From: Thermoproteaceae archaeon
GTDB taxonomy: Archaea > Thermoproteota > Thermoprotei > Thermoproteales > Thermoproteaceae
Length of the DNA: 64,000 nucleotides
Assembly (NCBI GenBank): GCA_015521775.1
Contig: WANN01000002.1
Location: 62,001 to 126,000 of the forward strand
Direction of reading: 5' to 3'
In this document: piece after piece, positions 1-64,000 of the stretch
How positions within the stretch are numbered: the first letter of the stretch is position 1
Layout of the letters: each line of letters begins with the position of its first letter
Made by a program: the position numbers and the translations under genes
Notes under the pieces: generated by a model
What the model was told of the DNA's origin: nothing
The model's input: only the letters and a program-made list of their open reading frames with translations
The model's database searches: none

Positions 1-511
1 ATAGATATAATGATCCTCCAACTTCAAGAGCTGTAGGGCCTTCAACCGCTACCCGTTCTCCGTCCCCCTTTTCCCATGGTATTGTCTCATCAGGTACAAG
101 CACCGGCTTCTCCTCTTTCGTCCATTTTACGCCATCTGTGCTTGTAGCAACGCCTATCGACACAACTTTTTTCCCTCTATATGTAGCTCCGGCAAAGTAC
201 ATGTGCCACACTCCACGGAACCTTACCACGTCTATATCTGCTAAATGGTGGTCATCCCAGGAACCCGGAAAGCCCCGAGATAATAGTGGATTAACTACTC
301 CCTGAGCATGGTAATATAATAGATCGTTGGAAACCGCCAAAAATGGTAGTTCGGCCTTGTCTGGCGGGTAGGGCGTATAGTAAAGCCAGAAAGGGAAAAC
401 TTTGCCCTTGTTATATATGGAATGGGGATGTACTACTCCAAGCCCCTCGCCTAGCGGAACCCTTAGCTGCCTTCCCCTTTCAACTACGTGAATCCCCTCC
501 ATTAATGTCAT
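1..511 (-). CDS. Glycosidase-like beta-propeller protein (C-terminus cut by window edge)
   Basis: An open minus-strand frame runs off the left edge. The translation contains WHMYFAGATYRGKK, SIGVATSTDGVKW and a VVHPHSIYNKG segment, the repeated blade motifs of five-bladed propeller sugar hydrolases/phosphorylases (GH32/43/130-like). Family members act on beta-fructosides, arabinosides or manno-oligosaccharides; the substrate cannot be told here. I chose the ATG at 511 because a TATA-like stretch lies about 25 bases upstream (around 536-545). The frame stays open further upstream to a TTG at 604, so the true start is uncertain. It is divergent from the glycosyltransferase next door, which suggests a surface-glycan or carbohydrate neighbourhood. 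Catalytic carboxylates cannot be assigned from this fragment. Confidence 0.6.
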   Translation of the reverse strand, partial: MTLMEGIHVVERGRQLRVPLGEGLGVVHPHSIYNKGKVFPFWLYYTPYPPDKAELPFLAVSNDLLYYHAQGVVNPLLSRGFPGSWDDHHLADIDVVRFRGVWHMYFAGATYRGKKVVSIGVATSTDGVKWTKEEKPVLVPDETIPWEKGDGERVAVEGPTALEVGGSLYL

Positions 512-744
512 GGCGTAATAATGAACGCGTGGTAAAATGTATAGATCCCTTATTACGGACAGCGAGCATGCTAAAGGTGCTTTTGCTTGAAGTGCCGCAT
601 TCAAATGATGCGATCGCTCCAGGGCAATAATAGTTAGGGTCCATACCCATTTACGCTGATGTAAATAAGGTATTTAAAATCTTTTATGGTGTGAGGAGCC
701 AACTCCTACTAGCCCGCTCTTACCAGGAAAGCTCGGAGAGGGAA

Positions 745-1551
745 GTGAGGAGGACAATAAAAGTATTGCATGTATGGAATACTGCTGGTATCGCAAGTAC
801 GTTGGCCCTATACCAGAACAGGCTTTTAGGATGGGATGCCTGGGTAATCACCCGTAGTGATGCTGATAAATTTGGGCATACCATATTTGGCGAGACATGT
901 CGGTGCAGGCCTGCTGAATTCATAGTCAAAGCTATTAAAATGGCAAGACGATACGACGTAATACACGTACATAGTCTAGATCGTTTAGTAGGTCCCTTAA
1001 AAATGTTGTATAAAGATAAAATGGTCATATTGCATTATCATGGGGATGATATAAGGGGATTATGGGGGTCCAAAGTGGACATAATTAGTAGGGCCGATGT
1101 TGTTGTGGTATCCACGCCCGACCTCTTTGATGAGGGCAAACAGTACGGTGCATATTACCTTCCAAATCCCGTCAATCTGGACCTGTTTAGACCTATGGAG
1201 CACTTGAGATCTAAGCACCAAAGCGCAATTTACATATATGACCCAAGTAGCTGGGCATTAAAGGACGTGGACGAAGCTAAAATGATAGCCCGTGACATGA
1301 AGTTAAAGCTTTATATACATGACAGGCATAGGAGGTCAATTCCCTACCGATATATGCCGTATATACTTAATAAGTTCTGGTATTTAATAGATAAACTATC
1401 CATACATAGCCTTAGTCTAACGGCCCTCGAAGCCTTGGCATGTAACGTGAAAGTTGTAAAAAGGGAAAGAATAGTGGAGGGACTTCCGAGGGAACATACC
1501 CCGACAGAAGTTTTACGTATACTTTTAAGAATTATGAGCAAAGTAATGTAA
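745..1551 (+). CDS. GT4-like glycosyltransferase
   Basis: Predicted glycosyltransferase of the GT-B fold. The N-terminus VRRTIKVLHVWNTAG is the first beta strand and glycine loop of the acceptor domain. YDVIHVHSLDRLV and MVILHYHGDDIRG are the second and third strands typical of GT4 proteins, and the C-terminal LTALEALACNVKVV is the donor-domain helix that usually carries the conserved E-x7-E. At about 268 residues it is shorter than most GT4 enzymes (350-400), so the donor-binding domain is compact. I took the GTG at 745 as start because the fold begins there; an in-frame GTG at 691 would add 18 residues. The gene is AT-richer than its neighbours, as cell-surface glycan genes often are, and may be acquired. 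Confidence 0.65.
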   Translation: MRRTIKVLHVWNTAGIASTLALYQNRLLGWDAWVITRSDADKFGHTIFGETCRCRPAEFIVKAIKMARRYDVIHVHSLDRLVGPLKMLYKDKMVILHYHGDDIRGLWGSKVDIISRADVVVVSTPDLFDEGKQYGAYYLPNPVNLDLFRPMEHLRSKHQSAIYIYDPSSWALKDVDEAKMIARDMKLKLYIHDRHRRSIPYRYMPYILNKFWYLIDKLSIHSLSLTALEALACNVKVVKRERIVEGLPREHTPTEVLRILLRIMSKVM

Positions 1552-3384
1552 ATACCAATAGTATAGGAATATCGCTCTCCATAAGAGGTTTGCCTCAGGT
1601 CCCTTTAGCTTATCCGCCTTGTTCCATAGATTGGAAAGCACGTCTATGATGGGGCCTGGGACGCCTAATTTGGACAGGACGGCTTGTACATCGTTATAGT
1701 TTATTTGGGGGCGTATAGCAAGTAGCCACTCCTTTTCAGGGACCTCGAATCCTACCTTGTCCCTTCGTTTCCTGATAAGATCTATGAGTATGCCTTTCAT
1801 GGCATCCCTATGTATTCTCTTAGTCCATCCCCTAGCCAGCTTGTAGTAGCCCGGTAATGATAGGGCGAGTTCTATCAGCGCTCTATCGAGATATGGGACC
1901 CTCACCTCGACCGAAAAGGCCATCCCGTCTCTATCAGCGTAATGGAGCAATCGTTGAAGGCCGTCACCCATTAGGTCCCTGACCAGCAGAGCATTTACTG
2001 GATCCGCTACGCCCATGCCCCGGTTTCTCCCCTGTGTCCGGCCAATTTTCCTCGAGAAAAATAGCCATTCCCTCTTCTGGAGGAGTACGTCAAGGAATCT
2101 GAGCAGTTCGACCACGCCGTGAATCGGATTCCGCTTAATTTCGCTCAATATATACCTATACACGTATCTCTGGTAGCCTGCCAGTACCTCGTCACCGCCC
2201 TGGCCAGAGATAAGCACCTTGACGTTTCTCGAGGCTTCTCTTATAACATGCCACTGAGCTATAACGCTGGGTCCCCCGGGAGGCTCATCATGGTAATATG
2301 CTATTTCACGCACGGCGTCCCCAACATTGATATCGCGGACTTTGACCAATTCTATGCCATACTCTGATGCGATTGCATCGGCATATCTACACTCGTCCTT
2401 TTCATCGCCGGAGCAGAAAGCGTATGCCAGCGGTGCATTGGTTTTTCCCCACCGTTCTAGGTCGCCCCTATTGCGTAATGTGTGCCATGCGGCTATGAGG
2501 GACGCAGAGTCCAATCCGCCGCTTAGAAGGAACGCAAAAGGCACGTCTGACCTCAGATGTATCCTTACAGATTCCAGAAACGTATCGCGCCATAAACGTA
2601 TGGCTTCGCCGTACTTCTCGTCCACTATCCGTGAGGGAACATCCCAGTACTTAACGCGTCTCATGCCTAGACTTTTCAGGTCAATCTCAAGGTAGGTTGA
2701 CGGAGGAACCTTCGATACACCCTCAAAAAACGTTTCATGGGGTTCCAAAGCGGTGTATGTAATGTACTTCCTTACCGCATCTACGTTGGGCCTCAGCTTG
2801 GTTATGGGGAGGAGGGCCTTCACTTCCGACGTGAGTACAATCCCATTATGACTGTTGAACATGTACAGGGGCTTTATGCCTACTAGGTCCCTCACAGCAT
2901 AAAGTAGGCCCTTTTTCACGTCTAGGAGTATGAAGGCCCACATGCCCCTCAGCTTGCTGAGCAGTCCCGCGATACCCCACTCCTCATAGCCGTGTACTAT
3001 CACCTCGGTGTCGCAGTCGCATGAAAATTCGTGGCCCTTTAAGCCGCGCCTCAACTCCTCAAAGTTGTAGATTTCGCCATTATGTACAACCCATATAGTT
3101 CTATCCTCGTTGCTCATGGGCTGGTGGCCCATGTGGCTAGTATCCAGTATGGCTAGTCTCCTGCTGGCCAGCGCGGAGATCCAGCCGTGCCCCACCTCGT
3201 CTACGTGGATGCCCCTACGTGCGCTTGGAACTGTATCATAGTCAAACGCCTCAATGGTGGTGTCGCCCACAAACACGTATCCCGAATCGTCAGGCCCTCT
3301 GTGACTCATAGCACTATTAATTGAATGTAAATCCTTACCAGACATCTGTGGCTCCCTCTGTACTACGCCCACTATCCCACACAT
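1525..3384 (-). CDS. asnB: Asparagine synthetase, glutamine-hydrolysing
   Basis: ATP-dependent amidation of aspartate with glutamine as nitrogen donor, in the cytoplasm. The protein starts MCGIVGVVQ, giving the N-terminal Cys nucleophile of the class II glutamine amidotransferase domain after Met removal (residues 1 to about 210). The synthetase domain carries the PP-loop SGGLDSAS and ISGQGGDEVLAGY, both hallmark AsnB motifs. Length 619 aa is normal. The start at 3384 is set by the essential Cys2 and by a TATA-like ctttaagt about 27 bases upstream. The 3' end overlaps the convergent glycosyltransferase end by about 27 bases. AsnB-like enzymes near glycan genes sometimes amidate sugars, so asparagine as the product is likely but not certain. 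Confidence 0.9.
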   Translation of the reverse strand: MCGIVGVVQREPQMSGKDLHSINSAMSHRGPDDSGYVFVGDTTIEAFDYDTVPSARRGIHVDEVGHGWISALASRRLAILDTSHMGHQPMSNEDRTIWVVHNGEIYNFEELRRGLKGHEFSCDCDTEVIVHGYEEWGIAGLLSKLRGMWAFILLDVKKGLLYAVRDLVGIKPLYMFNSHNGIVLTSEVKALLPITKLRPNVDAVRKYITYTALEPHETFFEGVSKVPPSTYLEIDLKSLGMRRVKYWDVPSRIVDEKYGEAIRLWRDTFLESVRIHLRSDVPFAFLLSGGLDSASLIAAWHTLRNRGDLERWGKTNAPLAYAFCSGDEKDECRYADAIASEYGIELVKVRDINVGDAVREIAYYHDEPPGGPSVIAQWHVIREASRNVKVLISGQGGDEVLAGYQRYVYRYILSEIKRNPIHGVVELLRFLDVLLQKREWLFFSRKIGRTQGRNRGMGVADPVNALLVRDLMGDGLQRLLHYADRDGMAFSVEVRVPYLDRALIELALSLPGYYKLARGWTKRIHRDAMKGILIDLIRKRRDKVGFEVPEKEWLLAIRPQINYNDVQAVLSKLGVPGPIIDVLSNLWNKADKLKGPEANLLWRAIFLYYWYLHYFAHNS

Positions 3385-3542
3385 AGGCGTTACGTACTGC
3401 ACGTAACACTTAAAGGTTTAGATTACAGACCTTAGTTGCATCGGCTCTCTATTCAGCACAACCCAATTATGGGACATTCAGAGACGGTTTTTGCCGATGC
3501 ACAGTTTAAATAGAACATATAACGGGGTGCCAATAGAAGTTA

Positions 3543-3644
3543 TGGAGCCCCGGCCGGGATTTGAACTTTCCCCGGCGCTGTGTGCGCCGTCCGGGACCTC
3601 CTCATTACCAGTGAGGCGCTCTGGCCAGGCTGAGCTACCGGGGC
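3543..3644 (-). tRNA. tRNA-Thr(GGT) with a 24-nt intron in the T arm
   Basis: Minus-strand cloverleaf: acceptor stem GCCCCGG/CCGGGGC, D arm, anticodon stem CCTCA/TGAGG with loop CTGGTAA (anticodon GGT at 3607-3609), T loop TTCAAAT, discriminator T and encoded CCA. The T stem only closes (CCGGG/CCCGG) if 24 bases at 3567-3590 are removed between nucleotides 52 and 53. The junction forms a proper bulge-helix-bulge: central helix TCCC/GGGA, bulges GGA and AAG cut after the second base, and an inner 6-bp hairpin CGGCGC/GCGCCG. The mature length is 75 nt plus CCA. Archaeal splicing endonuclease would excise the intron. Confidence 0.93.
3567..3590 (-). other. Non-canonical tRNA-Thr intron
   Basis: The 24-nt insertion sits between tRNA positions 52 and 53. 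It consists of a GC-rich hairpin with an ACACA loop followed by GGGA, which pairs with exon TCCC. See the tRNA-Thr entry for the bulge-helix-bulge geometry. The same central helix recurs in the intron of the tRNA-Gly half at 52427-52452. Confidence 0.88.
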
Positions 3645-3665
3645 CGTTTCCCCATTCGGCGGAGC

Positions 3666-3676
3666 TTTATATATTT
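3666..3676 (-). promoter_or_regulatory. TATA box of tRNA-Thr
   Basis: AAATATATAAA on the minus strand, centred 27 bases before the tRNA 5' end at 3644, the usual crenarchaeal distance. It implies that transcription starts at or very near the mature 5' end. Confidence 0.7.
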
Positions 3677-3702
3677 ACTCCCGGCACCTAGGGACGGCGC
3701 CG

Positions 3703-4638
3703 CTACTGGCGATTTATAAGTAGCCACGTGGCGGGAGTCCTCTCATGGTCTGGGATCGTTATGCCCCGCAGTTTCCTCGCCTCGTCAATATGCTCGGCGG
3801 AGCGCGGCTTGGGGCCGGGGATCCCTATGGGCGCCGGTTTCCCGTCGGCCATGTGGACGAATGTGAAGTATCCCTCTGCTACCAGTCTCCGCCCGCTTGC
3901 CCCGTCAGCCACGACCTCTACCCCGACCTCCATGCTCGTGTTTCCTATGCCAGTCACCTCGCCGTGTACGTATATGACGTCGCCGACGAGTATGGGCCTT
4001 TTGAAGGCTATGGAGTTCACGCTGACTGTCACGTAGGTGCCCCTCCGCTTTTCCCAGGCCTTGACGAAGGCCAGCTCGTCGAGGTAGTAGAGGAGGCGTC
4101 CCCCGTACATGAGGTTCCCGTGCAGTGCGTCCTCTGGCATGACCAGCCTACTGCTTATAAGGGGCCATTCCCTTTCCCCCGGCTCGAATTCCAGGGCCGG
4201 ATCCACGTCGCTGCGCCACTTCTGGAAGTGATTATTGATGTCCCGTTCCCAGTCTTCCTGGGCCTCGAGCCGCGTCCCAAGCCGGACAGGCCTACCGGAA
4301 CTGTCCACTGCGACGAATATGAGCCTTCCCAGGGTGGCCAGGGCCAGCCTATCGCCCCGTCTCACGTACGCCTCGACAAGCACCGTAAGGCTGGCCCGCC
4401 TCACGTTGACGCACCAGGCCCTGTACAGCAACAGGTCCCCCAGCCTAACGGGCTCCACGAAGTGGACCCTGTCCATGTAGCCGAGCACTATGCCGCGCCC
4501 AGTAAGCCTAAGCGCAGCTATGGTCCCAGCATCGACCAGCCACATGAGCATGTAGCCCCCGTATAGGGTGGAGAGGGGGTTCACGTGGCGCTGTGTGACC
4601 AGTCGGGCCATCTCGGTGAATGTGTCCCCTATCCTCAC
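3703..4638 (-). CDS. Acyl-CoA thioesterase, tandem hotdog domains
   Basis: Probable acyl-CoA thioesterase built from two hotdog domains (about residues 1-135 and 150-300). Each repeat has the expected pattern: an N-terminal HVNPLSTLYGGYMLMWLVD and a second ALHGNLMYGGRLLYYLDE, the Asn/Gly-Gly substrate helix of brown-fat-type thioesterases, followed by VGDVIYVHGEV-type strands. It would hydrolyse a CoA thioester to the acid and CoA; chain specificity is unknown. The frame opens with a TTG at 4662, but a TATA-like gatatatt at 4665-4672 favours the GTG at 4638. It is divergent from the tetrapyrrole methylase gene. Confidence 0.78.
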   Translation of the reverse strand: MRIGDTFTEMARLVTQRHVNPLSTLYGGYMLMWLVDAGTIAALRLTGRGIVLGYMDRVHFVEPVRLGDLLLYRAWCVNVRRASLTVLVEAYVRRGDRLALATLGRLIFVAVDSSGRPVRLGTRLEAQEDWERDINNHFQKWRSDVDPALEFEPGEREWPLISSRLVMPEDALHGNLMYGGRLLYYLDELAFVKAWEKRRGTYVTVSVNSIAFKRPILVGDVIYVHGEVTGIGNTSMEVGVEVVADGASGRRLVAEGYFTFVHMADGKPAPIGIPGPKPRSAEHIDEARKLRGITIPDHERTPATWLLINRQ

Positions 4639-4690
4639 GGCCGTGCGTGGTTTAACAGGCAATATATCGGTTCCGCCTCAGGGCGCAATG

Positions 4691-4699
4691 ATATATTTA
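4691..4699 (+). promoter_or_regulatory. TATA box of the tetrapyrrole methylase gene
   Basis: The sequence atatattta begins 27 bases before the ATG at 4718. This fixes the start codon and points to a leaderless transcript. Confidence 0.65.
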
Positions 4700-4717
4700 T
4701 GTGTCGGGTTGGGCCCG

Positions 4718-5374
4718 ATGGGCCGGATAGTGTTGGTGGGCACGGGGCCGGGTGACCCCACGCTGGTCACTTTGAAGGCCCTGGACGCTGTGAGGAACTG
4801 CGACTGTGTCTACGGCTTTGAGTGGGCTGCGAGGACCATGGAACATCACGGCGTCAAGTGCGAGCTCCTCAGGGCCGACGCGTACAGGGAGCAGCTGCGC
4901 CATGCCGCGGGGACATGCTCCGAGCTGTGCGTCCTACTCACGGGCGATCCCACCGTGTCCGAGCGGGACATAGTGTCGTTCCTCATGAGTCTCGGCGAAG
5001 TGGAGTTCGTGCCGGGCGTATCGTCGTTGCTGGCCGCCTTCAACATACTCAAGATGCCCTTCGACAAGGTGCTCGTGGTGAGCTTTAACAGGGCTGACGC
5101 GTCGGCCGAGGACATGGAGCACGTGGCATGGGGCATTTGGAGGGGACTCACGGTAGTGGTGCTTCCGGGGCCGGGCCAGTACATGCCCAGGGAGGTGGCC
5201 AGGCGCCTGATAGCCATGGGCGTCGACAAGGGCGCCCCAGTGAACGTCCTGGAGAAGATCTACAGGGGGCTGAGGATGTGGAGCGGGGAGCTGGGCGAAC
5301 TGGCGAAGCTGGACTTCAGCGACATGTCCATACTCGTGTTCCCAGGCAGGGACGCGGCTTGGGCCCACGCCTAG
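4718..5374 (+). CDS. Tetrapyrrole (precorrin/CbiE-type) methylase
   Basis: SAM-dependent tetrapyrrole methyltransferase of about 218 aa, the size of CbiE/cobalt-precorrin-7 C5-methyltransferases. Visible motifs are the N-terminal VGTGPGDPTLVTLKALDAV, LLTGDPTVS (the conserved GDP loop) and VEFVPGVSSLLAAFN (the PGVSS SAM-site motif). It would act in cobalamin or related siroheme-derived tetrapyrrole synthesis. Its place just upstream of dsrAB, whose products need siroheme, makes a supply role plausible, but CbiE itself belongs to the B12 branch, so that link is inference. The start is the ATG at 4718, preceded by a TATA box at the leaderless distance. Confidence 0.8.
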   Translation: MGRIVLVGTGPGDPTLVTLKALDAVRNCDCVYGFEWAARTMEHHGVKCELLRADAYREQLRHAAGTCSELCVLLTGDPTVSERDIVSFLMSLGEVEFVPGVSSLLAAFNILKMPFDKVLVVSFNRADASAEDMEHVAWGIWRGLTVVVLPGPGQYMPREVARRLIAMGVDKGAPVNVLEKIYRGLRMWSGELGELAKLDFSDMSILVFPGRDAAWAHA

Positions 5375-5630
5375 CCCCGCGTTAGTGGGACCAAACCCGG
5401 CGGTATTAGCCACCTCTTATGGGCCGCCGTGCTGGCCAGCTGTAGAAGGCCGTGCACCATCGCCTGGACATGTGAGGCGTTGGATTGGGCAGCACAGTTA
5501 GGGCGAGTGGGCGTTATGGGCATATCCATCAACGGGCAGATCACGACGCTTGTACGTGGTATATGCGGGTGTGTCGGAGGCGTGCGGTATGGTCGGGCCT
5601 TCGCGTATTAATGTTTAAATAGTAATAACG

Positions 5631-5641
5631 GATATATATAT
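5631..5641 (+). promoter_or_regulatory. TATA box upstream of dsrA
   Basis: The sequence gatatatatat lies 17-27 bases before the dsrA ATG at 5658. A second TATA-like tgtttaaatag lies at 5612-5622. The 5375-5630 interval otherwise holds no gene I can support. Confidence 0.6.
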
Positions 5642-5657
5642 GTAGGACTATATTGTC

Positions 5658-6875
5658 ATGGCGGCTCCCCCTGACCTCCCCCCGCCTGAAGAGCTCTTGA
5701 GGCGGGCCGACGAGATGCTTAAGCATTTCGAGGGGGGTAGATGGCCCAGCCATGTGTCCGAGTTGAGGAGGACTGGGTACCCCCTACACGTCTACGGTGT
5801 TGGGTTAGTGGCGCGTAAGTCGCCTTGGGGGCCCAGCACGGCGCCCGTACAGTTCGTCAATACGGGCGTGCTGGCCAGGGTTGCAAGGGAGTGGGTGCCG
5901 GGGAGGGGGGAGGAGGTACACTTCAGGGTCTTCCACACGCCCGGCAAGTTCCTCCCAACCAGTTTCCTCAAGAAGCTGGCCGAGCTCTCGAAGAAGCTGG
6001 GCGTGGGGCTCCTCGAGGTGGTAGGCCAGACGGGGGCCCTAGTCATAAACCTCAGGAAGGAACACGCGGAGCAGCTCGTGGACGAGCTCAGGGCCATAGG
6101 CACGGACGTGGGGGGTAGCGGCGACGCTATTAGGGCCCTCAACGCGTGTGTTGGCCCAGCCCTATGCGAGTTCGCCCTTTTCGACACCTTGGCGTGGTAT
6201 GCCGAGTTCCACAGGGACAAAAGGGTCAACGACGCGATCGCTACTCCCGGCTTCCCATACAAGTTCAAGATAAAGCTGTCTGGGTGTCCCATGGACTGCG
6301 CTAGGGCTAATAGGGCGGATTTCGGCCTGATAGGCATATGGGAGGGGGCCCCCGAGGTGGACCAGGAGGCGCTGCGTAGGAAGGTCGAGGCAGGGGAGGT
6401 GGACCCGAGGAGGCTCGAGGAGAGGTGCCCAAGCAGGGCCATCACGTGGGACGAGAAGTCCGGGACCCTCATAATCAACGGGGAGAGGTGCAGGAAGAGC
6501 ATGAACTGCATTAGGTCGGCCTTCCCGGCCATTAGGCCGGGCCGCAAGAAGAAGGTAGCGGTGCTTGTGGGGGGCGGAGTCAAGGGGAGGTTCGGCCCTA
6601 AGCTCGGCTGGTTCCTGACGATGCTGGACCCCGACAAGCCGAGGGACGCGGTGGGCCTAGCCTTCAAGGTGATAGAGCCGTGGGACAGGGAGGGCGTCCC
6701 CAAGGATAGGCTGGGCGACTACATACTGAAGGTGGGCTTCACAGAGTTCCTCCGGAGGCTGGGCATGGAGGCCAGCGGCAGGCATGTGGCCAACCCCACA
6801 TACATACCGTACAAGGTGCTCCAAAAGGAGGAGAGGGACAAGTTCCTAAAGCTCTCCGAGGAGCTGGGGAGATGA
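5658..6875 (+). CDS. dsrA: Dissimilatory sulfite reductase alpha subunit
   Basis: Reduces sulfite with DsrB in an alpha2beta2 siroheme enzyme of anaerobic sulfur respiration in the cytoplasm. The sirohaem-[4Fe-4S] cysteines are visible as C-x5-C in NACVGPALCEFA (C164, C170) and C-x3-C in SGCPMDCAR (C210, C214). A ferredoxin-like insert follows (CPSRAI, then CRKSMNC). In that insert the middle Cys of the usual C-x2-C-x2-C is a Ser, leaving C257, C278 and C284. Length 405 aa is normal. The stop codon overlaps dsrB by four bases (ATGA), so the pair is translationally coupled. A TATA box lies just upstream of the ATG. Confidence 0.96.
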   Translation: MAAPPDLPPPEELLRRADEMLKHFEGGRWPSHVSELRRTGYPLHVYGVGLVARKSPWGPSTAPVQFVNTGVLARVAREWVPGRGEEVHFRVFHTPGKFLPTSFLKKLAELSKKLGVGLLEVVGQTGALVINLRKEHAEQLVDELRAIGTDVGGSGDAIRALNACVGPALCEFALFDTLAWYAEFHRDKRVNDAIATPGFPYKFKIKLSGCPMDCARANRADFGLIGIWEGAPEVDQEALRRKVEAGEVDPRRLEERCPSRAITWDEKSGTLIINGERCRKSMNCIRSAFPAIRPGRKKKVAVLVGGGVKGRFGPKLGWFLTMLDPDKPRDAVGLAFKVIEPWDREGVPKDRLGDYILKVGFTEFLRRLGMEASGRHVANPTYIPYKVLQKEERDKFLKLSEELGR

Positions 6876-8017
6876 CGGCGCCCGCGAAGCCTGCCAAGGC
6901 CGAGAGACTCAACAAGGTGTTCCCCGTGGACCTGGACAAGTACCTGCCGGAGCTCCTCAAGCGGAATTACGGGAGGTGGGTTGACAGGCGTTTCCATGGG
7001 TATGGCATTATTGAGCATGTCTCGGAGACCGGCGAGAGGGTGTTCACAGTGAAGGTAGCCCTGCCGCCCAACGCGAGGCTCAGCGCAGACACCGCTGAGA
7101 AGTTCGCGGACATAGCCGACAGGCACGGTATTGGGGCCATAAGGATCACCATGGCCGGCAACATAGAGTTTCTGGCGGACAGCCTCGAGGCCGCGCAGAG
7201 GATTAGGGAGGAGGTGGAGGGGATGGGCTTCCCAGTAGGCGGATGGGGACCCACCCTGTGGGGGATAAACTCCTGCACAGCCTTCCTCACCTGCACCACA
7301 GCCGTAGTAGACTCCCCAAGCATAACCAAGGCCCTTGGAGACCAACTCTACGAGTACTTCACGGGGGAGAAGACCCTCCCAGCCAAGCTCAGGATATATG
7401 TGTCCGGGTGCCCTGCCATGTGCGCTGGGGGCACGGGCATAGACATTGCCATTGTGGGCCAGTGGGGGGCGCCCCCCAAGATAAGGGAGGAGATACTGTC
7501 CCTATGCCTCCCGCCCCCCAAGGCACTGGCCAGGATACCCGAGTCCCAGGTGTTCCTCGTCCAGGTCTGCCCGACGGGCGCCCTTACGCTGAGGCGCGAG
7601 GGCGACAAGATAAGGCTGCTCCTGGTCCCGGAGAAGTGCATTAACTGTGCGAGGTGCAAGGAGAACTGCGACGCGTTCGACTACGACCCCGAGAACGTGG
7701 GCGTCGCCATATTGGTCGGCGGCAAGTACTCGAATACGGGGGTGGGTAGGCGCCTTGCGCGTGTCCTCGTGCCCTGGGTGCCCGCAGTGCCGCCCCACTA
7801 CAGGGAAATAACGGCAATAGTGAGGCGGATAATAGACGTGTGGCGCGAGCATGCCAGGGAGGGGGAGCGGCTCGCCGACATGATAGACAGGATCGGGTGG
7901 GGCACCTTCGTCGACCTGGTGGGAGTGCCCGTCTCAAGCATGCACTACGATAGGCTCTTCGCGGGCACTCGCTGGAAGGACGAGGCCTACCCATCGCTGA
8001 GGGACGCGCTCAGGTAA
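6872..8017 (+). CDS. dsrB: Dissimilatory sulfite reductase beta subunit
   Basis: Carries the catalytic siroheme. The cluster ligands are NSCTAFLTC (C135, C141) and SGCPAMC (C180, C184). A complete ferredoxin domain follows, with CPTGAL (C233) and CINCARCKENC (C256, C259, C262, C266), which would feed electrons to the siroheme-linked cluster. At 381 aa it has the usual DsrB length. The gene overlaps both dsrA (ATGA) and the next small gene (TAATG). DsrC, DsrD and the membrane DsrMK modules are not in this window. Confidence 0.96.
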   Translation: MTAPAKPAKAERLNKVFPVDLDKYLPELLKRNYGRWVDRRFHGYGIIEHVSETGERVFTVKVALPPNARLSADTAEKFADIADRHGIGAIRITMAGNIEFLADSLEAAQRIREEVEGMGFPVGGWGPTLWGINSCTAFLTCTTAVVDSPSITKALGDQLYEYFTGEKTLPAKLRIYVSGCPAMCAGGTGIDIAIVGQWGAPPKIREEILSLCLPPPKALARIPESQVFLVQVCPTGALTLRREGDKIRLLLVPEKCINCARCKENCDAFDYDPENVGVAILVGGKYSNTGVGRRLARVLVPWVPAVPPHYREITAIVRRIIDVWREHAREGERLADMIDRIGWGTFVDLVGVPVSSMHYDRLFAGTRWKDEAYPSLRDALR

Positions 8018-8481
8018 TGGGGATACCCGAGGTGGACTCGCGGGAGGCCCTGTTCAGGTTGGCCAGGCTCGGGGAGGGGGAAAGGGCCGTTTTCCTCGTG
8101 AGGGACAGGGGACTCCTCCTTGTGTCCAGGTACGAGGGCGACCGTTACAAGTTGGCGTTCGTGGATATAGGCGTCGAGGTCAGGGCAGACGTCTGTCCAG
8201 GGGACCCAGAGGAAGCGACGACCCTTGTGGGGATTATGGAGGACGTGCCGTGGCAGGGGTTGGCCCTCGAGTACGCCATGGCGCTGGCCCCAGCGAACTG
8301 CGAGAACGGCGTCCTCCGGGCCAACCCCACCGTCAAGTTCACAGTGCCGCCAGAGTGGCTCATGTTTGACCTGGTGGCAGTGGCGCACGCCCTCATGGCG
8401 CGCGGCATGGACGAGTACCTGGAGGAGGTGTCCCGGCGGCTCGGGACCAGACTCTGGGTCAGGAAGATCGTGAGGGTCTAG
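8017..8481 (+). CDS. Uncharacterised third gene of the dsr operon
   Basis: A 154-aa soluble protein with no motif I recognise; it is not DsrC (no C-terminal Cys pair) and is too long for DsrD. It has an alpha/beta composition with segments such as RAVFLVRDRGLLLVSRY and WLMFDLVAVAHALMARG, and ends LGTRLWVRKIVRV. The ATG overlaps the dsrB stop (TAATG), so it is almost certainly co-transcribed and may assist DsrAB. A decayed copy of its C-terminus lies at 9133-9249, showing it was once duplicated locally. Function unknown. Confidence 0.75.
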   Translation: MGIPEVDSREALFRLARLGEGERAVFLVRDRGLLLVSRYEGDRYKLAFVDIGVEVRADVCPGDPEEATTLVGIMEDVPWQGLALEYAMALAPANCENGVLRANPTVKFTVPPEWLMFDLVAVAHALMARGMDEYLEEVSRRLGTRLWVRKIVRV

Positions 8482-8843
8482 CGAGGGCCATCAAAACCAT
8501 AACACCACAAAACAACAATCTTTCTACAGATGGCGTAATATACACATAATATGTGGGGATAGGCACGCTTGATACATTTTATTTCCGTATTTTACCCCGC
8601 TCTCTTTAGAACCTTTTACTTTTTCCTGCCAAGCCGCGCGCCGCACTTCATTGACCTGGTCCAGTTAAGCCAGCAGCTGGGTGGAGGTGGTGAAACTGAT
8701 GGTTGGGCCATCTCTGGGGGCTCTGCCAGTTGTACTGGTTCTATGCAGAAGTCCTCGAAGTGCCGCGGCGAATTGGGACATAGGACTGCGGATGGTCGAG
8801 TAACATCGGCTATGCGTTTATAAATTGAGGCGTCACGGTACGT
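8482..8843 (+). other. Intergenic, no supported gene
   Basis: The stretch begins AT-rich with the downstream end of the dsr operon (cataacaccacaaaacaac) and a TTTT-rich tract near 8612-8624 that could serve as a terminator. A TATA box (gcgtttataaattg, about 8814-8827) serves the next small gene. Short open frames inside show no recognisable protein. Confidence 0.5.
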
Positions 8844-9068
8844 GTGGAGGAGTTTAGGCGGTATTTCGAGGATATGGAGGAGGCTAGGCGTGTGAGGAGG
8901 GAGAGGGCTGACTGGAGGTTCATAGAATCGTTGCCGCCGGGGCTGAGGATAGCCCTGACATACTACATAGAGACTGGTGATATCAGGCGGGCGTGCAGGA
9001 TCGCCGAGGTCGGTATAGAGGAGTTCAGAGAACTCATGAGGAAGGCCAAGGTGCCCCTCATAGCGTGA
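8844..9068 (+). CDS. UPF0175-like small HTH protein
   Basis: A 74-aa protein ending DIRRACRIAEVGIEEFRELM followed by RKAKVPLIA, which matches the helix-turn-helix end of UPF0175 proteins (pattern: a-x-x-A-G-x-s-x-x-E-F-x-x-L-L-x-x-x-x-V-P). UPF0175 members are often antitoxins or DNA-binding partners of PIN-type toxins; no PIN gene is adjacent. It starts at a GTG with a TATA box about 24 bases upstream, so it is likely an independent leaderless gene. Confidence 0.55.
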   Translation: MEEFRRYFEDMEEARRVRRERADWRFIESLPPGLRIALTYYIETGDIRRACRIAEVGIEEFRELMRKAKVPLIA

Positions 9069-9132
9069 ACAGCAGACGGCCTGTCCATTGAGCCTATCTA
9101 GGGCATGTTATCCAGGGACACGAACTGCATCG

Positions 9133-9249
9133 TTTGAAATAGGCACTGCGACGATCGCACACATCACCACGTTGTACATTGGCAGGCAGTGGAAAAGCGT
9201 CCAAAGACTTGGGACCAGAATCTGGGTTAGGAAGGCGAGTTTCGTCTGA
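9133..9249 (+). pseudogene. Decayed C-terminal copy of the dsr-operon third gene
   Basis: Frame FEIGTATIAH...VQRLGTRIWVRKASFV then stop closely matches the end of the protein at 8017-8481 (MFDLVAVAH...VSRRLGTRLWVRKIVRV), with about three residues deleted between the blocks. No upstream open frame remains, so only the 3' part of a former duplicate survives. Its end overlaps the 3' end of the acyl-CoA synthetase gene on the other strand, whose last codons read into the remnant. Confidence 0.65.
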
Positions 9250-11119
9250 GGACCCGTTGGAGCTCCTCCACGGCCTCAGGGTTCTCGAGTGCCGAGAGGT
9301 CGCCTGGGCTCCTCCCCATGTACACTGCCCTTATGACCCTCCTCATGATCTTCGCGTTCCTCGTCTTGGGCAGCATGCCGACGAACACCACGTCCTGGGG
9401 CGCCAGGGCCTTGCCCAGCGCCGTCTCCGCCGCCCTGAGGAGCTCCCTCCTGAGTTCCTCGGTCGGCGTGTGGCCAGCTCTGAGCACCACGAAGCAGAGG
9501 GGTACCTCCCCCTTGACCTCGTGGGGCACTCCCACACATGCGGACTCGGCCACGGCGGGATGCGAGTTGAGCGCGGCCTCTATTTCGGCTGGGCCCAGCC
9601 TCTTGCCGGCCACCTTTATCACGTCGTCAGCCCTACCCACAATGTAGAAGTATCCCTCCCCATCGACCACGGCCGCATCGCCGTGAGCCCAGACGTCTGG
9701 CCACTTAGACCAGTACGTTTCCAGGTACCTCTCGGGGTCCCTCCAGAACCCCCTAGTCATGCCCGGCCACACGGAGAGCACGGCCAGCTCCCCCTCGACC
9801 CCGGGAGGCACAGGCCTCCCTCCCTCGTCCAGCACGGCGGCCCTTATGCCGGGGCTAGGCCCGTTGAAGGAGGTGGGCTTGATGGGCTTGACCACGTAGC
9901 AGCCCAGTATGCCGCCCGATATCTCGGTGCCCCCAGAATAGTTTATTATGGGGATCCTCCCCCTGCCCGTCCCGTATAGCCACGTCCAGCTCTCCTGGTC
10001 GATAGGCTCGCCCGTGTTCCCGAACGCCCGCAGGGAGTCGGGAAGCGCCTCCGGCCCGGCTCCCAGGGACCTGAGCAGCCTTATCAGCGTGGCTGAGAGG
10101 CCCAGCACTGCTACGCGGGCCCCCTCGGCGAAGCGCCAGATCCTATCCCTGGGATGGTCGGGGGCCCCCTCGAAGAAGGCCATGGACGCGCCGAGCAGGT
10201 ACGAGCCGAAGACCAGCCACGGCCCCATCATCCACCCCATGTCCGTGACCCATGTCAGCACTTCTCCGGGACGTAGGTCGAAGTGGAAGTATATGTCTGC
10301 GGCGGCCTTTACGGGGAAGCCCCCATGCACGTGGACGGTGCCCTTGGGCCTGCCCGTGGTGCCCGACGTATATATTATCATGATGGGGTCCTCCGACCCC
10401 ATCCTTTCCACGTGGTCTCCGCCGGTCCTAAGGACCTCGTCGAGCCCGGTCCAATCCCCCCTTTTCCCACTCCTATAATGCACCACTACTTGTTCCACGG
10501 AGTCGGTGAGGCCGGCCAGGAGCTCGCCCAGCATGTCCACCTCCCTCCCCCTCCTGTACGCAACGTCCGAGGCGAACACGAAGCGGGCGCCGCTGTCCTC
10601 GAGCCTGACCCTGATGGCCTCCCTGCCGAACCCGGAGAACAGGGGCACCACGACGCCGCCAGCCCTTATGGCCCCAAGAAACACGGGCACTATCTCGGGG
10701 ACCATGGGCATGTATATGGCGACCCTGTCCCCCTTCCTGAGCCCGTTCCTCGTAAGCCAACTGGCGACGCCCCTCGACATGTAGAGCACCTCAGTGTATG
10801 TGAGTGTCCTCCGCTCGCCGTCCTCGCCCTCCCATATAACGAGGGGCCTCGGGTCCTCGGGCAACTGGTCAGCGATGTTTATCTCGCCGCCTACGAACCA
10901 CTGGGCCCAGGGCTTGCCCCTGGAGAGGTCGAGCACCTTGCTGTAGGGGGTTGCCCACCTCAGTTGGAGCACCTCCCTCTCGAAGATGCCCCAGAACTCC
11001 TCGGGCCTCTCGTACGTGAAGGCTACGAAATCTTCCACGCCTTTAAGCCCATGCCCGGCCATGAAGCGCGCCGCATTGCTCTCCTCAAGGTGGTCCCTCT
11101 CGGGGATCCAAACAACCAT
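9227..11119 (-). CDS. AMP-forming acyl-CoA synthetase (acetyl/propionyl-CoA synthetase-like)
   Basis: Activates a short carboxylic acid with ATP and CoA. Adenylate-forming motifs are IIYTSGTTGRPKGT (P-loop), GMTRGFWRDPERYLETYW, the hinge region, and the C-terminal PKTRNAKIMRR containing the catalytic lysine. The N-terminal WPQRWAT-like cap of acetyl-CoA synthetases is present as LQLRWATPYSKVLD. About 630 aa, normal for the Acs family. Start at ATG 11119 (MVVWIPERDHLEESN). With malate synthase and the semialdehyde dehydrogenase nearby it may feed acetyl- or propionyl-CoA, but the substrate is not readable. Confidence 0.87.
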   Translation of the reverse strand: MVVWIPERDHLEESNAARFMAGHGLKGVEDFVAFTYERPEEFWGIFEREVLQLRWATPYSKVLDLSRGKPWAQWFVGGEINIADQLPEDPRPLVIWEGEDGERRTLTYTEVLYMSRGVASWLTRNGLRKGDRVAIYMPMVPEIVPVFLGAIRAGGVVVPLFSGFGREAIRVRLEDSGARFVFASDVAYRRGREVDMLGELLAGLTDSVEQVVVHYRSGKRGDWTGLDEVLRTGGDHVERMGSEDPIMIIYTSGTTGRPKGTVHVHGGFPVKAAADIYFHFDLRPGEVLTWVTDMGWMMGPWLVFGSYLLGASMAFFEGAPDHPRDRIWRFAEGARVAVLGLSATLIRLLRSLGAGPEALPDSLRAFGNTGEPIDQESWTWLYGTGRGRIPIINYSGGTEISGGILGCYVVKPIKPTSFNGPSPGIRAAVLDEGGRPVPPGVEGELAVLSVWPGMTRGFWRDPERYLETYWSKWPDVWAHGDAAVVDGEGYFYIVGRADDVIKVAGKRLGPAEIEAALNSHPAVAESACVGVPHEVKGEVPLCFVVLRAGHTPTEELRRELLRAAETALGKALAPQDVVFVGMLPKTRNAKIMRRVIRAVYMGRSPGDLSALENPEAVEELQRVLRRNSPS

Positions 11120-11150
11120 AGGGGTATGGAGACCCAGAATAAGAACCTTT

Positions 11151-11354
11151 TTACTGTGGGGCCCTGTGCCCCCTCTTGCGCTTATCCCGGGCAAACTCGA
11201 GCGAGGCTATTGCCGTGAAGAGTATGGCGAGGAACGCCTGTAGCGCCACTAGAGGTCTCCACTCTAGGCCGAGCAACGCGAATATAGCTATGAGTACCAG
11301 CAGGCCTGGGGTCCCAATCATGGCCATGTAGTGGATTGCCATGAGGGGCCTCAT
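11151..11354 (-). CDS. sdhD: Succinate dehydrogenase membrane subunit (SdhD-like)
   Basis: A 67-aa protein with two hydrophobic helices (MIGTPGLLVLIAIFALLG and LVALQAFLAILFTAIASL) and a basic C-terminus. It is the last gene of the sdh operon and its ATG overlaps the stop of the preceding membrane subunit (ATGA at 11351-11354). I assign SdhD by position and topology only; the sequence is too short and divergent to show quinone-binding residues. Confidence 0.65.
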   Translation of the reverse strand: MRPLMAIHYMAMIGTPGLLVLIAIFALLGLEWRPLVALQAFLAILFTAIASLEFARDKRKRGHRAPQ

Positions 11355-11710
11355 AGCACCACTATTACGGCCAGGGCCATTATCCACACTATGATGCCCA
11401 CTAGGAAGAGGGCCAGCGCGGCCAGGTAGCGGCCCCTGTAGGTCTCCCTCAGCTTCCTCACCTTCCTCTCAACGAACTTCGTGAAGAGGGAGCCCATACT
11501 CACTACCGAGGCTATGCCCTTCAGGAACTCCACCACTATGGGCGTCGAGATCGCCCAGAGCAACGCCATGAAGGGCTTAAGGGGGACCAGCCCGGCGTAC
11601 CATGCTGCTACAGCCGCGGCATATATTGGCCCGTACACGGCCATGGCCTTGTAGGCCAGGTGGTGGAGGAGGCCCTCCAGGTGGTACTTGCCCAGCCTAC
11701 CCAGCGTCAT
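11351..11710 (-). CDS. sdhC: Succinate dehydrogenase membrane subunit (SdhC-like)
   Basis: About 119 aa with three hydrophobic segments (YGPIYAAAVAAWYAGL, FMALLWAISTPIVVEF, LAALALFLVGIIVWIMALAV) and an N-terminal LGKYHLEGLLHHLAYKAM whose histidines could be haem or quinone contacts. The start at ATG 11710 overlaps the sdhB stop. It would anchor SdhAB to the membrane and pass electrons to quinone. The assignment rests on operon position and topology. Confidence 0.7.
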   Translation of the reverse strand: MTLGRLGKYHLEGLLHHLAYKAMAVYGPIYAAAVAAWYAGLVPLKPFMALLWAISTPIVVEFLKGIASVVSMGSLFTKFVERKVRKLRETYRGRYLAALALFLVGIIVWIMALAVIVVL

Positions 11711-12408
11711 GGCCTCATCGCCCTCATCTTGAGCAATTGTATTGCGAAGGCCGGCTCTACTCCGCGGGGGCACACCTCGGAGCATGAGCCAATATAGTGG
11801 CAGGACCAGAGCCCGTCCTCGCCGTCGGCTATCCTCATCCTTTCCTGGGCGCCCCTGTCCCTGCTGTCGAATATCCAGCGCGCTGCCTGGCCGAGGGCCT
11901 GGGGGCCGAGGAACTCGGGGTTCTCGGCTACCCGTGGGCAGGCCGAGTAGCAGAGGCCGCAGAATATGCAGTATGCGAAGTCCAGGTACCTCTCCACGTC
12001 CTCGGGCCTCTGCCTGAACTCGTCGCCCCCTTCAAAGATCTCCTCCTCGCGTCTCAACATGTACGGCTTGACCCTCCTATGCTTGTCGAAGAACTCGCCC
12101 ATGTCGGTCACGAGGTCCTTGACCACGGGGTAGTTCCACATGGGCTCCACGGATATGTCCGTGGTCCCCAGGTCGCTTAGCTTGGTCTGGCACGCCAGCA
12201 TGGGCCTCCCGTTGATGACCATGCCGCACGAGCCGCATATGGCCATCCTGCAGCTGTACCTTAACGCGAGGGTCGGGTCCTGCTCCTCCTTGACCTTGAG
12301 GAGCAGGTCGAGCACCGTGGCCTTCTCAGAGGCGGCCTCAACCTTGTAGACCTGCCACCTGCCCTCCCCCGCCACCTGCCGTCTGACCCTGAGCGTAACG
12401 GGCACCAT
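11707..12408 (-). CDS. sdhB: Succinate dehydrogenase iron-sulfur subunit
   Basis: Electron-transfer subunit of complex II. The N-terminal plant-type ferredoxin domain has RYSCRMAICGSCGM and PMLACQ ([2Fe-2S] ligands). The C-terminal domain has CIFCGLCYSACP and CHYIGSCSEVCPRGVEP for the two further clusters. About 233 aa, normal length. The ATG at 12408 overlaps the sdhA stop (TGATG), so I prefer it to the in-frame upstream codon at 12435 inside sdhA. Confidence 0.95.
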   Translation of the reverse strand: MVPVTLRVRRQVAGEGRWQVYKVEAASEKATVLDLLLKVKEEQDPTLALRYSCRMAICGSCGMVINGRPMLACQTKLSDLGTTDISVEPMWNYPVVKDLVTDMGEFFDKHRRVKPYMLRREEEIFEGGDEFRQRPEDVERYLDFAYCIFCGLCYSACPRVAENPEFLGPQALGQAARWIFDSRDRGAQERMRIADGEDGLWSCHYIGSCSEVCPRGVEPAFAIQLLKMRAMRP

Positions 12409-14174
12409 CAGTACTTCCTCTCCTCGGGCTGCCATTTGGTTATGCGGACCGGCACGTAGGCCAGCTCGAGGCTCCCCCCACGCATGTACGCCAACGTGTG
12501 CTTGAGCCAGTTGGCGTCGTCCCTCTTGGAGTAGTCAGTCCTGTAGTGTGCCCCCCTGGACTCTGTCCTGGCATATGCCCCTGCCACCACGGCCATGACC
12601 GCGTCCAACATGCCGTCCACCTCGAGGAGGTCCTTGAGGTTCTGGTTGTACGCCTTTCCCCTGTCGTCCAGCCTCATGCTCCGAGCTTCCTCCCTCAGCC
12701 TCTTAAGCATGGCGGCGGCCTCCCCGAGCTGCGAGCCGTGGCGGAATATGCCCACGTGGTCCTCCATGATGTCCTGCATCCTCCTCCTAACCTCGTACAC
12801 AGAGACTGTGCCTCCCTCCCTGTGGAGCAGCCCGTCGTATATCCTCTTTTCCTCGGCCTTGACAGATTCCCTGAACGACTCGTCGATGGTTGGCTCGGCC
12901 AGCTCCATGGAGTACTTGGCCGCCTCCTCGCCCGTCAGCCTGCCCCACACCGCGCACTCGCTCAGCGAGTTGGAGCCGAGCCTGTTTGCGCCGTGAACAG
13001 ACACCGAGGCGACCTCGCCGGCGGCCCACAGCCCCCTCACCCAGTTGCCGCCTACATCGAGGACCCTCCCGTACGTGTCCGTGTGTATACCGCCCATGAT
13101 GTAGTGCACCGCGGGCCTCACTGGTATGGGCTCCTTGAGGGGATCCACGCCGACGTACCTGATGGCGAGTTCCCTTATGAATGGGATCCTCTCGTTGAGT
13201 TTCTTCTCGCCCAGGTGTCTGAGGTCGAGTAGGACGTGGCCCATCCCGCTCTCGGGATCGGTCAGTCCTCTCCCCTCCATTATCTCGGTGACTATGGCCC
13301 TCGATATTATGTCCCTTGGGGCCAGCTCCATGCGCTGCGGCGCGTACCTCTGCATGAACCTCTCCCCCTCCCTGTTGACCAGGTAGCCGCCCTCTCCACG
13401 CGCCGCCTCGCTTATCAGTATGCCGCTTGGGACCAGCGCTGTGGGGTGGAACTGGACGAACTCCATGTCCTTGAGGGGGAGCCCCTCCCTTAGGGCGAAT
13501 CCATATATCTCGCCGGTGCTGGAATGCGCCATTGTGGTAAGCCTGTACATCCTCCCGGATCCCCCAGCGGCGAGTATGCCCGCCTTGGCCCGGAAGGCCT
13601 TGAGCTCGCCGGTCTTCAAGTCCAGGGCCACGACCCCACGGAACTCGCCGTTCTCGATCACGACCTTGGTCACGAAGTGCTCGTGGTATATGTGGACGTT
13701 GTCGAACCTGAGCACGTTGTTGTAGAGCGTGGACATGATGAAGAAGCCGGTCTTGTCGGCGGCGAACGTGGTGCGGGGTATTGTCATGCCTCCGAAGGGC
13801 CTCTGGGCTATCCGCCCGTCAGGCTCCCTGGTCCACGGGACGCCGAGCCTGTCGAGGAGCCTCACCTCCTCTGGGGCCAGCTTGACGAGGAGCTCCACCG
13901 CGTCCTGGTCCGCCAGGAAGTCGCTGCCCTTCACGGTGTCATATGCGTGGAGGTCCAAGCTGTCGCCGGTCTTGTCAGGATAGAGCACGGCCGACATGCC
14001 GCCCTCGGCGGACACGCTGTGGCTCCTCATGGCGTGGACCTTGGTTAGGATGGCTATGCTCAGCCTGCCCCTGCCAGTCCACGCGGCCTGAAGTGCGGCC
14101 CTAAGCCCAGCAATGCCCGAACCAACGATAACGACGTCGTACTTGTACAGGTCCATGGGGATGCCAGTCCACAT
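12408..14174 (-). CDS. sdhA: Succinate dehydrogenase flavoprotein subunit
   Basis: Oxidises succinate to fumarate (or the reverse) on FAD. The Rossmann motif [15 protein letters not shown] is at the N-terminus, followed by [15 protein letters not shown] with the histidine that normally binds FAD covalently. [23 protein letters not shown] and the C-terminal [12 protein letters not shown] are further SdhA/FrdA hallmarks. 588 aa, first gene of the sdhABCD operon. The start at 14174 lies about 20-25 bases from an AT-rich taagataaac; an in-frame ATG at 14156 (MDLYKYDVV) is the alternative. Confidence 0.95.
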
Positions 14175-14433
14175 GTAATTTTGTTTATCTTAGCCAATCG
14201 TGAAAACTTGGGAAGCCTAATGTTGATGCGGGCTGGCGCGCCTTGCATGAGCCCTCGCCGGACATCCACATGCAGTTGGTGCCCCGTCCCGAGGCCCGGA
14301 CGGAAACTATGGGCGCCGTTGCATATAACACTTACGTCAGCCCGCGGAATAGGCGTCACAGCTCCAGTGGGGGCAAGTCCTCATCACGTGTTGCTGGGAC
14401 GACCAAAATAAAAGTCCGTCGTTGTGACACAAC

Positions 14434-14922
14434 GTGCTTTACCTGAGCAGGGACGTGGGGGAACCGCTCCTGGAATTCGCATACCGCGTGTTGAGGGAGG
14501 TCCACGCGGTCGAGGTTATTGCACGCGATACCGATCTGGGCAACGTGCTCGTGGTCGTGGAGGATCCCCTCTCGGCGATTCCCAGGGTTGTCGAGGTTAA
14601 GCTGGAGCTGGACGCGAGGTATGGGGACACGGGCATAATGCCGGTGGTTGTGGGCCGGGACGAAATACCCTTAATTGAAAGATTTAAGGCAGGCGTCGCA
14701 TCGCCCCAACCGCCCGAAGAAGCCCTCGCGGAGTTCGTCGCCTCTGTGCGTTCCTCGGTTCACCCGCGCAAGGTGGACGTAGTGGGCCACGTGGTGGCCA
14801 TCTGCGTGGAGGATCCCCTCTCGGCGATTCCCAGGGTTGTCGAGGTTAAGCTGGAGCTGGACGCGAGGTATGGGGACACGGGCATAATGCCGGTGGTTCT
14901 GCCCTGCGATGAGCTGGGCTAA
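14434..14922 (+). CDS. Nucleotidyltransferase-like partner of HEPN protein, with internal duplication
   Basis: 162-aa protein upstream of and overlapping a HEPN gene by 14 bases, the arrangement of MNT-HEPN toxin-antitoxin pairs. Segments such as NVLVVVEDPLSAIPRVVE and GIMPVVVGRDEIPLIERF resemble the C-terminal half of minimal nucleotidyltransferases, but the catalytic G-S-x-x-R-G and D-x-D signature is absent. A 31-residue block beginning VEDPLSAIPRVVEVK occurs twice, encoded by a perfect 94-bp direct repeat. Starts at a GTG about 27 bases after aaaataaaag. The loss of the signature suggests a degenerate or regulatory partner; antitoxin function is inference. Confidence 0.55.
   Translation: MLYLSRDVGEPLLEFAYRVLREVHAVEVIARDTDLGNVLVVVEDPLSAIPRVVEVKLELDARYGDTGIMPVVVGRDEIPLIERFKAGVASPQPPEEALAEFVASVRSSVHPRKVDVVGHVVAICVEDPLSAIPRVVEVKLELDARYGDTGIMPVVLPCDELG
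14556..14649 (+). repeat. 94-bp direct repeat, copy 1
   Basis: Identical to 14805-14898, 249 bp (83 codons) apart, so the repeat is in frame within the same gene. It starts cgtggaggatcccctctcgg and ends ccggtggtt. Confidence 0.95.
14805..14898 (+). repeat. 94-bp direct repeat, copy 2
   Basis: Perfect second copy of 14556-14649. Perfect identity at the DNA level points to a recent tandem-type duplication or gene conversion. Confidence 0.95.
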
Positions 14923-15247
14923 GGCGCTGACCCTCCTCGACGAGGCCGAGAGGGATCTGGCCGCAGGGTGTTACAACAAGGCGGCTTCGGCGGCCTACTT
15001 CGCGGCAAGGATGGCAGCCGAGCTGCTGGTTGCTGCCAGACAGGGAAACGTGCCGCGGAGGGACGACAAGCTGGCCAACGTGCTGCTTCACTGGGGACGG
15101 AAGGACCTGGCGGCGACCCTCCTCGAGCTGTACCAGTACAGGGTCATGGCCGACTATGGGTCGACCTCGTTGGACGTAGGCGTTGCGTCCAGGGCGGTGG
15201 ACATGGCCAGGCGCCTCTTGGGGGAGCTCAGGCACATGTTGGCCTAG
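14909..15247 (+). CDS. HEPN-domain protein
   Basis: A 112-aa all-helical protein. LLDEAERDLAAGCYNKAASA followed by AYFAARMAAELLVAA is the first two helices of HEPN domains, and the downstream LYQYRVMADYG is the archaeal variant of the R-x4-6-H ribonuclease region, with the terminal His replaced. HEPN proteins paired with nucleotidyltransferases are usually the RNase toxin. The canonical His is not seen, so catalytic activity is doubtful. Overlaps the upstream partner by 14 bases, implying co-translation. Confidence 0.72.
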   Translation: MSWAKALTLLDEAERDLAAGCYNKAASAAYFAARMAAELLVAARQGNVPRRDDKLANVLLHWGRKDLAATLLELYQYRVMADYGSTSLDVGVASRAVDMARRLLGELRHMLA

Positions 15248-16269
15248 TCGGCGCCGTAGGCCCTGCGCACAGCAAGCACCTTGGCCCGCGCCCCTTCCTC
15301 GTGGTAGCCCCGGAGGGGATAGGGCCTGTGGGTGGTTGACAGGAGGAGCCGCTCGGTGCCATGTATGTCCACGAACCACTTTACGAAATTGAGGAACTCG
15401 TCCACGGACACGTCCTCGTTGAATATGAGGTCTATGGGCATGCCGGTCACGAACACCTTGCCGGTCCTGGCCCTGAACTCGGCCACAGCTCTGCCCCACT
15501 CGTACGCGTCCCTGAGAGTCGTCTTGGGGGCTATGTCCACTGGATGTATGCCGCGGTACCCGAGCCTCGGCTCCATGGGCTGCACGTTGCCGTCGCAGTG
15601 CAGCATGGGGACCTTGCCTGCCCTCGTAACGGCGTCGACGAACCTGCCGTGCCACTCGTAGTACCTCTCCATGAGTCTGGGCGAGTACAGCGGCCCCCTA
15701 TAGTCCGCCGCATCGTCTGCCACCCTGACGGCGTCCACGACGTCCAGCTCGGCGCCGGCCCTCACGAGCTCGTACACGTAGCCCGCTATCCTGTCGTAGA
15801 GCGCCAGCGCTGCGTCGGGCCTGTAGCGCAGCAGCACGGCGAAGTCGTACCTGTGCCAAGTCTGGTCGTAGTCGGCCACCTCCTCGGGGACGGGCGGGGC
15901 GAAGAACGTCTCGGCGGTCTCGGTGGGGCCCAGCACCTTGAACACGATGTACCTCTCGCCGGCGTACCTGCCGGCGGCCTTGCGAAAGGCGTTGACCGCG
16001 TCTGCTACGACGCTGTGCAGGTCGGGCCACGGGTAATATTTCAATTCCTCTGAAACCCTCTCCGCCCACTGGGCCCTGGACTCGCCGGGCCTCTGCCCGT
16101 AGGGGCCGCCCCTAGAGAAGTACTCGGCCCACTGTGGCACTCTCACGCTGATGCCCACGGTGTCGCTTAGGGCGTACTCCTCCTCCTTGTTGTTGGCCTC
16201 TACCTGTATAGCTGGGCGCGGCGGCGTAAGCCCCTCGAAGACGGACTCAACGACGCGCCTCCTGGTCAT
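15244..16269 (-). CDS. Uroporphyrinogen decarboxylase-superfamily protein (methyltransferase-like)
   Basis: 341 aa with the UROD/MtaA TIM-barrel pattern: VADDAADYRGPLYSPRLMER, VPMLHCDGNVQPM and GYRGIHPVDIAPKTTLRDA. The superfamily includes HemE and corrinoid-dependent methyltransferases; the DD-x-A...P-x-L-x-S-P block and the HCDGN segment fit the methyltransferase-like branch rather than HemE. It is the last gene of a three-gene minus-strand run with two small overlapping genes. The natural substrate cannot be inferred. Possible link to the tetrapyrrole/corrinoid chemistry elsewhere in the window. Confidence 0.7.
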   Translation of the reverse strand: MTRRRVVESVFEGLTPPRPAIQVEANNKEEEYALSDTVGISVRVPQWAEYFSRGGPYGQRPGESRAQWAERVSEELKYYPWPDLHSVVADAVNAFRKAAGRYAGERYIVFKVLGPTETAETFFAPPVPEEVADYDQTWHRYDFAVLLRYRPDAALALYDRIAGYVYELVRAGAELDVVDAVRVADDAADYRGPLYSPRLMERYYEWHGRFVDAVTRAGKVPMLHCDGNVQPMEPRLGYRGIHPVDIAPKTTLRDAYEWGRAVAEFRARTGKVFVTGMPIDLIFNEDVSVDEFLNFVKWFVDIHGTERLLLSTTHRPYPLRGYHEEGARAKVLAVRRAYGAD

Positions 16270-16538
16270 AGCTCGAGTACCTTGAACCCGCGGTACCTCA
16301 GCTCGACTGAGGTACCGTAGAGCTCCCTCAGCCTCATCAGCAGGGGCGTTGCCCTAAGCGCTAGGGCCGCAGCATCGAACACGGCATACGGAGGCCACTC
16401 CACGACTACGGTGCCCCTTGCGCCGTCGGCCATCCCCCTTATGTGGATCCCGTTGATGACCATGGACACGTCCACGGAGAGTTCCTCGACAGCAACTATA
16501 TATTTCCGACCGTCCGCCTCGGCCTCAACCCTTATCAT
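16266..16538 (-). CDS. Small protein of unknown function
   Basis: 90 aa with no recognised family. The fold looks alpha/beta: MIRVEAEADGRKYIVAVEE, then MVINGIHIRGMADGARGTV. It overlaps the UROD-like gene at its 3' end and the 52-aa gene upstream at its 5' end, so the three genes form one operon from the TATA box near 16702-16709. Perhaps a small subunit or substrate-binding accessory of the UROD-like protein; this is position-based guesswork. Confidence 0.6.
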   Translation of the reverse strand: MIRVEAEADGRKYIVAVEELSVDVSMVINGIHIRGMADGARGTVVVEWPPYAVFDAAALALRATPLLMRLRELYGTSVELRYRGFKVLEL

Positions 16539-16683
16539 GGTGCACGATCCTCACCTTGAACCTGCCGCTCACGTTGGTGAGCTCCCCCTCGAGCTCGTTT
16601 GGGGGGCCTGGCAGCGACTCGAGGAGCCTCTTGACAAGCTCGTCGTCCACTTCCGCCTCCACTATGACCCTTATCTTGGCCAT
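16525..16683 (-). CDS. Small 52-aa protein, operon leader
   Basis: ATG at 16683 opens a 52-aa frame beginning MAKIRVIVEAEVDDELVKRL and ending RFKVRIVHHDKG. The pattern of two beta strands and a helix is regular and the ATG lies about 22 bases after the minus-strand TATA ttataaat (16702-16709), the leaderless distance. It overlaps the next gene by 14 bases. No family recognised. The opposite strand here has only out-of-frame shadows of MaoC. Confidence 0.6.
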   Translation of the reverse strand: MAKIRVIVEAEVDDELVKRLLESLPGPPNELEGELTNVSGRFKVRIVHHDKG

Positions 16684-16756
16684 GCCAAATCCCCGGCCCC
16701 CATTTATAATCGGATCGGGCCCAGCAAACGTTTTTTATCCCCCATGCCGACACGCC

Positions 16757-17188
16757 ATGTACTTCGAGGACTTCCAGGAGGGGTCCGAGTTCCTTACGCC
16801 GGGCCGCACCGTCACGGAGACGGACATAGTGAACTTTGCCGGCGTTTCCGGAGACTTCACGTCTATCCACCTGGACGAAACGGTCGCCAAGTCGTCGCCG
16901 TTCGGGACCCGCATAGCCCACGGCGTCTTGACTCTCTCCATTGTGACAGGGTTCTGGTGGAGGCTGGGCATCACGGACCACGTGGTGGCGTTCTACGGCA
17001 TCGACAAGCTGCGCTTCACGAGGCCCGTTAGGCCCGGCGACACTATAAGGGCCAGGATAAGGGTCGTGGGGAGGGAAAGGAGGGAGAGGTTCGGCCTGGT
17101 CACCCTCGCCCACGAGGTGCTCAACCAGGAGGGAGAGGCGGTCCTCGTCTTCGACGCGAAGCTGGCCGTCAAGTACAGGGAGGGCTAA
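16757..17188 (+). CDS. MaoC-like (R)-hydratase
   Basis: 143-aa hotdog enoyl-CoA hydratase. MYFEDFQEGSEF is the classic MaoC opening, and DFTSIHLDETVAKSSPFG with GTRIAHGVLTLS holds the hydratase-2 Asp and His. It would hydrate a trans-2-enoyl-CoA to the (R)-3-hydroxyacyl-CoA. The ATG at 16757 sits about 27 bases after tttttatc. Head-to-head with the small-gene operon. Together with acyl-CoA synthetase and thioesterases it suggests acyl-CoA metabolism in this part of the chromosome. Confidence 0.85.
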   Translation: MYFEDFQEGSEFLTPGRTVTETDIVNFAGVSGDFTSIHLDETVAKSSPFGTRIAHGVLTLSIVTGFWWRLGITDHVVAFYGIDKLRFTRPVRPGDTIRARIRVVGRERRERFGLVTLAHEVLNQEGEAVLVFDAKLAVKYREG

Positions 17189-17220
17189 TCCTTTTTTGCC
17201 CGGTGCATCCACGGCCCGCC

Positions 17221-17766
17221 ATGAGGGCGTACGTTGGGAGGAGGGTCGTGGTTGAGGTGGAGCGTCAGTCTCTTCCCAATGGGACATTAATGGACGTGGA
17301 GAGGGTCGTCTTTCCCCGCGTCGTCACTGTGCTCCCCATTGTGGGCGGCACCGTGGTGCTCATAAGGCAGTACCGCCCTGCCCTGGGCAGATACGTGGTG
17401 GAGTTGCCCTCCGGCGTAGTGGAGGACGGCGAGGATGAGGAGGAGGCAGCAGCAAGGGAACTCGAGGAGGAGGCCGGCCTCAGGGCTAGGCACCTCGAAA
17501 AGGTGTTCGAGGGGGTGGTGAGCCCCGGCTACAGCACCGAGGTGGCCTCGATATACGTAGCCGTGGACCCCGAGGAGGCCGAGGCCCGGCCGGAGACACA
17601 CGAGGTGATTGAGCGTCTCCGCGTTCCGCTGGACGAGGCCGTTAGGAGGGCCGCCGAAGGCGGGCTGGAGGACATGCGCGCCTCCCTGGCACTGCTAATA
17701 TACGCGGCCAGGACCGGGCGCCTCCGAGTCACCACCAGCGCCCCATCACCACCTTCCTGTCCGTGA
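17221..17766 (+). CDS. NUDIX hydrolase (ADP-ribose pyrophosphatase-like)
   Basis: NUDIX box G-x5-E-x7-R-E-U-x-E-E-x-G-U is visible from GVVEDGEDEEEAAARELEEE into AGLR. The fold opens with VVTVLPIVGGTVVLIRQYRP, and GYSTEVASIYVAVD is typical of ADP-ribose pyrophosphatases. About 181 aa. Start ATG 17221 (MRAYVGRRVVV). The 3' end overlaps the convergent aldehyde dehydrogenase by 38 bases, giving it a Pro/Ser-rich tail (TTSAPSPPSCP) that is probably unstructured. Confidence 0.88.
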   Translation: MRAYVGRRVVVEVERQSLPNGTLMDVERVVFPRVVTVLPIVGGTVVLIRQYRPALGRYVVELPSGVVEDGEDEEEAAARELEEEAGLRARHLEKVFEGVVSPGYSTEVASIYVAVDPEEAEARPETHEVIERLRVPLDEAVRRAAEGGLEDMRASLALLIYAARTGRLRVTTSAPSPPSCP

Positions 17767-19210
17767 AGAAGTCCACCGCGTCTATCTGGGCGTGCAGTAC
17801 GCCGAAGAAGGACTGCTTGCGCCCGCCGAACGGGAAGAAGGGCAGGGGCTGCGCCACCGACATGTTTATCCCCACGTTGCCCGCGTTGACCCTCCTGGCG
17901 AACTCCCTGGCGTACTTCCCAGACGTGGTGAAGATGGAGGCGGCGTTGCCGTACTTGCCCGAATTGGCGAACTCAAGTGCCTCCTCGAAGGTGTCGAAGC
18001 GGAGTATGGGTATCACGGGCCCGAACACCTCTTCCCGGGCTATCTCCATGTCTGGGGCCACGCCGTCCAGGACTGTGGGGCCAAGGTAGAAGCCGCTGGC
18101 GTACGCGGGGTCGACCCTGTAGTCCCTTCCGTCGAGGAGGGGCTTGGCACCCTCGCCTATCGCCTTCTCGACCATGCCGGCCACCCTTTTCCTCGCGGCG
18201 TCGCTTACGAGGGGCCCCATCTCGGTCTCCTCGTGGAGCTGGTACCCCACCCTGACCTTCCTGGCCCTATCGACGACAAGGTCGCGGTACTTGGCGTACG
18301 CGTCGCCCACCAGCACCAGGTTGCCTGGGGCCAGGCAGCGCTGGCCCGACAGGTTGAAGAAGCCGCTTATGATGTTCTCGACCACCTTGTCGGCTGGCGC
18401 CGCGTCGGGCATAACGACGACCGGGTTCTTGGCGCCTGCGCCGACCAGGACCCTCTTACCGTGGGCCGCCGCCATCGCGTACACCTGTTGGCCGACCCGA
18501 GTGGACCCGACGAAGGCCACACCCACCACCTCCGGGTGCTTTATGAGGGCCTCCGCGGTGGCCCCATCGCCAGTGACCACGTTGACCACGCCGGGCGGGT
18601 AGCCGGCCCTCTCGAAGAGGCTCGCCACGAAGAGGGGGGCCACCGGATCCAGCTCGGAGGGCTTGAGCACCACCGTGTTGCCCAGCGTCACGGCCAGCGG
18701 GATGAACCAGAAGGGTATCATGACGGGAAAGTTGAAGGGGGTTATTATGGCGAACACGCCGAGGGGCTCCCTCACGGTCTCCATGTCTATCTCGGCGTCG
18801 CCCCCAGCCACGTTCATGACCTTGAGGACTTGGGCCATGAGGCTCGGCGTGCCCAGCGCCATGTCCACGCTGTCCATGGCCCTCCTGAACTCGCCCCTCG
18901 CGTCGGTCAACGTCTTGCCGACGTTCTGGGAGAGCATCCTCACGATCTCGTCGCGGTGCTCCTCCATGAGCGCCTTGAGCCTGGCCAGGTACTGGAGCCT
19001 GTCGTACACGGGCACACGGGACCACTTCTCGAAGGCGCGTGCAGCGGCCCCCACAGCCACGTCCACGTCCTTGAGGACCGGCACCTCGCCTATGACCCTA
19101 CCCGTCCCCGGATCGTACGTGGGCAGATACCTATCCGTGTAGACCTCGACGTACCTTCCATCTATGTAGTTGGGGAGCCTACCGTAATTGTCTGAAAAGC
19201 CCCTAACCAT
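17729..19210 (-). CDS. Aldehyde dehydrogenase, methylmalonate-semialdehyde (CoA-acylating) type
   Basis: 493-aa ALDH. The active-site Cys lies in NLSGQRCLAP, as in MmsA-type CoA-acylating semialdehyde dehydrogenases (S-G-Q-R-C-M/L). NFPVMIPFWFIPLAV and PLPFFPFGGRKQSFFG match the family closely. It would convert methylmalonate or malonate semialdehyde to propionyl- or acetyl-CoA with NAD and CoA, in valine or beta-alanine catabolism. Start ATG 19210 (MVRGF), about 25 bases from minus-strand TATA catttaaaag (19230-19239). Divergent from malate synthase. In the aromatic-degradation context it could also act on ring-cleavage aldehydes, but that is speculation. Confidence 0.85.
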   Translation of the reverse strand: MVRGFSDNYGRLPNYIDGRYVEVYTDRYLPTYDPGTGRVIGEVPVLKDVDVAVGAAARAFEKWSRVPVYDRLQYLARLKALMEEHRDEIVRMLSQNVGKTLTDARGEFRRAMDSVDMALGTPSLMAQVLKVMNVAGGDAEIDMETVREPLGVFAIITPFNFPVMIPFWFIPLAVTLGNTVVLKPSELDPVAPLFVASLFERAGYPPGVVNVVTGDGATAEALIKHPEVVGVAFVGSTRVGQQVYAMAAAHGKRVLVGAGAKNPVVVMPDAAPADKVVENIISGFFNLSGQRCLAPGNLVLVGDAYAKYRDLVVDRARKVRVGYQLHEETEMGPLVSDAARKRVAGMVEKAIGEGAKPLLDGRDYRVDPAYASGFYLGPTVLDGVAPDMEIAREEVFGPVIPILRFDTFEEALEFANSGKYGNAASIFTTSGKYAREFARRVNAGNVGINMSVAQPLPFFPFGGRKQSFFGVLHAQIDAVDFFTDRKVVMGRWW

Positions 19211-19306
19211 ATCGACCACCCAACTCGGGCTTTTAAATGATGGTTGGCCATTAATTTGCCAGGGCAAAATTATTGTCATGTGGGCGCTATGGGCGGCGTT
19301 GGGCAA

Positions 19307-19315
19307 CATTTAAAG
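19307..19315 (+). promoter_or_regulatory. TATA box of malate synthase
   Basis: The sequence catttaaag begins 30 bases before ATG 19337. A divergent minus-strand TATA at 19230-19239 serves the aldehyde dehydrogenase, so the two genes share an intergenic control region. Confidence 0.65.
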
Positions 19316-19336
19316 CGTGAGTCTCCACTGACACCA

Positions 19337-21781
19337 ATGCTGGAGATTAACCAGCGGGTCCTACAGGCCTTCCCAGACCTTTTCGGCGAGAAGACTGTGA
19401 ATGGGAGGAAGATCTCAGTGGAGGGCCTCATAGAGGAGCTGGCCCGGGAGTTCGGGCCCGAGGTGGACCGCGTCGTCAGGGCCAGGAGGGAGTGGCTTGA
19501 CAGGGGGGAACCGGTGAGGGTCAAGGCGTCCTTCCCCAGGTGGGACGACAGGTTCGTGGACGCCGACGGCAACGTCCGCACGTTTAGGGAGATTGTCCAG
19601 GGGCTGATCGACAACCTGCTTGGACGGGACTCGCCCCTTAGGTGGGGCCTCAACTGGACCACGCCGGTGCCGGACGACCTGCATCCCCTGAAGAACCCCG
19701 GCCTAGAGATAACCGGGCCCTGGCACCCCATGTCCAGGGCCATACACCAGATAAACGCGGACGTGGCCTCAATGATGGAGGACGAGGAGGACGCGTCGCC
19801 CGCCTGGTACGTGCCCAGGGGCTCCGGGAGGGACGTGGCAGCGGTGTGGGAGGCCAGGCGGGTGGTGCGACGCGTCCTGTCCGGCGACGTTCCGGACCCC
19901 TACAGGGAGGGGGGGAAGGAGTACCGGGTGAGGAAGCCCCGGGACAGGTGGCCCACCCTCATACACAGGGTACCCGGCCTCCACATACTGGACTTCGACG
20001 TGAGGCTGGACGGGAGGCCCGTCCCCGCCATAATAACGTCCATAGTGATATACACGTTGAACAACTACGAGTCGCTGAGGGGGGCCGGCACCAACGTGTA
20101 CTTCTACGTGCCCAAGGTCCAGACCCCGGACGAGGCCCTGGTCATAGAGAGGATCCTGAGGAGGGTCGAGGACAGGCTGGGCCTAGGCAGGGGCGAGCTG
20201 AAGATCGCCATGCTGTACGAGGAGGCGAGGGCAGGCCTCTACCTGCCGGTCATATTCTGGATCTGGCGCGAGAGGCTCGTCAAGTCCAACAACGGCAGGT
20301 GGGACTACCTGGGCTCCATCATCGAGATGTGGAAGGACGAGGCCGTGTACCCCGACCCCCAGAACATCACTATGACGCACCCCATAATGATGGCCTACCA
20401 GAAGTACAACGCCCTCATGTGCCTCATGGCCGGCCTCGACAGGGACGGCGGGCTGAGGGGAGGCCCCGTTGGGGGCATGGCAGCGGTCATGCTATACAGG
20501 CAGGACGACCCGTACCAGCGCCACAGGTACAACGCGAGGGCCCTCAGGGCCATGTGGCTGGACAAGCTTAGGGAGAGGCTCATAGGCCTGGTGTTCGTGG
20601 CCGAGGAGCCCGTCAACAGGGTCACGTTAAGGGAGATCCTCGAGGGGAGGGTCAAGGGCAGGCTCTACGACCTGTTCAGGCAGAGCTGGGTGGCCACGCC
20701 CGAGGAGTCCTACGTGAGGGCCGGCAACGAGCCCCTGAGGGCCAGCCTCGAGGACCTCGAGAGGATGATAAACCGACCGGTCAGACACGTGGTGGTGGAC
20801 GGGGCCCAGATACCGGCCGTGGACAGCGGGCTGACCGAGCAGGAGAGGCGCCTATTCATCGGGCTCGGCCTAATAGATGGGGACGGCAACATAACCCCAT
20901 GGGTGATTAGGCCGGACATGGTGGACACGCCGGAGAAGCTGCTCGGCAACCCGGAGCTCTGGGGCGGCAGGGACCTGTGGACCGCCCTCTTCGAGCCGCC
21001 GAAGGGGGACATAACGGCCGAGCACATACAGCACGCGTTCTACATGGCGGCAAACTACGGGTTCCAGCTCCTCAACGGGAACCTGGCCGCCGCCATAGAC
21101 GACTACGAGCTGGGCCAACGCTTCATGAACGACCTGGCCACGTACCGCATATTCTCCACGTGGCTCTGGACCCTCCTTCGCCACGGGGCCCGCGTCACCA
21201 GGGACGGGGCCTTCAAGGGCCCCGCCAGGACGGGGCTGGGCGTGGTGCCGGCCGAGGACAGGGTGAGGGTGGCCGCGGGGACCCCCTTCACAGAGGAGCT
21301 CTTCGACGCGTTGTGGGACCTCCACATGGAGTGGACCAGCGCCTTCTACGACGACCTCGACCGGATAGCCGCCGAGAGGATCCTAAGCAGGTTCGTGGGC
21401 CCCGTTAGGGACGCGGTCCGCGAGGCCTACAGGGCCGGCCCCTTCAGATACGTGGGGCCAGCAGAGGCCGCCCAGAGGATACTCTCCTCGTTGAGGCGGG
21501 AGGAAGTCGAGAGGGCCGTGCTCGAGAACGCGCCCCGCTTCGACCGCTCCTTCGCCCCAGCCATAATGGACATATTGAGGGCCAAGCTCAAGTCCCCCAT
21601 GTACCTACAACACGGCGGCCGCCTCATAATGGCCCTGGCGCCCCTCCCCGACGAGGCGAGGGACACAGCCCTACAAGCCGTCTTCAGGCCCAGAGAAGAA
21701 GTGGTGAGGCTCGTCGAGTCCGGCCAACTGAGCAGGCAGGTACTCGAAATATACGACTACGTGCACGACGTCAGGGCCTAG
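19337..21781 (+). CDS. aceB: Malate synthase, archaeal type
   Basis: Condenses glyoxylate with acetyl-CoA to malate. At 814 aa it matches the long crenarchaeal malate synthase (Sulfolobus type about 824 aa), not the bacterial A or G forms. Recognisable pieces are NWTTPVPDDLHPLKNPGLEI, GLHILDFDVRLDGRPVPAII, NVYFYVPKVQTPDEALV and LKIAMLYEEARAGLYL, with GRWDYLGSIIEMWKD near the active site. The start at 19337 (MLEINQRVLQAFPDLFG) is set by the TATA box. It links to GlcD (43067) and HbpS/GlcG (29370) for glycolate or glyoxylate use. Isocitrate lyase is not in the window. Confidence 0.9.
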   Translation: MLEINQRVLQAFPDLFGEKTVNGRKISVEGLIEELAREFGPEVDRVVRARREWLDRGEPVRVKASFPRWDDRFVDADGNVRTFREIVQGLIDNLLGRDSPLRWGLNWTTPVPDDLHPLKNPGLEITGPWHPMSRAIHQINADVASMMEDEEDASPAWYVPRGSGRDVAAVWEARRVVRRVLSGDVPDPYREGGKEYRVRKPRDRWPTLIHRVPGLHILDFDVRLDGRPVPAIITSIVIYTLNNYESLRGAGTNVYFYVPKVQTPDEALVIERILRRVEDRLGLGRGELKIAMLYEEARAGLYLPVIFWIWRERLVKSNNGRWDYLGSIIEMWKDEAVYPDPQNITMTHPIMMAYQKYNALMCLMAGLDRDGGLRGGPVGGMAAVMLYRQDDPYQRHRYNARALRAMWLDKLRERLIGLVFVAEEPVNRVTLREILEGRVKGRLYDLFRQSWVATPEESYVRAGNEPLRASLEDLERMINRPVRHVVVDGAQIPAVDSGLTEQERRLFIGLGLIDGDGNITPWVIRPDMVDTPEKLLGNPELWGGRDLWTALFEPPKGDITAEHIQHAFYMAANYGFQLLNGNLAAAIDDYELGQRFMNDLATYRIFSTWLWTLLRHGARVTRDGAFKGPARTGLGVVPAEDRVRVAAGTPFTEELFDALWDLHMEWTSAFYDDLDRIAAERILSRFVGPVRDAVREAYRAGPFRYVGPAEAAQRILSSLRREEVERAVLENAPRFDRSFAPAIMDILRAKLKSPMYLQHGGRLIMALAPLPDEARDTALQAVFRPREEVVRLVESGQLSRQVLEIYDYVHDVRA

Positions 21782-21838
21782 CAGGCGCAACTCGTCCAAG
21801 CCGGCCGAGATCCCTCAGCGACGCGACGTTGACCATTC

Positions 21839-22284
21839 TCAGCACTGCCGGCATAGACTACGCCTGGTGTATCCCGCTACCACGTCGGCAAGCTGTATTC
21901 CCGGGACCTTCCGTGAGTCACGTTCAAGGAGCCTCACGCCTAAGGATATCCCCCTAGGCAATAGCTGGTTGTCTAAGACCACAAGACTCGCGCCTTCCAC
22001 AAGTCCCCGGATCCTGGCCGCCAAGTCGCCTTAGCCCACATAGTGGAAGGCCGTGTATCTGACCTCATGCAATGGCCCTTATCAGCTCCATTACCGCGGT
22101 TGGGTCGCCCCTCCTGGCCACGCCACTTTAACTCGCCGCCTACCCTTAACATCTTCTTTATCCCCTCAACCAAGTGTCGGCCAACCATATAGGACTCGCC
22201 CCGCCTTTCCAGAAACGCTACAGCGCCAAGCGTCACGCAATTGCAGAAAGACTTAACCCCACTTTCGTCGATAAAAATTATCAT
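21839..22284 (-). pseudogene. DUF3800 protein, frameshifted
   Basis: Minus strand. The N-terminus MIIFIDESGVKSFCNCVTLG holds the D-E-S motif of DUF3800 (RNase H-fold-like) proteins and continues to GGELKWRG. After that the reading frame breaks; the C-terminus resumes in another frame with LVVLDNQLLPRGISLGVRLL and GIQLADVVAGYTRR. At least one frameshift and in-frame stops separate the parts, so no full product is possible. DUF3800 genes often travel with mobile or defence regions, which fits the neighbourhood. Confidence 0.7.
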
Positions 22285-22459
22285 AAGACTTATAAGAACC
22301 CTAACCTTATTTAGAATGTGAGGCAGGCGGGCATGTCCCCCCGGAATGGGGAGGGAATCCGCCGCCAATAATAATGCAGACATAGCTGTACTCTCTTTTG
22401 TACCATTTAGCCTTTCGGGGCCAGCTCGTCAGCCTGATGCTCGCCTGTGTCATATTCAT

Positions 22460-22623
22460 TATCAACTATCTCTAATTTTGACTTTGAGGCTCCCAGTGCC
22501 AGGACCCCCATTATTATCCACATGGCTTTCAACTATCTCTTGATTTTGACATTGTATGTGTATCCCCATACATGGGGACATGGATCGTAGTGCATCTTTC
22601 AGCTAATCACAATGTTGACTGTA
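22460..22623. CRISPR. Relic mini-CRISPR array, three degenerate repeats
   Basis: Three similar units start near 22461, 22527 and 22597: tatcaactatctctaatttt, tttcaactatctcttgattt and tttcagctaatcacaatgtt, each followed by a gact/gaca-type end. The spacing of 66-70 bases leaves spacers of about 42 bases, the normal Thermoproteales geometry. The second unit resembles the Pyrobaculum/Thermoproteus-type repeat I recall (tttcaactatct-tttgattt core). The third is strongly mutated. No cas genes are nearby, so this looks like a decayed remnant. Orientation cannot be fixed. Confidence 0.5.
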
Positions 22624-23920
22624 GTGTGCCGTAAGCATTAAATTGGCGGCCCATTACTGTCCCCATCGGGAAGGCGAAAGCGGGTTTAGGCGTCGGCGAT
22701 TGTCCTTATGGTCTCTCACCTGGTACCATTAGGGTGTCCAGTGGTTCGCGTAGCTGTTTCTATATAACACGTATTGCCAGTGCCTTGTCCGGCCTCTGGT
22801 GGTGCCGGACCTTGTCCCTGTAACGCTCGACGTATCGTCCGGCAACACGTGTCCCCACCGGTATCCATGTGACCACGTCGCGGGACATTGCTGGTAGGCA
22901 TGGGGGCGGGCAACACACCCAGCGCGGACGCGGCTTCCACTGTCTCGATGTTAGTATTCGCTGTACACATCACCGTAATGGCGCCCGTGAAGAACCAGCA
23001 TGGTCCCCGCGGTGGGGAGACATGGGCCGTGGGCCTGCCTCAGCGCCATCGGTACATGTGGGCGCGTGTGGCGCGTATAGGCCCCGTCACATCGCCTATG
23101 AGGGAGGCCAGCCCCATGTGCCTGGTAGACGGCCACTAATGGGGGTGTCGCCCCACTGCCGTGCGTACACGGCCGCTGTCCTCCGTACAGGGACGTTGGG
23201 GCGTGACCGTGCAACGCATGGCCAGTTGGATGGAAGGCAATGCGCTATCCGCTACTCGAACTACTGGAGGATTCGTCAAGTGGGGACATCTTAAGGTTGT
23301 CGCGGAACCGATACGGGGGACCCAGCCATTGTGGTGGGTGGGTACAGGTGTGCCTGCACATGCTCAGTATGGCCCGTACGCTGAGACGCGCGTGATTGGG
23401 CCCCGTCGACACCGTGAGGGAGCTTAGCGATAGACAATACCCCTCATACTAGATACAGGTACAGTAGCGGTAGACACCACGCCTATGCTGTGCCATGAAG
23501 ATCGTTGACGTGCTGAAAATGTCGAGACGCTTCCGGGCCGCGCCGTGGGGATGGTGTACGTGGTGTGCATAAACGGCTCGTACTAGAGGCTTGGAGAAGC
23601 TGTTGGATCCATCAAATGTTTCTGCAACATGAGCGGCCATGTCACTACATTGCGGTACTCGTCCTTAACGCTTCGTCAGGGAATTGGCATGGGGGACAAA
23701 TGTGTTGATTGTCGACACGCCGCTGGACCATGGCGTTTCAGGGAGCAAGGCTACAAGGTGCATGTGGATAGGGTCACATTCAGCGAGGCGCTGCACATAG
23801 GGGACGGCCCCCGCAACCGATGGGCCGTAGGAGAGGGCCAGAGATGTGCCCTGTCCGCGGGGCAGCCGTTTCCACCCCTGCGCCGTTGCCAATGGAAGCA
23901 CGCCGGCAAAGTTACGAAAC
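22624..23920. other. Gene-free stretch of about 1.3 kb
   Basis: No open frame here reads like a protein: the short frames on both strands are rich in Cys, His, Arg, Thr and Trp and lack secondary-structure periodicity. A short frame at 23493 (MKIVDVLKMSRRFRAA) ends quickly. Composition and codon phase differ from adjacent genes. It lies between the CRISPR relic and a PaREP gene and is most likely decayed accessory DNA. No tRNA or repeat was seen. Confidence 0.5.
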
Positions 23921-24502
23921 CTATTTGGTGGGCGGGTTATGCCCCTTGTCGGGTGCAGCTCCCAGCTTCTCTTTGACTGACTGTAGGGCTTCCTCCTCTT
24001 CCCGTGTCCACGCGGTCCTGTCCTTAAGCATCTCGACGTAGCGCAGCACCGCCTTGGCCAGGCTCCTCACAGCGTTGGCGGCCTCTCCCCTTGTCCTGTA
24101 CTTGCTCAGGGCCATGTCGGGGTCCGGGCCGTGGTGCTGGTAGTCGTGTAGGCTGAGAGCGGCCATCGTGACGTGTGCTATGTTCCCGTATCCCAGCTCC
24201 TCCAGCATCTGGGAGAGGGTCACCATCCTAGTGATGGGGATCCTCGGCACGGCCTTCTCCTCTAGCCACTTCCTCTCCTCCTCGGTCCTGGCCACTGCCT
24301 TCAACCGTTCTAATTCCAGCCTCAGCAGAGCCGCCAGGACGGCCCTCCACGCCTGGAAAGCCTTCCCCGCCGCGCTCCGGGTCAAGCCACGCCCAAGGAA
24401 GTCCAGGGCCAGCCACACCTCCATGAGGGCCTCGAGAAGCCGGGCAGAGGCATACTCCCCCGACGAGGGCCTGGGAAGGGGGCGCTCAACGAGTTCTTCC
24501 AT
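23921..24502 (-). CDS. PaREP1/PaREP8-family protein
   Basis: 193-aa mostly helical protein. VWLALDFLGRGLTRSAAGKA followed by FQAWRAVLAALL is the core of PaREP1 proteins, and ALSLHDYQHHGPDPDMALSK with YRTRGEAANAVR is the PaREP8-type tail. These families are multicopy in Pyrobaculum and relatives and look HEPN-like; their function is unknown. The ATG at 24502 lies about 22 bases from minus-strand TATA tttatatt. The 3' end borders the gene-free region. Confidence 0.75.
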   Translation of the reverse strand: MEELVERPLPRPSSGEYASARLLEALMEVWLALDFLGRGLTRSAAGKAFQAWRAVLAALLRLELERLKAVARTEEERKWLEEKAVPRIPITRMVTLSQMLEELGYGNIAHVTMAALSLHDYQHHGPDPDMALSKYRTRGEAANAVRSLAKAVLRYVEMLKDRTAWTREEEEALQSVKEKLGAAPDKGHNPPTK

Positions 24503-24598
24503 GTGTCTCTGGGACCAATAATATAAAGGCTCCGCGGAGCGGTCCGAGCAACACAGGCGCGGCCGTGAAAACCGCCGTTGATTCGTGTGGCCTGGCCT

Positions 24599-26206
24599 TC
24601 AGGGGACGCGTCCCCCCTTGAGTTCCTCCAGCTGCAGGGCGAAGTCGTAGGCGTCTATTATGGCCCTTATCGACGCGTCGACCACGTTGCTGGACACGCC
24701 CACGGTCCTCCAGGCCCTGTGCCCGTTCATGAACTCCACTGTGACCCTCACTAGGCTCTCGGTGCTCTTGACGGCTGTCGGGAGCACCACCTTGTAGTCC
24801 CTGAGGTACGTCTCGGCGAGCTGGGGGAACGCCGATGTGAGCGCCTTCCTGAGCGCCACGTCCACCGCGTGCACTGGGCCCACCCCCTCGCCAGCCTCCA
24901 GGAGCTCTCCCCTCCCCTCGACCCAGACCTTCACCACCGCGAAGGCGGTGGGCGTGGGCCCGGTCACCACGCGCCACTCGAGGAGCCTGAACCTCTCCCT
25001 GTGTAGGCCGAGGTGCCTCAGGAGTATCAGGAGGGCGGAGGCGGGTGCCTCGTCGAAGGAGTAGCCTTCCCTCTCCAGGCGCTTGACCTCGTCGAGAGCC
25101 CTCCTCACGGCGCTGCTCCTCTTGTCCAGGGACACGCCGAGCTCCTCCGCCGCCTTGAGGGCCAGGCTGGCCCCCCCGGCCACCTCGGACACCACTATGA
25201 TGCGCCTGTTACCCACGAGGCCTGGATCAACGTGCTCGTAGGCCCGGGGCACCTTCATGACCGCATCGGCGTGGACGCCCCCCTTGTGGGCGAAGGCGAA
25301 GTCCCCCACGTAGGGCTGGTACGGGTTTGGCTGCCTGCCCAGGGCCTCGTACACGAAGCGCGACACCTCCCTCAGCTTGCCGTACTTGACTGGGGGCGGC
25401 TCGTCCCTCAGCACCCTGTATCCCATCTTGAGCTCAAGGGTGGGTACGATAGCGGTGAGGTCCGCGTTCCCCGTCCTCTCCCCCACCCCGTTTATCGTGC
25501 CCTGCACGTGTCTGGCCCCAGCGGCGACGGCCATGAGCGTGTTGGCCACGGCGCACCCAATGTCGTTGTGCATGTGTGCCCCGAGGGGCATGGCGGGGAA
25601 CCTCCTCCTGACCTCCAGCACGATCCTGTACACCTCGTGGGGCGGCGTACCCCCGTTCGTGTCGGCCAGCACAATTGTCCTGGCCCCGGCCCTCCACGCG
25701 GCCTCTATGGAGGCCAGGGCCATCCCCGGGTCCTCCTGGTACCCCTGGAAGAAGTGCTCCGCATCGTACACCACCTCCATGCCGTGCTGCCTCAGGTACT
25801 CCACGCTCTCCGCTATCATGGCAAGGTTCTCCTCCCAGGTGGCGCCCAGGACCTCCCTCACGTGGAGGGTCCAGGACTTGCCGAATATGACGGCCACCGG
25901 TACGTCGGCCTTCACTAGGGAGTCCAGGTTCTCGTCGGCGTGGGGCCTCACGCCCCTCCTCCTCGTGCTCCCGAACACCGCCAGCCGCGCCCTGGACAGG
26001 GAATAGTCCCTCATGGCCCTGAAGAACTCCATGTCCTTGGGGTTGGAGTGGGGCCATCCCCCCTCGATAATGTCGACACCAAGCTCGTCCAGCTTGAGGG
26101 CCAGCGCGACCTTGTCCTTAAGGGTGAAGGACACGTTAGCGCCCTGCGCCCCGTCCCTCAGAGTGGTGTCCAGGACCTCTACCAAATCCCCTGCATGCCC
26201 CACCAA
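24599..26206 (-). CDS. Citramalate synthase-like (CimA/LeuA family)
   Basis: Condenses acetyl-CoA with a 2-oxoacid; the CimA-type branch uses pyruvate to make citramalate for isoleucine synthesis. The N-terminal HMGL-like barrel has LDTTLRDGAQGANVSF and metal ligands in GAHMHNDIGCAVAN (H-x-H). The C-terminal LeuA dimer domain runs from about residue 380. 535 aa matches the long CimA subfamily (about 530) better than LeuA. The start is a TTG at 26206 or GTG at 26203 after minus-strand TATA tttatatatg. It heads away from the Rieske/diiron genes and may be unrelated to them. Confidence 0.8.
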   Translation of the reverse strand: MVGHAGDLVEVLDTTLRDGAQGANVSFTLKDKVALALKLDELGVDIIEGGWPHSNPKDMEFFRAMRDYSLSRARLAVFGSTRRRGVRPHADENLDSLVKADVPVAVIFGKSWTLHVREVLGATWEENLAMIAESVEYLRQHGMEVVYDAEHFFQGYQEDPGMALASIEAAWRAGARTIVLADTNGGTPPHEVYRIVLEVRRRFPAMPLGAHMHNDIGCAVANTLMAVAAGARHVQGTINGVGERTGNADLTAIVPTLELKMGYRVLRDEPPPVKYGKLREVSRFVYEALGRQPNPYQPYVGDFAFAHKGGVHADAVMKVPRAYEHVDPGLVGNRRIIVVSEVAGGASLALKAAEELGVSLDKRSSAVRRALDEVKRLEREGYSFDEAPASALLILLRHLGLHRERFRLLEWRVVTGPTPTAFAVVKVWVEGRGELLEAGEGVGPVHAVDVALRKALTSAFPQLAETYLRDYKVVLPTAVKSTESLVRVTVEFMNGHRAWRTVGVSSNVVDASIRAIIDAYDFALQLEELKGGRVP

Positions 26207-26321
26207 TCCTGGGTCATATATAAATGTATTGGACCGCGAGTCCGTTTGTGTCCTGCGCGTTTGGGCCGCGGCGCCCTCTCTGCATGTTCTACAACGGTTT
26301 ACAAGGTCGCGTACTGTGCTG

Positions 26322-26627
26322 CTACACCTCTATATATACCTCGCCGTCCTGTATGACGGGCCTATATACCCTGATCCTGTACCTGTACCCCTTGAGGTCT
26401 CCCTCGCCGGTCTCCATGTCGTAGACCGTCCCATGCCCCTTACACGTCAGCTTGCCCCCCTCGTACGTGCCTAGGCTGAGGAGCCACCTTCCGTGGGCGC
26501 ATATGCCGTCGGCCACGTACACCCTGTCCCCATCCCTCACTATGACCAGCGCCTTGGTGCCGGCGGTGGCTGGTACCGGGCGTTTGTCTGGCAGGTCCTT
26601 TAGGCTGGCTATCCTGATCCTCACCAT
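26322..26627 (-). CDS. Rieske-type ferredoxin
   Basis: 101 aa with a single Rieske [2Fe-2S] domain: C-x-H in CAHGRW, 16 residues, then C-x2-H in CKGH. Short soluble Rieske ferredoxins carry electrons to oxygenases. ATG 26627 lies one base beyond the stop of the upstream Rieske fusion gene, so the two are co-transcribed. It could be the electron donor of the diiron proteins encoded divergently at 27698 and 28570. Confidence 0.9.
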   Translation of the reverse strand: MVRIRIASLKDLPDKRPVPATAGTKALVIVRDGDRVYVADGICAHGRWLLSLGTYEGGKLTCKGHGTVYDMETGEGDLKGYRYRIRVYRPVIQDGEVYIEV

Positions 26628-27586
26628 GGCACCTTGACGTATACCACGCCGTTTTCCACCTTGACCGGGTACCTGGGCTGGGTCCTTGCCTCGCCGTGGT
26701 TGGGATGCAGGACGACGCGCCCGGTCTTGGCGTCGAATGTGGCGTGGTGGCCTAGGCAGACCAGCTGCCTGCCCTGTAGGTAGCCGTAGTGGAGCGGGTC
26801 TCTCTCGTGCGTGCACCAGTTCTCGAAGGCCACGACGTCCCCGTCAACGCCCACCACTAGGACCTCCCTCCACAGCCCCACAATGACCATCTTCTTGCCT
26901 ACCCTCCTTATCTCGTCGAGGGTCCCCGCTCTCTCCCACTCGGCTACGGGAAGCGGCGGTCCCCCGTCATCCACGACTTCGGGGGGCTGGAAGAAGTCGA
27001 AGAATATGGGGGTCAACGCGTTGAAGAGGACTAGGTCCATTCCCGCTCTGTCGGGCCTCGCTATCCCCACGTATTCCAAGGCATCATCGACGACCTTGAC
27101 CTCGTCCTCTTCCCTCTGGTAGGCCAGGTAGGCCAGTTGGGCGACATGCCTGTTGTTGGCCCAGTACGCTGCTGCCCTGTACCCCGTGTGGCAGTACTTG
27201 AGGGCGGCCCTAAGGAGGAGCAGGCCCTGCCTAATGTCGCCCTTAGCCGCGTTGATCACGGCATCCATCAACTCGGCTATTTGTCTGTTTACCTTGTACC
27301 CGTTGAGGCCCAGTGCCCTGGACATCACGAAGAACCTCCGGTAGACCGAGCTCTCGTGCCAGTCCACTATCCAACCCATTTTATGGTATATGTCGGGCTC
27401 GCCCATGAGCTCCGGCCTCCCGATGGCGGCCCTGACAAGCTGTACCACGGCCATCTCCTCCACCAGCCTCTGCTGGACGTATCGCCTGTAGCCGTATAGG
27501 CCGGGGTCCCTCTGGAACCAGTTGACCCAGCTCTCGTAAAGCGTGTACTCGAACTCGTCTATTTTCTCCCTGCTGACCGTGGACAT
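26621..27586 (-). CDS. Helical domain fused to a C-terminal Rieske domain
   Basis: 321 aa. Residues 1 to about 205 form a helical domain of unknown family (YTLYESWVNWFQRDPGLYGY, YHKMGWIVDWHESSVYRRFF); no paired E-x2-H diiron ligands are visible in it. Residues from about 225 to the end are a Rieske domain with C-x-H in CTHERD, 16 residues, and C-x2-H in CLGHHATFD. This differs from ring-hydroxylating dioxygenases, where the Rieske domain is N-terminal. Divergent from two diiron genes with an AT-rich control region between, so it may be the reductase-facing or beta-type subunit of the same oxygenase. That role is inferred. Confidence 0.75.
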   Translation of the reverse strand: MSTVSREKIDEFEYTLYESWVNWFQRDPGLYGYRRYVQQRLVEEMAVVQLVRAAIGRPELMGEPDIYHKMGWIVDWHESSVYRRFFVMSRALGLNGYKVNRQIAELMDAVINAAKGDIRQGLLLLRAALKYCHTGYRAAAYWANNRHVAQLAYLAYQREEDEVKVVDDALEYVGIARPDRAGMDLVLFNALTPIFFDFFQPPEVVDDGGPPLPVAEWERAGTLDEIRRVGKKMVIVGLWREVLVVGVDGDVVAFENWCTHERDPLHYGYLQGRQLVCLGHHATFDAKTGRVVLHPNHGEARTQPRYPVKVENGVVYVKVPW

Positions 27587-27671
27587 GTCCCGGCAAACCG
27601 GCAGGTTTTTATCATGTGGGAAAAAATATTTTAACTATTTGTAAAGTATGCCATATATATTTTCGACACTA

Positions 27672-27679
27672 TTTTAAAT
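27672..27679 (+). promoter_or_regulatory. TATA box of first diiron gene
   Basis: The sequence ttttaaat starts 26 bases before ATG 27698. An AAAAAATATTTTAAC element at 27621-27635 in the same divergent region resembles the palindrome near 36471. Confidence 0.6.
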
Positions 27680-27697
27680 GGATTGCCTCACCTTGTT

Positions 27698-28504
27698 ATG
27701 TCCACGGCCGAACAGCTGAGGGCGAGGTACAGGGAGCTTTCAAAGCTGCTCGACGAGCTGGACAGGCTGAAGAACGACGCCGAGTTCCTCTCGAAGTTCC
27801 AGAGCCCAGTGGAGTTCGTGGACTGGTTCAAGGCGTATGCAGACCCCCTCCTGACGCTCCAGTACGAAATTGGGGCCCAGTGGATACTGAACGCGGACAT
27901 AAAGAATGTGGTCGCGTGGCTTAGGCAGGGCGTGTGGAACGAGTGGGCTGCCAACACGGTCATAACGCGGTCCGTCACAGAGTACCGCGATTACATAGAC
28001 ACCGAGTTCATGAATGTGTTGGCCCAGCAGATATCTGACGAGTGTAGGCACCTGTACATAAGGACCAGGGTCCTCAAGATGTATGGGGGCTCCCTGGAGG
28101 GGTTCCAGCCCATAAGGGAGTGGGTCGAACTGTTCGATTTTCCCCTCAGGTGCGCCGCGAGGAGGCTAGAGTGGCCCTACTTCCAGGTGAAGCTGACATC
28201 GACGCTTCAGGTCGTTGAGTTGACGAGCGTGTACCATCACAGGGGGGTACACGACAACTTCCCAAAGAATCCCCGGCTCTGGGAGGAGCCGTACCGGGCC
28301 GCATCACAGGCATTCATGGAGACGTTCCGCGAGATCGAGGACGACGAGCTCTTCCACTGGTCCATAGCGGAGAGGGTCTGGATGAAGTACGCCGGGGACG
28401 CCGAGACACGTAGGGAGATACTGGACTGTGCCGGGGGAGCGCTAAGGGCGTCTATGGAGGCCAGGATAAGGAGGGTCGAGCTCGCCGAGAGGCACTCCAT
28501 CTAA
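27698..28504 (+). CDS. Ferritin-like diiron protein (putative aromatic monooxygenase subunit), copy 1
   Basis: 268 aa. Diiron carboxylate ligands are readable in the right order: E82 (NEWAAN), E115-x2-H118 (DECRHLY), E174 (VVELTS) and E217-x2-H220 (DDELFHW), the four-helix pattern of ferritin-like oxygenases such as PaaA/BoxB and small diiron hydroxylases. Such enzymes activate O2 to oxidise an organic substrate. The protein is shorter than soluble methane/toluene monooxygenase alpha subunits (about 500). Follows a TATA box at the leaderless distance. Adjacent Rieske ferredoxin genes supply a plausible electron path. The substrate is unknown; a phenolic or phosphorylated aromatic is my inference. 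Confidence 0.78.
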   Translation: MSTAEQLRARYRELSKLLDELDRLKNDAEFLSKFQSPVEFVDWFKAYADPLLTLQYEIGAQWILNADIKNVVAWLRQGVWNEWAANTVITRSVTEYRDYIDTEFMNVLAQQISDECRHLYIRTRVLKMYGGSLEGFQPIREWVELFDFPLRCAARRLEWPYFQVKLTSTLQVVELTSVYHHRGVHDNFPKNPRLWEEPYRAASQAFMETFREIEDDELFHWSIAERVWMKYAGDAETRREILDCAGGALRASMEARIRRVELAERHSI

Positions 28505-28569
28505 ATTATATGGCGTGTCGGGACTATAATTTGGGGACCTTTTTTTAAAGCCTCAACGTCATTTTCCGC

Positions 28570-29364
28570 ATGGCTGTCGGCGCCGGCCTCTGGGAAAAGG
28601 CCAGGGAGCTGAGGAACATCTGGGAAAGCCTTAGGAACGTCCCAGACGACGTTCTGTCCTCCTTCCAATCGCCCCAGGAATTCATAGACTGGTTCAAGGC
28701 CTACGCCGACCCGGTGCTCCAGTTCCACTACGTGATTGGGGCCGAGTGGGCGCTCAACGCGGACGCACCGGGCGTAGTGGCTTGGCTTAGGCAGGGCGTG
28801 TGGAACGAGTGGGCCGCAGCGGCCGACGTGGCCAGGATAGTGAACGAGTACCGTGACTACATCGACACGGAGTTCATGACTATGTTCGCACAGCAGATAT
28901 CGGACGAGGGGAGGCACCTCTACCTCCGGTCGAGGATACTGAGGGCCTTCGGCGGCTCCATGGAGGGTTTTCAGCCCATAAGGGAGTGGGTCGAACTGTT
29001 CGACCTGCCCTTCCAGTGCGCGCCCAGGAACATGGCCTTCTTCCAGGTAAGGGCCACATCGACGCTTCAGGTCGTTGAGTTGACGAGCGTGTACCATCAC
29101 AGGGGGGTACACGACAACCTGGACCGGAACAGGGCGCTGATGGAGGGCCCATATGGGCGGGCCGCCCATATGCTTAGGGAGTCCTTCCGCGAGATAGAGG
29201 ACGACGAGCTCTTCCACTGGTCCATAGCCGAGCGCATGTGGGTGAAGTACGCCAGGGACGCGGAGTCCAGGAGGAACATACTTGAGTGCGCTGCCGAGGC
29301 GCTCAGGGTGTCCACCGAGGCCAGGATAAGGAGGGTCGAGCTGTCGGAGAAGAAGGCCATATAG
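28570..29364 (+). CDS. Ferritin-like diiron protein, copy 2
   Basis: 264 aa, a close paralogue of the preceding gene with the same ligand set: E80, E113-x2-H116 (DEGRHLY), E170 and E213-x2-H216 (DDELFHW). The two differ most at the N-terminus and around residues 150-160 and 185-205. DNA tracts of 63 and 32 bases are identical between copies, pointing to recent gene conversion. It has its own AT-rich promoter-like tttttttaaag upstream. The pair may form a heterodimeric hydroxylase. It is followed after six bases by the HbpS-like gene. Confidence 0.78.
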   Translation: MAVGAGLWEKARELRNIWESLRNVPDDVLSSFQSPQEFIDWFKAYADPVLQFHYVIGAEWALNADAPGVVAWLRQGVWNEWAAAADVARIVNEYRDYIDTEFMTMFAQQISDEGRHLYLRSRILRAFGGSMEGFQPIREWVELFDLPFQCAPRNMAFFQVRATSTLQVVELTSVYHHRGVHDNLDRNRALMEGPYGRAAHMLRESFREIEDDELFHWSIAERMWVKYARDAESRRNILECAAEALRVSTEARIRRVELSEKKAI

Positions 29365-29369
29365 CGACC

Positions 29370-29768
29370 ATGTGGGAGCTCGCCCGTCTCGGGGAGGCGC
29401 TGCGGAGGGGCGTGGAGAGGGCGTCGGAGCTGGGGATAAGCGTGTCCATAGCCGTCACCGACGAGAGGGGCGGCGTGGTCGCGCTGTACAGGATGCCGGG
29501 GGCCTACGAGTTCTCGCCCACGGTGGCACTCGCCAAGGCCAGGACCGCGGCACAGTTCGGCAGGCCCACGGCGCAGCTGGCTGAACGCGCAGCCGCGAAC
29601 CCCATGCTCTACATAGGCCTCACGGTGCACGCCGGCCTGATCTTCGGCAAGGGGGGACTGCCCGTGGTGAGGGACGGCAGGGTGGTGGGCGCAGTCGGCG
29701 TGAGCGGAGGAACCGGCGACCAGGACGAGGACGTGGCTTCCAGGGTGGTGGAGGCACTGACTGCCTAG
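29370..29768 (+). CDS. HbpS/GlcG-family protein
   Basis: 132 aa with the family pattern GISVSIAVTDERGGVVALYR, TAAQFGRPTA and GGLPVVRDGRVVGAVGVSGG. Family members bind haem, iron or small aromatic/glycolate ligands and are often encoded in aromatic or glycolate catabolic operons (GlcG). It begins five bases after the second diiron gene, so it is probably co-transcribed. Role here likely sensing, carrying or protecting a cofactor or substrate; not proven. Confidence 0.82.
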   Translation: MWELARLGEALRRGVERASELGISVSIAVTDERGGVVALYRMPGAYEFSPTVALAKARTAAQFGRPTAQLAERAAANPMLYIGLTVHAGLIFGKGGLPVVRDGRVVGAVGVSGGTGDQDEDVASRVVEALTA

Positions 29769-30628
29769 CAGCACCAGTCCTTCAACATTTCCCTTTCCCC
29801 CCTCTGCCCGGGAGGGGGCATGCCCGGCGGCAGGGCGGGGTCCAGCGGATACCCCATCCAGAACTGGGTGTGGATGACCAGGGCGTTTATGGCACCTACA
29901 GTGACCTCCGGGGAAAAAACGGCGTCCCACAGCGGTGCAACCGATAGTGCCAGGGCCGCGCACATGGCGCCGCGGCGGGGCTGCGCGTAGCGCGAGGCGC
30001 CTAGGTACTCCAGGGGCCACGAGTAGGCGAGGGCCCAGAGGGTCAGGGCGAGCCCCAGACCATGGGGCATCAGGGAGGCAGCCGCGATGCCCAGTACGAG
30101 CGAGGCCAGGACCGCGCCGATCCCCATGTAGGGCTGCCTGTACAGCCGCCTGAAGGGGTACCCCTGCACGCCGAAGGGCGGGGAGAGGAGCGCCGCGGCG
30201 GCCATGGTCCAGACGTAGACGCCCCACCCCACGTCTAGGGCGCGCAGCGCGTAGGCCGAGGCGTACACCCCGGCGGCCCCCAGGAGCAGTGCCCGGCCCG
30301 GCGGTAGGTGTCGGAGGGGCCACGCGCCGAGGGCCGTCCCCCACATGAAGGCCGTGAAGACCGCCTCCCTCGGCGTTAGGGCATGGGTGGCGAGGGTCAA
30401 CAGGCCCGCAAGCCCAGTCATGCGGACCCCCACGGCCAGCCGGCCCCTGCCGGCCCAATTGCCGAGGGGCGGCGCCCAGGGCCACCCCCCACCTATGAGG
30501 CCCAGCACAAGCAGCCACACGGCGAGCGTGTACAACAAGTCCCCAAGCCCGGACATGGCCATGCCGAGGGCCAGTATTACGGCGAGCCTGGCGAGGGGCC
30601 CCGCGCTATAGTAGGCCGACGACCTCAT
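29765..30628 (-). CDS. Polytopic membrane protein of unknown function
   Basis: About 287 aa with some eight to nine hydrophobic segments, for example LARLAVILALGMAMSGLGDL, VYVWTMAAAALLSPPFGV and GIGAVLASLVLGIAAASL. The cytoplasmic or external tail ends MLKDWCC with a vicinal Cys pair. No transporter family recognised. It ends four bases into the convergent HbpS-like gene and starts inside the 3' end of the HAD gene, so it belongs to the minus-strand operon with HAD, alcohol dehydrogenase and FAH genes. It may move an aromatic or its product. Confidence 0.65.
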   Translation of the reverse strand: MRSSAYYSAGPLARLAVILALGMAMSGLGDLLYTLAVWLLVLGLIGGGWPWAPPLGNWAGRGRLAVGVRMTGLAGLLTLATHALTPREAVFTAFMWGTALGAWPLRHLPPGRALLLGAAGVYASAYALRALDVGWGVYVWTMAAAALLSPPFGVQGYPFRRLYRQPYMGIGAVLASLVLGIAAASLMPHGLGLALTLWALAYSWPLEYLGASRYAQPRRGAMCAALALSVAPLWDAVFSPEVTVGAINALVIHTQFWMGYPLDPALPPGMPPPGQRGEREMLKDWCC

Positions 30629-31391
30629 CGACGCGCCCGACCACGTGGTCCACCCCGTCAAGCCCCTGCCTTTCCCTACGCTCGACCGACGTGACGAGGA
30701 CCGTGGCGCAGCCCATGGCCTTGCACGGCTTGAGGTCCGACTCCACCGTGTCCCCCACCATTACGGCTTTTTCTGGTTTTACGTTGTTGTGGTTTAGGAC
30801 TGTGGTGAAGTGTATTGGGCTGGGCTTGCCCACAACCACAGCCTCACGCCTAGTCTGAAACTCAACAGCAGCAACAATAGCACCAGGAGAGAGGACGGGC
30901 CCGTCCTCAGTGTAGTACCACCTCACCTTGTTGGCGGCCACGAAGAGGGCGCCGGCATTTACGGCCCTGACAGCGTTGCTGAACGCCCTGAAGCTCATGA
31001 AGCGGGTGTGCCCCACCACGACTGCGTCCGCCTCCCTCCAGTCCCTGACCACCCTGTGGCCATGCCTCTCAAGCTCCACGCGCAGCCCCTCCTCACCCAA
31101 CACAAGGCACCTGGCCCTCCCGACCTCGTCCAGCAGGTACATGGCGGCCACACGAGGCGAGGGCCAGAGTTGGTCCAGCTCGAAGGGGAAGCCAAGCGAC
31201 CTCAACATGTGCCAGTACTCGGGGGTACTCCAATTGGAGCCGCTACCGATCACCGCAACCTTCTTCCCCATCTCCCTAAGCCTACGCAGGAGCCTATACC
31301 CGCCGAGCACCCTGGTCTTATGTTCAAGGGCGCCCGTCACAAATACGCCGTCCAGGTCAAACATGAATAGGTCGTACGAGGCTAGCCCCAC
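30606..31391 (-). CDS. HAD hydrolase, NagD-like (subfamily IIA), intact motif I
   Basis: 261 aa phosphatase-type protein. Motif I FMFDLDGVFV has both aspartates; motif II is VIGSGSNWS; motif III/IV is VVGKPSPIHF and VMVGDTVESDLKP. The large C2 cap makes it NagD/4-nitrophenyl-phosphatase-like, so hydrolysis of a small aryl or sugar phosphate is reasonable. Starts at GTG 31391, just after the alcohol dehydrogenase stop. It shares DNA tracts of 138 and 104 identical bases with the paralogue at 34870, indicating gene conversion. Confidence 0.85.
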   Translation of the reverse strand: MGLASYDLFMFDLDGVFVTGALEHKTRVLGGYRLLRRLREMGKKVAVIGSGSNWSTPEYWHMLRSLGFPFELDQLWPSPRVAAMYLLDEVGRARCLVLGEEGLRVELERHGHRVVRDWREADAVVVGHTRFMSFRAFSNAVRAVNAGALFVAANKVRWYYTEDGPVLSPGAIVAAVEFQTRREAVVVGKPSPIHFTTVLNHNNVKPEKAVMVGDTVESDLKPCKAMGCATVLVTSVERRERQGLDGVDHVVGRVDEVVGLL

Positions 31392-31394
31392 GAA

Positions 31395-32396
31395 CTAGAC
31401 CTCGACCACTACCTTGCCCACCCTGTCAGGCGACCTCAAGGCCTCGAATGCCTCCCTGGCCCGGCCCAGGGGATACCTGGCGTGTATCGGCGTGGTTACC
31501 CTGCCCGACTCGAGGAGCCCCACCAGGGTCTGGAGGTCCCTCAGCCTGCCTCCGGTGGAGCCGAGTATCGACCCCTGCACACCGTACAGCCTCCTGAGGT
31601 CCAGCCTGACCTCCTGGCCGGTGAGGACCCCGGCCGTCACGTATCTCCCGCCCCTGCCAAGCATGGAGTAGCTGAGCTCCCATGTGCCGGCCCCCAGGGG
31701 ATCCACCACCACGTCCGCGCCGCCCTGCCGGGCCACGAGGTCCCTAGCCTCCTCTGGCGTGGCCACCGCGTCAGCGCCCAGCCCCCTCAGCGCCGCCTCG
31801 ACCTGCTTCCCCCTCCTGGTTACGGCCATTACATAGGCGCCCATGAGCTTGGCCAGCTGGACCGCGAAGACCCCCACGTTGCCCGTGGCCCCCATGACCA
31901 CCACGAGGTCGCCCGCCGAGACGGAGGCCCTCCTCAGCATGTTCCATGCGGTGAGCCCTCCAATGGGCAGTCCCACTGCCCGCTCCAGCGGGGCGCCCGT
32001 CCTGACCAGGTTGGCCGTGGGGACAACGGCGTACTCGGCCATCCCCCCGTTAGTGGCCGCTCCTATGAGCTGGCCCCTCACCTCGCAGATCTGGGTCTCC
32101 CCTGAGAGGCACTGCCTACACCTACCGCAGAAAAGCCTACTATAGACGACCACGTTGTCCCCGGGCCCCACGTGGCTCCCCTCTCCGGCTGCCTCAACGG
32201 TGCCCACGAACTCGCAGCCGGGAACATGCGGCATTGGAGACGCCTTGACGGCCCCCGAAACAACGGCCAGGTCTATGGGATTGACGCCCACGTACCTGAC
32301 CCTGACAAGGGCCTCGCCGGGGCCGGGCGCAGGCCTCTCCACCTCGGCTAGCCTCAGGTTCTCGAGGCCCGGCGCATCGAAAACTACGGCCCTCAT
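31395..32396 (-). CDS. Zinc-containing alcohol dehydrogenase (MDR family)
   Basis: 333 aa. N-terminal GroES-like domain with PGCEFVGTVEAAGEGS and the four structural-zinc cysteines in CGRCRQCLSGETQIC. Rossmann NAD(P) motif GATGNVGVFAVQLAK (G-x2-G-x2-G). Oxidises alcohols or reduces aldehydes or quinones; the substrate is not readable. It overlaps the upstream FAH gene by four bases and abuts the HAD gene downstream, giving an FAH-ADH-HAD-membrane protein operon. Confidence 0.88.
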   Translation of the reverse strand: MRAVVFDAPGLENLRLAEVERPAPGPGEALVRVRYVGVNPIDLAVVSGAVKASPMPHVPGCEFVGTVEAAGEGSHVGPGDNVVVYSRLFCGRCRQCLSGETQICEVRGQLIGAATNGGMAEYAVVPTANLVRTGAPLERAVGLPIGGLTAWNMLRRASVSAGDLVVVMGATGNVGVFAVQLAKLMGAYVMAVTRRGKQVEAALRGLGADAVATPEEARDLVARQGGADVVVDPLGAGTWELSYSMLGRGGRYVTAGVLTGQEVRLDLRRLYGVQGSILGSTGGRLRDLQTLVGLLESGRVTTPIHARYPLGRAREAFEALRSPDRVGKVVVEV

Positions 32397-33316
32397 TCCG
32401 ATACCACCCTGTTCCTGAGCACGCCGATCCCCTCGACCTCAGCCTCCACCACGTCACCCGGCTTGAGGAACTTGCCCTTGGGGAACCCGACGCCGGGCGG
32501 GGTGCCCGTGAATATGTGGTCGCCGGGCTTGAGCGTTATGCCCTGGGACGCCCAGTATATGAGCTGCTGCACGTTGAATATGAGCTCTGCCGTGGTCCCC
32601 TCCTGCTCGAGCTCCCCGTTCACCCTGAGGAGCAGCTTGAGGTTGTTGGGGTCCGGTATCTCGTCCCTAGTCACAATGTACGGGCCTACAGGGGCCGCCG
32701 TGTCCATGGACTTGCCCCATATCCAGTTCTGGCCGTACGGATTCAACTGCTGGGGCCACCCAGGCGGGAACTGCCAGTCCCTTATGCTTATATCGTTGCC
32801 CACCACGTATCCAAACACGTGGTCGAGGGCCCTCCCCTCCTCGATGTACTTGCCCGGCCTCCCAATGACCACGGTAAGCTCGACCTCCCAGTCGACCCTG
32901 TCTGACACCTTGGGCTTCACTATGGGCCCCTCGTGGCCCACAAGCGCGTTGGGGAACTTGGGGAAGAAGTAGGGCCTCTCGGGCGGCTTGACCCCGGCCT
33001 CCTTGCCATGGGCCCTGTAGTTGACTGCGACGGCGAATATCTTCTCGGGGTCTGGCACAGGCGGCTCCCACGCGATGGTAGACGGGTCTAGGTAGAGGGA
33101 CGGGTCGCCCGCCTTCTCGGCCCTCGCCACGACGTCCCTGACAATGCCCATGGCCGGATCGCCCAGAGCTATAAGCTTCTTCATTGAGTACGTGAAGTCG
33201 GGGGCCGCTGGGGCCTCGTACACGTGCATGTAGGCGCGCGGGAGATCCAGGACGCCTTTCCCCGTGTATACGCCCACCCTCGTGGCGCCGTCCTTTGTAA
33301 ATGTCAACAGCCTCAT
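32393..33316 (-). CDS. Fumarylacetoacetate hydrolase-family protein
   Basis: 307 aa. C-terminal FAH domain: IFAVAVNYRAHGKEAG, the metal site E-x-E in DWEVELTVVIG with Asp in GYVVGNDIS, and FTGTPPGVGF. The family cleaves C-C bonds in acylpyruvates or isomerises/decarboxylates the products of meta ring cleavage. This suits a step after LigAB at 40575-41665. Has the N-terminal FAH cap MRLLTFTKDGATRVGVY. First gene of its operon. The exact reaction is open. Confidence 0.9.
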   Translation of the reverse strand: MRLLTFTKDGATRVGVYTGKGVLDLPRAYMHVYEAPAAPDFTYSMKKLIALGDPAMGIVRDVVARAEKAGDPSLYLDPSTIAWEPPVPDPEKIFAVAVNYRAHGKEAGVKPPERPYFFPKFPNALVGHEGPIVKPKVSDRVDWEVELTVVIGRPGKYIEEGRALDHVFGYVVGNDISIRDWQFPPGWPQQLNPYGQNWIWGKSMDTAAPVGPYIVTRDEIPDPNNLKLLLRVNGELEQEGTTAELIFNVQQLIYWASQGITLKPGDHIFTGTPPGVGFPKGKFLKPGDVVEAEVEGIGVLRNRVVSE

Positions 33317-33381
33317 GCGAATCGCCGCGAGCCCCCATTAAAAAGATGTCCCCAATATAAAGATGGTGCGGGGCAAAATAT

Positions 33382-34389
33382 TTAGGCGAGCTCCTCCTGG
33401 TCCACGTCCCTCGCCGCTTCCTGGAGCCCAGAAACGCATTTAACGGTCTCCGAGAACGATGCGGCGGCGAAGCTCTCTGTGATGCGCAGCACGTCGTGTA
33501 TGATCCTTCTCAGGGCAAACGCGGTGTGGGCCTCGTGGGGCCCCACGCCCCTGGATATGAGCTCCTCCTCGAACCTATTTACCTCGGCCCTTATCCTGCT
33601 CACGGCGTCTATGTCGGCCTTGGACCTCATGGCCCTCACGGTAAGCTCGCAGATGTCCCTGAGCTTCTCCATGTGCGGCCCCCGCTCAACGTGGGGGATG
33701 AAGTCCACCATCCTATGTATATAATAGGATATCTCCCTCAGCCTCATAGTCATTTCCAGGTATATGGAGTGGAGCACGCTGGGAAGCCCGTTGCGCTCAG
33801 GCTCCTTCATGGCCAGCGAGAGGAGCCTGTATAGGTACCGGTAGAACCTCTTGGCCTCGTACATGCGCTCCTTCACATCGCTTATGTACGTCTCTGTTCC
33901 GTTGGGCTCTAGACACCTACATATGTCCTCAAGGGACTCCCTTAGGAGGCGGAACGACTTGAGGAAATATTTGAGGAAGTTTTCCTTGTCGAGGTACTCC
34001 ACGCTGTCCTTCACAACTATGACCATGCTGCTCTTGCCCATGCTCTCTATCTCGAAACCCATCAGATCGCTCCTCAGACCCCTCACCACGCTTATGACCT
34101 CCGACTTCAACGAGTTTGTCGAGGTGAGTTCTATCCTGTCGGCGCCATACATGTACATTACCTTCACCATATCGGCGACGGTTTCCGGGGCGTAGTTGTC
34201 CACGTTGATGGTTACATAGCAGTACGTCTTGGGGAGCTTCACTATAATATTGTTATTGGGGTCCTCGATGACTATGACGTGGTCGTGGGGCTTTACATTG
34301 TTCTTGACTACCCAATCCATAGGTATGCTAATGATGTAGCTGCCCGTCTTTATCTTCTGCACACGCCTCAGAAACTTGCTTCGGCTCAC
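33382..34389 (-). CDS. PhoU-like regulator with N-terminal AbrB domain
   Basis: 335 aa. Residues 1-50 (FLRRVQKIKTGSYIISIP followed by MDWVVKNN) form an AbrB/SpoVT-type DNA-binding swapped hairpin; the rest is helical with two PhoU-like bundles. Archaeal proteins of this layout are annotated as phosphate-uptake regulators. Lying between the FAH operon and the HAD/phosphotransferase block, it could sense phosphate or control these genes and bind the AT-rich motifs; that is an inference. An AT-rich 255-bp gap follows. Confidence 0.8.
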   Translation of the reverse strand: MSRSKFLRRVQKIKTGSYIISIPMDWVVKNNVKPHDHVIVIEDPNNNIIVKLPKTYCYVTINVDNYAPETVADMVKVMYMYGADRIELTSTNSLKSEVISVVRGLRSDLMGFEIESMGKSSMVIVVKDSVEYLDKENFLKYFLKSFRLLRESLEDICRCLEPNGTETYISDVKERMYEAKRFYRYLYRLLSLAMKEPERNGLPSVLHSIYLEMTMRLREISYYIHRMVDFIPHVERGPHMEKLRDICELTVRAMRSKADIDAVSRIRAEVNRFEEELISRGVGPHEAHTAFALRRIIHDVLRITESFAAASFSETVKCVSGLQEAARDVDQEELA

Positions 34390-34644
34390 ATATCGACCTA
34401 TTTAGTCTATTAAAAGTTTTGTTGGGGCAACTTAGTAAAGCATGTCCCAGAGCACAGACGCCTAAAAGTGATATGATAGTACGATCAAAATGACATTTTT
34501 CATAAGATGTGAACCGATATATTTACAGGATATATTAAAATATTTTGAATTAATTTCCTCCTTCCATTAACTACATGTGTAAGTATTTAAATTAATTTAT
34601 TTAATAAAGCGAAGAAATTATTTGATGACAAAAATAATTATTTC
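34390..34644. promoter_or_regulatory. AT-rich divergent intergenic region
   Basis: 255 bp of strongly AT-rich sequence between the PhoU-like gene (minus) and the small ferredoxin (plus), with an aaaatatttt core at 34535-34544 and several TATA-like tracts (tatttaaattaatttattta). The contrast with GC-rich genes on both sides is sharp. It probably holds both divergent promoters and regulator sites. No small gene seen. Confidence 0.5.
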
Positions 34645-34881
34645 ATGTCCGTGGAAATCACCATACGTCCCCACGTATGTGGCGGGTGTCCCCACTGCGA
34701 GGCCGCGGCGCCAGAAGTGTTCAAGGTCAGGGGAGTGGTAACCATAGATGGCCGGTTCGCCCTGTCCTCCACGAGGGGCCGCGTTCCACTGGACATGGCG
34801 GACGCCGTGATACGCGCGTTTAAGGCCTGTCCCAGAGGCGGCATAAGTGTTAGGGTGGTGCCCCCCTGGCTAGTCAAGTAG
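34645..34881 (+). CDS. Small single-cluster ferredoxin
   Basis: 78 aa. Cluster ligands C12, C15, C18 in HVCGGCPHCEAAAP plus a distant Cys in AFKACPRGG, the C-x2-C-x2-C...C-P pattern of single [4Fe-4S] or [3Fe-4S] ferredoxins. It would shuttle electrons in the cytoplasm, perhaps to the oxygenase system of the same region. Its 3' end overlaps the convergent HAD gene by 12 bases. Confidence 0.8.
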   Translation: MSVEITIRPHVCGGCPHCEAAAPEVFKVRGVVTIDGRFALSSTRGRVPLDMADAVIRAFKACPRGGISVRVVPPWLVK

Positions 34882-35658
34882 GGCCACTATATCGTCCACC
34901 TGCGTGACCTCGAGGTCCACGAGCTTCCTGGGATACGTCTGTGTGTCTCCCCTGTCTACCCCTGTGACAAGTATTGTCCTCATTCCCAGCGACCTTGCGG
35001 GGAACATGTCGGCCTCTACGTCGTCCCCCACCATTACGGCTTTTTCTGGTTTTACGTTGTTGTGGTTTAGGACTGTGGTGAAGTGTATTGGGCTGGGCTT
35101 GCCCACAACCACAGCCTCACGCCTAGTCTGAAACTCAACAGCAGCAACAATAGCACCAGGGGAAAGTATTGGCCCCTCCCCCGGCATGTAGTACCACCTC
35201 ACCTTGTTGACGGCGAGGAAATATGCGCCGGAGTTGACCGCACGTATGGCTTCTGTGAACTTCTCAAACGTTATGGATCTGTCATGCCCCACCACGACTG
35301 CGTCCGCCTCCCTCCAGTCCCTGACCACCCTGTGGCCATGCCTCTCAAGCTCCACGCGCAGCCCCTCCTCACCCAACACAAGGCACCTTGCAGAGCCGAA
35401 GATGTTGGCTAGGTGTAGGGCTGCTATCCGGGCCGCGGGCCAGACCTCGTCCATGTCGAAGTCGAAGCCCAGCTTGTTGAGGCGCAACGTGTACTCCCTT
35501 GTGCTCCAGTTGGAGCCGCTTGCAATCACAGCCACCTTCTTCCCCATCTCCCTAAGCCTACGCAGGAGCCTATACCCGCCGAGCACCTCGGGGTCGTCCA
35601 GGATCCGCGTTATGAATACCCCATGTACGTCGAAGGCGAACAGTTCCGCGTCCTTCAC
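34870..35658 (-). CDS. HAD protein, NagD-like, motif I Asp-to-His
   Basis: 262 aa paralogue of the protein at 30606. Motif I reads LFAFDVHGVFI, so the second Asp (general acid/base) is His. Motif II VIASGSNWS, motif III/IV VVGKPSPIHF and VMVGDDVEADMFP remain. Without the acid/base Asp normal HAD phosphatase turnover is unlikely, so it may be a phosphotransferase, a binding subunit or a chaperone for a phosphorylated intermediate. It overlaps the next HAD gene by four bases (co-translated). Contains the 138- and 104-base tracts shared with 30606. Confidence 0.8.
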   Translation of the reverse strand: MKDAELFAFDVHGVFITRILDDPEVLGGYRLLRRLREMGKKVAVIASGSNWSTREYTLRLNKLGFDFDMDEVWPAARIAALHLANIFGSARCLVLGEEGLRVELERHGHRVVRDWREADAVVVGHDRSITFEKFTEAIRAVNSGAYFLAVNKVRWYYMPGEGPILSPGAIVAAVEFQTRREAVVVGKPSPIHFTTVLNHNNVKPEKAVMVGDDVEADMFPARSLGMRTILVTGVDRGDTQTYPRKLVDLEVTQVDDIVALLD

Positions 35659-36434
35659 AGGTGTCTGGTCAGGTCGTCTATATTGTCTAGTACCAGGTCG
35701 GGCCTGAAGTTCGCGCGTTCCAGGTCCTTCGTGGTGGTGGTGCCTGTGAGCACTAGGACCGTCGCCATGCCGAACTTCTGGGCCAGCACGAGGTCCTCCA
35801 TGTCATCGCTGACCACAGCCGCCTCCTCTGGCATAGCGCCGGCCCTCACAAGCGCATACATATACATGATGCGGGAGGGCTTGCCGGTCACGATGGGCTT
35901 AACGCCCGTGGCGTACGAGAGCGCCATGGTTATGGGGCCCATGGACATGGTGGGCTGGGCCTCTGGGATGAAGCGCGACATGCCCGCAGTAACGAGCTTG
36001 GCGCCGCTCATGATCATCCTCATGGCCTTGTTCAGCTTCTCGAAGTTCAGCTGTCTGTCGATGCCTACCACCACTACGTCGGCCCCGTCCTCCACGGGCT
36101 CGTGGCCGTACTTGGACAGCTCGCGCTTGAACGTGTCGGCGCCCAACACGTAGAGCTTGGACTTGCCGAACCTCTTCAGGATGTAGTCCCCTGTGACCTG
36201 TGCGGATGTGATGATATCGTCGAGCCCGATGTCCAGGCCCACTGAGACGAGGTCCTTGTGGACCTCCTCAGTCTCCCTAGGCGCGTTTGAAAGTATGTAC
36301 ACCCGCTTGTTGAGCTCCCTTAGCGTGCCAATGGCGTGTTTTCCCCCTATAAGGGCGCTCTTCAAGGTGTTGGGGTCGCGCCTTACCAGCGTGCCCTGTA
36401 CGTCCAGGTAGAAGACCCTTACGCGGCTCAACAT
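35655..36434 (-). CDS. HAD protein, NagD-like, motif I Asp-to-Gln
   Basis: 259 aa. Motif I is FYLDVQGTLV, so the acid/base Asp is replaced by Gln while the nucleophile Asp stays. Motif II YILSNAPRE, motif III IVTGKPSRIM, motif IV VVSDDMEDLVLAQK. More diverged from the other two paralogues. First gene of a HAD-HAD minus-strand operon that is divergent from the phosphotransferase genes. In Thauera, phenylphosphate carboxylase has a small HAD-family subunit; whether these play a similar role is unknown. Confidence 0.8.
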   Translation of the reverse strand: MLSRVRVFYLDVQGTLVRRDPNTLKSALIGGKHAIGTLRELNKRVYILSNAPRETEEVHKDLVSVGLDIGLDDIITSAQVTGDYILKRFGKSKLYVLGADTFKRELSKYGHEPVEDGADVVVVGIDRQLNFEKLNKAMRMIMSGAKLVTAGMSRFIPEAQPTMSMGPITMALSYATGVKPIVTGKPSRIMYMYALVRAGAMPEEAAVVSDDMEDLVLAQKFGMATVLVLTGTTTTKDLERANFRPDLVLDNIDDLTRHL

Positions 36435-36469
36435 GCCGACACAGTTACACCATCTTTTTTAAAGTTTTC

Positions 36470-36521
36470 AAAAATATTTTTTACTTGAGTAAAAATATTT
36501 TCCGTGTTCTAAAAATATTTG
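36470..36521. promoter_or_regulatory. Palindromic operator-like element with repeated AAAATATTTT cores
   Basis: An almost perfect palindrome: aaaaatatttttt, centre ACTTGAGT, then aaaaatatttt (about 36470-36501), followed by another aaaaatatttg at 36511-36521. It lies in the 164-bp gap between the divergent HAD and phosphotransferase operons. Similar cores appear upstream of the diiron genes (27621-27635) and at 34535-34544. A symmetric dyad of this length suits a dimeric regulator. A TATA-like ttttaaattg (36572-36581) near the phosphotransferase start follows. Confidence 0.5.
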
Positions 36522-36598
36522 TAGTTGAGGTTGATATATTTAAAATTGAGACTTGATAAATCATGGGAAGTTTTAAATTGAACCGGCACCCCTAGGGC

Positions 36599-38458
36599 AT
36601 GTCCGAGGCCAGGTTCCCTTTTCCAGACGAGTTGAAGCTCCCCGAAAACGTGGACCCGGACACGTATAGGCGTATGTACCTGTACTACAGGTTGCCCTCC
36701 TCGATACTCTTCGGGGGTGCCCCACCGAAGGAGCTGCTCGAATTCGAAAGGCGACAGTTCTGGTTCCAGGACGCTATGCACCACTACGACGTCATGTACC
36801 CGCTCGACGACATACACCCGACGTACTGGAGCATAGCCCTCTCCTCGTACAACTCGAGGATCTTCGTGGTTCCGCCCGCCAACGGCATAGCGCATAGGCT
36901 GGTCAACGGGTACCTCTACATAACGCCGATACCGGTCCTCGACGAGGGGGAGATCAAGAAGAGGTTGGAGTACTTCCAGAGGAGGGCGGGCTACTACTAC
37001 CAGAACTGGATAGACATATATGAAAAGTACTGGAAGCCCGAGGCCGAGAAGATAATTAGGGAGATGGAGGAGCTCCAGTTCAGGGACCTGCCGCAGTACG
37101 AGGACGAGGAGGTGGTCACTAGGCACATGGGCATATCCCCGTCGGCATACAGCCTCGTTGAGAACTGGCTGAGGCTTCTACAGCTCGAGCTGAGGCTGTG
37201 GTGGAAGCACTTCGAGATGCTGAACCTCGGCTACGCCGCGTACCTGCTCTTCTACCAGTTCCTCAAGGAGAAGTTCCCCGACATACCTGACCAGCACATA
37301 GCCCTAATGGTTGCGGGCATAGACGTCATACTGTTTAAGCCGGACCTGGAGCTCCGCCGGTTGGCCAAGCTGGCCGTTGAGCTGGGCGTGGACCAGAAGA
37401 TAGCCTCATTCAGCGACGCGTACGAGATGGAGAGGGCTCTCTCCAACGACGGGGACGTCAAGGTGCAGCAGTGGCTCGCCGAGTGGAACAACGCCAAGTA
37501 TCCCTGGTTCTACTACACCACGGGCATAGGCTTCTACCACCACGAGCCCAGGTGGATAGACGACCTAAACATACCGTTCGGCTTCCTCAAGGACTACATG
37601 GCCAAGGTGAGGCGCGGTGAGCCCCTTGAGACTGCCACCGAGAGGCTGAGGGCCCAGAGGGACGAGATAGCGAACAAGTACGCCGAACTGTTGAGCCCCG
37701 AGGACAGGAAGGCCTTCTACGAGTACCTCAACATTGCCAGGAGGGTGTTCCCATACGTCGAGGAGCACAACTTCTACGTTGAGCACTGGGGCCACACCGT
37801 GTTCTACCGCAAGATAAGGGAGGTCGCCAACATACTGAAGGGCCACGGGTTCATCGAGGACATAAACGACATATTCTACATGAATTGGTGGGAGGTGTAC
37901 CAGGCGCTCCTGGACATTGTGGCAAGCTGGGCCGTGGTCATGCCGGAGGTCGGCAGGCACTACTGGCCCCAGGAAATAAGGAGGCGCAAGGAGATGCTGG
38001 CCAAGCTCAAGGAGTTCAGGCCGCCCCCGGCGCTGGGCAAGCCGCCGGAGGTGATAACGGAGCCCTTCACCATAATGCTGTGGGGGGTCACCAAGGACAG
38101 GGTGGAGGACTGGCTGGGGACTGCCGGCGCGGCTGGCAAGGTGATCAAGGGCTTCCCGGCATCGCCCGGCGTTGTTGAGGGCAGGGCGACCGTTGTGTTC
38201 ACGGTGGAGGAGCTGGACAAGGTCAAGGAGGGTGACATACTGGTATGTCCCAACACGTCCCCGGCGTGGGGACCTGTGTTCGCCAAGGTTAAGGCGGTGG
38301 TGTCCGATATAGGCGGCCTAATGGCGCACGCGGCAATAGTGGCCAGGGAGTATGGGGTGCCCGCAGTTGTGGGGACCGGCAACGCGAGCCGCATAATCAA
38401 GGACGGCCAAAGGGTGAGGGTGGACGGATATAAGGGGGTGGTAGAGATATTGGACTAG
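36599..38458 (+). CDS. Phenylphosphate synthase-like alpha subunit (PEP-synthase swivelling His domain)
   Basis: 619 aa. The C-terminal 100 residues are the phosphohistidine swivelling domain of PEP synthases: SPAWGPVFAKVKAVVSDIGG then LMAHAAIVAREYGVPAVVG, with the catalytic His at about residue 577. The N-terminal 500 residues are not PEP synthase-like and start with FPDELKLPENVDPDTYRRMY, QFWFQDAMHHYDVMYPLDD and RAGYYYQNWIDIYEKYW, resembling Thauera phenylphosphate synthase protein 1 (about 70 kDa) as I recall it. The ATP-binding part is the next gene. Together they would transfer a phosphoryl group from ATP to a phenol-type acceptor. No PEP-binding barrel is present, so it is not a split PEP synthase. 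Confidence 0.68.
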   Translation: MSEARFPFPDELKLPENVDPDTYRRMYLYYRLPSSILFGGAPPKELLEFERRQFWFQDAMHHYDVMYPLDDIHPTYWSIALSSYNSRIFVVPPANGIAHRLVNGYLYITPIPVLDEGEIKKRLEYFQRRAGYYYQNWIDIYEKYWKPEAEKIIREMEELQFRDLPQYEDEEVVTRHMGISPSAYSLVENWLRLLQLELRLWWKHFEMLNLGYAAYLLFYQFLKEKFPDIPDQHIALMVAGIDVILFKPDLELRRLAKLAVELGVDQKIASFSDAYEMERALSNDGDVKVQQWLAEWNNAKYPWFYYTTGIGFYHHEPRWIDDLNIPFGFLKDYMAKVRRGEPLETATERLRAQRDEIANKYAELLSPEDRKAFYEYLNIARRVFPYVEEHNFYVEHWGHTVFYRKIREVANILKGHGFIEDINDIFYMNWWEVYQALLDIVASWAVVMPEVGRHYWPQEIRRRKEMLAKLKEFRPPPALGKPPEVITEPFTIMLWGVTKDRVEDWLGTAGAAGKVIKGFPASPGVVEGRATVVFTVEELDKVKEGDILVCPNTSPAWGPVFAKVKAVVSDIGGLMAHAAIVAREYGVPAVVGTGNASRIIKDGQRVRVDGYKGVVEILD

Positions 38459-38465
38459 CCGCGCA

Positions 38466-39476
38466 ATGCGAGCCGTCATCCCAATTTCTTCCGTTAGGAG
38501 GAGCGACGTACAGCTGGTTGGCGGAAAGGGCGCTTCCCTAGGCGAACTGGTAACAGCGAGGGTAGTTGTGCCCCCAGGCTTCGTGGTTACCACCGAGGCC
38601 TACCGGGCCTTTGTCGAGTACAACGACCTTACCCCCCTCATATCCAAGCTCGAGAGGCGTGAGGGGGATCCCATTATGTTGGGCCAGCGCATACGCACCG
38701 TAATGCTTAAGGGCGAGATGCCCCCGGATGTGGCGAGGGAACTGGAGAAGGCAGGGGGGTCCCTTAGGGGCAAGTGGCTGGCGGTCAGGTCCAGCGCCAC
38801 TTACGAGGACTCCCCCGAGTTCAGCTTCGCCGGCGTGCACGAGACCTTCCTGGGAGTGCCCGGTGACTCGTACGTGGAGTACGTGAGGAAGGTGTGGGCC
38901 AGCAACTTCGAGGACAGGGCCATAACGTACAAGCTGGACAGAGGCGTGCCGCCAAGCCGCGTCCTAATGGCCGTGGTGGTCCAGGAGTTGGTCTCGGCGG
39001 ACGCCGCTGGCGTCATGTTCACCTTGGACCCGCGTAATGGGGACAGGTCCGTCGTGGTCATAGAGTCGAGTTGGGGCCTCGGCGAGGCCGTGGTGTCCGG
39101 GGAGGTCACGCCCGACAGGTTCGTGGTGAGTAAGGTAACCGGCGAGGTGATAAAGCGCGAGGTATCGTACTACAAGAACCACGCCTACCTGCTCCGCGAG
39201 GGCAAGGTGGAGAAGGTGGAGGTGGACAACGAGCGTGCGGCCCAACCGTCACTGACGGACGAGCAGATCCTCAAGTTGGCTGACTATGGCGTGAAGCTGG
39301 AAAAGTACTTCGGCCACGCTGTAGACGTGGAGTGGGCCGTTGCCTCGGGCGACGCGTACATATTACAGAGCAGGCCCGAGACAGTGTGGAGCACTAGGAA
39401 GCGTGAGGGCACGGAGCGTTCTGGCGACGTGATCAAGGATATCGTGGACACGCTCCTAACCTTCAAGCTCAAGTGA
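38466..39476 (+). CDS. Phenylphosphate synthase-like beta subunit (PPDK N-terminal ATP-binding)
   Basis: 336 aa covering only the N-terminal nucleotide-binding domain of PEP synthase/PPDK. VQLVGGKGASLGELVTARVV is the opening motif, WLAVRSSATYEDSPEFSFAG the ATP-site Arg/Ser block, and VEWAVASGDAYILQSRPET the domain end. It matches Thauera phenylphosphate synthase protein 2 (about 40 kDa). It lies seven bases after the alpha gene. It would phosphorylate the swivelling His of the partner. The third Thauera subunit (CBS domains, about 24 kDa) is not found here. Confidence 0.72.
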   Translation: MRAVIPISSVRRSDVQLVGGKGASLGELVTARVVVPPGFVVTTEAYRAFVEYNDLTPLISKLERREGDPIMLGQRIRTVMLKGEMPPDVARELEKAGGSLRGKWLAVRSSATYEDSPEFSFAGVHETFLGVPGDSYVEYVRKVWASNFEDRAITYKLDRGVPPSRVLMAVVVQELVSADAAGVMFTLDPRNGDRSVVVIESSWGLGEAVVSGEVTPDRFVVSKVTGEVIKREVSYYKNHAYLLREGKVEKVEVDNERAAQPSLTDEQILKLADYGVKLEKYFGHAVDVEWAVASGDAYILQSRPETVWSTRKREGTERSGDVIKDIVDTLLTFKLK

Positions 39477-39481
39477 GTTGA

Positions 39482-40096
39482 ATGGTGCTTTTACTAGACT
39501 TGGACAAGACGTTGGTCAACGTGGAGGACTATGTAGATTATTGCTCGGCGTACAGGGAGCTCGAGTCGAGGGGCTACGTCACGGGCGGCGCATCTGTGCC
39601 AGAGACGTACTGGGGGAGGTGCACCTTACGCGTCATGGCCGTTCTCGTGGCCCTCGCAGGCACTGACAGGTGGGCCGATGCCTCGCGGATAATAGAGAAA
39701 TACGAGGTTGAGGGGGCCAAGCGGTCAACGCCGATGCCGGGCCTACGGGAGTTCGTCCGGGGCACGTCAGGCTACAGGAAGGCCATAGTGACTCTTCTCG
39801 GCGGGGAGGGCACGAGGATAGTGCTTGAGAGACACGGCATACCTGTGGACGTGGTCGTCGCCAGGAGGCCCGACCTCAGGCCAAAGCCGCATGGGGACCA
39901 GGTGGTCAAGGCGCTCGAGTTGCTGGGGGCGCGGCCCGACGAGGCCGTGATGGTGGGGGACAGCGAGTGGGACGAGGAGGCGGCCCTCAACGCCGGCGTG
40001 GGGAGGTTCATAGGCGTGACCAACGGCAGGGAGACGCACCGCTTCAGGACGCCCTACGTGGTGCCGAGGCTCGACGAGGTGCTGAGGTACATCTAG
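39482..40096 (+). CDS. HAD-family phosphatase (Gph-like)
   Basis: 204 aa with a small helical cap. Motif I LLLDLDKTLVN (both Asp present), motif II AIVTLLGGE, motif III RPKPHGDQVVKAL, motif IV VMVGDSEWDEEAALNAG. Active hydrolase by motif content. It starts five bases after the phosphotransferase beta gene and so is part of its operon; a phosphatase on a phosphorylated ring intermediate is a natural guess. Its cap type differs from that of the three NagD-like paralogues. The stop overlaps the convergent Rieske gene by four bases. Confidence 0.82.
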   Translation: MVLLLDLDKTLVNVEDYVDYCSAYRELESRGYVTGGASVPETYWGRCTLRVMAVLVALAGTDRWADASRIIEKYEVEGAKRSTPMPGLREFVRGTSGYRKAIVTLLGGEGTRIVLERHGIPVDVVVARRPDLRPKPHGDQVVKALELLGARPDEAVMVGDSEWDEEAALNAGVGRFIGVTNGRETHRFRTPYVVPRLDEVLRYI

Positions 40097-40437
40097 GACA
40101 GGTCCACGTACACCTCGCCGTTCATTATCGCCACCCTGTACAGCTTGAGGCAAGGCGCGTCTTTCTTCTGGACGGTCCCCCGCCCGTCGACGAGGCTCCA
40201 CACGCCGCCGTGGCCGGTGCAGACCACGTATGGTCGCCCGTCCCCAACGACCACGCCCGAGGCGCCTAGGTTCCACTTGCCGTGAGGGCAGAACGCGTCG
40301 AAGGCGTACACCCTGTCGCCTCGCCTGGCCAGCGCCACCGGTTTCAGGCCGCCCACGAGTTTTATGACGGGCTTATCGCCGTTGGGCAGCTCGTCCAGCC
40401 TACACACCCTGTGTAGCCCCCGGCCATGTCGGTGCAT
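40093..40437 (-). CDS. Rieske-type ferredoxin, third copy
   Basis: 114 aa Rieske domain: C-x-H in CPHGKW, a longer 20-residue spacer, then C-x2-H in CTGHGG. MHRHGRGLHRVCRLDELPNG is the first strand. It starts at ATG 40437, the preferred one. Divergent from the LigB gene and convergent with HAD. As with 26322, a likely donor for an oxygenase of this region. An additional Cys near the N-terminus is not a usual ligand. Confidence 0.88.
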   Translation of the reverse strand: MHRHGRGLHRVCRLDELPNGDKPVIKLVGGLKPVALARRGDRVYAFDAFCPHGKWNLGASGVVVGDGRPYVVCTGHGGVWSLVDGRGTVQKKDAPCLKLYRVAIMNGEVYVDLS

Positions 40438-40574
40438 TGTGGTCTGGCGGTTACCACAACATAAACACATCCGGAAATTATATGAATTATTTTTCTGCGT
40501 CCCTCCAAGAATTAATTGTGGGACGGCCAGTATATATTTGCTTCACCTTTTTAACGTCGGTGGGTCTAAACCCC

Positions 40575-41402
40575 ATGGCTCGCCTGGTTCTTGGCCTTGG
40601 GGCGACCCATGCCCCGGGCATAACAGCTAGGGCCGAGGAGGAGCCGCCCGACAAGAGGGAGAGGGTCTATGGGAACTACGACAAGTTGAAGGCCGTGGTG
40701 GAGGAGGCGAGGCCCGACGTGCTTGTGGTTGTGGCCAACGACCACGTGACCTACATGTTCGACATTATCCCCCAGTTCCTCATGGTAGTGGCGGACGAGT
40801 ACGAGGGCCCCCCCGACCACGAGTGGTTGAGGATCCCCAAGTACAGGGTCAAGTTCGACCGTGGGCTCGCAGAGTACTTGCTCCGGGGGCTTATAGACAG
40901 GGGGTTCGACGTAGCCTTCTCGAGCAACCCCCTACTTGACCACGCCACCATGCTCCCCCTACACTTCCTTGCCTCGGACAGGAGGGGCACAGTGCTGTAC
41001 CCGGTCGTCTCCATGCTCACCAACGCCTTCGTTAGGCCCGTGCCCCCCCTGAGGAGGGGCTTCCAGCTGGGCCTTACCCTGAGGAGGCTCCTCGAGGAGT
41101 ATCCCGAGGACAGGAGGGTGGCCGTACTGGCCACCGGCGGGCTCTCCCACGATCCCGGCGGCCCGCGCTGGGGGTACGTGGACGAGGTCTTCGACCGCAG
41201 GTTCCTCGACGCGTTGGCCGGGGGGAACGTGGACGACGTGCTCTCCATGACGCCGGACGAGGTCCTGGCCACCGGCGGCGGATCGTACGAGATACTAAAC
41301 TGGGTCGTGGTGTGGGGTATCATGGGCGGTAGGCCAGCCGAGGTTGTGGACTATGTGGTGGGGTACAACATAGGCTCTGCCTGGGCCGTCTGGAGGCCAT
41401 GA
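40575..41402 (+). CDS. ligB: Extradiol ring-cleavage dioxygenase, LigB type
   Basis: 275 aa class III (type II extradiol) non-haem iron dioxygenase catalytic subunit. Hallmarks are GATHAPGI (N-terminal iron His), VVVANDHVTYMFDIIPQFLM (second His region, closely like N-D-H-x-T of LigB) and NPLLDHATMLPL (catalytic His). It would cleave a catechol or protocatechuate-like ring meta to the hydroxyls using O2. ATG 40575 sits about 28 bases after cctttttaac. It overlaps ligA by four bases. The substrate is not readable. Confidence 0.88.
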   Translation: MARLVLGLGATHAPGITARAEEEPPDKRERVYGNYDKLKAVVEEARPDVLVVVANDHVTYMFDIIPQFLMVVADEYEGPPDHEWLRIPKYRVKFDRGLAEYLLRGLIDRGFDVAFSSNPLLDHATMLPLHFLASDRRGTVLYPVVSMLTNAFVRPVPPLRRGFQLGLTLRRLLEEYPEDRRVAVLATGGLSHDPGGPRWGYVDEVFDRRFLDALAGGNVDDVLSMTPDEVLATGGGSYEILNWVVVWGIMGGRPAEVVDYVVGYNIGSAWAVWRP

Positions 41403-41665
41403 ACGCCAACGACAAGTTCAAGGTGGAGCGCCTCCTAAGGGACTTCCACCTGAGGCCCGAGATAAGGGACCGCTTCGTCAAGGAGCCCGACAGCGTGCTC
41501 GAGGAGTACGGCATAGGCCGGGAGTATTGGGACCTCATCAAGCAGGGCAGGCTGCACACGTTGTACAGGATGGGGATACATCAGCTCCTCCTGTACCACC
41601 TGGCCCACGTGCTCGGCATAAAGAGGGACGAGTACGTGAGGAGGATAAACTCGCCGGACTTCTGA
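41399..41665 (+). CDS. ligA: Extradiol dioxygenase small subunit, LigA type
   Basis: 88-aa helical protein: FHLRPEIRDRFVKEPDSVLE, then YGIGREYWDLIKQGRLHTLY and MGIHQLLLYHLAHVLG, the LigA signature where small subunits lid the LigB active site. Overlaps ligB by four bases (ATGA). The separate small gene argues for a protocatechuate 4,5-dioxygenase-type two-subunit enzyme rather than a fused one. Confidence 0.88.
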   Translation: MNANDKFKVERLLRDFHLRPEIRDRFVKEPDSVLEEYGIGREYWDLIKQGRLHTLYRMGIHQLLLYHLAHVLGIKRDEYVRRINSPDF

Positions 41666-41725
41666 CCCCCTGGACGTGTGGGATCGGACACATGTGTTTA
41701 TTAACCCCCTTGCCCCGACACCTGC

Positions 41726-42034
41726 ATGTGCGACGTCGCTGGGGCCTGGCACAGGCTGCCGGCGGAGCTTAGGTCTATGCTGGTTGGGAAGGCGCAGGCA
41801 GAGGGCATAGACCTGGAAAGGCACGTGCAGGACGCGCCGTGGGTCATATGGCCGCTGCTCGTGAAGCTTTTCGGCCCCATATATGGGAGGGGCATACTGT
41901 GCCTGCTCGCCGAGGAGATGGGCGTACCGGCGTCCACAGCGATAAAGGTGATGTCAAGCCGCGAGGCCTGGGAGGAACGCTGCGTCAAGCCGCAGCGGAC
42001 CACGTGGAGCCACGTGGAGCTAGGCGTGTTTTAG
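41726..42034 (+). CDS. Small protein of unknown function
   Basis: 102 aa, two or three helices plus a segment ICRRLAEE-like (GILCLLAEEMGVPASTAIKV) that might be a helix-turn-helix. ATG 41726 follows TATA-like gtgtttatta by about 30 bases, so it has its own promoter just after ligAB. No family recognised. Possibly a small regulator of the island. Confidence 0.55.
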   Translation: MCDVAGAWHRLPAELRSMLVGKAQAEGIDLERHVQDAPWVIWPLLVKLFGPIYGRGILCLLAEEMGVPASTAIKVMSSREAWEERCVKPQRTTWSHVELGVF

Positions 42035-42181
42035 GCTGTGTGAGAAGGATGGGGTGTAGTGGTGGGTGCGTCTGCCGCCCGCCCTTTGACCTGGCTCGGG
42101 CACCCCCGCCTATATCCATATAATTTGCCTGGATTTAAACTTTACGCGGCCAAATTTTTATTGGGGATGCGGCCGCAACAC

Positions 42182-42520
42182 ATGGAGTTCTACCTGGACG
42201 TGCTCAGGTCGTTGGGCCTCGATGGGGAGCCCCTGACCGGGGAAAGGTATGAGGCCTTCTCCAAGCTGTCCGGCCTCATTGTGGAGGAGCTTGTGCCGGG
42301 CCAGTACATGGACTTCGTCATGGTCAAGATCAGGAACGAGGGGAAGGGGGTAATTAGCTTCGCCAAGACCTGGCACGCCTTCATGGAGGGGATCAAGCTC
42401 GAGGAAGGCGAGCACTTCCTCATCTACTGTACTTGCCCTATGGTGGACCGCTTCGTGGTGCTGAGCAGGGTGGGCGAAAATATCAGGTTGCTCTACAGGC
42501 GTCCTAGCCGCGCAACATAG
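42182..42520 (+). CDS. Small protein of unknown function
   Basis: 112 aa: MEFYLDVLRSLGLDGEPLTG, then FVMVKIRNEGKGVISFAKTW and YCTCPMVDRFVVLSRVGENI. A mixed fold with a C-x-C. ATG 42182 fits the aaatttttatt about 25 bases upstream; an upstream in-frame ATG at 42167 is the alternative. Convergent with THEP1. No family recognised. Confidence 0.55.
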   Translation: MEFYLDVLRSLGLDGEPLTGERYEAFSKLSGLIVEELVPGQYMDFVMVKIRNEGKGVISFAKTWHAFMEGIKLEEGEHFLIYCTCPMVDRFVVLSRVGENIRLLYRRPSRAT

Positions 42521-42998
42521 CGAGCACCTCGCCCACAAGCCTATCCCTGTTGTCCGGCGTGACCTCCACGAGCGTTGCCCCGATCCTCCCCGCGAAGGCG
42601 CCGGCCAACGACCTGTGGACCACGAGGAGCGCGTGGGGATACATGCCCAGCGACATGAGGACAGCTCCCTCGAAGTTGGGGCACTTGAGCTCCATGGGCC
42701 CCACCTCGTCCACAACCAGCAGGTCGCCTCCCCTGGACGCGGCCCTTCCCATGAGGCCGCAGGTGTCTAGCCTCACCACGTACTTCCCCACCCTGGGTTC
42801 CCCCTCGCCGACCCATGCCAGCGTCCCCTCCTCGCCGGTGGCCAGGTCCCTCACAATGAAGCCGAGCCGTGTGCCCCCGCGCCTTACCTCGAGGGTGACG
42901 AAACCGGCAACCCTCATGTCCCTGGACGCGGCGGACGCCACCCTAACCGCCACCGTGGTCTTGCCCACCCCCGGCCTGCCCGTGATCACGACCCTCAT
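42504..42998 (-). CDS. THEP1-type nucleoside triphosphatase
   Basis: 164 aa P-loop NTPase. Walker A VITGRPGVGKTTVAVR, Walker B LLVVDEVGPMELK, matching archaeal THEP1 proteins that hydrolyse NTPs to NDPs in vitro. Length is right for the family. The physiological role is unknown; overlaps the preceding gene end by 17 bases on the other strand. Divergent from GlcD with an AT-rich promoter between. Confidence 0.87.
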   Translation of the reverse strand: MRVVITGRPGVGKTTVAVRVASAASRDMRVAGFVTLEVRRGGTRLGFIVRDLATGEEGTLAWVGEGEPRVGKYVVRLDTCGLMGRAASRGGDLLVVDEVGPMELKCPNFEGAVLMSLGMYPHALLVVHRSLAGAFAGRIGATLVEVTPDNRDRLVGEVLAMLRG

Positions 42999-43066
42999 GG
43001 TGTCCTCGCGGGCGGTCCCGCTTAAATTTTCCGGGCTCCTTTATATACCCGGGACAGGAACGTTGC

Positions 43067-44443
43067 ATGGATGCCAGTCTCCGCAGGATGTTTGGGGACA
43101 GATTCGTGGACGATCCGCACGTAGTTTCCCTTTACCTGCGCGACGCGGCGCTCATCGAGGGCGGCGCCGCCCTCGGCGTGGTGTTCCCCCTGGACCTGGA
43201 CGAGGTCAGGGGGGTGGTCAGGGAGGCCTACGCGCGTGGAGCTGCCATATACACCCAGGGAGCGGCCACAAGCCTCTCCGGGAACGCCATGCCCCTGTCG
43301 GGCGGCGTTGTGCTCAGCATGGAGAAGATGGCCCGCATACACGAGGTGAACACGTACGACGGGTACGTGGTGGTGGAGCCCGGCATACGCATAGAGGAGC
43401 TGAACCTGGAGCTGTACCGACACGGGTACTTCTTCCCCATTGACCCGGGCTCCCATAGGGCGGCCACCGTGGGGGGCGCCATAAACAACAACGCCGGCGG
43501 GATGAGGGGAGCCAAGTACGGGACCATGAGGGAGTGGACCCTCGAACTTGAGGCCGTCATACCGACCGAGGACGCGGACGTGGTCAGGGTGGGGTGCAAG
43601 ACTGTCAAGTGCAGGCAGGGCTACGACCTTGTTAGGCTGATCGTGGGCAGCGAGGGCACCCTCGCCATAGTGACCAGGGCCACCCTCCGCATAGTCCCTC
43701 TCCCCCAGAACGTCGTGGGGATGGTGGTCCAGTTCGACGACATGGAGCGCGCCGAGGCGTTCCTGAGGCTCATGAGGCAGGGACGCCTCTCGCCCCAGTT
43801 CACGGAGTACATGGACGAGGCGACCAGCGGCATGGTGGGGCTCCCCCCAAGGCACTCCCTCTTCATAGGCGTCGAGGTGGACCGGTGCGCCGCTGACGGC
43901 ACGCTGGAGGCCCTCGGGGCCATGGTCGCGAGGTCGGGGGGACACGTCGTGGACATGTCCAGGGACACGAGGGACACGGTCAGGCTGTTGGAGCCGCGTC
44001 GAAAGCTCTTCGCTGTGTCGACAAGGGAGGCCATGGAAAGGTGCGGAAAGGGGTGCCTCATAATTGCCGAGGACATAGCGGTGCCTCCCTCGGCCCTGGC
44101 GAGGACCATAGCCGAGATACGGGAGGCCGCCGAGAGGTTGGGCATGCCCCTACTCATGGGGGGCCACATATGGGACGGTAACCTCCACCCAAGGACCTGG
44201 TTCCCCCGGGAGGACTCGGAGAGGGGCCACAGGTTCATTAGGGCTGTCATGGAGATAGCCGTCAAGAATGGGGGCACTATCAGCGGCGAGCACGGAATAG
44301 GCACCCTGAAGAGGGAGGGCCTCGCCATGGAGCTAAGGCACAGGGGAAGCCCCTACGCAGCCGAGCTAATGCGGAGGATAAAGGCCGCCTTCGACCCCAA
44401 GGGGATACTCAACCCAGGCAAACTCCTGCCCGAAGATACGTAG
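43067..44443 (+). CDS. FAD-linked oxidase, GlcD/D-lactate dehydrogenase type
   Basis: 458 aa. PCMH FAD domain with PGSHRAATVGGAINNNAGGM and IVGSEGTLAIVTRATLRI, then the GlcD C-terminal domain with GGHIWDGNLHPRTW (metal/substrate His) and GTISGEHGIGTLKR. Oxidises a 2-hydroxy acid (glycolate, D-lactate or similar) to the 2-oxo acid. ATG 43067 follows a TATA (ctttatatac). Glyoxylate from glycolate would go to malate synthase (19337). No iron-sulfur GlcF partner is adjacent. Confidence 0.88.
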   Translation: MDASLRRMFGDRFVDDPHVVSLYLRDAALIEGGAALGVVFPLDLDEVRGVVREAYARGAAIYTQGAATSLSGNAMPLSGGVVLSMEKMARIHEVNTYDGYVVVEPGIRIEELNLELYRHGYFFPIDPGSHRAATVGGAINNNAGGMRGAKYGTMREWTLELEAVIPTEDADVVRVGCKTVKCRQGYDLVRLIVGSEGTLAIVTRATLRIVPLPQNVVGMVVQFDDMERAEAFLRLMRQGRLSPQFTEYMDEATSGMVGLPPRHSLFIGVEVDRCAADGTLEALGAMVARSGGHVVDMSRDTRDTVRLLEPRRKLFAVSTREAMERCGKGCLIIAEDIAVPPSALARTIAEIREAAERLGMPLLMGGHIWDGNLHPRTWFPREDSERGHRFIRAVMEIAVKNGGTISGEHGIGTLKREGLAMELRHRGSPYAAELMRRIKAAFDPKGILNPGKLLPEDT

Positions 44444-44634
44444 AAGGAGAGCTACCGGGAACACATAATATTCATTAAGATAGGGCTCATGGTGCAGCAT
44501 GCCCACTTCAACATTCATGAGGATATTCACCGGCCTTGGGCAATAGTCGGCGTGCATTTCCCAGGCAGATATCTATCGCTGATCCCTAAAGTCCTTTTTC
44601 TAATGCTTATTAATCCTCGACGTGGCTTACCCAT

Positions 44635-45852
44635 GTGGCTTCATTCAATGACTTGATGAGTAAGGTCCGATCCGAGAGGGTCGAGTTATGCGGGGCCTCC
44701 GGGGAGTGTATTCGGGTCGGCTTCAGAGACAGGGACGGGGAGATTGGTTGGCTGTTCAAGACAATAACTAGGGAGGGTAGGGATGGGATTGCGCATGTGT
44801 CCATAATTTATGGCCCCAAGGGCTGTGGAAAGACGACGCTGGCCAAGGTGTTTGCAAATGCCGTGAACGAGCTCTCGAGTGAGGCCAACGTGGTCTATGC
44901 CGAGTTGGAGGAGGATGTGGTGAGGGCCTTTGTGCCCGGTATGGGCATTAGCGAGGTTCTGTTCCGCTTGGGCGAGTTGGCGGCTGACTACATTCATCCA
45001 CCTGTCCGCATAGTGGTTAATGCAGTTAAGTTTGTATTTAACATGTTCAGGGTGCATAGGGTCGAGGGCAAGGACTTGGTCATCGTACTTGATGAATTTG
45101 ACAGGAGGGTCCTCGAGGGACTTAGGTATAGTAGGCCTAGGGACCTGGCGGAGGGCATAGCCAAGTTCTGCCAGAATAGGACTAGTGAGGGTTTTGGTAG
45201 GGGCTACCTTGACGTGGGCGGGATTAGGCTCAGGAGTCTCTGGGTCGTCTTGCAGATGAGCGACCACGCTGTCATGAGCGATATAATGTCAGTCGGGGGC
45301 CTTGTAGGTAAGGGAGGGCTTGGGTACTTCCTGACGTGGAACCTGCCCAGGGACTCGTTCCTGGGCTTAGTCAGGGAGGTTGCCGAGCAGACCAACGCGG
45401 CCCACGTCGACGAGGAGCTTGTTTGGCAGTTGACCGGGGGTAATGTGAGGGCCTTGGCCGAGTTGGCCCTCGACCATGGGTGGAACATGGACACGTGGGT
45501 GAATGACGCATTGAGGAGGATACGTAGGGAATTGGTCGACCCTGTAGTCGGCGATTACAACGTCTTCAGCGACTACAGCGAATACGTTAGGAAACTGGCC
45601 AGGCGCGGCGTGGGACCCGACAACGCGATACTGGCGATAAACGCACATGAAGTCGCGTTCAAAGCCAACGTGCTAATTAGCGTCGGCGGGGTCCGCAGAA
45701 TCTCCCAACTGCCCAACGAACCGTGGATCGGCGAAGACTACGCATATCAATTGCCGATTTACTACTGGGCACTCAGGGCAATGGTCAAAAGAGGTACAGT
45801 CAACGTAACCCCAGGCGACGTCATTAACGAGGTGACGGTGAGTACCGAGTGA
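44635..45852 (+). CDS. AAA+ ATPase of an archaeal (STAND-like) family
   Basis: 405 aa. Walker A IIYGPKGCGKTTLAK, Walker B DLVIVLDEFDRRV, sensor-like MSDHAVMSDI and a C-terminal winged-helix-like part (VDEELVWQLTGGNVRALAEL). Family typical of Thermoproteales, role unknown, perhaps signalling or mobile-element related. GTG start 44635 lies about 27 bases after tgcttattaatcc. The gene ends before a 337-bp gap. Codon use is more AT-rich than the neighbours. Confidence 0.75.
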   Translation: MASFNDLMSKVRSERVELCGASGECIRVGFRDRDGEIGWLFKTITREGRDGIAHVSIIYGPKGCGKTTLAKVFANAVNELSSEANVVYAELEEDVVRAFVPGMGISEVLFRLGELAADYIHPPVRIVVNAVKFVFNMFRVHRVEGKDLVIVLDEFDRRVLEGLRYSRPRDLAEGIAKFCQNRTSEGFGRGYLDVGGIRLRSLWVVLQMSDHAVMSDIMSVGGLVGKGGLGYFLTWNLPRDSFLGLVREVAEQTNAAHVDEELVWQLTGGNVRALAELALDHGWNMDTWVNDALRRIRRELVDPVVGDYNVFSDYSEYVRKLARRGVGPDNAILAINAHEVAFKANVLISVGGVRRISQLPNEPWIGEDYAYQLPIYYWALRAMVKRGTVNVTPGDVINEVTVSTE

Positions 45853-46189
45853 CGTGGTTGAGGGGTCCGACCCCCTTCCCGCCCCTCAGGGACGGGGAGG
45901 TTTGGGGCTACAGGGATATAGACCGTGCACCATGACCTTTAGGTTACAGTACAGGTGAAGGCCCTTGGGTAAAAGTTGAATTCCCTTATCACCAGTCTAG
46001 CGGGATAACCGATTTCTTGTCCATTAGCCCTCTCCATCAATTATCTCAGTACATTTACAAATCCTTAAGCGTTCTTCTACGCTTATCCTTTTTACTTCCT
46101 TTCCACGATCAAGCACCAGTATTCCTGCTTTATCCAGCGATACAAACCACATGGGTTGCGAGCTGGGGCTAAATGAGGATGAATGCTAA
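45853..46189. other. Intergenic, possible small remnants
   Basis: Contains a GC-rich inverted pair at 45878-45902 (cttcccgcccct/aggg-acggggagg), perhaps a transcription end or the terminus of a lost element. A short minus-strand frame, 46024-46152, reads MWFVSLDKAGILVLDRGKEV then KRISVEERLRICKC, too short to assign. Nothing else recognised. Confidence 0.4.
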
Positions 46190-46855
46190 TTAGTATTCAA
46201 GAATTTCTCCCCTGTACTCAATGCCCATATTATCCGCCAGTTCCTTCGCCCTTTTTCTAATTGCTGGGGCTACCATCAGTAGTTTTGGTTTTGTCTTCGT
46301 TGCCTTCTCGTAAAGTTGGCCGATCCTGTACAGTTCGCCCATGTCCGACTTGTCGGCGTGGGACTTGAATTCGACGAGGATGTGCTCCCCGTCCCTAATT
46401 AACACGTCGATCTCTACCCAACTTGGGTGGCCGTAGACAAGGCCCTCGCTGTCGTACCAGATCCACTTCTCGACCTTGTAGGCCCTGAGCAAGTCCTCTA
46501 TGAGGTACTTGATGGATTCCCTAAAAGTTTCCTCTGTCACAAGCCCCCACCTTGTCCCAAGTGCGTGGATCTTGGACGCCAACTCCCTAACCGCCAAGCT
46601 GTGCTCCTCCAAAATCCTACCATGCCTAGCAACCTGCTCGACAAGCACCCCCACCTGTTCCTGCAAGCCCTTAATTATTCGACTATGCTCAGCCACCTGC
46701 TCCTGTAGGCTCTTAATTGCTCCCGTATTTTCATCAATTCTCCTCAGAACCTCATCAATGCCGAGTAGGCCCAATACAGCGTACCTAAACTCGGCATCCT
46801 CGCGCAGTAGCTTTAGGAACTCCTCCCTCAACCTAGACGACACGCGGTAAACCAC
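46190..46855 (-). CDS. Coiled-coil protein with PD-(D/E)XK nuclease-like domain (DUF3782-like)
   Basis: 221 aa. Residues 25-95 are a coiled coil with heptads (SLQEQVAEHSRIIKGLQEQV). Residues 125-215 hold WVEIDVLIRDGEHILVEFKS, the E/D...E-x-K core of PD-(D/E)XK enzymes. Such proteins are frequent in Thermoproteales and Sulfolobales and have no known job. The ATG at 46855 follows a minus-strand TATA (gaatataaac). Possible mobile-region housekeeping. Confidence 0.75.
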   Translation of the reverse strand: MVYRVSSRLREEFLKLLREDAEFRYAVLGLLGIDEVLRRIDENTGAIKSLQEQVAEHSRIIKGLQEQVGVLVEQVARHGRILEEHSLAVRELASKIHALGTRWGLVTEETFRESIKYLIEDLLRAYKVEKWIWYDSEGLVYGHPSWVEIDVLIRDGEHILVEFKSHADKSDMGELYRIGQLYEKATKTKPKLLMVAPAIRKRAKELADNMGIEYRGEILEY

Positions 46856-47178
46856 CGCTGTCGAAGAATATAAACTTTATAGAGTTACGTGCGGGGGTCT
46901 TCGAGGATGCGTAAGTAGTTGTCCTTGGCCAATAGGAGGCGTTGCCCACCGTGTTCCAGATCCTAGTCCTCACAACGTATCCTGTTCCAAGCCGCCCGGC
47001 ACGACGTTTTCGGCGCTACCAGCTTACCTAAATAGCCGATGTAAACAACGTTGATGTAGTAGAACCACGGAAAAAGCTTGCTCACTATTCATACAAGTGT
47101 AAATATTCGGACACCTTCTACATGTTCCAAGTATGGGCGTTTCGACATGGCTTGAGACGGATGCGTAGAGCTCGCAGG
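46856..47178. other. Intergenic with a decayed coding remnant
   Basis: AT-rich promoter (aatataaactttatag) for the nuclease gene, then minus-strand fragments such as SKLFPWFYYINVVYIGYLGK and GQRLLLAKDNYLRILEDP that are interrupted by stops. This looks like a broken gene next to a tRNA. Nothing more can be supported. Confidence 0.4.
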
Positions 47179-47287
47179 TGGTGGGCCCGAGGGGATTTGA
47201 ACCCCCGCCCTACGGGTTGCTCCCCTGGGCCTGGACTGCGGCGGCTTTGGCCGTGCCCGCCGCTCTGCCTGGCTGAGCTACGGGCCC
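47179..47287 (-). tRNA. tRNA-Trp(CCA) with two introns
   Basis: Acceptor GGGCCCG/CGGGCCC, D arm GCTC...GAGC, T arm GGGGG TTCAAAT CCCCT, discriminator A and encoded CCA. The anticodon stem GCGGG/CCCGT and loop CTCCAGA appear only after removing two inserts: 19 nt between positions 32 and 33 and 13 nt between 37 and 38. Both inserts satisfy bulge-helix-bulge rules (central helices GCGG/CCGC and CTCC/GGAG, 3-nt bulges cut after the second base). Mature size 74 nt plus CCA. The second helix uses C32 from the other side of the first intron. Confidence 0.9.
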
Positions 47288-47305
47288 GTTATCATTCCCT
47301 CCATT

Positions 47306-48430
47306 TTATTTAAATCTTGCTATGGTGGCCCTCTCCACGAACTTTTCGTCTAGCTCTATGCCGAGGCCCGGGCCTTCGGGCACTGCTATGTGTCCGCCCT
47401 CCTGGAGGTCCACCCTGTTAGCTAGGAGCCCCTCCCTGAGCGGGTTCTCGATCTGTTCCAGTTCGAATATGAGGAAGTTGCGCGTTGCGGCGGCCACGTG
47501 CAGCGTGGCGGCGTAGCCTATGGCGGACCCGTGGCCCGTGTGTGGGGCGAACCAGATGCCGTAGGCCTCCGCCATCTCGGCTATTGCCCTGACCTGCCAT
47601 ATCCCCCCGGCCCTCCCCACGTCGGGCTGGGCCACGTCTATGGCGCCGCGCGCGAGCCAGTCCCTGAACCCGTACACCGTGTACTCGGACTCGCCTGCCG
47701 CCACCATGACAGAGAGGGCACGCCTCAGCTTGGCGTAGTCCCCCAGGTGCTCGGGCGGCAGGGGCTCCTCTATCCAGTACACCTCGTACTTCTCTGCCGC
47801 CCTCCCGAAGCGCAGCGCCGCCTTGAAGGTCAGGGCACAGTTGAGGTCCACCAGTATGTCTACCCCGTACCCGTAGGCCTCCCTGAGCCTCCTCAGGAAC
47901 TCCGCGTCCTCCTCCACGTTGCGGCCGGCCTTGACCTTGACGGCCGTGAAGCCGGCGTCGAGGAAGCGGCCGAACTGCCTGAGCCTCTCCTCTTGGCTGG
48001 GGCCCAGCATGACTGCAGTGGCGTATGCCCTGAGCCTGTCCCGGTACTTGCCCCCAAGCAGCTTGTATATGGGGACGCGGAGCGCCTTCCCGATGACGTC
48101 CCACAGGGCTATCTCCACGGCGCTCAGCGCCTCGATGGCCACCCCCTTCACCCTACCCCTATACCTGGCCGTGGTGTAGGCCTCGTGGAATATCCTCTCC
48201 CTGTCGAAGGGGTCCCTCCCCAGGAGGAGGGGCACGTATATGTCGCGTATGTAGCTGCATATGGCCTCCGCGGACTCGGGCCTCTGGGAGTCACCAATCC
48301 CCACGATCCCCTCGTCCGTGTGTATCCTCACTAGGCAGGTCTCCCTGCTCGTTATGCGGCGCGTGGATATGAGCTGCTCGGCGCCTATGGGGACGCGGAG
48401 GGCGGCCAACTCCACGCCTGTGATCAACAT
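47306..48430 (-). CDS. Enolase-superfamily enzyme (mandelate racemase/muconate lactonizing type)
   Basis: 374 aa. N-terminal capping domain VELAALRVPIGAEQL; barrel with K-x-K base in AVKVKAGRN, metal ligands from DILVDLNCAL, EVYWIEEPLPP and MVAAGESEYT, and the His region in WFAPHTGHGSAIGYAATL. The K-x-K and H-x-G-H pattern fits the mandelate racemase subgroup: sugar-acid dehydratases such as D-gluconate or galactarate dehydratase, or muconate cycloisomerases. Minus-strand, overlaps the RNA-ligase-like gene by seven bases. A role in aromatic or sugar-acid breakdown is possible. Confidence 0.85.
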   Translation of the reverse strand: MLITGVELAALRVPIGAEQLISTRRITSRETCLVRIHTDEGIVGIGDSQRPESAEAICSYIRDIYVPLLLGRDPFDRERIFHEAYTTARYRGRVKGVAIEALSAVEIALWDVIGKALRVPIYKLLGGKYRDRLRAYATAVMLGPSQEERLRQFGRFLDAGFTAVKVKAGRNVEEDAEFLRRLREAYGYGVDILVDLNCALTFKAALRFGRAAEKYEVYWIEEPLPPEHLGDYAKLRRALSVMVAAGESEYTVYGFRDWLARGAIDVAQPDVGRAGGIWQVRAIAEMAEAYGIWFAPHTGHGSAIGYAATLHVAAATRNFLIFELEQIENPLREGLLANRVDLQEGGHIAVPEGPGLGIELDEKFVERATIARFK

Positions 48431-49575
48431 GGCAGGCCCAGCCCCCTGAGCTCTTCCCTGACCGTGTCCACGTCCCTACCCTCCCCCATGAGGGCCAACA
48501 TCCTCTTGGCGGCCTTCCTAGGGTTCCGACGGGCCAGCTCCCCCACCCCGTACCTGTCCAACACGTCGCTGCCCAGTCTCCCAATGGCCTCCAGGAGGGC
48601 CCTCCAGCATGGGGCCAACTCGGTCTCGTAGCCGTCGGCCGCCAGTATGGCCGCGGCCTTGCCGTCCTTCAGGTGCCTGTACCTGGCCCAGTACTCGTAG
48701 TACTGCGACTTGACGTCTATTATGATGGGCGTCTCCCCCGACCCAAACCTGAGGAACACGCTGCGGTGCCTGTCGCTGACCATCGCCTCCCTGATGATTT
48801 CCTCGGCTCTCCTCGGCTCAAGTACGGGGACCGTCTCGAGGCCCAGCAGCTCTCCGCTTTCCCTGGCGCCGAGGAGCCGCCCGTCGGGGGCGCGCGCAGC
48901 TATGAGCCTTAGGTCGTAGCTCTCCCAGTCCCACTTGGAGGGCTCTGGAGGCCTCAACACTGCGGGAAGCTCCCTGTGGTGGAGCACGAAGCTGAAGGTC
49001 CACCCCTCGCGGCCCTTGAGCTTTTCCAGGACGCCGGTAGCCTCGGCCACCGCAAGTGCAGTCTCGACATATGGATTCACCACATTTCCGTATTCCTCCA
49101 CGATGAGCCTTCCCTTGACGAACCTCATATTGTGCAATACGTATCTAGTCGCCGCAATCCATCTGCCCAATATAGGATCGTAATAGAAGTTGACTGTCCA
49201 CCCGTCTACCCTTGCCGTGACCTCGTCGGGCCACTCCCCCGGCACCTCGACCCCGTGGACCCCGAGGTCCATGGCCCTGTGTATTGGGTACGCCACAACC
49301 TGTGGGGACTCCCCGTACCAGATCACGGTCCCATTGGCCTGCAGCACTACGGGGTAGTAGCGGGGCGACTCGCCGACCTGGGGCGCGTATATACATACCT
49401 GTCCCCCCTCCACCTCGGCGCACCTCTTTGCGACAAGCCTCCCAAACACCCTCCTGTACTGGTCCCTCATGTACTGCGGGCTCCTCGTGGGGGCCCCCAG
49501 CAGCGCGCTCACCCTGTACACTAGGTCAGGGTCGTCCGACGAAACGCCCAGCTCGACCTCGATTATATGGCTCAT
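48424..49575 (-). CDS. RNA ligase-like nucleotidyltransferase-fold protein, degenerate active site
   Basis: 383 aa. Segment order resembles covalent nucleotidyltransferase RNA ligases: PIHRAMDLG, motif I EVTARVDGWTVNFYYD, motif III WTFSFVLHHRE, motif IV DLRLIAAR, motif V IIIDVKSQYYEYWARYR. In motif I the catalytic Lys of K-x-D-G is Arg (R122) and in motif III the usual Glu is Val, so adenylylation is doubtful. ATG 49575 follows minus-strand TATA ttaaaaag. Overlaps the enolase-family gene downstream. Role unknown. Confidence 0.6.
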   Translation of the reverse strand: MSHIIEVELGVSSDDPDLVYRVSALLGAPTRSPQYMRDQYRRVFGRLVAKRCAEVEGGQVCIYAPQVGESPRYYPVVLQANGTVIWYGESPQVVAYPIHRAMDLGVHGVEVPGEWPDEVTARVDGWTVNFYYDPILGRWIAATRYVLHNMRFVKGRLIVEEYGNVVNPYVETALAVAEATGVLEKLKGREGWTFSFVLHHRELPAVLRPPEPSKWDWESYDLRLIAARAPDGRLLGARESGELLGLETVPVLEPRRAEEIIREAMVSDRHRSVFLRFGSGETPIIIDVKSQYYEYWARYRHLKDGKAAAILAADGYETELAPCWRALLEAIGRLGSDVLDRYGVGELARRNPRKAAKRMLALMGEGRDVDTVREELRGLGLPC

Positions 49576-49631
49576 GTGTGTGGCGTGTCCCCCTCCTTTA
49601 ATCTTTTTAAATGCGTAAGGCACGGCAGTAC

Positions 49632-50060
49632 ATGGACGAGGTTGAGAGGCTCCTCGGCAAGATGGCGCGTGAGCTGGCCAGCGGACCTAGGCCCAACTGC
49701 TGCGACGTGCCAGTGGAGCCGGGCAGAGACGTAACCGCGTCGGAGCTGAAGGCGCTAGTGGGGTCGTGTCGGGCGGTCTTCGTCATGGTGTACACCCCCG
49801 CATGCCCATACTGCAGGATGTTCGACCCCATATTCAGGGGCGTGGGGTCCAAGTACGCGGACAGGGCGGCCTTCGTGAAGCTGAACGCCGGGCGGTTCCC
49901 CTACGTCGCAGAGGCGCTCGGCGTCATGGGAACGCCGACAGTGGTGGCATTCGTGGGCAGCAGGCCGGCTGACGCGTTGCACGGCTACGTGGTGCCCAGG
50001 GTGTTCGAGGACTTCGTCCAGGTCAACCTCAGGGACGCCGGCTGTCCCGTAGCCCCCTGA
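49632..50060 (+). CDS. Thioredoxin-like protein
   Basis: 142 aa with thioredoxin-fold motif VMVYTPACPYCRMFDPIFRG (C-P-Y-C) and the cis-proline GVMGTPTVVAFVG. Extra Cys pair NCCDVP in the N-terminal extension. Probably a cytoplasmic disulfide reductase. I chose ATG 49632 since tttttaaatg (49604-49613) is a TATA at the leaderless distance. It overlaps moeA convergently by 32 bases. Confidence 0.83.
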   Translation: MDEVERLLGKMARELASGPRPNCCDVPVEPGRDVTASELKALVGSCRAVFVMVYTPACPYCRMFDPIFRGVGSKYADRAAFVKLNAGRFPYVAEALGVMGTPTVVAFVGSRPADALHGYVVPRVFEDFVQVNLRDAGCPVAP

Positions 50061-51267
50061 CGAGGAGGGTCCTCACGGGGGTCCCCCTGGCCGTTAGCCC
50101 CCTCTCCAGGAACGCCAGTCCGTCCGACATGAGGAGCGATGTGGTGACGGTGCTCTGCTGCTTCTTGATGGGGAACGCCCACAGCTCGTCCCCCTCCCAC
50201 CTCAGCGCCACGCGGAGCATGAGGTCCATCTGGGCGTCGACGTCGCTTCCTAGCCTAGCATGCACGAAGGGGCGTGGCGGGGGCCTGGCGACCCCGGCCA
50301 TGCGCTCGAGAAGGGGCTCCACGACTCTGAAGTAGCCGTGTATGGCGCTGACCGGATGGCCCGAGAGCCCCACTATCGGCTTGTCCCCAACCACTGCAAG
50401 CGACGTGGGCCTCCCAGGCCTCATCAGGAGGCCCCTAAAGTACGCTCGTGGGCCCCTGCCTGCGGCCACCTCGTGGAACAGGTCCACCTCGCTTGGCCCG
50501 GTACCCCCCACCAACATCAGGGCGTCCGAGGACTCGAGGAGCCGGTCCACGGCAGAGCCCAGCTCCACGTAGTCGTCGGGGACCACGGCGTGACCCGTCA
50601 GGGACACGTATGGGGGGAGGAGGGAGCGTATGACCGTGCCCGTTGTCTCCACCACCTTGCCCCTGAGCACCTCCCTGGCGGCCTCATGGGGGTCGCCCGG
50701 CACGATGAGCTCGCTGCCCGTCGAAACGACTCCGACCCTCAGCCTCCTCCTCACCTTCACCTTGGTTATCGCCACGTCGAGCAGCGCGGCCGCGTCGAGT
50801 TCCGTGATCACGGTGCCGGCCCCAAGCAGCCTCTCGCCGGACCTCACGTACTCGCCGATCTGGTCGGCGTTCTTGCCCGGCGTGTACTTCTCCTTGACCA
50901 CTATAGTGTCCCCACGCACCTCGACGGCCTCCTGCGGCACAACGGCGTCGCTGCCGTCTGGCAGGTAGGCCCCCGTGGTGACATACGCGGCCTCGCCCTT
51001 GCCCAGCGTCACCTCTGGGAACGTCCCCACGGGCACCCTGGCCACCACCCTGAACGTGCCCGGCGTGGAGGCGGAGTCCACTGCGTAGCCGTCATAGGCT
51101 GCGCGTAGCCTCGGGGGGAAGTCCCAGGGGGCCTCCAGGTCCTCGCACAGCACGGCGCCCACGGCCTTCCACGTGGGCACCTCCTCACAGTCGTCGACAG
51201 TCTTCACTAGCGGCAATACTGCGCCCAACGCCTCCCAGACAGGCGTCAACCTGCCAAGCACCTTCAT
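50029..51267 (-). CDS. moeA: Molybdopterin molybdenumtransferase
   Basis: 412 aa. Inserts molybdenum or tungsten into adenylylated molybdopterin. MoeA domains in order: N-terminal with AYDGYAVDSAST, a central MPT-binding domain VGVVSTGSELI and LMLVGGTGPSEVDLFHEVAA, and C-terminal GLSGHPVSAIHGYF. Full length. TATA on the minus strand (aatataaatact) is placed at the leaderless distance from 51267. It would serve molybdo- or tungsto-enzymes outside the window. Confidence 0.93.
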   Translation of the reverse strand: MKVLGRLTPVWEALGAVLPLVKTVDDCEEVPTWKAVGAVLCEDLEAPWDFPPRLRAAYDGYAVDSASTPGTFRVVARVPVGTFPEVTLGKGEAAYVTTGAYLPDGSDAVVPQEAVEVRGDTIVVKEKYTPGKNADQIGEYVRSGERLLGAGTVITELDAAALLDVAITKVKVRRRLRVGVVSTGSELIVPGDPHEAAREVLRGKVVETTGTVIRSLLPPYVSLTGHAVVPDDYVELGSAVDRLLESSDALMLVGGTGPSEVDLFHEVAAGRGPRAYFRGLLMRPGRPTSLAVVGDKPIVGLSGHPVSAIHGYFRVVEPLLERMAGVARPPPRPFVHARLGSDVDAQMDLMLRVALRWEGDELWAFPIKKQQSTVTTSLLMSDGLAFLERGLTARGTPVRTLLVRGLRDSRRP

Positions 51268-51557
51268 GGTAGTCGGCGGGGGAAGAGTATTTATATTGTT
51301 ACGTGATTGTTGTCCCAGCCCGCCCGCCGAGGCTTCCCCGTTGGGGGACCCGTGAAAGCGGCGCCCGTCGGGCAGAGCCGTTTCACTGAGGGATCAGCAG
51401 GCGCAATCGTAAACGAGTTCTGGCCCACATCCCGAGGTTTGGACATGGGCCCGGGCCGGGACGTGCAAGGGGCGTGACAACGGATTGGCTGCTGGCCGTC
51501 CCTAGTGGACGCCAGGATTGCTTGAAGGGTCATATATATGTGAGTACCATTCACCAC
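51268..51557. other. GC-rich intergenic region between moeA and a methyltransferase
   Basis: Holds moeA's TATA, several short hairpins (for example gcgcccgtcgggc around 51360) and a TATA (tcatatatatgt, 51530-51541) for the methyltransferase. No conserved RNase P or SRP motif was found, and the frames on the opposite strand have no coding character. A structured RNA is possible but unsupported. Confidence 0.35.
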
Positions 51558-52073
51558 ATGTACTGGGCCACAAAACTTCTCGACGTGGCGGCGCCCCTGT
51601 ACGGGGCCCTCTCGTCCGTCCTGCTTAACGGCCTGTACAGGCGTATCGGCGAGGCCCTGGGCGAGGGGGACAGGGTGCTGGACGTGGGGGCGGGTACTGG
51701 GAACCTGTACAGGTACGTGAGGGGATGGTACATATGCGTGGACCTGGGGATTAGGCTCCTTGATAGGGCCAAGCGCCGCTGCGACGCGGTCCAGGCAGAC
51801 GCGTCGAGGCTCCCCGTCAGGGATGGTGCGGTGGACCACGTGGTGACTGTACTCCTTATGCACCATCTGGAGCCCGACAGTCGGGACGTCGCCCTGGGCG
51901 AGGCCAGGCGAGCGGCTAGGAAGGGCTACATATCGGCTGAGTTTACCAGGAGGAACATTTACAACTGGTGGTTCACCGGCCTAGGCGTGGGGGCCAACTA
52001 CGAGGCGTACTTCAGCAGGAGGGCTACATGGAGGTACCGCTTCGACATAGAGCTATCCATATACGCCAAATGA
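51558..52073 (+). CDS. SAM-dependent methyltransferase, class I
   Basis: 171 aa with SAM motif DRVLDVGAGTGNLYRYVRG, motif II CVDLGIRLLDRAKRRC, VQADASRLPVRDGAVDHVVT and VLLMHHLEPD. Resembles UbiE/phospholipid-type methyltransferases. ATG 51558 fits the TATA at the leaderless distance. Its stop overlaps the next ATG (ATGA), so the two form an operon. Acceptor unknown; the N-terminal hydrophobic LLDVAAPLYGALSSVLL suggests a lipophilic substrate. Confidence 0.8.
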   Translation: MYWATKLLDVAAPLYGALSSVLLNGLYRRIGEALGEGDRVLDVGAGTGNLYRYVRGWYICVDLGIRLLDRAKRRCDAVQADASRLPVRDGAVDHVVTVLLMHHLEPDSRDVALGEARRAARKGYISAEFTRRNIYNWWFTGLGVGANYEAYFSRRATWRYRFDIELSIYAK

Positions 52074-52348
52074 GCGGGCGGAGCGGCGAGACTTGGCTTG
52101 AGTTGCTCCTCGTGCTAGCCATAGAACATGTCCAGCTGGTGAGACTCATGTCCCGGGGCATGTGGGACGCCTTCCAGAAGTACTGGGAGGTGCATAGGGC
52201 CAGGGAAAGGGACGTGGGACTGGACCTGCCCGAGGACCTGGACAGCCATATAAGGGCCTTCAACGAGGTCCTCTGCGACGCCCTGAAGGGGAACACCGCC
52301 GGCCAACACACGTGGGGCAAAGACAAAACAAACAACCTCCAAACATAG
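52070..52348 (+). CDS. Small helical protein of unknown function
   Basis: 92 aa: TWLELLLVLAIEHVQLVRLM then MWDAFQKYWEVHRARERD, probably two amphipathic helices. Overlaps the methyltransferase stop (ATGA) and so is co-translated. No family recognised; the tail (GQHTWGKDKTNNLQT) looks disordered. Confidence 0.5.
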   Translation: MSGRSGETWLELLLVLAIEHVQLVRLMSRGMWDAFQKYWEVHRARERDVGLDLPEDLDSHIRAFNEVLCDALKGNTAGQHTWGKDKTNNLQT

Positions 52349-52402
52349 GGGAGCGGCGTGCACACTGTTCCCATGTCCGGCAGGACATAAGGGGGAGAGG
52401 AC

Positions 52403-52479
52403 TGGTGCGGCGGCCGGGATTTGAACCTTCCCCAGCGCCTCACCGGCGCTGGCCGGGATCGCGGGTTTGGCAGACCCGC
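52403..52479 (-). tRNA. 3' half of a split tRNA-Gly(GCC), with a T-arm intron
   Basis: Only nucleotides 26-73 plus CCA are encoded: anticodon stem CGGGT/ACCCG with loop CTGCCAA (anticodon GCC), T loop TTCAAAT, acceptor 3' strand CCGCCGC, discriminator A. There is no D arm or GCGGCGG 5' strand upstream. The TATA at 52521-52527 puts transcription start near 52500, leaving a 21-nt GC-rich leader. The end of that leader, CCTG then AA, forms the 3' side of a bulge-helix-bulge with the exon start G26. A 26-nt intron lies at 52427-52452. A tRNA fragment left by an integrated element is the alternative reading. Confidence 0.75.
52427..52452 (-). other. Intron in the tRNA-Gly half
   Basis: 26 nt between positions 52 and 53: an 8-bp hairpin CCAGCGCC/GGCGCTGG, then GGGA pairing with exon TCCC, bulges GGC and AGG. 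Same site and central helix as the tRNA-Thr intron at 3567-3590, so the two share an origin or a splice logic. Confidence 0.85.
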
Positions 52480-52527
52480 TTCAGGGACAGGTGCGGGGCT
52501 ATTGTTGTGGATGCTGCCCATTAAAAA
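52480..52527 (-). promoter_or_regulatory. Promoter and leader of the tRNA-Gly half
   Basis: Minus-strand TATA TTTTTAA at 52521-52527, then a leader (52500-52480) reading AGCCCCGCACCTGTCCCTGA followed by A. The leader should base-pair with the trailer of a separate 5' half; the predicted partner carries CAGG next to a 3-base bulge and then GACAGGTGCGGGGC. Confidence 0.65.
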
Positions 52528-52803
52528 GTTTTGCCTGGCAGTTTGGAGTCTGTGTGCTCTCTGGCCGGTGGACCCACGGATGTTTCTGGACCACGCCCAG
52601 GACACCGCAGCGATGTGGATTCGCCGGCAAGGTTTTAAGCACTTGGATTTCCACCTCCGTGGCGCCTCTATTAGGGCCCGCGGCCTTTGCACTGTATGGA
52701 GGGGGTCCGCGGGCGCGGCCTACGTCGAGGGAACAACGCGTTCGGCCCAACAGCGGAGGGGACCACAACACTGGGGGAATGCTCTGGCCAGGGCACGACT
52801 AAC

Positions 52804-53688
52804 GTGAAGGTAGCGGTTGTTGGGGGTGCTGGTTTCATCGGCAGCCACGTGTCCATTTTCCTTAAGGAGAGGGGATTCGACGTGGTGGTGGTGGACAGCC
52901 TGGAGAGGGCCAACTCGGCCGACGTTCTTGGGGAGGCCGGCGTGCCCCTCATAGTGGCCGACGTGAGGCGGGACGAACCGCCTAGAGCCGACATATACAT
53001 CCACGCGGCCGCCTACATAGACGTAGAGGAGTCGTGGGAGAGGCCGTACGAGTACGCGGTGAACAATGCCGCCGCGACGCTGAGGCTGGCCAAAAGGGCG
53101 CTGGAGATCGGCGCCTTCCTCGTCTACGTCAGCTCGGCCGCTGTGTACGGCCAGCCCAGGTACCTTCCCGTCGACGAGGGCCACCCCACCGAGCCCACGT
53201 CCCCGTACGGCCTCACCAAGCTCTGGGGAGAGCAGGCGGTTTCCCTTTACAGCAAGGTTGGGCTTAGGCATGCAGTTGTCAGGCCCTTCAACGTGTACGG
53301 CCCCAGGCAGAGGGGGCCCTACGCCGGGGTGATAGCCAGGTTCGTGGAGAGGGCCAGGAGGGGGCTGCCGCCCATAATCTACGGGGATGGGAAGCAGACA
53401 AGGGACTTCATACACGTGTCAGACGTGGCCAGCCTCATAGCGGCCGTAGTGGAGAGGGGGGCTGAGGGGACGTACAACGCGGGCACAGGCAGGGCCGTAT
53501 CCGTGGCCCAGCTGGCGAGGCTCATCGCGAGGCTGGCCGGGCTGGACGCCGACCCCGTGTACGCGCCTTCGAGGCCCGGCGACATAAGGCACAGCGTGGC
53601 CGACATAAGGAGGGCCAGGACGCTCGGCTGGGAGCCGAGGATAAGGCTCGAGGATGGGGTCAGGCAGCTGCTGAATAGCGACGCCTAG
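52804..53688 (+). CDS. NAD-dependent nucleotide-sugar epimerase/dehydratase
   Basis: 294 aa extended SDR. NAD motif VAVVGGAGFIGSHVSIFLKE, catalytic VYVSSAAVYGQ with Ser, and SPYGLTKLWGEQAV with Y-x3-K. Glycosyl-nucleotide 4-epimerase (GalE) type or related, supplying activated sugars for glycans. Start GTG 52804 is set by the Rossmann strand; a TTG at 52687 would add 39 residues without homology. No clear TATA upstream. Confidence 0.85.
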   Translation: MKVAVVGGAGFIGSHVSIFLKERGFDVVVVDSLERANSADVLGEAGVPLIVADVRRDEPPRADIYIHAAAYIDVEESWERPYEYAVNNAAATLRLAKRALEIGAFLVYVSSAAVYGQPRYLPVDEGHPTEPTSPYGLTKLWGEQAVSLYSKVGLRHAVVRPFNVYGPRQRGPYAGVIARFVERARRGLPPIIYGDGKQTRDFIHVSDVASLIAAVVERGAEGTYNAGTGRAVSVAQLARLIARLAGLDADPVYAPSRPGDIRHSVADIRRARTLGWEPRIRLEDGVRQLLNSDA

Positions 53689-54178
53689 CCCACGGACGCG
53701 GCACGGGGATCCCGGGCGGCGACATCTCGGCGGGCCACAGGCTGGGCACGTCTAGGATCGCCGAAGGGGGTACTCGTCGAGAGGCCGGGACGCCACACGA
53801 CGTTCAAGGTGGGCGGAGCAGGCGAGCGGCGGTGCTGAGGGGTCGTAACGGCGCTGTCCATGCGGCCTTGCGTTAAGATGGGCGTCCCGTCAGACGAGAC
53901 GCAGCTCCACTGAGGTTCCCTTGCAAGTTCCCTCACGTATTCACGTAATGTCCCTGTGCGTGGCGCGTCTAGCTCCTTCTTGGTCAACGCCGCTAGGACC
54001 ACCATGGTGGGTTTTACCATTGGCACCGAGTGAGCCAGTTCGACAACGCCGAAATGGGTCCGTGTGGGTCGGTTAGCCTACACCCAGCCTTAAGAACGGG
54101 TCCCCATGCCTGTGGCCGTCTATGGCCGCTAGGTGGCTGGCCGCCGGCGCCTTTATAAATGGGGTAGGGCTGCTCCGT
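53689..54178. other. Intergenic with a possible degraded gene
   Basis: A minus-strand frame ending near 53760 begins at about 54020 with MVKPTMVVLAALTKKELDAP then RTGTLREYVRELAREPQW, which looks protein-like, but the C-terminal part is low-complexity Arg/Ala/Pro. It may be a broken gene. A TATA (ctttataaat, 54151-54160) for the thioesterase sits at the right end. Confidence 0.4.
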
Positions 54179-54616
54179 GTGGGTCTGGGCGAGTTGGCGA
54201 GGGCCCTCAGGGAGGGGGCCACGGTGGACGACGTGAACAGGGCCATCGAGGAGACGGAACCCCTCCTCAGGTTCCTGGGGTATAGGGTGGTGGAGCTGGG
54301 CGATGGCTACGCTAGGGCGGTCTTCCCGCATGGCCCCAACGTGGTGAGGAGGGGGGGCATGGTCCACGGCGGGTCCTTCGCCGCTGTCATGGACCAGACA
54401 ATCGGCCTAGCCGTCCTGACGGTCAACGATGGACATGACCAGGTCACTGTGGAGCTTAAGGTCAACTTTCTCGAGCCTGGAAGGGGAGGCACATACACTG
54501 CTGTGGGGAGGGTCCTTAGGCGTGGGAGGACCATAGTGGTGGGGGAGGGCGAGGTGCTCGATGTGACTGGGAAGCCCCTCGTAAAGGCCATCGGCACCTG
54601 GTACATATTGAGGTAG
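54179..54616 (+). CDS. PaaI-type hotdog thioesterase
   Basis: 145 aa. Hotdog motif FPHGPNVVRRGGMVHGGSFA with the G-x-x-H-G-G-x-x-A of PaaI thioesterases and AVLTVNDGHDQVTVELKVNF. It hydrolyses acyl- or aryl-CoA esters, classically in phenylacetate degradation. GTG 54179 is 28 bases after the start of the TATA, so an upstream ATG (54122) is unlikely. Might serve the aromatic pathway or general CoA release. Confidence 0.82.
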   Translation: MGLGELARALREGATVDDVNRAIEETEPLLRFLGYRVVELGDGYARAVFPHGPNVVRRGGMVHGGSFAAVMDQTIGLAVLTVNDGHDQVTVELKVNFLEPGRGGTYTAVGRVLRRGRTIVVGEGEVLDVTGKPLVKAIGTWYILR

Positions 54617-54733
54617 GGGGTGAATCCACTTTCAATAAACAGTGTTTACGTTTTCCTGGGATGTAGGCGCGATTTTTCCGCGGGTAAATGTTAACTATGT
54701 TAATGGTTAAATATCCGCGACCACCCACATTAC

Positions 54734-55529
54734 ATGGCCCACCTGTACCTACAGGCCTTGCTTCCCATCACCTATGGCCTTCTGGCCGGCGTAACGGTGC
54801 CGATAGGCGCACTGGCCATGTACTGGCTGGGGGAAAGGATCAGTAGAAGGGCCATAGGCCTGCTCCAGGGGATGGCCGGTGGAATACTGGCGCGCATAGC
54901 GCTAGAGGCGGGTGGGGAGACGGCTACGTGGAGGGACTGGCCAAGCCTAGCACGGCCGGAGGCTTCCTCCTAGCAACAACGCTCACCACGCTCGCCCTAA
55001 CACTGACATATATGGCCCTGTCCAGCGTTGAGAGGTGGGCGCGTCGCATTGGGGGGAGCTCCGCGCCTCTAACGGCCCTCATAATGGCGCTTGCCTTAGG
55101 CATACACAACGTTGGTTAGGGGCTTGCCATTGCGGCGGGCTTACTGGCCGGTGCAATGGCCTCCGTGGCACTCTACACGGTGGGGTTCGCGGTCCACAAC
55201 GCCACGGAGGGATTCGCGATAGTTGGGCCCATAATCGGCGAGTTGGCGGGCGCCGAAGGGGCCATGCGCATCGTAGGCCTGTCCCTAGTGGCCGGGCTCC
55301 CTACGGCACTCGGCGCCTCAATATACTATGCTGGGGTGTACAGCGAGATGCTCATAGCCGCGCTCAACGCGGCGGTCGCCGCCTCCATAGTGTACGCTAT
55401 GCCGCACGTGAACCTGCACGCCCTTTAGAGGCTGGGGGAGTGGCCGGCCCGTCGTTCTGGCCGTCCATCACTCTGGGCGTTGTCATCGCCTTCGCCACGG
55501 AGTCCATCGCCCTCTTCGCCGTGGCCTAG
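54734..55529 (+). pseudogene. ZIP-family metal transporter, broken
   Basis: Continuous homology to ZIP/ZupT transporters across three frames. The N-terminus LLAGVTVPIGALAMYWLGER is followed by a frameshift near 54920. The next part ends GIHNVG, then a TAG, then GLAIAAGLL: the invariant metal-site motif H-N-x-G-E-G has its Glu codon changed to TAG (55117-55119). After HNATEGFAIVGPI (the second metal helix) a further frameshift near 55415 leads to SITLGVVIAFATESIALFAV. With three lesions it is probably non-functional. Confidence 0.82.
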
Positions 55530-56284
55530 TCAGCACACGCCGCGGCCAGCTCCGCCGCCTGGTCCCTGCCACAGGCGTCGCCCACGGCCATGGGAAGTCG
55601 GCGCGGCTTGGCCACTATGGTGACGTAGCATCTGGCCTCGCAGCGGCCCTGGCCCAGGACGGCCCTGGGCTCCGGCCCCAGTAGAGTGGCCACCCTGTAC
55701 CCAGCCTCGTAAAGGTACTGGACTGGGCTCTTTGCCTCGACCCCCCCAACTGTGTGGCCGCTGTACGCTACGTAGGGGACAACCCCCATGTGCTCGTAGT
55801 CCACCACGGTGCGGGGCCCCCCATTGTTGGCGACCAGATAAACCTCGGCCTCCTCCACCTTCCTGCCTACGATGAGCCGCGGCGGCGGGACCCCCCTACC
55901 CACGGCCAGCGGGTTCTCATGGAATATGACCACGCCGTGGTCTGCCAGGCCCCTGCCCGTGGCCAGCTTCACGTAGCGGGGCAAAGCAAGGACGTCGGCG
56001 AGGGTCAAAGGCTCGACGGCCATGGCCTTCACGATCTTGGCCGCGTACTGGCCCCCGTCGACGATTCCCCTCAGGTACTGCTCGGTGTATGCCACCACCT
56101 GCTCGACTAGGCGGGGGGTCCCCGCCCCCGCCCACACCTCCGCGTACCTCCACGCCAGGCCTAGGGGCCTATCGTTGAGCAGTATCAATGAGAGCGCCGC
56201 AGCAACGTCGCCTATGAGTGTGGCCAGCTCCCCCTCGGTCCTAGCCACTTGTCCCCTCCCGGGCAGGTCCACGTACGCCAGCAC
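55526..56284 (-). CDS. Conserved-looking protein of unknown function
   Basis: 252 aa. It has alternating strands and helices (TLIGDVAAALSLILLND, LADHGVVIFHENPLAVGRGV, VVPYVAYSGHTVGGVEAKSP). The C-terminus carries CEARC and CGRDQAAELAAAC, four Cys that might bind metal. No family recognised. Divergent from the dephospho-CoA kinase gene across a TATA-bearing gap; the end just overlaps the ZIP pseudogene. Confidence 0.6.
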   Translation of the reverse strand: MLAYVDLPGRGQVARTEGELATLIGDVAAALSLILLNDRPLGLAWRYAEVWAGAGTPRLVEQVVAYTEQYLRGIVDGGQYAAKIVKAMAVEPLTLADVLALPRYVKLATGRGLADHGVVIFHENPLAVGRGVPPPRLIVGRKVEEAEVYLVANNGGPRTVVDYEHMGVVPYVAYSGHTVGGVEAKSPVQYLYEAGYRVATLLGPEPRAVLGQGRCEARCYVTIVAKPRRLPMAVGDACGRDQAAELAAACAD

Positions 56285-56313
56285 GGTTTTATACGGCGAT
56301 CAGCGCTATAAAT

Positions 56314-56838
56314 ATGGATCTATGCGTGGGGGAGGAGGACAAGGCTGTCCTAAGAGTGCCCATGGCTATAGCCATCTGGAGGCCAGCCCCAACCTCCATT
56401 GTCTGGGTCAGGGCGCTCATGGAGGACCTCGGGACGTCCACCCTCATCACTGTGGGCGATGTGGTCACCGTAAACACGCTTGGGGCTGGCCTGGACCCTT
56501 CCGTGTCGGTCGTGGACGGGAGGACGCTCAGACACGTCGGCATGGGCGTTCCTCGGGACGCCTTTGACGTGGAGATCCGCGTGCGTAACCCGCCCGGGAG
56601 GATAACGGAGGACGCCATGAAGGCCGTGAGGACGGCCCTAGGCGAGGCCGAGGCGGGCCGCAGCGCGCTCCTCGTCGTCGACGGAGAGGAGGATCTGTTG
56701 GCGCTGCCGCTCATAGCGTGGGGCCCCGAGAACGGCCTGGTCCTGTACGGTCACTTCATGGGCGCGCTCGTCGCAGTGCCCATACGCCCCTACAGGCGAT
56801 ACCTGGCCGTTGCCATGGGGCGGCTCGCCAAATGTTAA
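56314..56838 (+). CDS. GTP-dependent dephospho-CoA kinase
   Basis: 174 aa, archaeal DUF359 family that completes CoA synthesis using GTP. Diagnostic stretches are TLITVGDVVTVNTLGAGLDP, VSVVDGRTLRH, and VVDGEEDLLALPLIAWGPEN with LVLYGHFMGALVAVP. The ATG at 56314 is about 24 bases after ggttttatacgg. It is followed closely by tldD. Important because many acyl-CoA enzymes lie in the window. Confidence 0.88.
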   Translation: MDLCVGEEDKAVLRVPMAIAIWRPAPTSIVWVRALMEDLGTSTLITVGDVVTVNTLGAGLDPSVSVVDGRTLRHVGMGVPRDAFDVEIRVRNPPGRITEDAMKAVRTALGEAEAGRSALLVVDGEEDLLALPLIAWGPENGLVLYGHFMGALVAVPIRPYRRYLAVAMGRLAKC

Positions 56839-56860
56839 ATATGGTTGTACACGCCAATAC

Positions 56861-58162
56861 ATGGACGTGGTGAGGTTCGTTGAGTCGCTTGGGCTGGGCG
56901 GCATGTACGTGGAGAGGCGGAAACACATATACATGCTCCGTCTCGCCAACAACGAGGTCACTGTGGCCAAGCACTGGCACGCGGTGGAATACGGGATAAG
57001 GCTCGTTAAGGGGAAGAGGCACATGTTCGTGACGTCCACGGACGAGGAGGGGCTCAAGTCGCAGGTAGAGGCCGCGGCCAGGGGCATGGAAACGGTTCCC
57101 GAGACCGTCGAAATAGATCCCCCGCCGGCGCCGAGGATCCAGCCGCCCGCCTGGGCCTATGATCCCCGCGTCCTCGACGTCGAGAGGGCCGTGGAAAGGA
57201 TAAGCTCCGCCGTCTCTGGGGCCCTAAATAGGGGGGCTGACAGGTGCGCCGGCGCAGCCACGTTCGGCGAGGTGTCTGTGAGGTACGTGGACACGTGGGG
57301 GAGGGAGGCCGAGTACAGGGTGACGACAGCCACGTTCACAATCAGGGCGTTTAGGGGGGAGGCCTCGGCTACCAGGGTATCCGTTTCGAGGAGCATGGAC
57401 ATGTGGGGGCCTGAGGACGCGGCCGTATCTGCTGCGGACCTAGCCGTCGAGGCCGCCGGCCTCCCCGAGGAGAAGCTGGAGCCGGGCACTTACGATGTGG
57501 CGCTGGACCCCATGGTGGTAACGGACCTATTAGGCTATGCTGCCCACTACTGGTTTAATGGACATGCGGTCATTAGCGGTACCTCAAGGTTCGGCATGGG
57601 GGACATCGGGAAGGCCGTAGCTAGTCCGGCCCTGACGATAAGGGACTCCGCAAGCATGGAGGGGTCGCTGGGGTACGTGCCCTTCGACTTTGAGGCGGTC
57701 GAGGCCAGGGACCTTGACGTGGTTGCCAAGGGAACGTTGTCCGGGTTCGCCCACAACCTAGCCACGGCCAGGATGCTTGGGGCTGAGCCCACGGGCAACG
57801 CCATTGGGTTCGAGGGCTGGGTGGTGCCCATGTTCAGGCAGGTGTACGTGGAGCCTGGGGACGTGTCGGGCCCCGAGGAGGTGGGCAACGGAATATACAT
57901 CACCAATAACTGGTACACTAGGTTCCAGAACGTGAGGGAGGGCCTATTCAGCACGGTGGCCAGGGACGCGGTCCTCGTGGTGAGGGGAGGCAGACCTGTG
58001 GCCAGGACTAGGGGCGTGAGGATCAGCGACAGCCTTGCATCGCTCCTGGCCAACGTGTGGGGCACCGGGAAACGGCTGGTCCAGGTCTACTGGTGGGAGA
58101 CCCCGACGCCAGGGTGGGCACCCCTCGTACTGGTGCGTGGGATCAACGTCACGCGTGCCTAG
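56861..58162 (+). CDS. TldD/PmbA-family metalloprotease-like protein
   Basis: 433 aa. DVVRFVESLGLGGMYVERRK opens the N-terminal domain; EPGTYDVALDPMVVTDLLGY, GDIGKAVASPALTIRDS and GNGIYITNNWYTRFQNVREG are TldD/PmbA landmarks. The family processes peptides or modulates gyrase in bacteria; the archaeal role is unclear. ATG 56861 follows tgttaaatatgg by about 25 bases. Convergent with the geranylgeranyl reductase, overlapping by four bases. Confidence 0.87.
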   Translation: MDVVRFVESLGLGGMYVERRKHIYMLRLANNEVTVAKHWHAVEYGIRLVKGKRHMFVTSTDEEGLKSQVEAAARGMETVPETVEIDPPPAPRIQPPAWAYDPRVLDVERAVERISSAVSGALNRGADRCAGAATFGEVSVRYVDTWGREAEYRVTTATFTIRAFRGEASATRVSVSRSMDMWGPEDAAVSAADLAVEAAGLPEEKLEPGTYDVALDPMVVTDLLGYAAHYWFNGHAVISGTSRFGMGDIGKAVASPALTIRDSASMEGSLGYVPFDFEAVEARDLDVVAKGTLSGFAHNLATARMLGAEPTGNAIGFEGWVVPMFRQVYVEPGDVSGPEEVGNGIYITNNWYTRFQNVREGLFSTVARDAVLVVRGGRPVARTRGVRISDSLASLLANVWGTGKRLVQVYWWETPTPGWAPLVLVRGINVTRA

Positions 58163-59136
58163 CGGCGGAGCAGGCCCCTTAGAAGGCTGAACAGTAGGCG
58201 AGGCCTCCTTGCCAGGACCGCCAGGAGCAGCCTAGCGCTAAGGTCCTCCTCGACGTACCTGTAGAGCAGGTCCCCACCGCTTGCAGCTTCAATGGCCTTG
58301 CCCGCGTCGGCGGCCCTTGCTGCAGCCCGTAGGAGCGCTCCCTGCAACCTGACCTGTCCCACGTACGGGGCCATGAGCCGCCTGTACGTGTCCATGGGCC
58401 TCCTACTGCTCATGGCCCTTACCAGGGCCAGGGCGCTGGTCACCGCGAGCCCAATGCCCTCGCCGGTGAGCGGGTAGACGAGCCCCGCCGCCTCGCCCAC
58501 CTTGACCGTGTCCCCCTCCATGAGCCTCGCCCTCCCCCCGACTGTTATCGGTGCACCGCGTACGTCTGCCATGCGGGCCCCTGGGAACCTCGCCGACACG
58601 AACCTCTCCAGGTGGGGTATAGGGTTCTTGACGCCGAGGAAGCCGGCCCCCACGTTGGCCGTCCCGTCGCCGTAGGGGAACACCCAGTAAAACCCGGCCA
58701 TGCCCTCGGCGAAGTGGAACGAGACGGCGTCGTCGGGCACCTTGGCCCCAGCGACGTAGGCCCTCACAGTGATCACCTTTGCCTGCCCATTGCCGTGGGG
58801 CCCCCTCGCGTCCACCTCCACCTCCACGTCATCGGCCTCGCACCCAGTGCAGGCCCCCTCCCTGAGCCAGTTGACCCATGCCGACTTGTCGATTATGTAC
58901 CAGCGTGGCGCCCTGTACTCGACGGTCCCTATGTGCCTATCGCCGTAGTAGAAATCGAAGCGCCTGACCTTGCTCTTGACGTGTCTCCGCTCCACGAGGG
59001 GCATCTCGACCCTGACTGCCTCCCCGCAGGCCTTGACGTAACGGCCCGCCACGTCCAGCGCCACCGCCCTCTGGCCGAGCAGGTTGGCCAGGGCGGCCCC
59101 GGCCGGGCCTAGGCCCCTTATCCTGACCAGCCCCAT
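58159..59136 (-). CDS. Geranylgeranyl reductase-family flavoprotein
   Basis: 325 aa. FAD motif VRIRGLGPAGAALANLLGQR, substrate region MAGFYWVFPYGDGTANVGAG and GLVYPLTGEGIGLAVTSALA. Matches archaeal digeranylgeranylglycerophospholipid reductases that saturate ether lipid chains. Shorter than many members (about 400-450) because the N-terminal strand is abbreviated. Start ATG 59136 (MGLVRIRGLGPAG) with a minus-strand TATA near 59158. Confidence 0.8.
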   Translation of the reverse strand: MGLVRIRGLGPAGAALANLLGQRAVALDVAGRYVKACGEAVRVEMPLVERRHVKSKVRRFDFYYGDRHIGTVEYRAPRWYIIDKSAWVNWLREGACTGCEADDVEVEVDARGPHGNGQAKVITVRAYVAGAKVPDDAVSFHFAEGMAGFYWVFPYGDGTANVGAGFLGVKNPIPHLERFVSARFPGARMADVRGAPITVGGRARLMEGDTVKVGEAAGLVYPLTGEGIGLAVTSALALVRAMSSRRPMDTYRRLMAPYVGQVRLQGALLRAAARAADAGKAIEAASGGDLLYRYVEEDLSARLLLAVLARRPRLLFSLLRGLLRR

Positions 59137-59170
59137 GGGAAGAGGCTGCGTCGAGTATATTTCCGTTGCG

Positions 59171-59911
59171 TCACCGCGCCAATGCCCTAAGTATGGGGAC
59201 CTCGCCGAGGAGCGCCTCGTCCACGTACTCCCAGAGTATGCCGTGGGGCTTCGGAGGCCTGGCCTCCACCGTGATGAGGCGGGTTGGCGTGGCCGCGTAG
59301 TCCACGGGCAGGTCAAAGGGCTCCACGGGTATCCCGTCAACCAGCTGGATATCATGCACGGTGGTCACCACGGGAGTCCGCTCTACCACCTTGCCCAGCC
59401 CTGCCAGGATGCCCCATTCGAGCTCCGCGTAGCCGTGGCTCTTCCCGAGTCTCGCCCCGGTCCTGGGGCTCACTGCGACCGAGCCCACTATGACCGCGTC
59501 GATGCGCGGCAGTTCCCTGGGATCCACGCTTCTGCCCCACCTCGCGGCTCCGCCGATAGTCGCCGCCTCTGAAGCCCTGCCGCGCGGTATGGCCGAGGGG
59601 TCCAAGAGGAGGAAGCCGCCGCGGAGCCGAGGCGTTGGGACCACCAGGACCTTGCCCATGCCTAGGAGGGCCTCCCTACACGGCCTCTGCGGCGAGTCCG
59701 GGTTAACCTTGACCACAGCGGCGCCCATGATTTCCGGGATCGCCAAGGCCCTGCGGCACGCAGATTCGGCCCCCCTGAAATTGGGTATGCGGCCGTGCGG
59801 CGGCAGGGGAAACGCGGCCACGCCCTCCCTCTCCATGCGGTCCCACACGGCTCTACGTATCTCGGCCTTGGCCCTAATCACGGCCGGGTCGCGGCCCCCA
59901 CGCCCGCCCAT
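59171..59911 (-). CDS. 5-formyltetrahydrofolate cyclo-ligase-family protein
   Basis: 246 aa. KAEIRRAVWDRMEREGVAAF is the MTHFS N-terminal helix, and GKSHGYAELEWGILAGLGKV is the G-x-G-Y/H-G-x-x-E active-site loop. MTHFS-like archaeal proteins may act on folate analogues or tetrahydromethanopterin rather than 5-formyl-THF. It is followed by a 22-base gap before the GGR start codon on the same strand, so they may be co-transcribed. Confidence 0.75.
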   Translation of the reverse strand: MGGRGGRDPAVIRAKAEIRRAVWDRMEREGVAAFPLPPHGRIPNFRGAESACRRALAIPEIMGAAVVKVNPDSPQRPCREALLGMGKVLVVPTPRLRGGFLLLDPSAIPRGRASEAATIGGAARWGRSVDPRELPRIDAVIVGSVAVSPRTGARLGKSHGYAELEWGILAGLGKVVERTPVVTTVHDIQLVDGIPVEPFDLPVDYAATPTRLITVEARPPKPHGILWEYVDEALLGEVPILRALAR

Positions 59912-60028
59912 GTGGCTTCGCGCGTCCCCGTTTATAAGCCCCCCGGCTTCGCGATGATGTGGGACGGGCCTGGCGCCCCAAGCGGCCCCCTGAAACGTGG
60001 AGGGGAAAAACCCTGGTTTTTAGGTCCG
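59912..60028 (+). ncRNA. Candidate C/D-box guide RNA (weak)
   Basis: Plus-strand gatgatgtgg (59953-59962) resembles a C box (RTGATGA with one mismatch), and cctgaa near 59989-59994 resembles a D box, about 40 bases apart. The interior is GC-rich and could hold a guide, but no clear C'/D' pair is seen. A T-rich tract (ggttttt) follows at 60015-60021. Offered as a candidate only. Confidence 0.2.
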
Positions 60029-61468
60029 TTACCCGGGCAGCTTCAGGTCGCCGAACACCGCCAGGGATATGGCCAACGCGATGGCAATTATCACGAGTAG
60101 CGATATGGCGTACGCGAGCACGGCCCTGTGGGCCCCTATCTCGGCGAACTTCCTGAAGTTCGTGACCAGCCCTATCGAGAAGAACGTGAGGAGGAAAAAT
60201 AGCTGCCTGAACACGTTGGCCTCTGCGGTGATCAGCTTGCTCGAGGATACAGCGGCCTCATAGGGAAGGAACCATATGAAGGAGTAGATTATGATCCAGG
60301 TGGCTATGTACCCAATGACGAACTTGGGGAAGCGGAACCACAGCTCGGTTGGGGGCACCCTCTCGCCGGGCCTCGCCTCGACTCTGTACACCCAGTACAC
60401 GGCCAGTATGAAGGCCATGAGGCCTATCCATATGTCTATGAATATCTTGTTGGTGACCGCTGTGGCCAGTATCCAGCCCTCGTACTGTGGCGCCTTGGCC
60501 TTTATCAGGGCGTCCACTATGGCCCCGCTGGCCGCCGCGGCGCCATCGGTCTTGACCGAAAGGCCCATCCAGGCGCCTGCAGCGAAGGGCGCGTGGGCCA
60601 GGTTCGCCGCGGCTACGAAGGGCAGTATCACCAGCTCCACGACCGCAAATATGACTATTATCGACGAAATGGTCACGGGTATTATGGCGGGGGCCCTTAT
60701 GGCGGCCGCTGTGGCTATGGAGGCGGATACGCCGCAGACGCCTACCCCCGACGCCAACACCATGGACCACTGCCTGTCGAGGCCCACCTTCCTCGATATT
60801 ATGTAGGCCACAGGCCAGAATATTATGTAGGCGGCGAATATGGCCACGAGGCTCCTCACCACGATCTCGGCCGCCACGCCGACGGCAGTTATCGTCTTGG
60901 CTCCCACGACTGCGCCGAGGAGGACGATGGCCGTCTTGATATACCACTCCGGCCTGGCCGCCACCTCGAGGGGCCTGGGCAACTTTTTGGCCAGGTTGCC
61001 TATGATGAGGCCGAGCACAAGGGCGAAGATGTACCCGGCCTCCCCTGTCAGGGAGAGGCCCCAAGAAATGCCGTAGTTTCCCCACTTGTCGGGGGTGGCT
61101 GCAACCACCGCGTAGTGTCCCGCCACCCAGCACGCGTATGCCAGCCAGAAAATTGCCGTGTACCCCACAGCGAACGCCCTTGCGCTGTGCCCCATGGCCC
61201 TCGCCGCAATGGTCGTTATGGCGAGGGTGACCAGGTAGAGGAGGAAGAGGCCCGCTATGCCCGGTAACCACGCGTAGTTCTTACTTACCGGCTTCAGAAT
61301 TTCGGCTGGGTCTATCCACACGGCGGTCTTGGCGGCCCAGCCGAGCACGTCGGCCACGAAGCCCGAGGGGAGGGCCAGCAGGAATATCAGCATGCCGAGC
61401 CACAGAGCCCACCAGTCCTCCTTCTTCCACAGCGACGACCAGTCTATCTTGCGCTCGCCGCCCGGCAT
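60029..61468 (-). CDS. YeiH/UPF0324-type membrane transporter (putative sulfate exporter family)
   Basis: 479 aa with about twelve hydrophobic segments. VLASGVGVCGVSASIATAAA is the family signature; WYIKTAIVLLGAVVGAKTIT and FRQLFFLLTFFSIGLVTNFR follow. Members are annotated as putative sulfate or sulfonate exporters; evidence is thin. In an organism with DsrAB, movement of oxidised sulfur compounds fits. Minus-strand TATA near 61485 (atatgtatatatatac). Confidence 0.82.
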   Translation of the reverse strand: MPGGERKIDWSSLWKKEDWWALWLGMLIFLLALPSGFVADVLGWAAKTAVWIDPAEILKPVSKNYAWLPGIAGLFLLYLVTLAITTIAARAMGHSARAFAVGYTAIFWLAYACWVAGHYAVVAATPDKWGNYGISWGLSLTGEAGYIFALVLGLIIGNLAKKLPRPLEVAARPEWYIKTAIVLLGAVVGAKTITAVGVAAEIVVRSLVAIFAAYIIFWPVAYIISRKVGLDRQWSMVLASGVGVCGVSASIATAAAIRAPAIIPVTISSIIVIFAVVELVILPFVAAANLAHAPFAAGAWMGLSVKTDGAAAASGAIVDALIKAKAPQYEGWILATAVTNKIFIDIWIGLMAFILAVYWVYRVEARPGERVPPTELWFRFPKFVIGYIATWIIIYSFIWFLPYEAAVSSSKLITAEANVFRQLFFLLTFFSIGLVTNFRKFAEIGAHRAVLAYAISLLVIIAIALAISLAVFGDLKLPG

Positions 61469-61594
61469 AACGTATATATATACATATCGATAAAAATCGT
61501 AATGGTATATGAAAAACTTTCATAAAACGCAAAGTATATTTCCCCATATAAATATCACAACAAATAACCTACCTACAGCGGAACCGAAGTACTG

Positions 61595-61954
61595 TCAACG
61601 TGAGTGTTGTTGTCTGTCCCCATCCCTGCGGAGCACCCTGTACGCGTTCACGCCTATGAATAGCCCGAAGAGACCCATGACCAGCATGACCGCGAGGCCC
61701 AACGCCACAAATATGGGGAAAAGCGACAGGTACCTTGCCAACCTCCCGATATCCACCAACGCGTAGTATGCTAGGATCATGCCGTATGCGGCCATGGGCA
61801 TTGTGAGGCCCACGTTCCTCTCGGTCCTGCTCAGGGGAGCAAAGCCGTAGGCCAGGCCGCCGATTAGGGGGCCCACCACGATACCGTACACAGGTATCTG
61901 TACCAGCGCCAGCGTGATGGCCAGAGCAAGCCCGTACCTAGCCCAGAGCCTCAT
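61595..61954 (-). CDS. Small membrane protein
   Basis: 119 aa with three or four hydrophobic helices (ARYGLALAITLALVQIPVYG, MAAYGMILAYYALVDIG, FPIFVALGLAVMLVMGLFGL) and a basic tail RVLRRDGDRQQHSR. It overlaps the penicillin-acylase gene end by 17 bases on the same strand, so the two may be one operon. No family recognised; possibly a membrane partner of the hydrolase. Confidence 0.65.
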   Translation of the reverse strand: MRLWARYGLALAITLALVQIPVYGIVVGPLIGGLAYGFAPLSRTERNVGLTMPMAAYGMILAYYALVDIGRLARYLSLFPIFVALGLAVMLVMGLFGLFIGVNAYRVLRRDGDRQQHSR

Positions 61955-64000
61955 ATCTGCCGGATGCCCATAGGTCCAACATAGAGGCGTAGCCCCCCGA
62001 GAGGGGGTCCCCGTCCTGTCCTCCCGGCAGCGACACGTAAAGCCCGCCGTCCGACATGTCAGCTATTATCCTAACGCTGGGACCAACAGTCACGTAGAGC
62101 CCGACCCTCGTCAGTTGGCCGGGGGCCACGTTAACGGTGAACCAGTTGCCGGGGGCCGGCATGGTGGGGTAATTCAGCTGGGGCAGCACGGCGCCGAGCG
62201 GGTGCTGCATCTGGTACCTGTTAAGCATTCCCCACCTGACGTCTGTGGCGTTTCTCACCGCGTCCACTAGGAGACGCACCGGGTCGCCGGTCCACTTGAC
62301 CGCGATTTGGTCGCCCTTGAGGGCCCTGGATATCAGCCTCTCGGTTACCTCCAGGGGCAGAAACGCCCAGTCAGTTATGTTGGCCTTGCGGAACCTGGCC
62401 CCCCATAGGGACAGATGAACGTTGAGCAGCGATGTGGCGTACAGCGTGGCCTCCCTTGAGTCGCCATCGAATTGGCATCCCCCCTCCATCCAGCGCCTCA
62501 GCGCGTCCATGCGTCCGCCCACGTCCTCGGGTCGCCCCGCGCGCCTGTACGCCTCTAGGAACATGGGGACGAAGTACCTGCAGGAGGCGTCAACGACGTC
62601 GTTCTGCATGGCCATAACTCTGTCCAGTGTTATGGGCCCCTCCTTTGCGGCCTCCTCGATCATTTCTACTATCCTCACGTACCTGTACCTGTCGGCCCAC
62701 CTCCACTGGAGGTACCTGCCCAGGTCAGCCACCTTGTTGTTGGCCGTGGCCACGTATGGGGGGTCCACCAACATTGTGGCCTTGGGGAGCCACGCCGAGC
62801 CGTTCCACTCTCCCTCGCCCGCAGAGCCGTTGAACGGCAAATAGCCCCCGTCCCTCAAGGGGAAGTAACCGCTGGCGAAGTACGCGATCCTCCCCTCCAC
62901 GTCTGCGTACACCACGTTCTGGGAAGGCACGACGAAGTGCCTCATGGCGTCCACGAACTCCTCTAGGCTCCTCGCCCTGTTAACGTAGTAGAACGCCACC
63001 GCCTCGAGCGTCGCCCCCATGCCAAGCCACCTCACGGCATACCTGTCCCCACCCCTCTCAATTACGGGTCCGTGGACCGTCTCAAACACCTCGAGGACCA
63101 CCTCCTCGCACGTGTCCGTGCAGACCCTTATGGTCTCCTCCCTCACAGACGGCTCCAGCCACCTGCCGCGGTACAGGTACCTGTCCCCATCCCACTCGTA
63201 GTAGTAGAAGTCCACCACGTCTATGCCCGTGTTTGTGAAGCCCCACGCTATCCGCGCGTTCCTGCCTATGACCACTAGGGGGACCCCGGACAAGGTAGCC
63301 CCATAGACGTCGAGTTTCCCGGGGACCGTGAGACGGGCCAGGAACCATATGGGGGGCGCTGAGAGCGTGAGGTGCGGGTCGTTGGCCAGTATGGGCTTGC
63401 CTGTGGCAGTGAGGTTGCCCCCGATGACCCAGCTGTTACTCATTGCGGGGCCCACGGCCCGCCTTACGGCCTCGTCCACCGAGCCCAGCCAGGCGAGCAG
63501 CTTGCCGGAGGGCGCCCTGACTATGGGGACGTTCAGCGGCCTCTCGAGGAGCTCCAGCTCCTGGAGCGCCTCAGCGCCATGCACGGCGAGGAACCTGGCC
63601 AGCTGTAGGTCCGTGAATCCTCCCGACAGGCCCCACGCCATCAGTTTGCCTATGGCTATACTGTCCTGGGGCCTCCACGGTTCGGGGCGTTTGCCCAACA
63701 CGAGGTATTCCAGTATGGGCGGGTTGGAGGCTATGTAGTCGTTGACCCCCCTGGCGTAGGCCTCCAGATACGCGGCAACGTCCGGGTACCTCTCCTTGAT
63801 GGCCCTCCACGTCTCCTCGGCGGCCAGATGCAGGCCGATCCTCCTGAAGAATTCGTCGGAGTCGAGCCCCGCCCTGCCCACGAGCTCGGACAGGGTGCCC
63901 ATGGCGATCCTCCTCATGACGTCCATCTGGAACATCCTCATGTAGGCGTGTATGTACCCCAACGTGTAGGCGAGCTCGGTCTCGTTACTGGCCGTTATGT
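61938..64000 (-). CDS. Penicillin acylase-family Ntn hydrolase (N-terminus beyond window)
   Basis: At least 687 aa, running off the right edge (codons above 63962 stay open: NETELAYTLGYIHAYMRMFQ). The N-terminal alpha-chain hallmark is LGYIHAYMRMFQMDVMRR. The autocatalytic cleavage site is AMSNSWVIGGNLTATG, where Ser becomes the N-terminal nucleophile of the beta chain, and KPILANDPHLTLSAPPIWF follows. These hydrolases cleave amides such as N-acyl-homoserine lactones, beta-lactams or capsular amides, and are exported or surface-bound; the signal peptide would lie beyond the window. Confidence 0.88.
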   Translation of the reverse strand, partial: ITASNETELAYTLGYIHAYMRMFQMDVMRRIAMGTLSELVGRAGLDSDEFFRRIGLHLAAEETWRAIKERYPDVAAYLEAYARGVNDYIASNPPILEYLVLGKRPEPWRPQDSIAIGKLMAWGLSGGFTDLQLARFLAVHGAEALQELELLERPLNVPIVRAPSGKLLAWLGSVDEAVRRAVGPAMSNSWVIGGNLTATGKPILANDPHLTLSAPPIWFLARLTVPGKLDVYGATLSGVPLVVIGRNARIAWGFTNTGIDVVDFYYYEWDGDRYLYRGRWLEPSVREETIRVCTDTCEEVVLEVFETVHGPVIERGGDRYAVRWLGMGATLEAVAFYYVNRARSLEEFVDAMRHFVVPSQNVVYADVEGRIAYFASGYFPLRDGGYLPFNGSAGEGEWNGSAWLPKATMLVDPPYVATANNKVADLGRYLQWRWADRYRYVRIVEMIEEAAKEGPITLDRVMAMQNDVVDASCRYFVPMFLEAYRRAGRPEDVGGRMDALRRWMEGGCQFDGDSREATLYATSLLNVHLSLWGARFRKANITDWAFLPLEVTERLISRALKGDQIAVKWTGDPVRLLVDAVRNATDVRWGMLNRYQMQHPLGAVLPQLNYPTMPAPGNWFTVNVAPGQLTRVGLYVTVGPSVRIIADMSDGGLYVSLPGGQDGDPLSGGYASMLDLWASGRYEALG

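Follow-up and report, generated by a model that had tools for sequence, protein, structure and literature searches.

Two adjacent genes in a 64,000-nucleotide stretch of the genome of a Thermoproteaceae archaeon (the window; contig WANN01000002.1) encode small diiron proteins, A and B, whose membership in a phenol pathway is well supported. We propose, with about an even chance of being right, that A and B are Rieske-driven diiron monooxygenases that carry out the oxygenation in an aerobic breakdown of phenol or an alkylphenol primed by phosphorylation.

A family of small diiron proteins with invariant ligands

The interval 27698-29364 runs exactly from the ATG of A through the stop codon of B, and both genes are intact and arranged in tandem:

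27698-28504, plus strand: diiron protein A, 268 amino acids, ligand series E82, E115xxH118, E174, E217xxH220
28570-29364, plus strand: diiron protein B, 264 amino acids, an ancient paralogue of A with the same six ligands (E80, E113xxH116, E170, E213xxH216)

The preliminary description of this DNA, in which two tandem proteins of about 265 residues carry E, E-x2-H, E and E-x2-H in that order, is thus confirmed in both arrangement and length. Homologues were found in five of the 398 Thermoproteota genomes surveyed: the window genome (two copies), a sister MAG (G224, JALWZH01; two copies), two Pyrobaculum-type genomes of the window's family, G171 and P. oguniense TE7 (G129, CP003316; three copies each), and G182, a member of another class with a single gene (L016 5309-5995). 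Bacteria were searched by peptide patterns and plasmids. PLSDB plasmids and IMG/VR contigs yielded no diiron homologue, and the GTDB peptide-pattern scan returned only two close relatives, being insensitive enough to miss G171 and G182.

The six ligand positions read E/E/H/E/E/H in 11 of 11 homologues from the five genomes. The G182 homologue, 43-49% identical, keeps all six ligands with the third and fourth ligand groups spaced 11 residues closer. A and B are 66-67% identical as proteins, their divergence predates the split of the two Thermoproteaceae genera, and both have full ligand sets in all four Thermoproteaceae genomes harboring the system. Shuffling A 20,000 times reproduces the spaced ligand motif in 296 cases (1.5%); taken alone, the motif therefore argues only modestly for a diiron site, and it is the conservation that bears the weight of the argument. 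An AlphaFold2 model computed with the family alignment is all-helical (mean pLDDT 95.1) and places the four ligand groups on four different long helices, one each. Given the conservation and this predicted placement, a chance origin of the ligand set is implausible. The alignment further contains an invariant histidine (H181) and several invariant arginines, including R117, R122, and R211; these are candidate second-shell or substrate-phosphate residues.

Over the helix that carries E174 and H181, genes A and B do not differ at all for 61 bases (window positions 28198-28258 and 29058-29118), although the two genes as wholes are 71% identical. Within-genome likeness of A and B over the catalytic helices is also seen in the sister MAG (L017) and in P. 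oguniense (L015), a pattern that suggests repeated gene conversion at these helices. Five bases 3' of copy B lies a gene for an HbpS/GlcG-like protein (29370-29768), with an orthologue in the G171 cluster.

Structural neighbors of the model include HrmI (Z 19.0, rmsd 3.2 over 226), TenA (18.4), PqqC (17.9), and CADD (17.8), together with the ferritin-like proteins MiaE (Z 15.9, rmsd 3.2 over 192) and aldehyde-deformylating oxygenase (ADO; 15.1-15.7), scores that indicate a common arrangement and are no proof of kinship, as helical bundles score high easily. MiaE and ADO match the model over most of their length, and the neighbors are mostly O2-activating diiron enzymes plus the cofactor-free TenA and PqqC. 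MiaE, ADO, HrmI, CADD, and UndA share the overall helical bundle with the model (Z 15-19), but at 10-14% identity and with unrelated substrates. Judged from the model, the fold is intermediate between that of heme-oxygenase-like diiron proteins, which have seven helices, and that of ferritin-like ones. Heme-oxygenase-like diiron (HDO) enzymes carry the spacing His-x3-Asp/Glu-x2-His on the third core helix. Their ligand set is 3-His/3-carboxylate (PMC13108848), which A and B do not match: at the position of the extra histidine (213, last core helix) the family has a hydrophobic residue, Ile in most members. We therefore prefer the ferritin-like type, based on this position and on two histidines and four glutamates in ferritin-like order.

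By sequence comparison, A and B belong to no catalogued protein family. All 11 members stay below the Pfam cut-offs, NCBIfam and PADLOC contain no match to A or B, and neither a PDB sequence search with protein A or the alignment nor a BFVD fold search gave a credible or significant match, respectively. Weak Pfam matches to FcoT and AtzG-like families fall below cut-off and make no sense for the fold. Nothing placed the proteins in a ferritin-like family with a function other than oxygenation: the only family signal is a sub-threshold rubrerythrin match to PF02915 in the G182 homologue, scoring 19.3 bits (E 0.0015) where the cut-off is 22.8, and the other ten members lack it. The HMM comparison put forward in the preliminary description likewise disclosed no homology detectable by hhalign to PaaA or to the phenol/toluene monooxygenase type (PF02332). 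Archaeal PaaA and PaaC gave probabilities of 2% and 1%, the control pair PaaA-PaaC reaching 99.9%, and archaeal phenol-hydroxylase chains gave at most 5%. No member matches the profile PF05138 (PaaA/PaaC) or PF02332. PaaA, BoxB, and BMM structures are absent from the 50 structural matches listed, which excludes nothing. PaaA and BoxB nevertheless resemble A and B in being small ferritin-like diiron oxygenases, acting on an activated (CoA-linked) aromatic, and in local likeness around the first ExxH; they differ in the missing profile homology of archaeal PaaA/PaaC, and in that the window pathway has no CoA ligase step.

The gene neighborhood and the Rieske partners

The diiron genes lie among genes for Rieske proteins, a phenol kinase, phosphatases, and ring cleavage:

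17729-19309, minus strand: aldehyde dehydrogenase, MMSDH-type, also matching hydroxymuconic semialdehyde dehydrogenases
26322-26627, minus strand: Rieske [2Fe-2S] ferredoxin 1
26621-27586, minus strand: helical domain fused to a Rieske ferredoxin, 321 residues, adjoining the diiron genes and divergent from them
29765-30661, minus strand: membrane protein (GGWPWAPPLG)
30606-31391, minus strand: HAD-IIA (NagD-type) phosphatase with an intact DxD (DLDGV), of the same class as HpeD (PMC9618137)
31395-32396, minus strand: zinc-type alcohol dehydrogenase, predicted for the lower pathway or a substrate side chain
32393-33316, minus strand: FAH-family hydrolase/decarboxylase (HpaG-like), predicted for the lower pathway
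34870-35658, minus strand: HAD-IIA paralogue, DVHGV (second Asp replaced)
35655-36434, minus strand: HAD-IIA paralogue, DVQGT (second Asp replaced)
36599-38458, plus strand: phenol-kinase large component, PpsA/CreH/HpeH type, catalytic motif SDIGGLMAH (PMC12167813)
38466-39476, plus strand: phenol-kinase ATP-grasp component, PpsB/CreI/HpeI type
39482-40096, plus strand: HAD phosphatase with an intact DxD (DLDKT), adjoining the ATP-grasp gene
40093-40470, minus strand: Rieske [2Fe-2S] ferredoxin 2, matching other Rieske ferredoxins, with orthologues in the two Pyrobaculum clusters
40575-41402, plus strand: LigB-type class III extradiol dioxygenase, catalytic subunit (open reading frame from 40437, homology from the ATG at 40575)
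41399-41665, plus strand: LigA-type small subunit

The genes for the diiron protein, the helical-Rieske protein, both kinase components, HAD proteins, the FAH-family enzyme, LigB, and LigA recur in G171, P. oguniense, and the distant G182, where the cluster spans two contigs and LigB, LigA, diiron, and helical-Rieske genes are consecutive on one strand. The sister MAG was compared on two short contigs, which lack the DLDKT gene, and the statements on LigAB and the second Rieske ferredoxin concern the other genomes. The aldehyde and alcohol dehydrogenases and the second Rieske ferredoxin are common to the Thermoproteaceae clusters, and in P. oguniense and G171 the aldehyde dehydrogenase orthologue lies directly beside the kinase genes. 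The DLDKT protein, found in the window, G171, P. oguniense, and G182, is predicted to act as a dedicated phosphatase of the cluster. LigB is closer to gallate and protocatechuate dioxygenases than to catechol enzymes, so the aromatic substrate may be substituted. Relatives of the membrane protein occur beside the diiron operon of G182 and beside the carboxylase-type phenol kinase of a sixth genome, G109.

Further genes of the neighborhood were recorded. The DVQGT motif, although unusual in a phosphatase, is kept in all four lineages checked, and the sister MAG has it as well. A Nudix-type gene (17203-17766) recurs in the G171 and P. oguniense clusters. A gene at 33382-34389, combining by eye an AbrB-like N-terminus with a PhoU-like helical part, recurs in the sister MAG, G171, and P. 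oguniense clusters, and its product is possibly a phosphate-responsive regulator. Beside the aldehyde dehydrogenase lies a gene for an 845-residue malate-synthase-like protein (19244-21781), which greatly exceeds the classical enzyme in length (511 positions in the A model).

The Rieske ferredoxin neighbors noted in the preliminary description are indeed adjacent and on the opposite strand, but the product of 26621-27586 is no plain ferredoxin, having a helical domain at about residues 1-200 ahead of its Rieske ferredoxin domain (about 215-321). The Rieske domain scores Z of about 16 to BphA3 and T4moC. The helical domain has a TenA/heme-oxygenase-like shape, its Z of 13-13.9 being a borderline score for helical bundles, and no conserved ExxH pair. 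We propose that the fusion protein acts as both structural partner and electron donor. The contrast with flavin-reductase systems drawn at the outset also holds for the reductase: an FAD_binding_6-type reductase (PF00970) is found in none of the five diiron genomes, two of which are less than 90% complete, against a positive control in 8 of 14 genomes, and nothing recognizable as a reductase of the Rieske proteins turned up. The effector family PF02406 (MmoB/DmpM) is likewise undetected in the five genomes, an absence that is unproven since the control set gave none either.

A precedent for such electron transfer is toluene 4-monooxygenase, in which a Rieske ferredoxin reduces a carboxylate-bridged diiron hydroxylase (PMC4200526). 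Its alpha chain, even when cut at codon 492 for crystals, is far longer than A and B (PMC4200526), and multicomponent monooxygenases possess beta and gamma chains plus an effector, whereas A and B are without PF02332 match.

Co-occurrence with the phenol kinase and the setting in P. oguniense

The kinase large component of the window scores 926 bits in NF006153, a family above cut-off within the control set only in Corynebacterium glutamicum, whose CreHI phosphorylates 4-cresol (PMC12167813). Phenol kinases carry a TSxxGGxMxH-like motif with Met where PEP synthase has a regulatory Thr (PMC12167813), and in the window kinase, as in HpeH, CreH, and PpsA (PMC12167813), this Met lies two positions ahead of the catalytic His. 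NF006153 is above cut-off in six of the 398 Thermoproteota genomes, namely the five diiron genomes and G109, whose kinase has Thr at the Met position. Within the order, kinase and diiron genes are found together in four of 45 genomes and neither in the remaining 41. Random placement of five diiron genomes inside six kinase genomes among 398 has a probability of 7e-11, a value that is illustrative only, since the genomes are related and the cluster moves as a unit; the lineages behind the co-occurrence that can count as independent are few: a pair of sister genomes, the two Pyrobaculum, and one distant genome.

G109 has no diiron protein and no HAD, LigAB, or FAH gene in its kinase neighborhood, sharing with the diiron clusters only the kinase and the membrane protein. 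The neighbors of its kinase gene encode a benzoate-CoA ligase and the beta subunit of phenylphosphate carboxylase, the latter above the TIGR02724 cut-off at 528 bits. The five diiron genomes all stay below that cut-off, and anaerobic carboxylation in these was therefore rejected; the best UbiD-type match of the window genome is on another contig, beside a UbiA-like gene. With the carboxylase only in G109 and the diiron protein only in the other five, the two genes seem to substitute for each other after the kinase. The G109 cluster (L045, C1:170000-189000) also contains a molybdopterin oxidoreductase-like gene and has the appearance of an archaeal phenylphosphate-type anaerobic phenol cluster.

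In P. oguniense, the diiron cluster (1,550-1,569 kb) overlaps a 1,540-1,565 kb island that encodes aerobic terminal cytochromes and is missing from the obligate anaerobe P. arsenaticum (PMC3558965), and terminal-oxidase-like genes were recognized by eye just upstream of the cluster. This overlap fits with oxygen use. Part of a phenol-hydroxylase alpha chain, 158 residues long (PF02332, E 2.5e-13), is encoded in the cluster as well, which might mean that the small diiron system took the place of a phenol hydroxylase or existed alongside it. The fragment (L015 12996-13472, equal to P. oguniense 1,562,995-1,563,471) lies beside an ETF-alpha piece. The third diiron copy, C, of the two Pyrobaculum genomes (L015 583-3426 in P. 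oguniense, L014 16694-19435 in G171) has its own Rieske ferredoxin; a kinase-like protein of reduced length is encoded beside it, as is one judged by eye to be IMPase-like. This locus is possibly a second phosphorylation-oxygenation module; the kinase-like gene by copy C in G171 appears broken near the catalytic His.

Proposed reaction sequence, alternatives, and known pathways

In the proposed sequence, the two-component dikinase (36599-39476) would convert phenol or a substituted phenol to an aryl phosphate. The diiron protein would then activate O2 and hydroxylate the phosphorylated ring, probably in ortho position, the Rieske ferredoxins and the helical-Rieske fusion supplying the electrons. 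Removal of the phosphate by a HAD phosphatase (39482-40096 and/or 30606-31391) would yield a catechol, which LigAB would cleave, the aldehyde dehydrogenase and the FAH-family enzyme presumably acting on the product. Strong family assignments underlie the predicted kinase and LigAB steps. The diiron protein is assigned as hydroxylase by elimination and context, no other ring hydroxylase having been recognized in the cluster, in which unannotated genes remain. The minimal diiron hydroxylase suggested in the preliminary description thus gains support from ligand conservation, fold, and the aromatic-degradation neighborhood, hydroxylation itself being the inferred part.

That the diiron protein hydroxylates free phenol, with phosphorylation used otherwise (substrate trapping or another intermediate), is somewhat unlikely. 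The gene context is equally compatible with this reading, phosphorylation has been suggested to trap phenolics in cells (PMC12167813, PMC9618137), and diiron phenol hydroxylases, of which the P. oguniense cluster holds a fragment, use free phenols. A prior phosphorylation, however, would first need undoing, and in G109 the carboxylase, whose place the diiron gene takes, acts on the phosphate ester. It is this exchange, together with the Cre precedent described below, that leads us to favor the aryl phosphate over free phenol as substrate.

A separate question is whether the hydroxylase has to be assembled from A and B together, which we regard as unlikely. Their split before the genera parted, the retention of both intact in four Thermoproteaceae genomes, and catalytic helices held alike by apparent gene conversion would all suit such an enzyme. 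Yet G182 manages with a single copy plus a helical-Rieske protein, the two genes of G171 point away from each other across 6 kb, and copy B of the window has its own TATA-like stretch, TTTTTTTAAA, about 25 bases 5' of its ATG. The heterodimer considered in the preliminary description is therefore unneeded as a general rule, although hetero-oligomers are possible where A and B are both kept, as in the Thermoproteaceae.

Oxidation of a side chain, of a nitrogen, or of the ring-cleavage product is distinctly unlikely. It would find a parallel in the N-oxygenase HrmI, one of the heme-oxygenase-like proteins that lead the structural neighbors. CreJ of the cresol pathway catalyzes methyl hydroxylation. 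The nearby alcohol and aldehyde dehydrogenases could follow such a step, as for CreJ/CreG/CreC (genes: PMC7764795). The 2-His/4-carboxylate set in ferritin-like order nonetheless differs from the 3-His/3-carboxylate set of HDO enzymes, and LigAB needs two adjacent ring hydroxyls, so that a monophenol requires ring hydroxylation. A rubrerythrin/ferritin-like peroxidase or iron-handling protein, shielding the oxygen-sensitive dioxygenase and Rieske proteins, would agree with the ferritin-like ligand set and the weak PF02915 match of G182, but is highly improbable, as ten members lack that match, and neither the protein's constant company of phenol kinase and ring-cleavage genes nor its absence from all other sampled Thermoproteota is what a general stress protein would show.

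The aryl-phosphate monooxygenase reading can be set against three known phosphorylation-primed routes. The Cre pathway of Corynebacterium glutamicum is likewise aerobic and starts from a phenol kinase of two components. Genes for an oxygenase and a phosphohydrolase belong to the same set, which comprises the CreHI kinase, the CreJ/E/F P450 system, and the CreD phosphatase for 4-cresol (PMC12167813, PMC7764795); the pathway differs in its P450 oxygenase, for which a small diiron protein with Rieske donors is proposed here, and in that the archaeal cluster includes ring-cleavage genes. The anaerobic phenol pathway (PpsAB and phenylphosphate carboxylase; Thauera, Geobacter, G109) employs the same kinase family as the window, followed by a carboxylase and CoA ligase in place of a diiron oxygenase and extradiol dioxygenase. 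The Hpe pathway of Rhodococcus (HpeHI, HpeCBA, HpeD) also has a phenol kinase of two components, and its HAD phosphatase is NagD-like as well (PMC9618137), but its middle step is a biotin-dependent carboxylation, where we propose an oxygenation. In the literature consulted, on aryl phosphates and monooxygenases, on aromatic catabolism in Pyrobaculum, and on diiron proteins with Rieske partners, we found no description of this cluster or of a system of such make-up.

Taken further, and with a chance that falls a little short of even, A and B may represent a minimal diiron monooxygenase family that uses the phosphate ester on the phenol oxygen as a handle, and the first to act on an aryl phosphate, with the fused structural-partner/Rieske protein replacing beta chain, effector, and reductase, and the anaerobic phenylphosphate route having been made aerobic in hyperthermophilic archaea. 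If right, this would add small and thermostable diiron oxygenases that form a family not yet catalogued, with aryl phosphates as a predicted substrate class of diiron enzymes, and would bear on the open question of why phenol catabolism so often starts with phosphorylation (PMC12167813, PMC9618137). The exchange of a carboxylase for a diiron protein after the same kinase offers a clean natural comparison, and aerobic phenol degradation would be predicted in the cultured Pyrobaculum oguniense.

What the first reader, a model, noticed from the sequence alone, without database searches (positions are those of the whole stretch)
52403..52527. Split tRNA-Gly(GCC): only the 3' half, with its own promoter
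The half begins exactly at nucleotide 26, the junction I recall from Caldivirga split tRNAs, keeps an intact anticodon arm, T arm, CCA and intron, and is preceded by a TATA at a distance leaving a GC-rich 21-nt leader. The exon boundary obeys the bulge-helix-bulge cut rule. The missing 5' half should end CAGGAC-type and carry a trailer containing GACAGGTGCGGGGC.
Basis: partly seen in the sequence, partly recalled or inferred. Interest (0 to 1): 0.85.

Follow-up and report, generated by a model that had tools for sequence, protein, structure and literature searches.

The report
Archaeal tRNA gene split in two
This heat-loving archaeon appears to make its glycine and leucine tRNAs by stitching together two separately made RNA pieces, with one shared front piece for all three glycine tRNAs and another for all five leucine tRNAs; a 2015 review said split tRNAs of the leucine type were unknown.

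Summary
On the minus strand, window 52532..52403 holds a TATA box, a 20-nt leader, tRNA-Gly(GCC) nucleotides 26-76 with a 26-nt T-arm intron, and an encoded CCA. There is no 5' half nearby.

I found the missing 5' half on another contig of the same genome, with its own promoter. Its trailer pairs with the leader over 14 bp plus a 4-bp helix, forming a canonical bulge-helix-bulge that joins U25 to G26. The joined RNA is a standard tRNA-Gly(GCC), gap-free at 89% identity to an intact gene in a relative. A sister species has the same two halves; the 3'-half block is identical over 154 nt while its immediate flanks diverge.

It is part of something larger. The same 5' half also fits 3' halves for Gly(CCC) and Gly(UCC). 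A second shared 5' half, in this window at 42109..42086, fits 3' halves covering all five tRNA-Leu isoacceptors. Asp, Lys(UUU) and Ser(CGA) look like adjacent split halves with internal promoters.

Split tRNAs are a known kind. New here: another genus, eight split tRNAs (six was the reported maximum), and split class II (Leu) tRNAs. Transcription and joining are inferred, not shown.

The parts
52521..52532 (-). BRE/TATA box AAAACTTTTTAA of the Gly(GCC) 3' half
   Evidence: 18.8 bits on a matrix from 29 intact tRNA promoters; frequency 1.6e-5 in the window; conserved in sister species
52480..52499 (-). leader GCCCCGCACCTGTCCCTGAA, complementary to the 5'-half trailer (14-bp outer helix, 4-bp central helix, first two bulge nt AA)
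52453..52479 (-). tRNA-Gly(GCC) nucleotides 26-52 (anticodon arm, variable region, 5' T stem)
52427..52452 (-). 26-nt BHB intron between nucleotides 52 and 53 (T arm)
   Evidence: T stem restored by its removal
52403..52426 (-). tRNA-Gly(GCC) nucleotides 53-76 including encoded CCA
42133..42143 (-). TATA box AAAGTTTAAAT of the shared tRNA-Leu 5' half
   Evidence: position -34, as in intact tRNA genes; weak score of 10.2 bits
42086..42109 (-). shared tRNA-Leu 5' half, nucleotides 1-21 (GCGGGGGTGCCCGAGCCAGGTCAA)
   Evidence: fits the Leu 3' halves elsewhere in the two genomes
42074..42085 (-). trailer AGGGCGGGCGGC of the Leu 5' half, 11 bp complementary to the leader of every Leu 3' half

Best explanation
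Window 52532..52403(-) is the 3'-half gene of a trans-spliced (split) tRNA-Gly(GCC). It is transcribed from its own TATA box. The G+C-rich leader base-pairs with the trailer of a separately transcribed 5' half (G000:C32:27810+). The pairing forms a bulge-helix-bulge that the heterotetrameric tRNA splicing endonuclease cuts in both bulges (AU^A and AA^G). A ligase (RtcB, inferred, not searched for) then joins U25 to G26, and the T-arm intron is removed in cis by the same endonuclease. The same 5' half serves the Gly(CCC) and Gly(UCC) 3' halves. A second shared 5' half, in this window at 42109..42086, serves the 3' halves of all five tRNA-Leu isoacceptors, joined at 21/22 in the D loop. Shown by sequence: the halves, promoters, complementarity, BHBs, canonical joined tRNAs, conservation between two species, and endonuclease genes. 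Inferred: transcription, cleavage, ligation and function.
For: The partner half exists in both genomes with its own promoter. The trailer pairs 14 of 14 with the leader directly beyond the exon end; only one of about 128,000 14-mers in the window does so, and that one is the leader's own complement; cofolding predicts the BHB. The joined product has the exact length of an intact gene: 79/79 nt, gap-free, 89% identity to G011:C1:1904041. ARAGORN calls joined Gly GCC/CCC/UCC and Leu CAA/GAG/UAG/CAG/UAA as tRNAs with the right anticodons, but neither Gly half alone. The two other Gly leaders pair with the same trailer through different bases, C-G in place of U-G. The block is conserved between species while its flanks diverge. 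Intact Gly or Leu genes were not found in either genome. Endonuclease catalytic and structural subunits match P. aerophilum 2zyz_B and 2zyz_A.
Against: There are no RNA data. The own genome is an 81%-complete draft and the sister is 91% complete, so an intact copy in a gap is not strictly excluded. The central helix has a G-A mismatch for Gly(CCC), Gly(UCC) and Leu. The Leu 5'-half TATA score is weak (10.2 bits).
Confidence: 0.94

Rival explanations
1. Remnant of an element that integrated into a tRNA-Gly gene and left its 3' end as an att copy.
For: Mobile elements often target tRNA 3' ends (PMC3218864).
Against: No integrase among the flanking genes (thioredoxin-like, MoeA, methyltransferase, epimerase, thioesterase). 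No second copy of the 3' end as a direct repeat in the window. The fragment has its own promoter and a leader complementary to a 5' half elsewhere, and the block is identical in a sister species.
Confidence: 0.02
2. One tRNA with a very long cis intron between the two halves.
For: Long interruptions exist in this genus, in Asp, Lys and Ser tRNA genes.
Against: The halves lie on different contigs in both species (C2 and C32; C75 and C131). In G000 they are over 16 kb and over 26 kb from their nearest contig ends. Each has its own TATA box, and one 5' half serves three 3' halves.
Confidence: 0.01
3. A degraded pseudogene or assembly/binning artefact; the functional Gly(GCC) gene is intact but missing from the drafts.
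For: Both genomes are drafts (81% and 91% complete). A decayed extra Gly(CCC)-like 3' half exists on G000:C16.
Against: Same halves, junction, trailer and leader in two species. Promoter to CCA is identical while flanks diverge. All three Gly and all five Leu isoacceptors show the same pattern, and missing every intact copy in both drafts is unlikely.
Confidence: 0.03

Closest known systems
Split and tri-split tRNAs of Caldivirga maquilingensis (Thermoproteales)
   Same: Separate transcripts joined at a BHB junction; tRNA-Gly affected; Ala(CGC/UGC) share a 5' half (PMC4390854). Gly 5' halves in genus g4 (presumably Caldivirga) also end AGGAT|A.
   Different: In Caldivirga the Gly tRNAs share the 3' part and some are made of three pieces (Fujishima 2009, abstract recalled; paper not held). 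Here Gly shares the 5' half in two pieces, the trailer sequence differs, and Leu is split too.
Split tRNAs of Nanoarchaeum equitans
   Same: Two halves joined by trans-splicing; one half shared by isoacceptors (3' half of Glu; PMC4390854).
   Different: Different tRNAs, and no class II tRNA among its six.
[quoted passage not shown]
   Same: Internal promoter in a >100-nt interruption at 37/38, predicted start 20-25 nt before the 3' half (PMC3218864). The Asp, Lys(UUU) and Ser(CGA) genes of this genus have that layout.
   Different: The Gly and Leu halves here are dispersed. A. pernix has one split tRNA; this genus has eight dispersed plus three adjacent candidates.

Membership tests
Split (trans-spliced) archaeal tRNA genes | 5' and 3' parts of one tRNA at separate loci | tested here: met
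   5' half at G000:C32, 3' half at C2 (window); G001:C131 and C75
Split (trans-spliced) archaeal tRNA genes | Each part has its own promoter | tested here: met
   TATA 12.2-18.8 bits at the expected spacing for both Gly(GCC) halves
Split (trans-spliced) archaeal tRNA genes | Trailer and leader complementary, forming a BHB at the junction | tested here: met
   14-bp h', 4-bp H, bulges AUA and AAG for Gly(GCC); 11 or more bp h' for Gly(CCC/UCC) and Leu with one G-A mismatch in H
Split (trans-spliced) archaeal tRNA genes | Joined product is a canonical tRNA | tested here: met
   ARAGORN calls the joined sequences as Gly and Leu with correct anticodons, not either Gly half alone; gap-free match to an intact relative
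Split (trans-spliced) archaeal tRNA genes | No intact gene for that tRNA in the genome | tested here: inconclusive
   None found in G000 or G001, but both are drafts (81% and 91%)
Split (trans-spliced) archaeal tRNA genes | Heterotetrameric splicing endonuclease present | tested here: met
   Catalytic subunit like 2zyz_B (1.8e-73, found in G001) and structural subunit like 2zyz_A (1.5e-20, found in G000); activity not tested
Split (trans-spliced) archaeal tRNA genes | Halves transcribed and joined in the cell | not testable with these tools
   Needs small-RNA sequencing or RT-PCR
Integration (att) remnant in a tRNA gene | Integrase nearby and a direct repeat of the tRNA 3' end | tested here: not met
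   No integrase among flanking genes; best other T-arm matches in the window are two other tRNA genes

The most novel reading that the evidence does not exclude
In this Thermoproteales genus all glycine and all leucine tRNAs are assembled combinatorially, from one shared 5' half for each amino acid and eight anticodon-bearing 3' halves. These include the first split class II tRNAs. Other tRNAs (Asp, Lys, Ser) stand at an intermediate stage in which a long intron has gained a promoter, giving a live series from intron to adjacent halves to dispersed halves.
Probability: 0.82. Interest if true: 0.85.

Novelty: new variant of a known kind. Interest (0 to 1): 0.8.

Why it matters
By a 2014 count, 29 split tRNA genes for 12 anticodons were known in seven genomes (PMC4033280), with at most six split tRNAs in one genome (PMC3218864). 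Here one genus has eight, covering two complete isoacceptor families. A 2015 review used the lack of split class II tRNAs (Leu, Ser) as support for a late origin of that class (PMC4390854); split tRNA-Leu would remove that argument. The shared 5' halves make two whole sets of codons depend on one gene each. The mix of short introns, interruptions carrying promoters and dispersed halves within one genus makes the route from intron to split gene directly testable.

Tried and rejected
ARAGORN and Rfam on the region gave nothing, as expected for an intron-bearing half. The decayed Gly(CCC)-like copy on G000:C16 lacks the intron, has a one-base deletion near the T-stem/acceptor boundary and has lost the TATA; I set it aside as a duplicate. 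The other GCGGGGG hits for a Leu 5' half had no proper trailer. Joins shifted by one base are still called tRNA by ARAGORN, as is Leu 5' joined to Gly 3', so ARAGORN does not fix the junction or the partner; the BHB and the gap-free match to an intact gene do. The Caldivirga primary paper is not held. The organism name of the own genome was not obtained; the sister is JALWZH01, 'Thermoproteales archaeon T2_metabat1_scaf2bin.089'.

Full report
What is there. On the minus strand, window 52532..52403 reads TATA box (AAAACTTTTTAA), spacer, leader GCCCCGCACCTGTCCCTGAA, tRNA nucleotides 26-52, a 26-nt intron, nucleotides 53-73 and an encoded CCA. The anticodon loop CTGCCAA gives GCC, glycine. The intron has its own canonical BHB (my reading: H = UCCC/GGGA, bulges GG^C and AG^G). 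Its removal restores the T stem CCGGG/CCCGG. No acceptor 5' strand lies within 200 nt upstream.

The missing half. A pattern for a Gly D arm behind GCGGCGG found one convincing site in each of the two genomes of this genus: G000:C32:27810(+) and G001:C131:4658(-). It reads TTTATATA box, GCGGCGGTAGTCTAGCCTGGACTAGGAT, then trailer AGGCGGGTGCGGGGCGGCTAGACACC. The trailer stretch GGCGGGTGCGGGGC pairs with the leader GCCCCGCACCTGTC over 14 bp, two of them G-U. Then follow bulge AUA, central helix UAGG/CCUG and bulge AAG. Cutting between the second and third base of each bulge joins U25 to G26. The joined 79-nt RNA matches an intact tRNA-Gly(GCC) of a relative over 79 of 79 positions without a gap (sequence), so nothing is missing or extra at the junction.

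Chance. Only one of about 128,000 14-mers in the window pairs 14/14 with the leader, and that is the leader's own complement. The TATA score is reached by about 2 of 128,000 positions. In the sister species the 154 nt from the TATA box to just past CCA are unchanged, while the next 40-nt bins outside drop to 70-80% identity.

A shared 5' half for three glycine tRNAs. Further 3' halves carry anticodon CCC (G000:C13:28756-, G001:C83:2384-) and UCC (G001:C131:11711-), each with its own TATA box. Their leaders (CCGCACCCGCC and GCTCCGCACCCGCC) pair with the same trailer, with C-G pairs where the GCC leader has U-G. Only one Gly 5' half was found in each genome.

Leucine too, and its 5' half is in this window. 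Nine 3' halves with acceptor strand CCCCCGC carry the leader GCCGCCCGCCCGGCAAG. By anticodon they are CAA, GAG, UAG, UAA in G000 and CAA, CAG, GAG, UAG, UAA in G001; I read the anticodons after removing, in all but CAA, a 17-nt intron by hand. Their 5' half is at window 42109..42086(-), with trailer GGGCGGGCGGC and an 11-bp helix to the leader. The joined RNAs are read by ARAGORN as tRNA-Leu with these five anticodons. The likely junction is 21/22 in the D loop. The central helix has three pairs plus a G-A mismatch, and the 5'-half TATA is weak (10.2 bits), so the Leu mechanism is a little less firm than the Gly one.

Adjacent halves. tRNA-Asp(GUC) and Lys(UUU) in both species, and Ser(CGA) in G001, have long interruptions after the anticodon. 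Where scored, the interruption carries a strong internal TATA box (13.9-18.4 bits), placed so that transcription would start near a leader complementary to the trailer. This is the layout described for A. pernix tRNA-Asp (PMC3218864). It could still be a long cis intron.

Machinery. The endonuclease catalytic subunit (found in G001) and structural subunit (found in G000) match the two chains of the P. aerophilum heterotetramer 2ZYZ. Heterotetramers are the type correlated with split tRNAs (PMC3218864). I did not search for the ligase.

Rivals. No integrase or direct repeat is near. The halves are on different contigs, each more than 16 kb from its nearest contig end in G000, so one long transcript is implausible. 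The main weakness is that both genomes are drafts and there are no RNA data.

Comparison with known systems. It meets every sequence-level feature of split tRNA genes that could be tested, except that absence of an intact gene cannot be proved on drafts. Caldivirga Gly tRNAs are split too, and a g4 genus (presumably Caldivirga) has Gly 5' halves ending at the same base with a different trailer. Sharing a 5' half is known for Caldivirga Ala (PMC4390854). Not reported in the papers I could search: split tRNAs in this genus, eight split tRNAs in one genome, and split class II tRNAs. The 2015 review states that no split class II tRNA is known. The search covers open-licence papers only, so an unindexed report is possible.

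Noticed in passing
window 42143..42074 (-): Shared tRNA-Leu 5' half with trailer complementary to nine Leu 3' halves in two genomes; apparently the first split class II tRNA.
   Followed up: yes
L111 (G000:C19:62980), L196 (G001:C136), L114 (G000:C24:19238), L165 (G001:C55), L176 (G001:C91): tRNA-Lys(UUU), Asp(GUC) and Ser(CGA) have long interruptions after the anticodon; those scored contain a strong internal TATA box. They look like adjacent split halves.
   Followed up: partly
L107 / G000:C16:3746-3756 (-): A second, decayed Gly(CCC) 3' half without intron and TATA and with a one-base deletion; a duplicate of the C13 locus or a contig from a related strain.
   Followed up: partly
L030 1501-1550 (G000:C32:27810+): The Gly 5'-half trailer ends in GGCTAGAC, the exact reverse complement of GTCTAGCC in its own D arm, in both species; it may fold the unjoined half or help end transcription.
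   Followed up: no
L188-L191 (genus g4, same order): Gly 5' halves in four genomes of another genus end AGGAT|A with trailer AAGGGGGCTGGGG, the same junction as here but a different trailer.
   Followed up: partly
window 3546-3644 (-) and 47182-47287 (-): Two tRNA genes that ARAGORN misses but the Rfam tRNA model finds; at least the second contains introns.
   Followed up: no
G000 T-arm loci: Many other tRNA genes of this genus carry introns, some more than one, as in Pyrobaculum.
   Followed up: no
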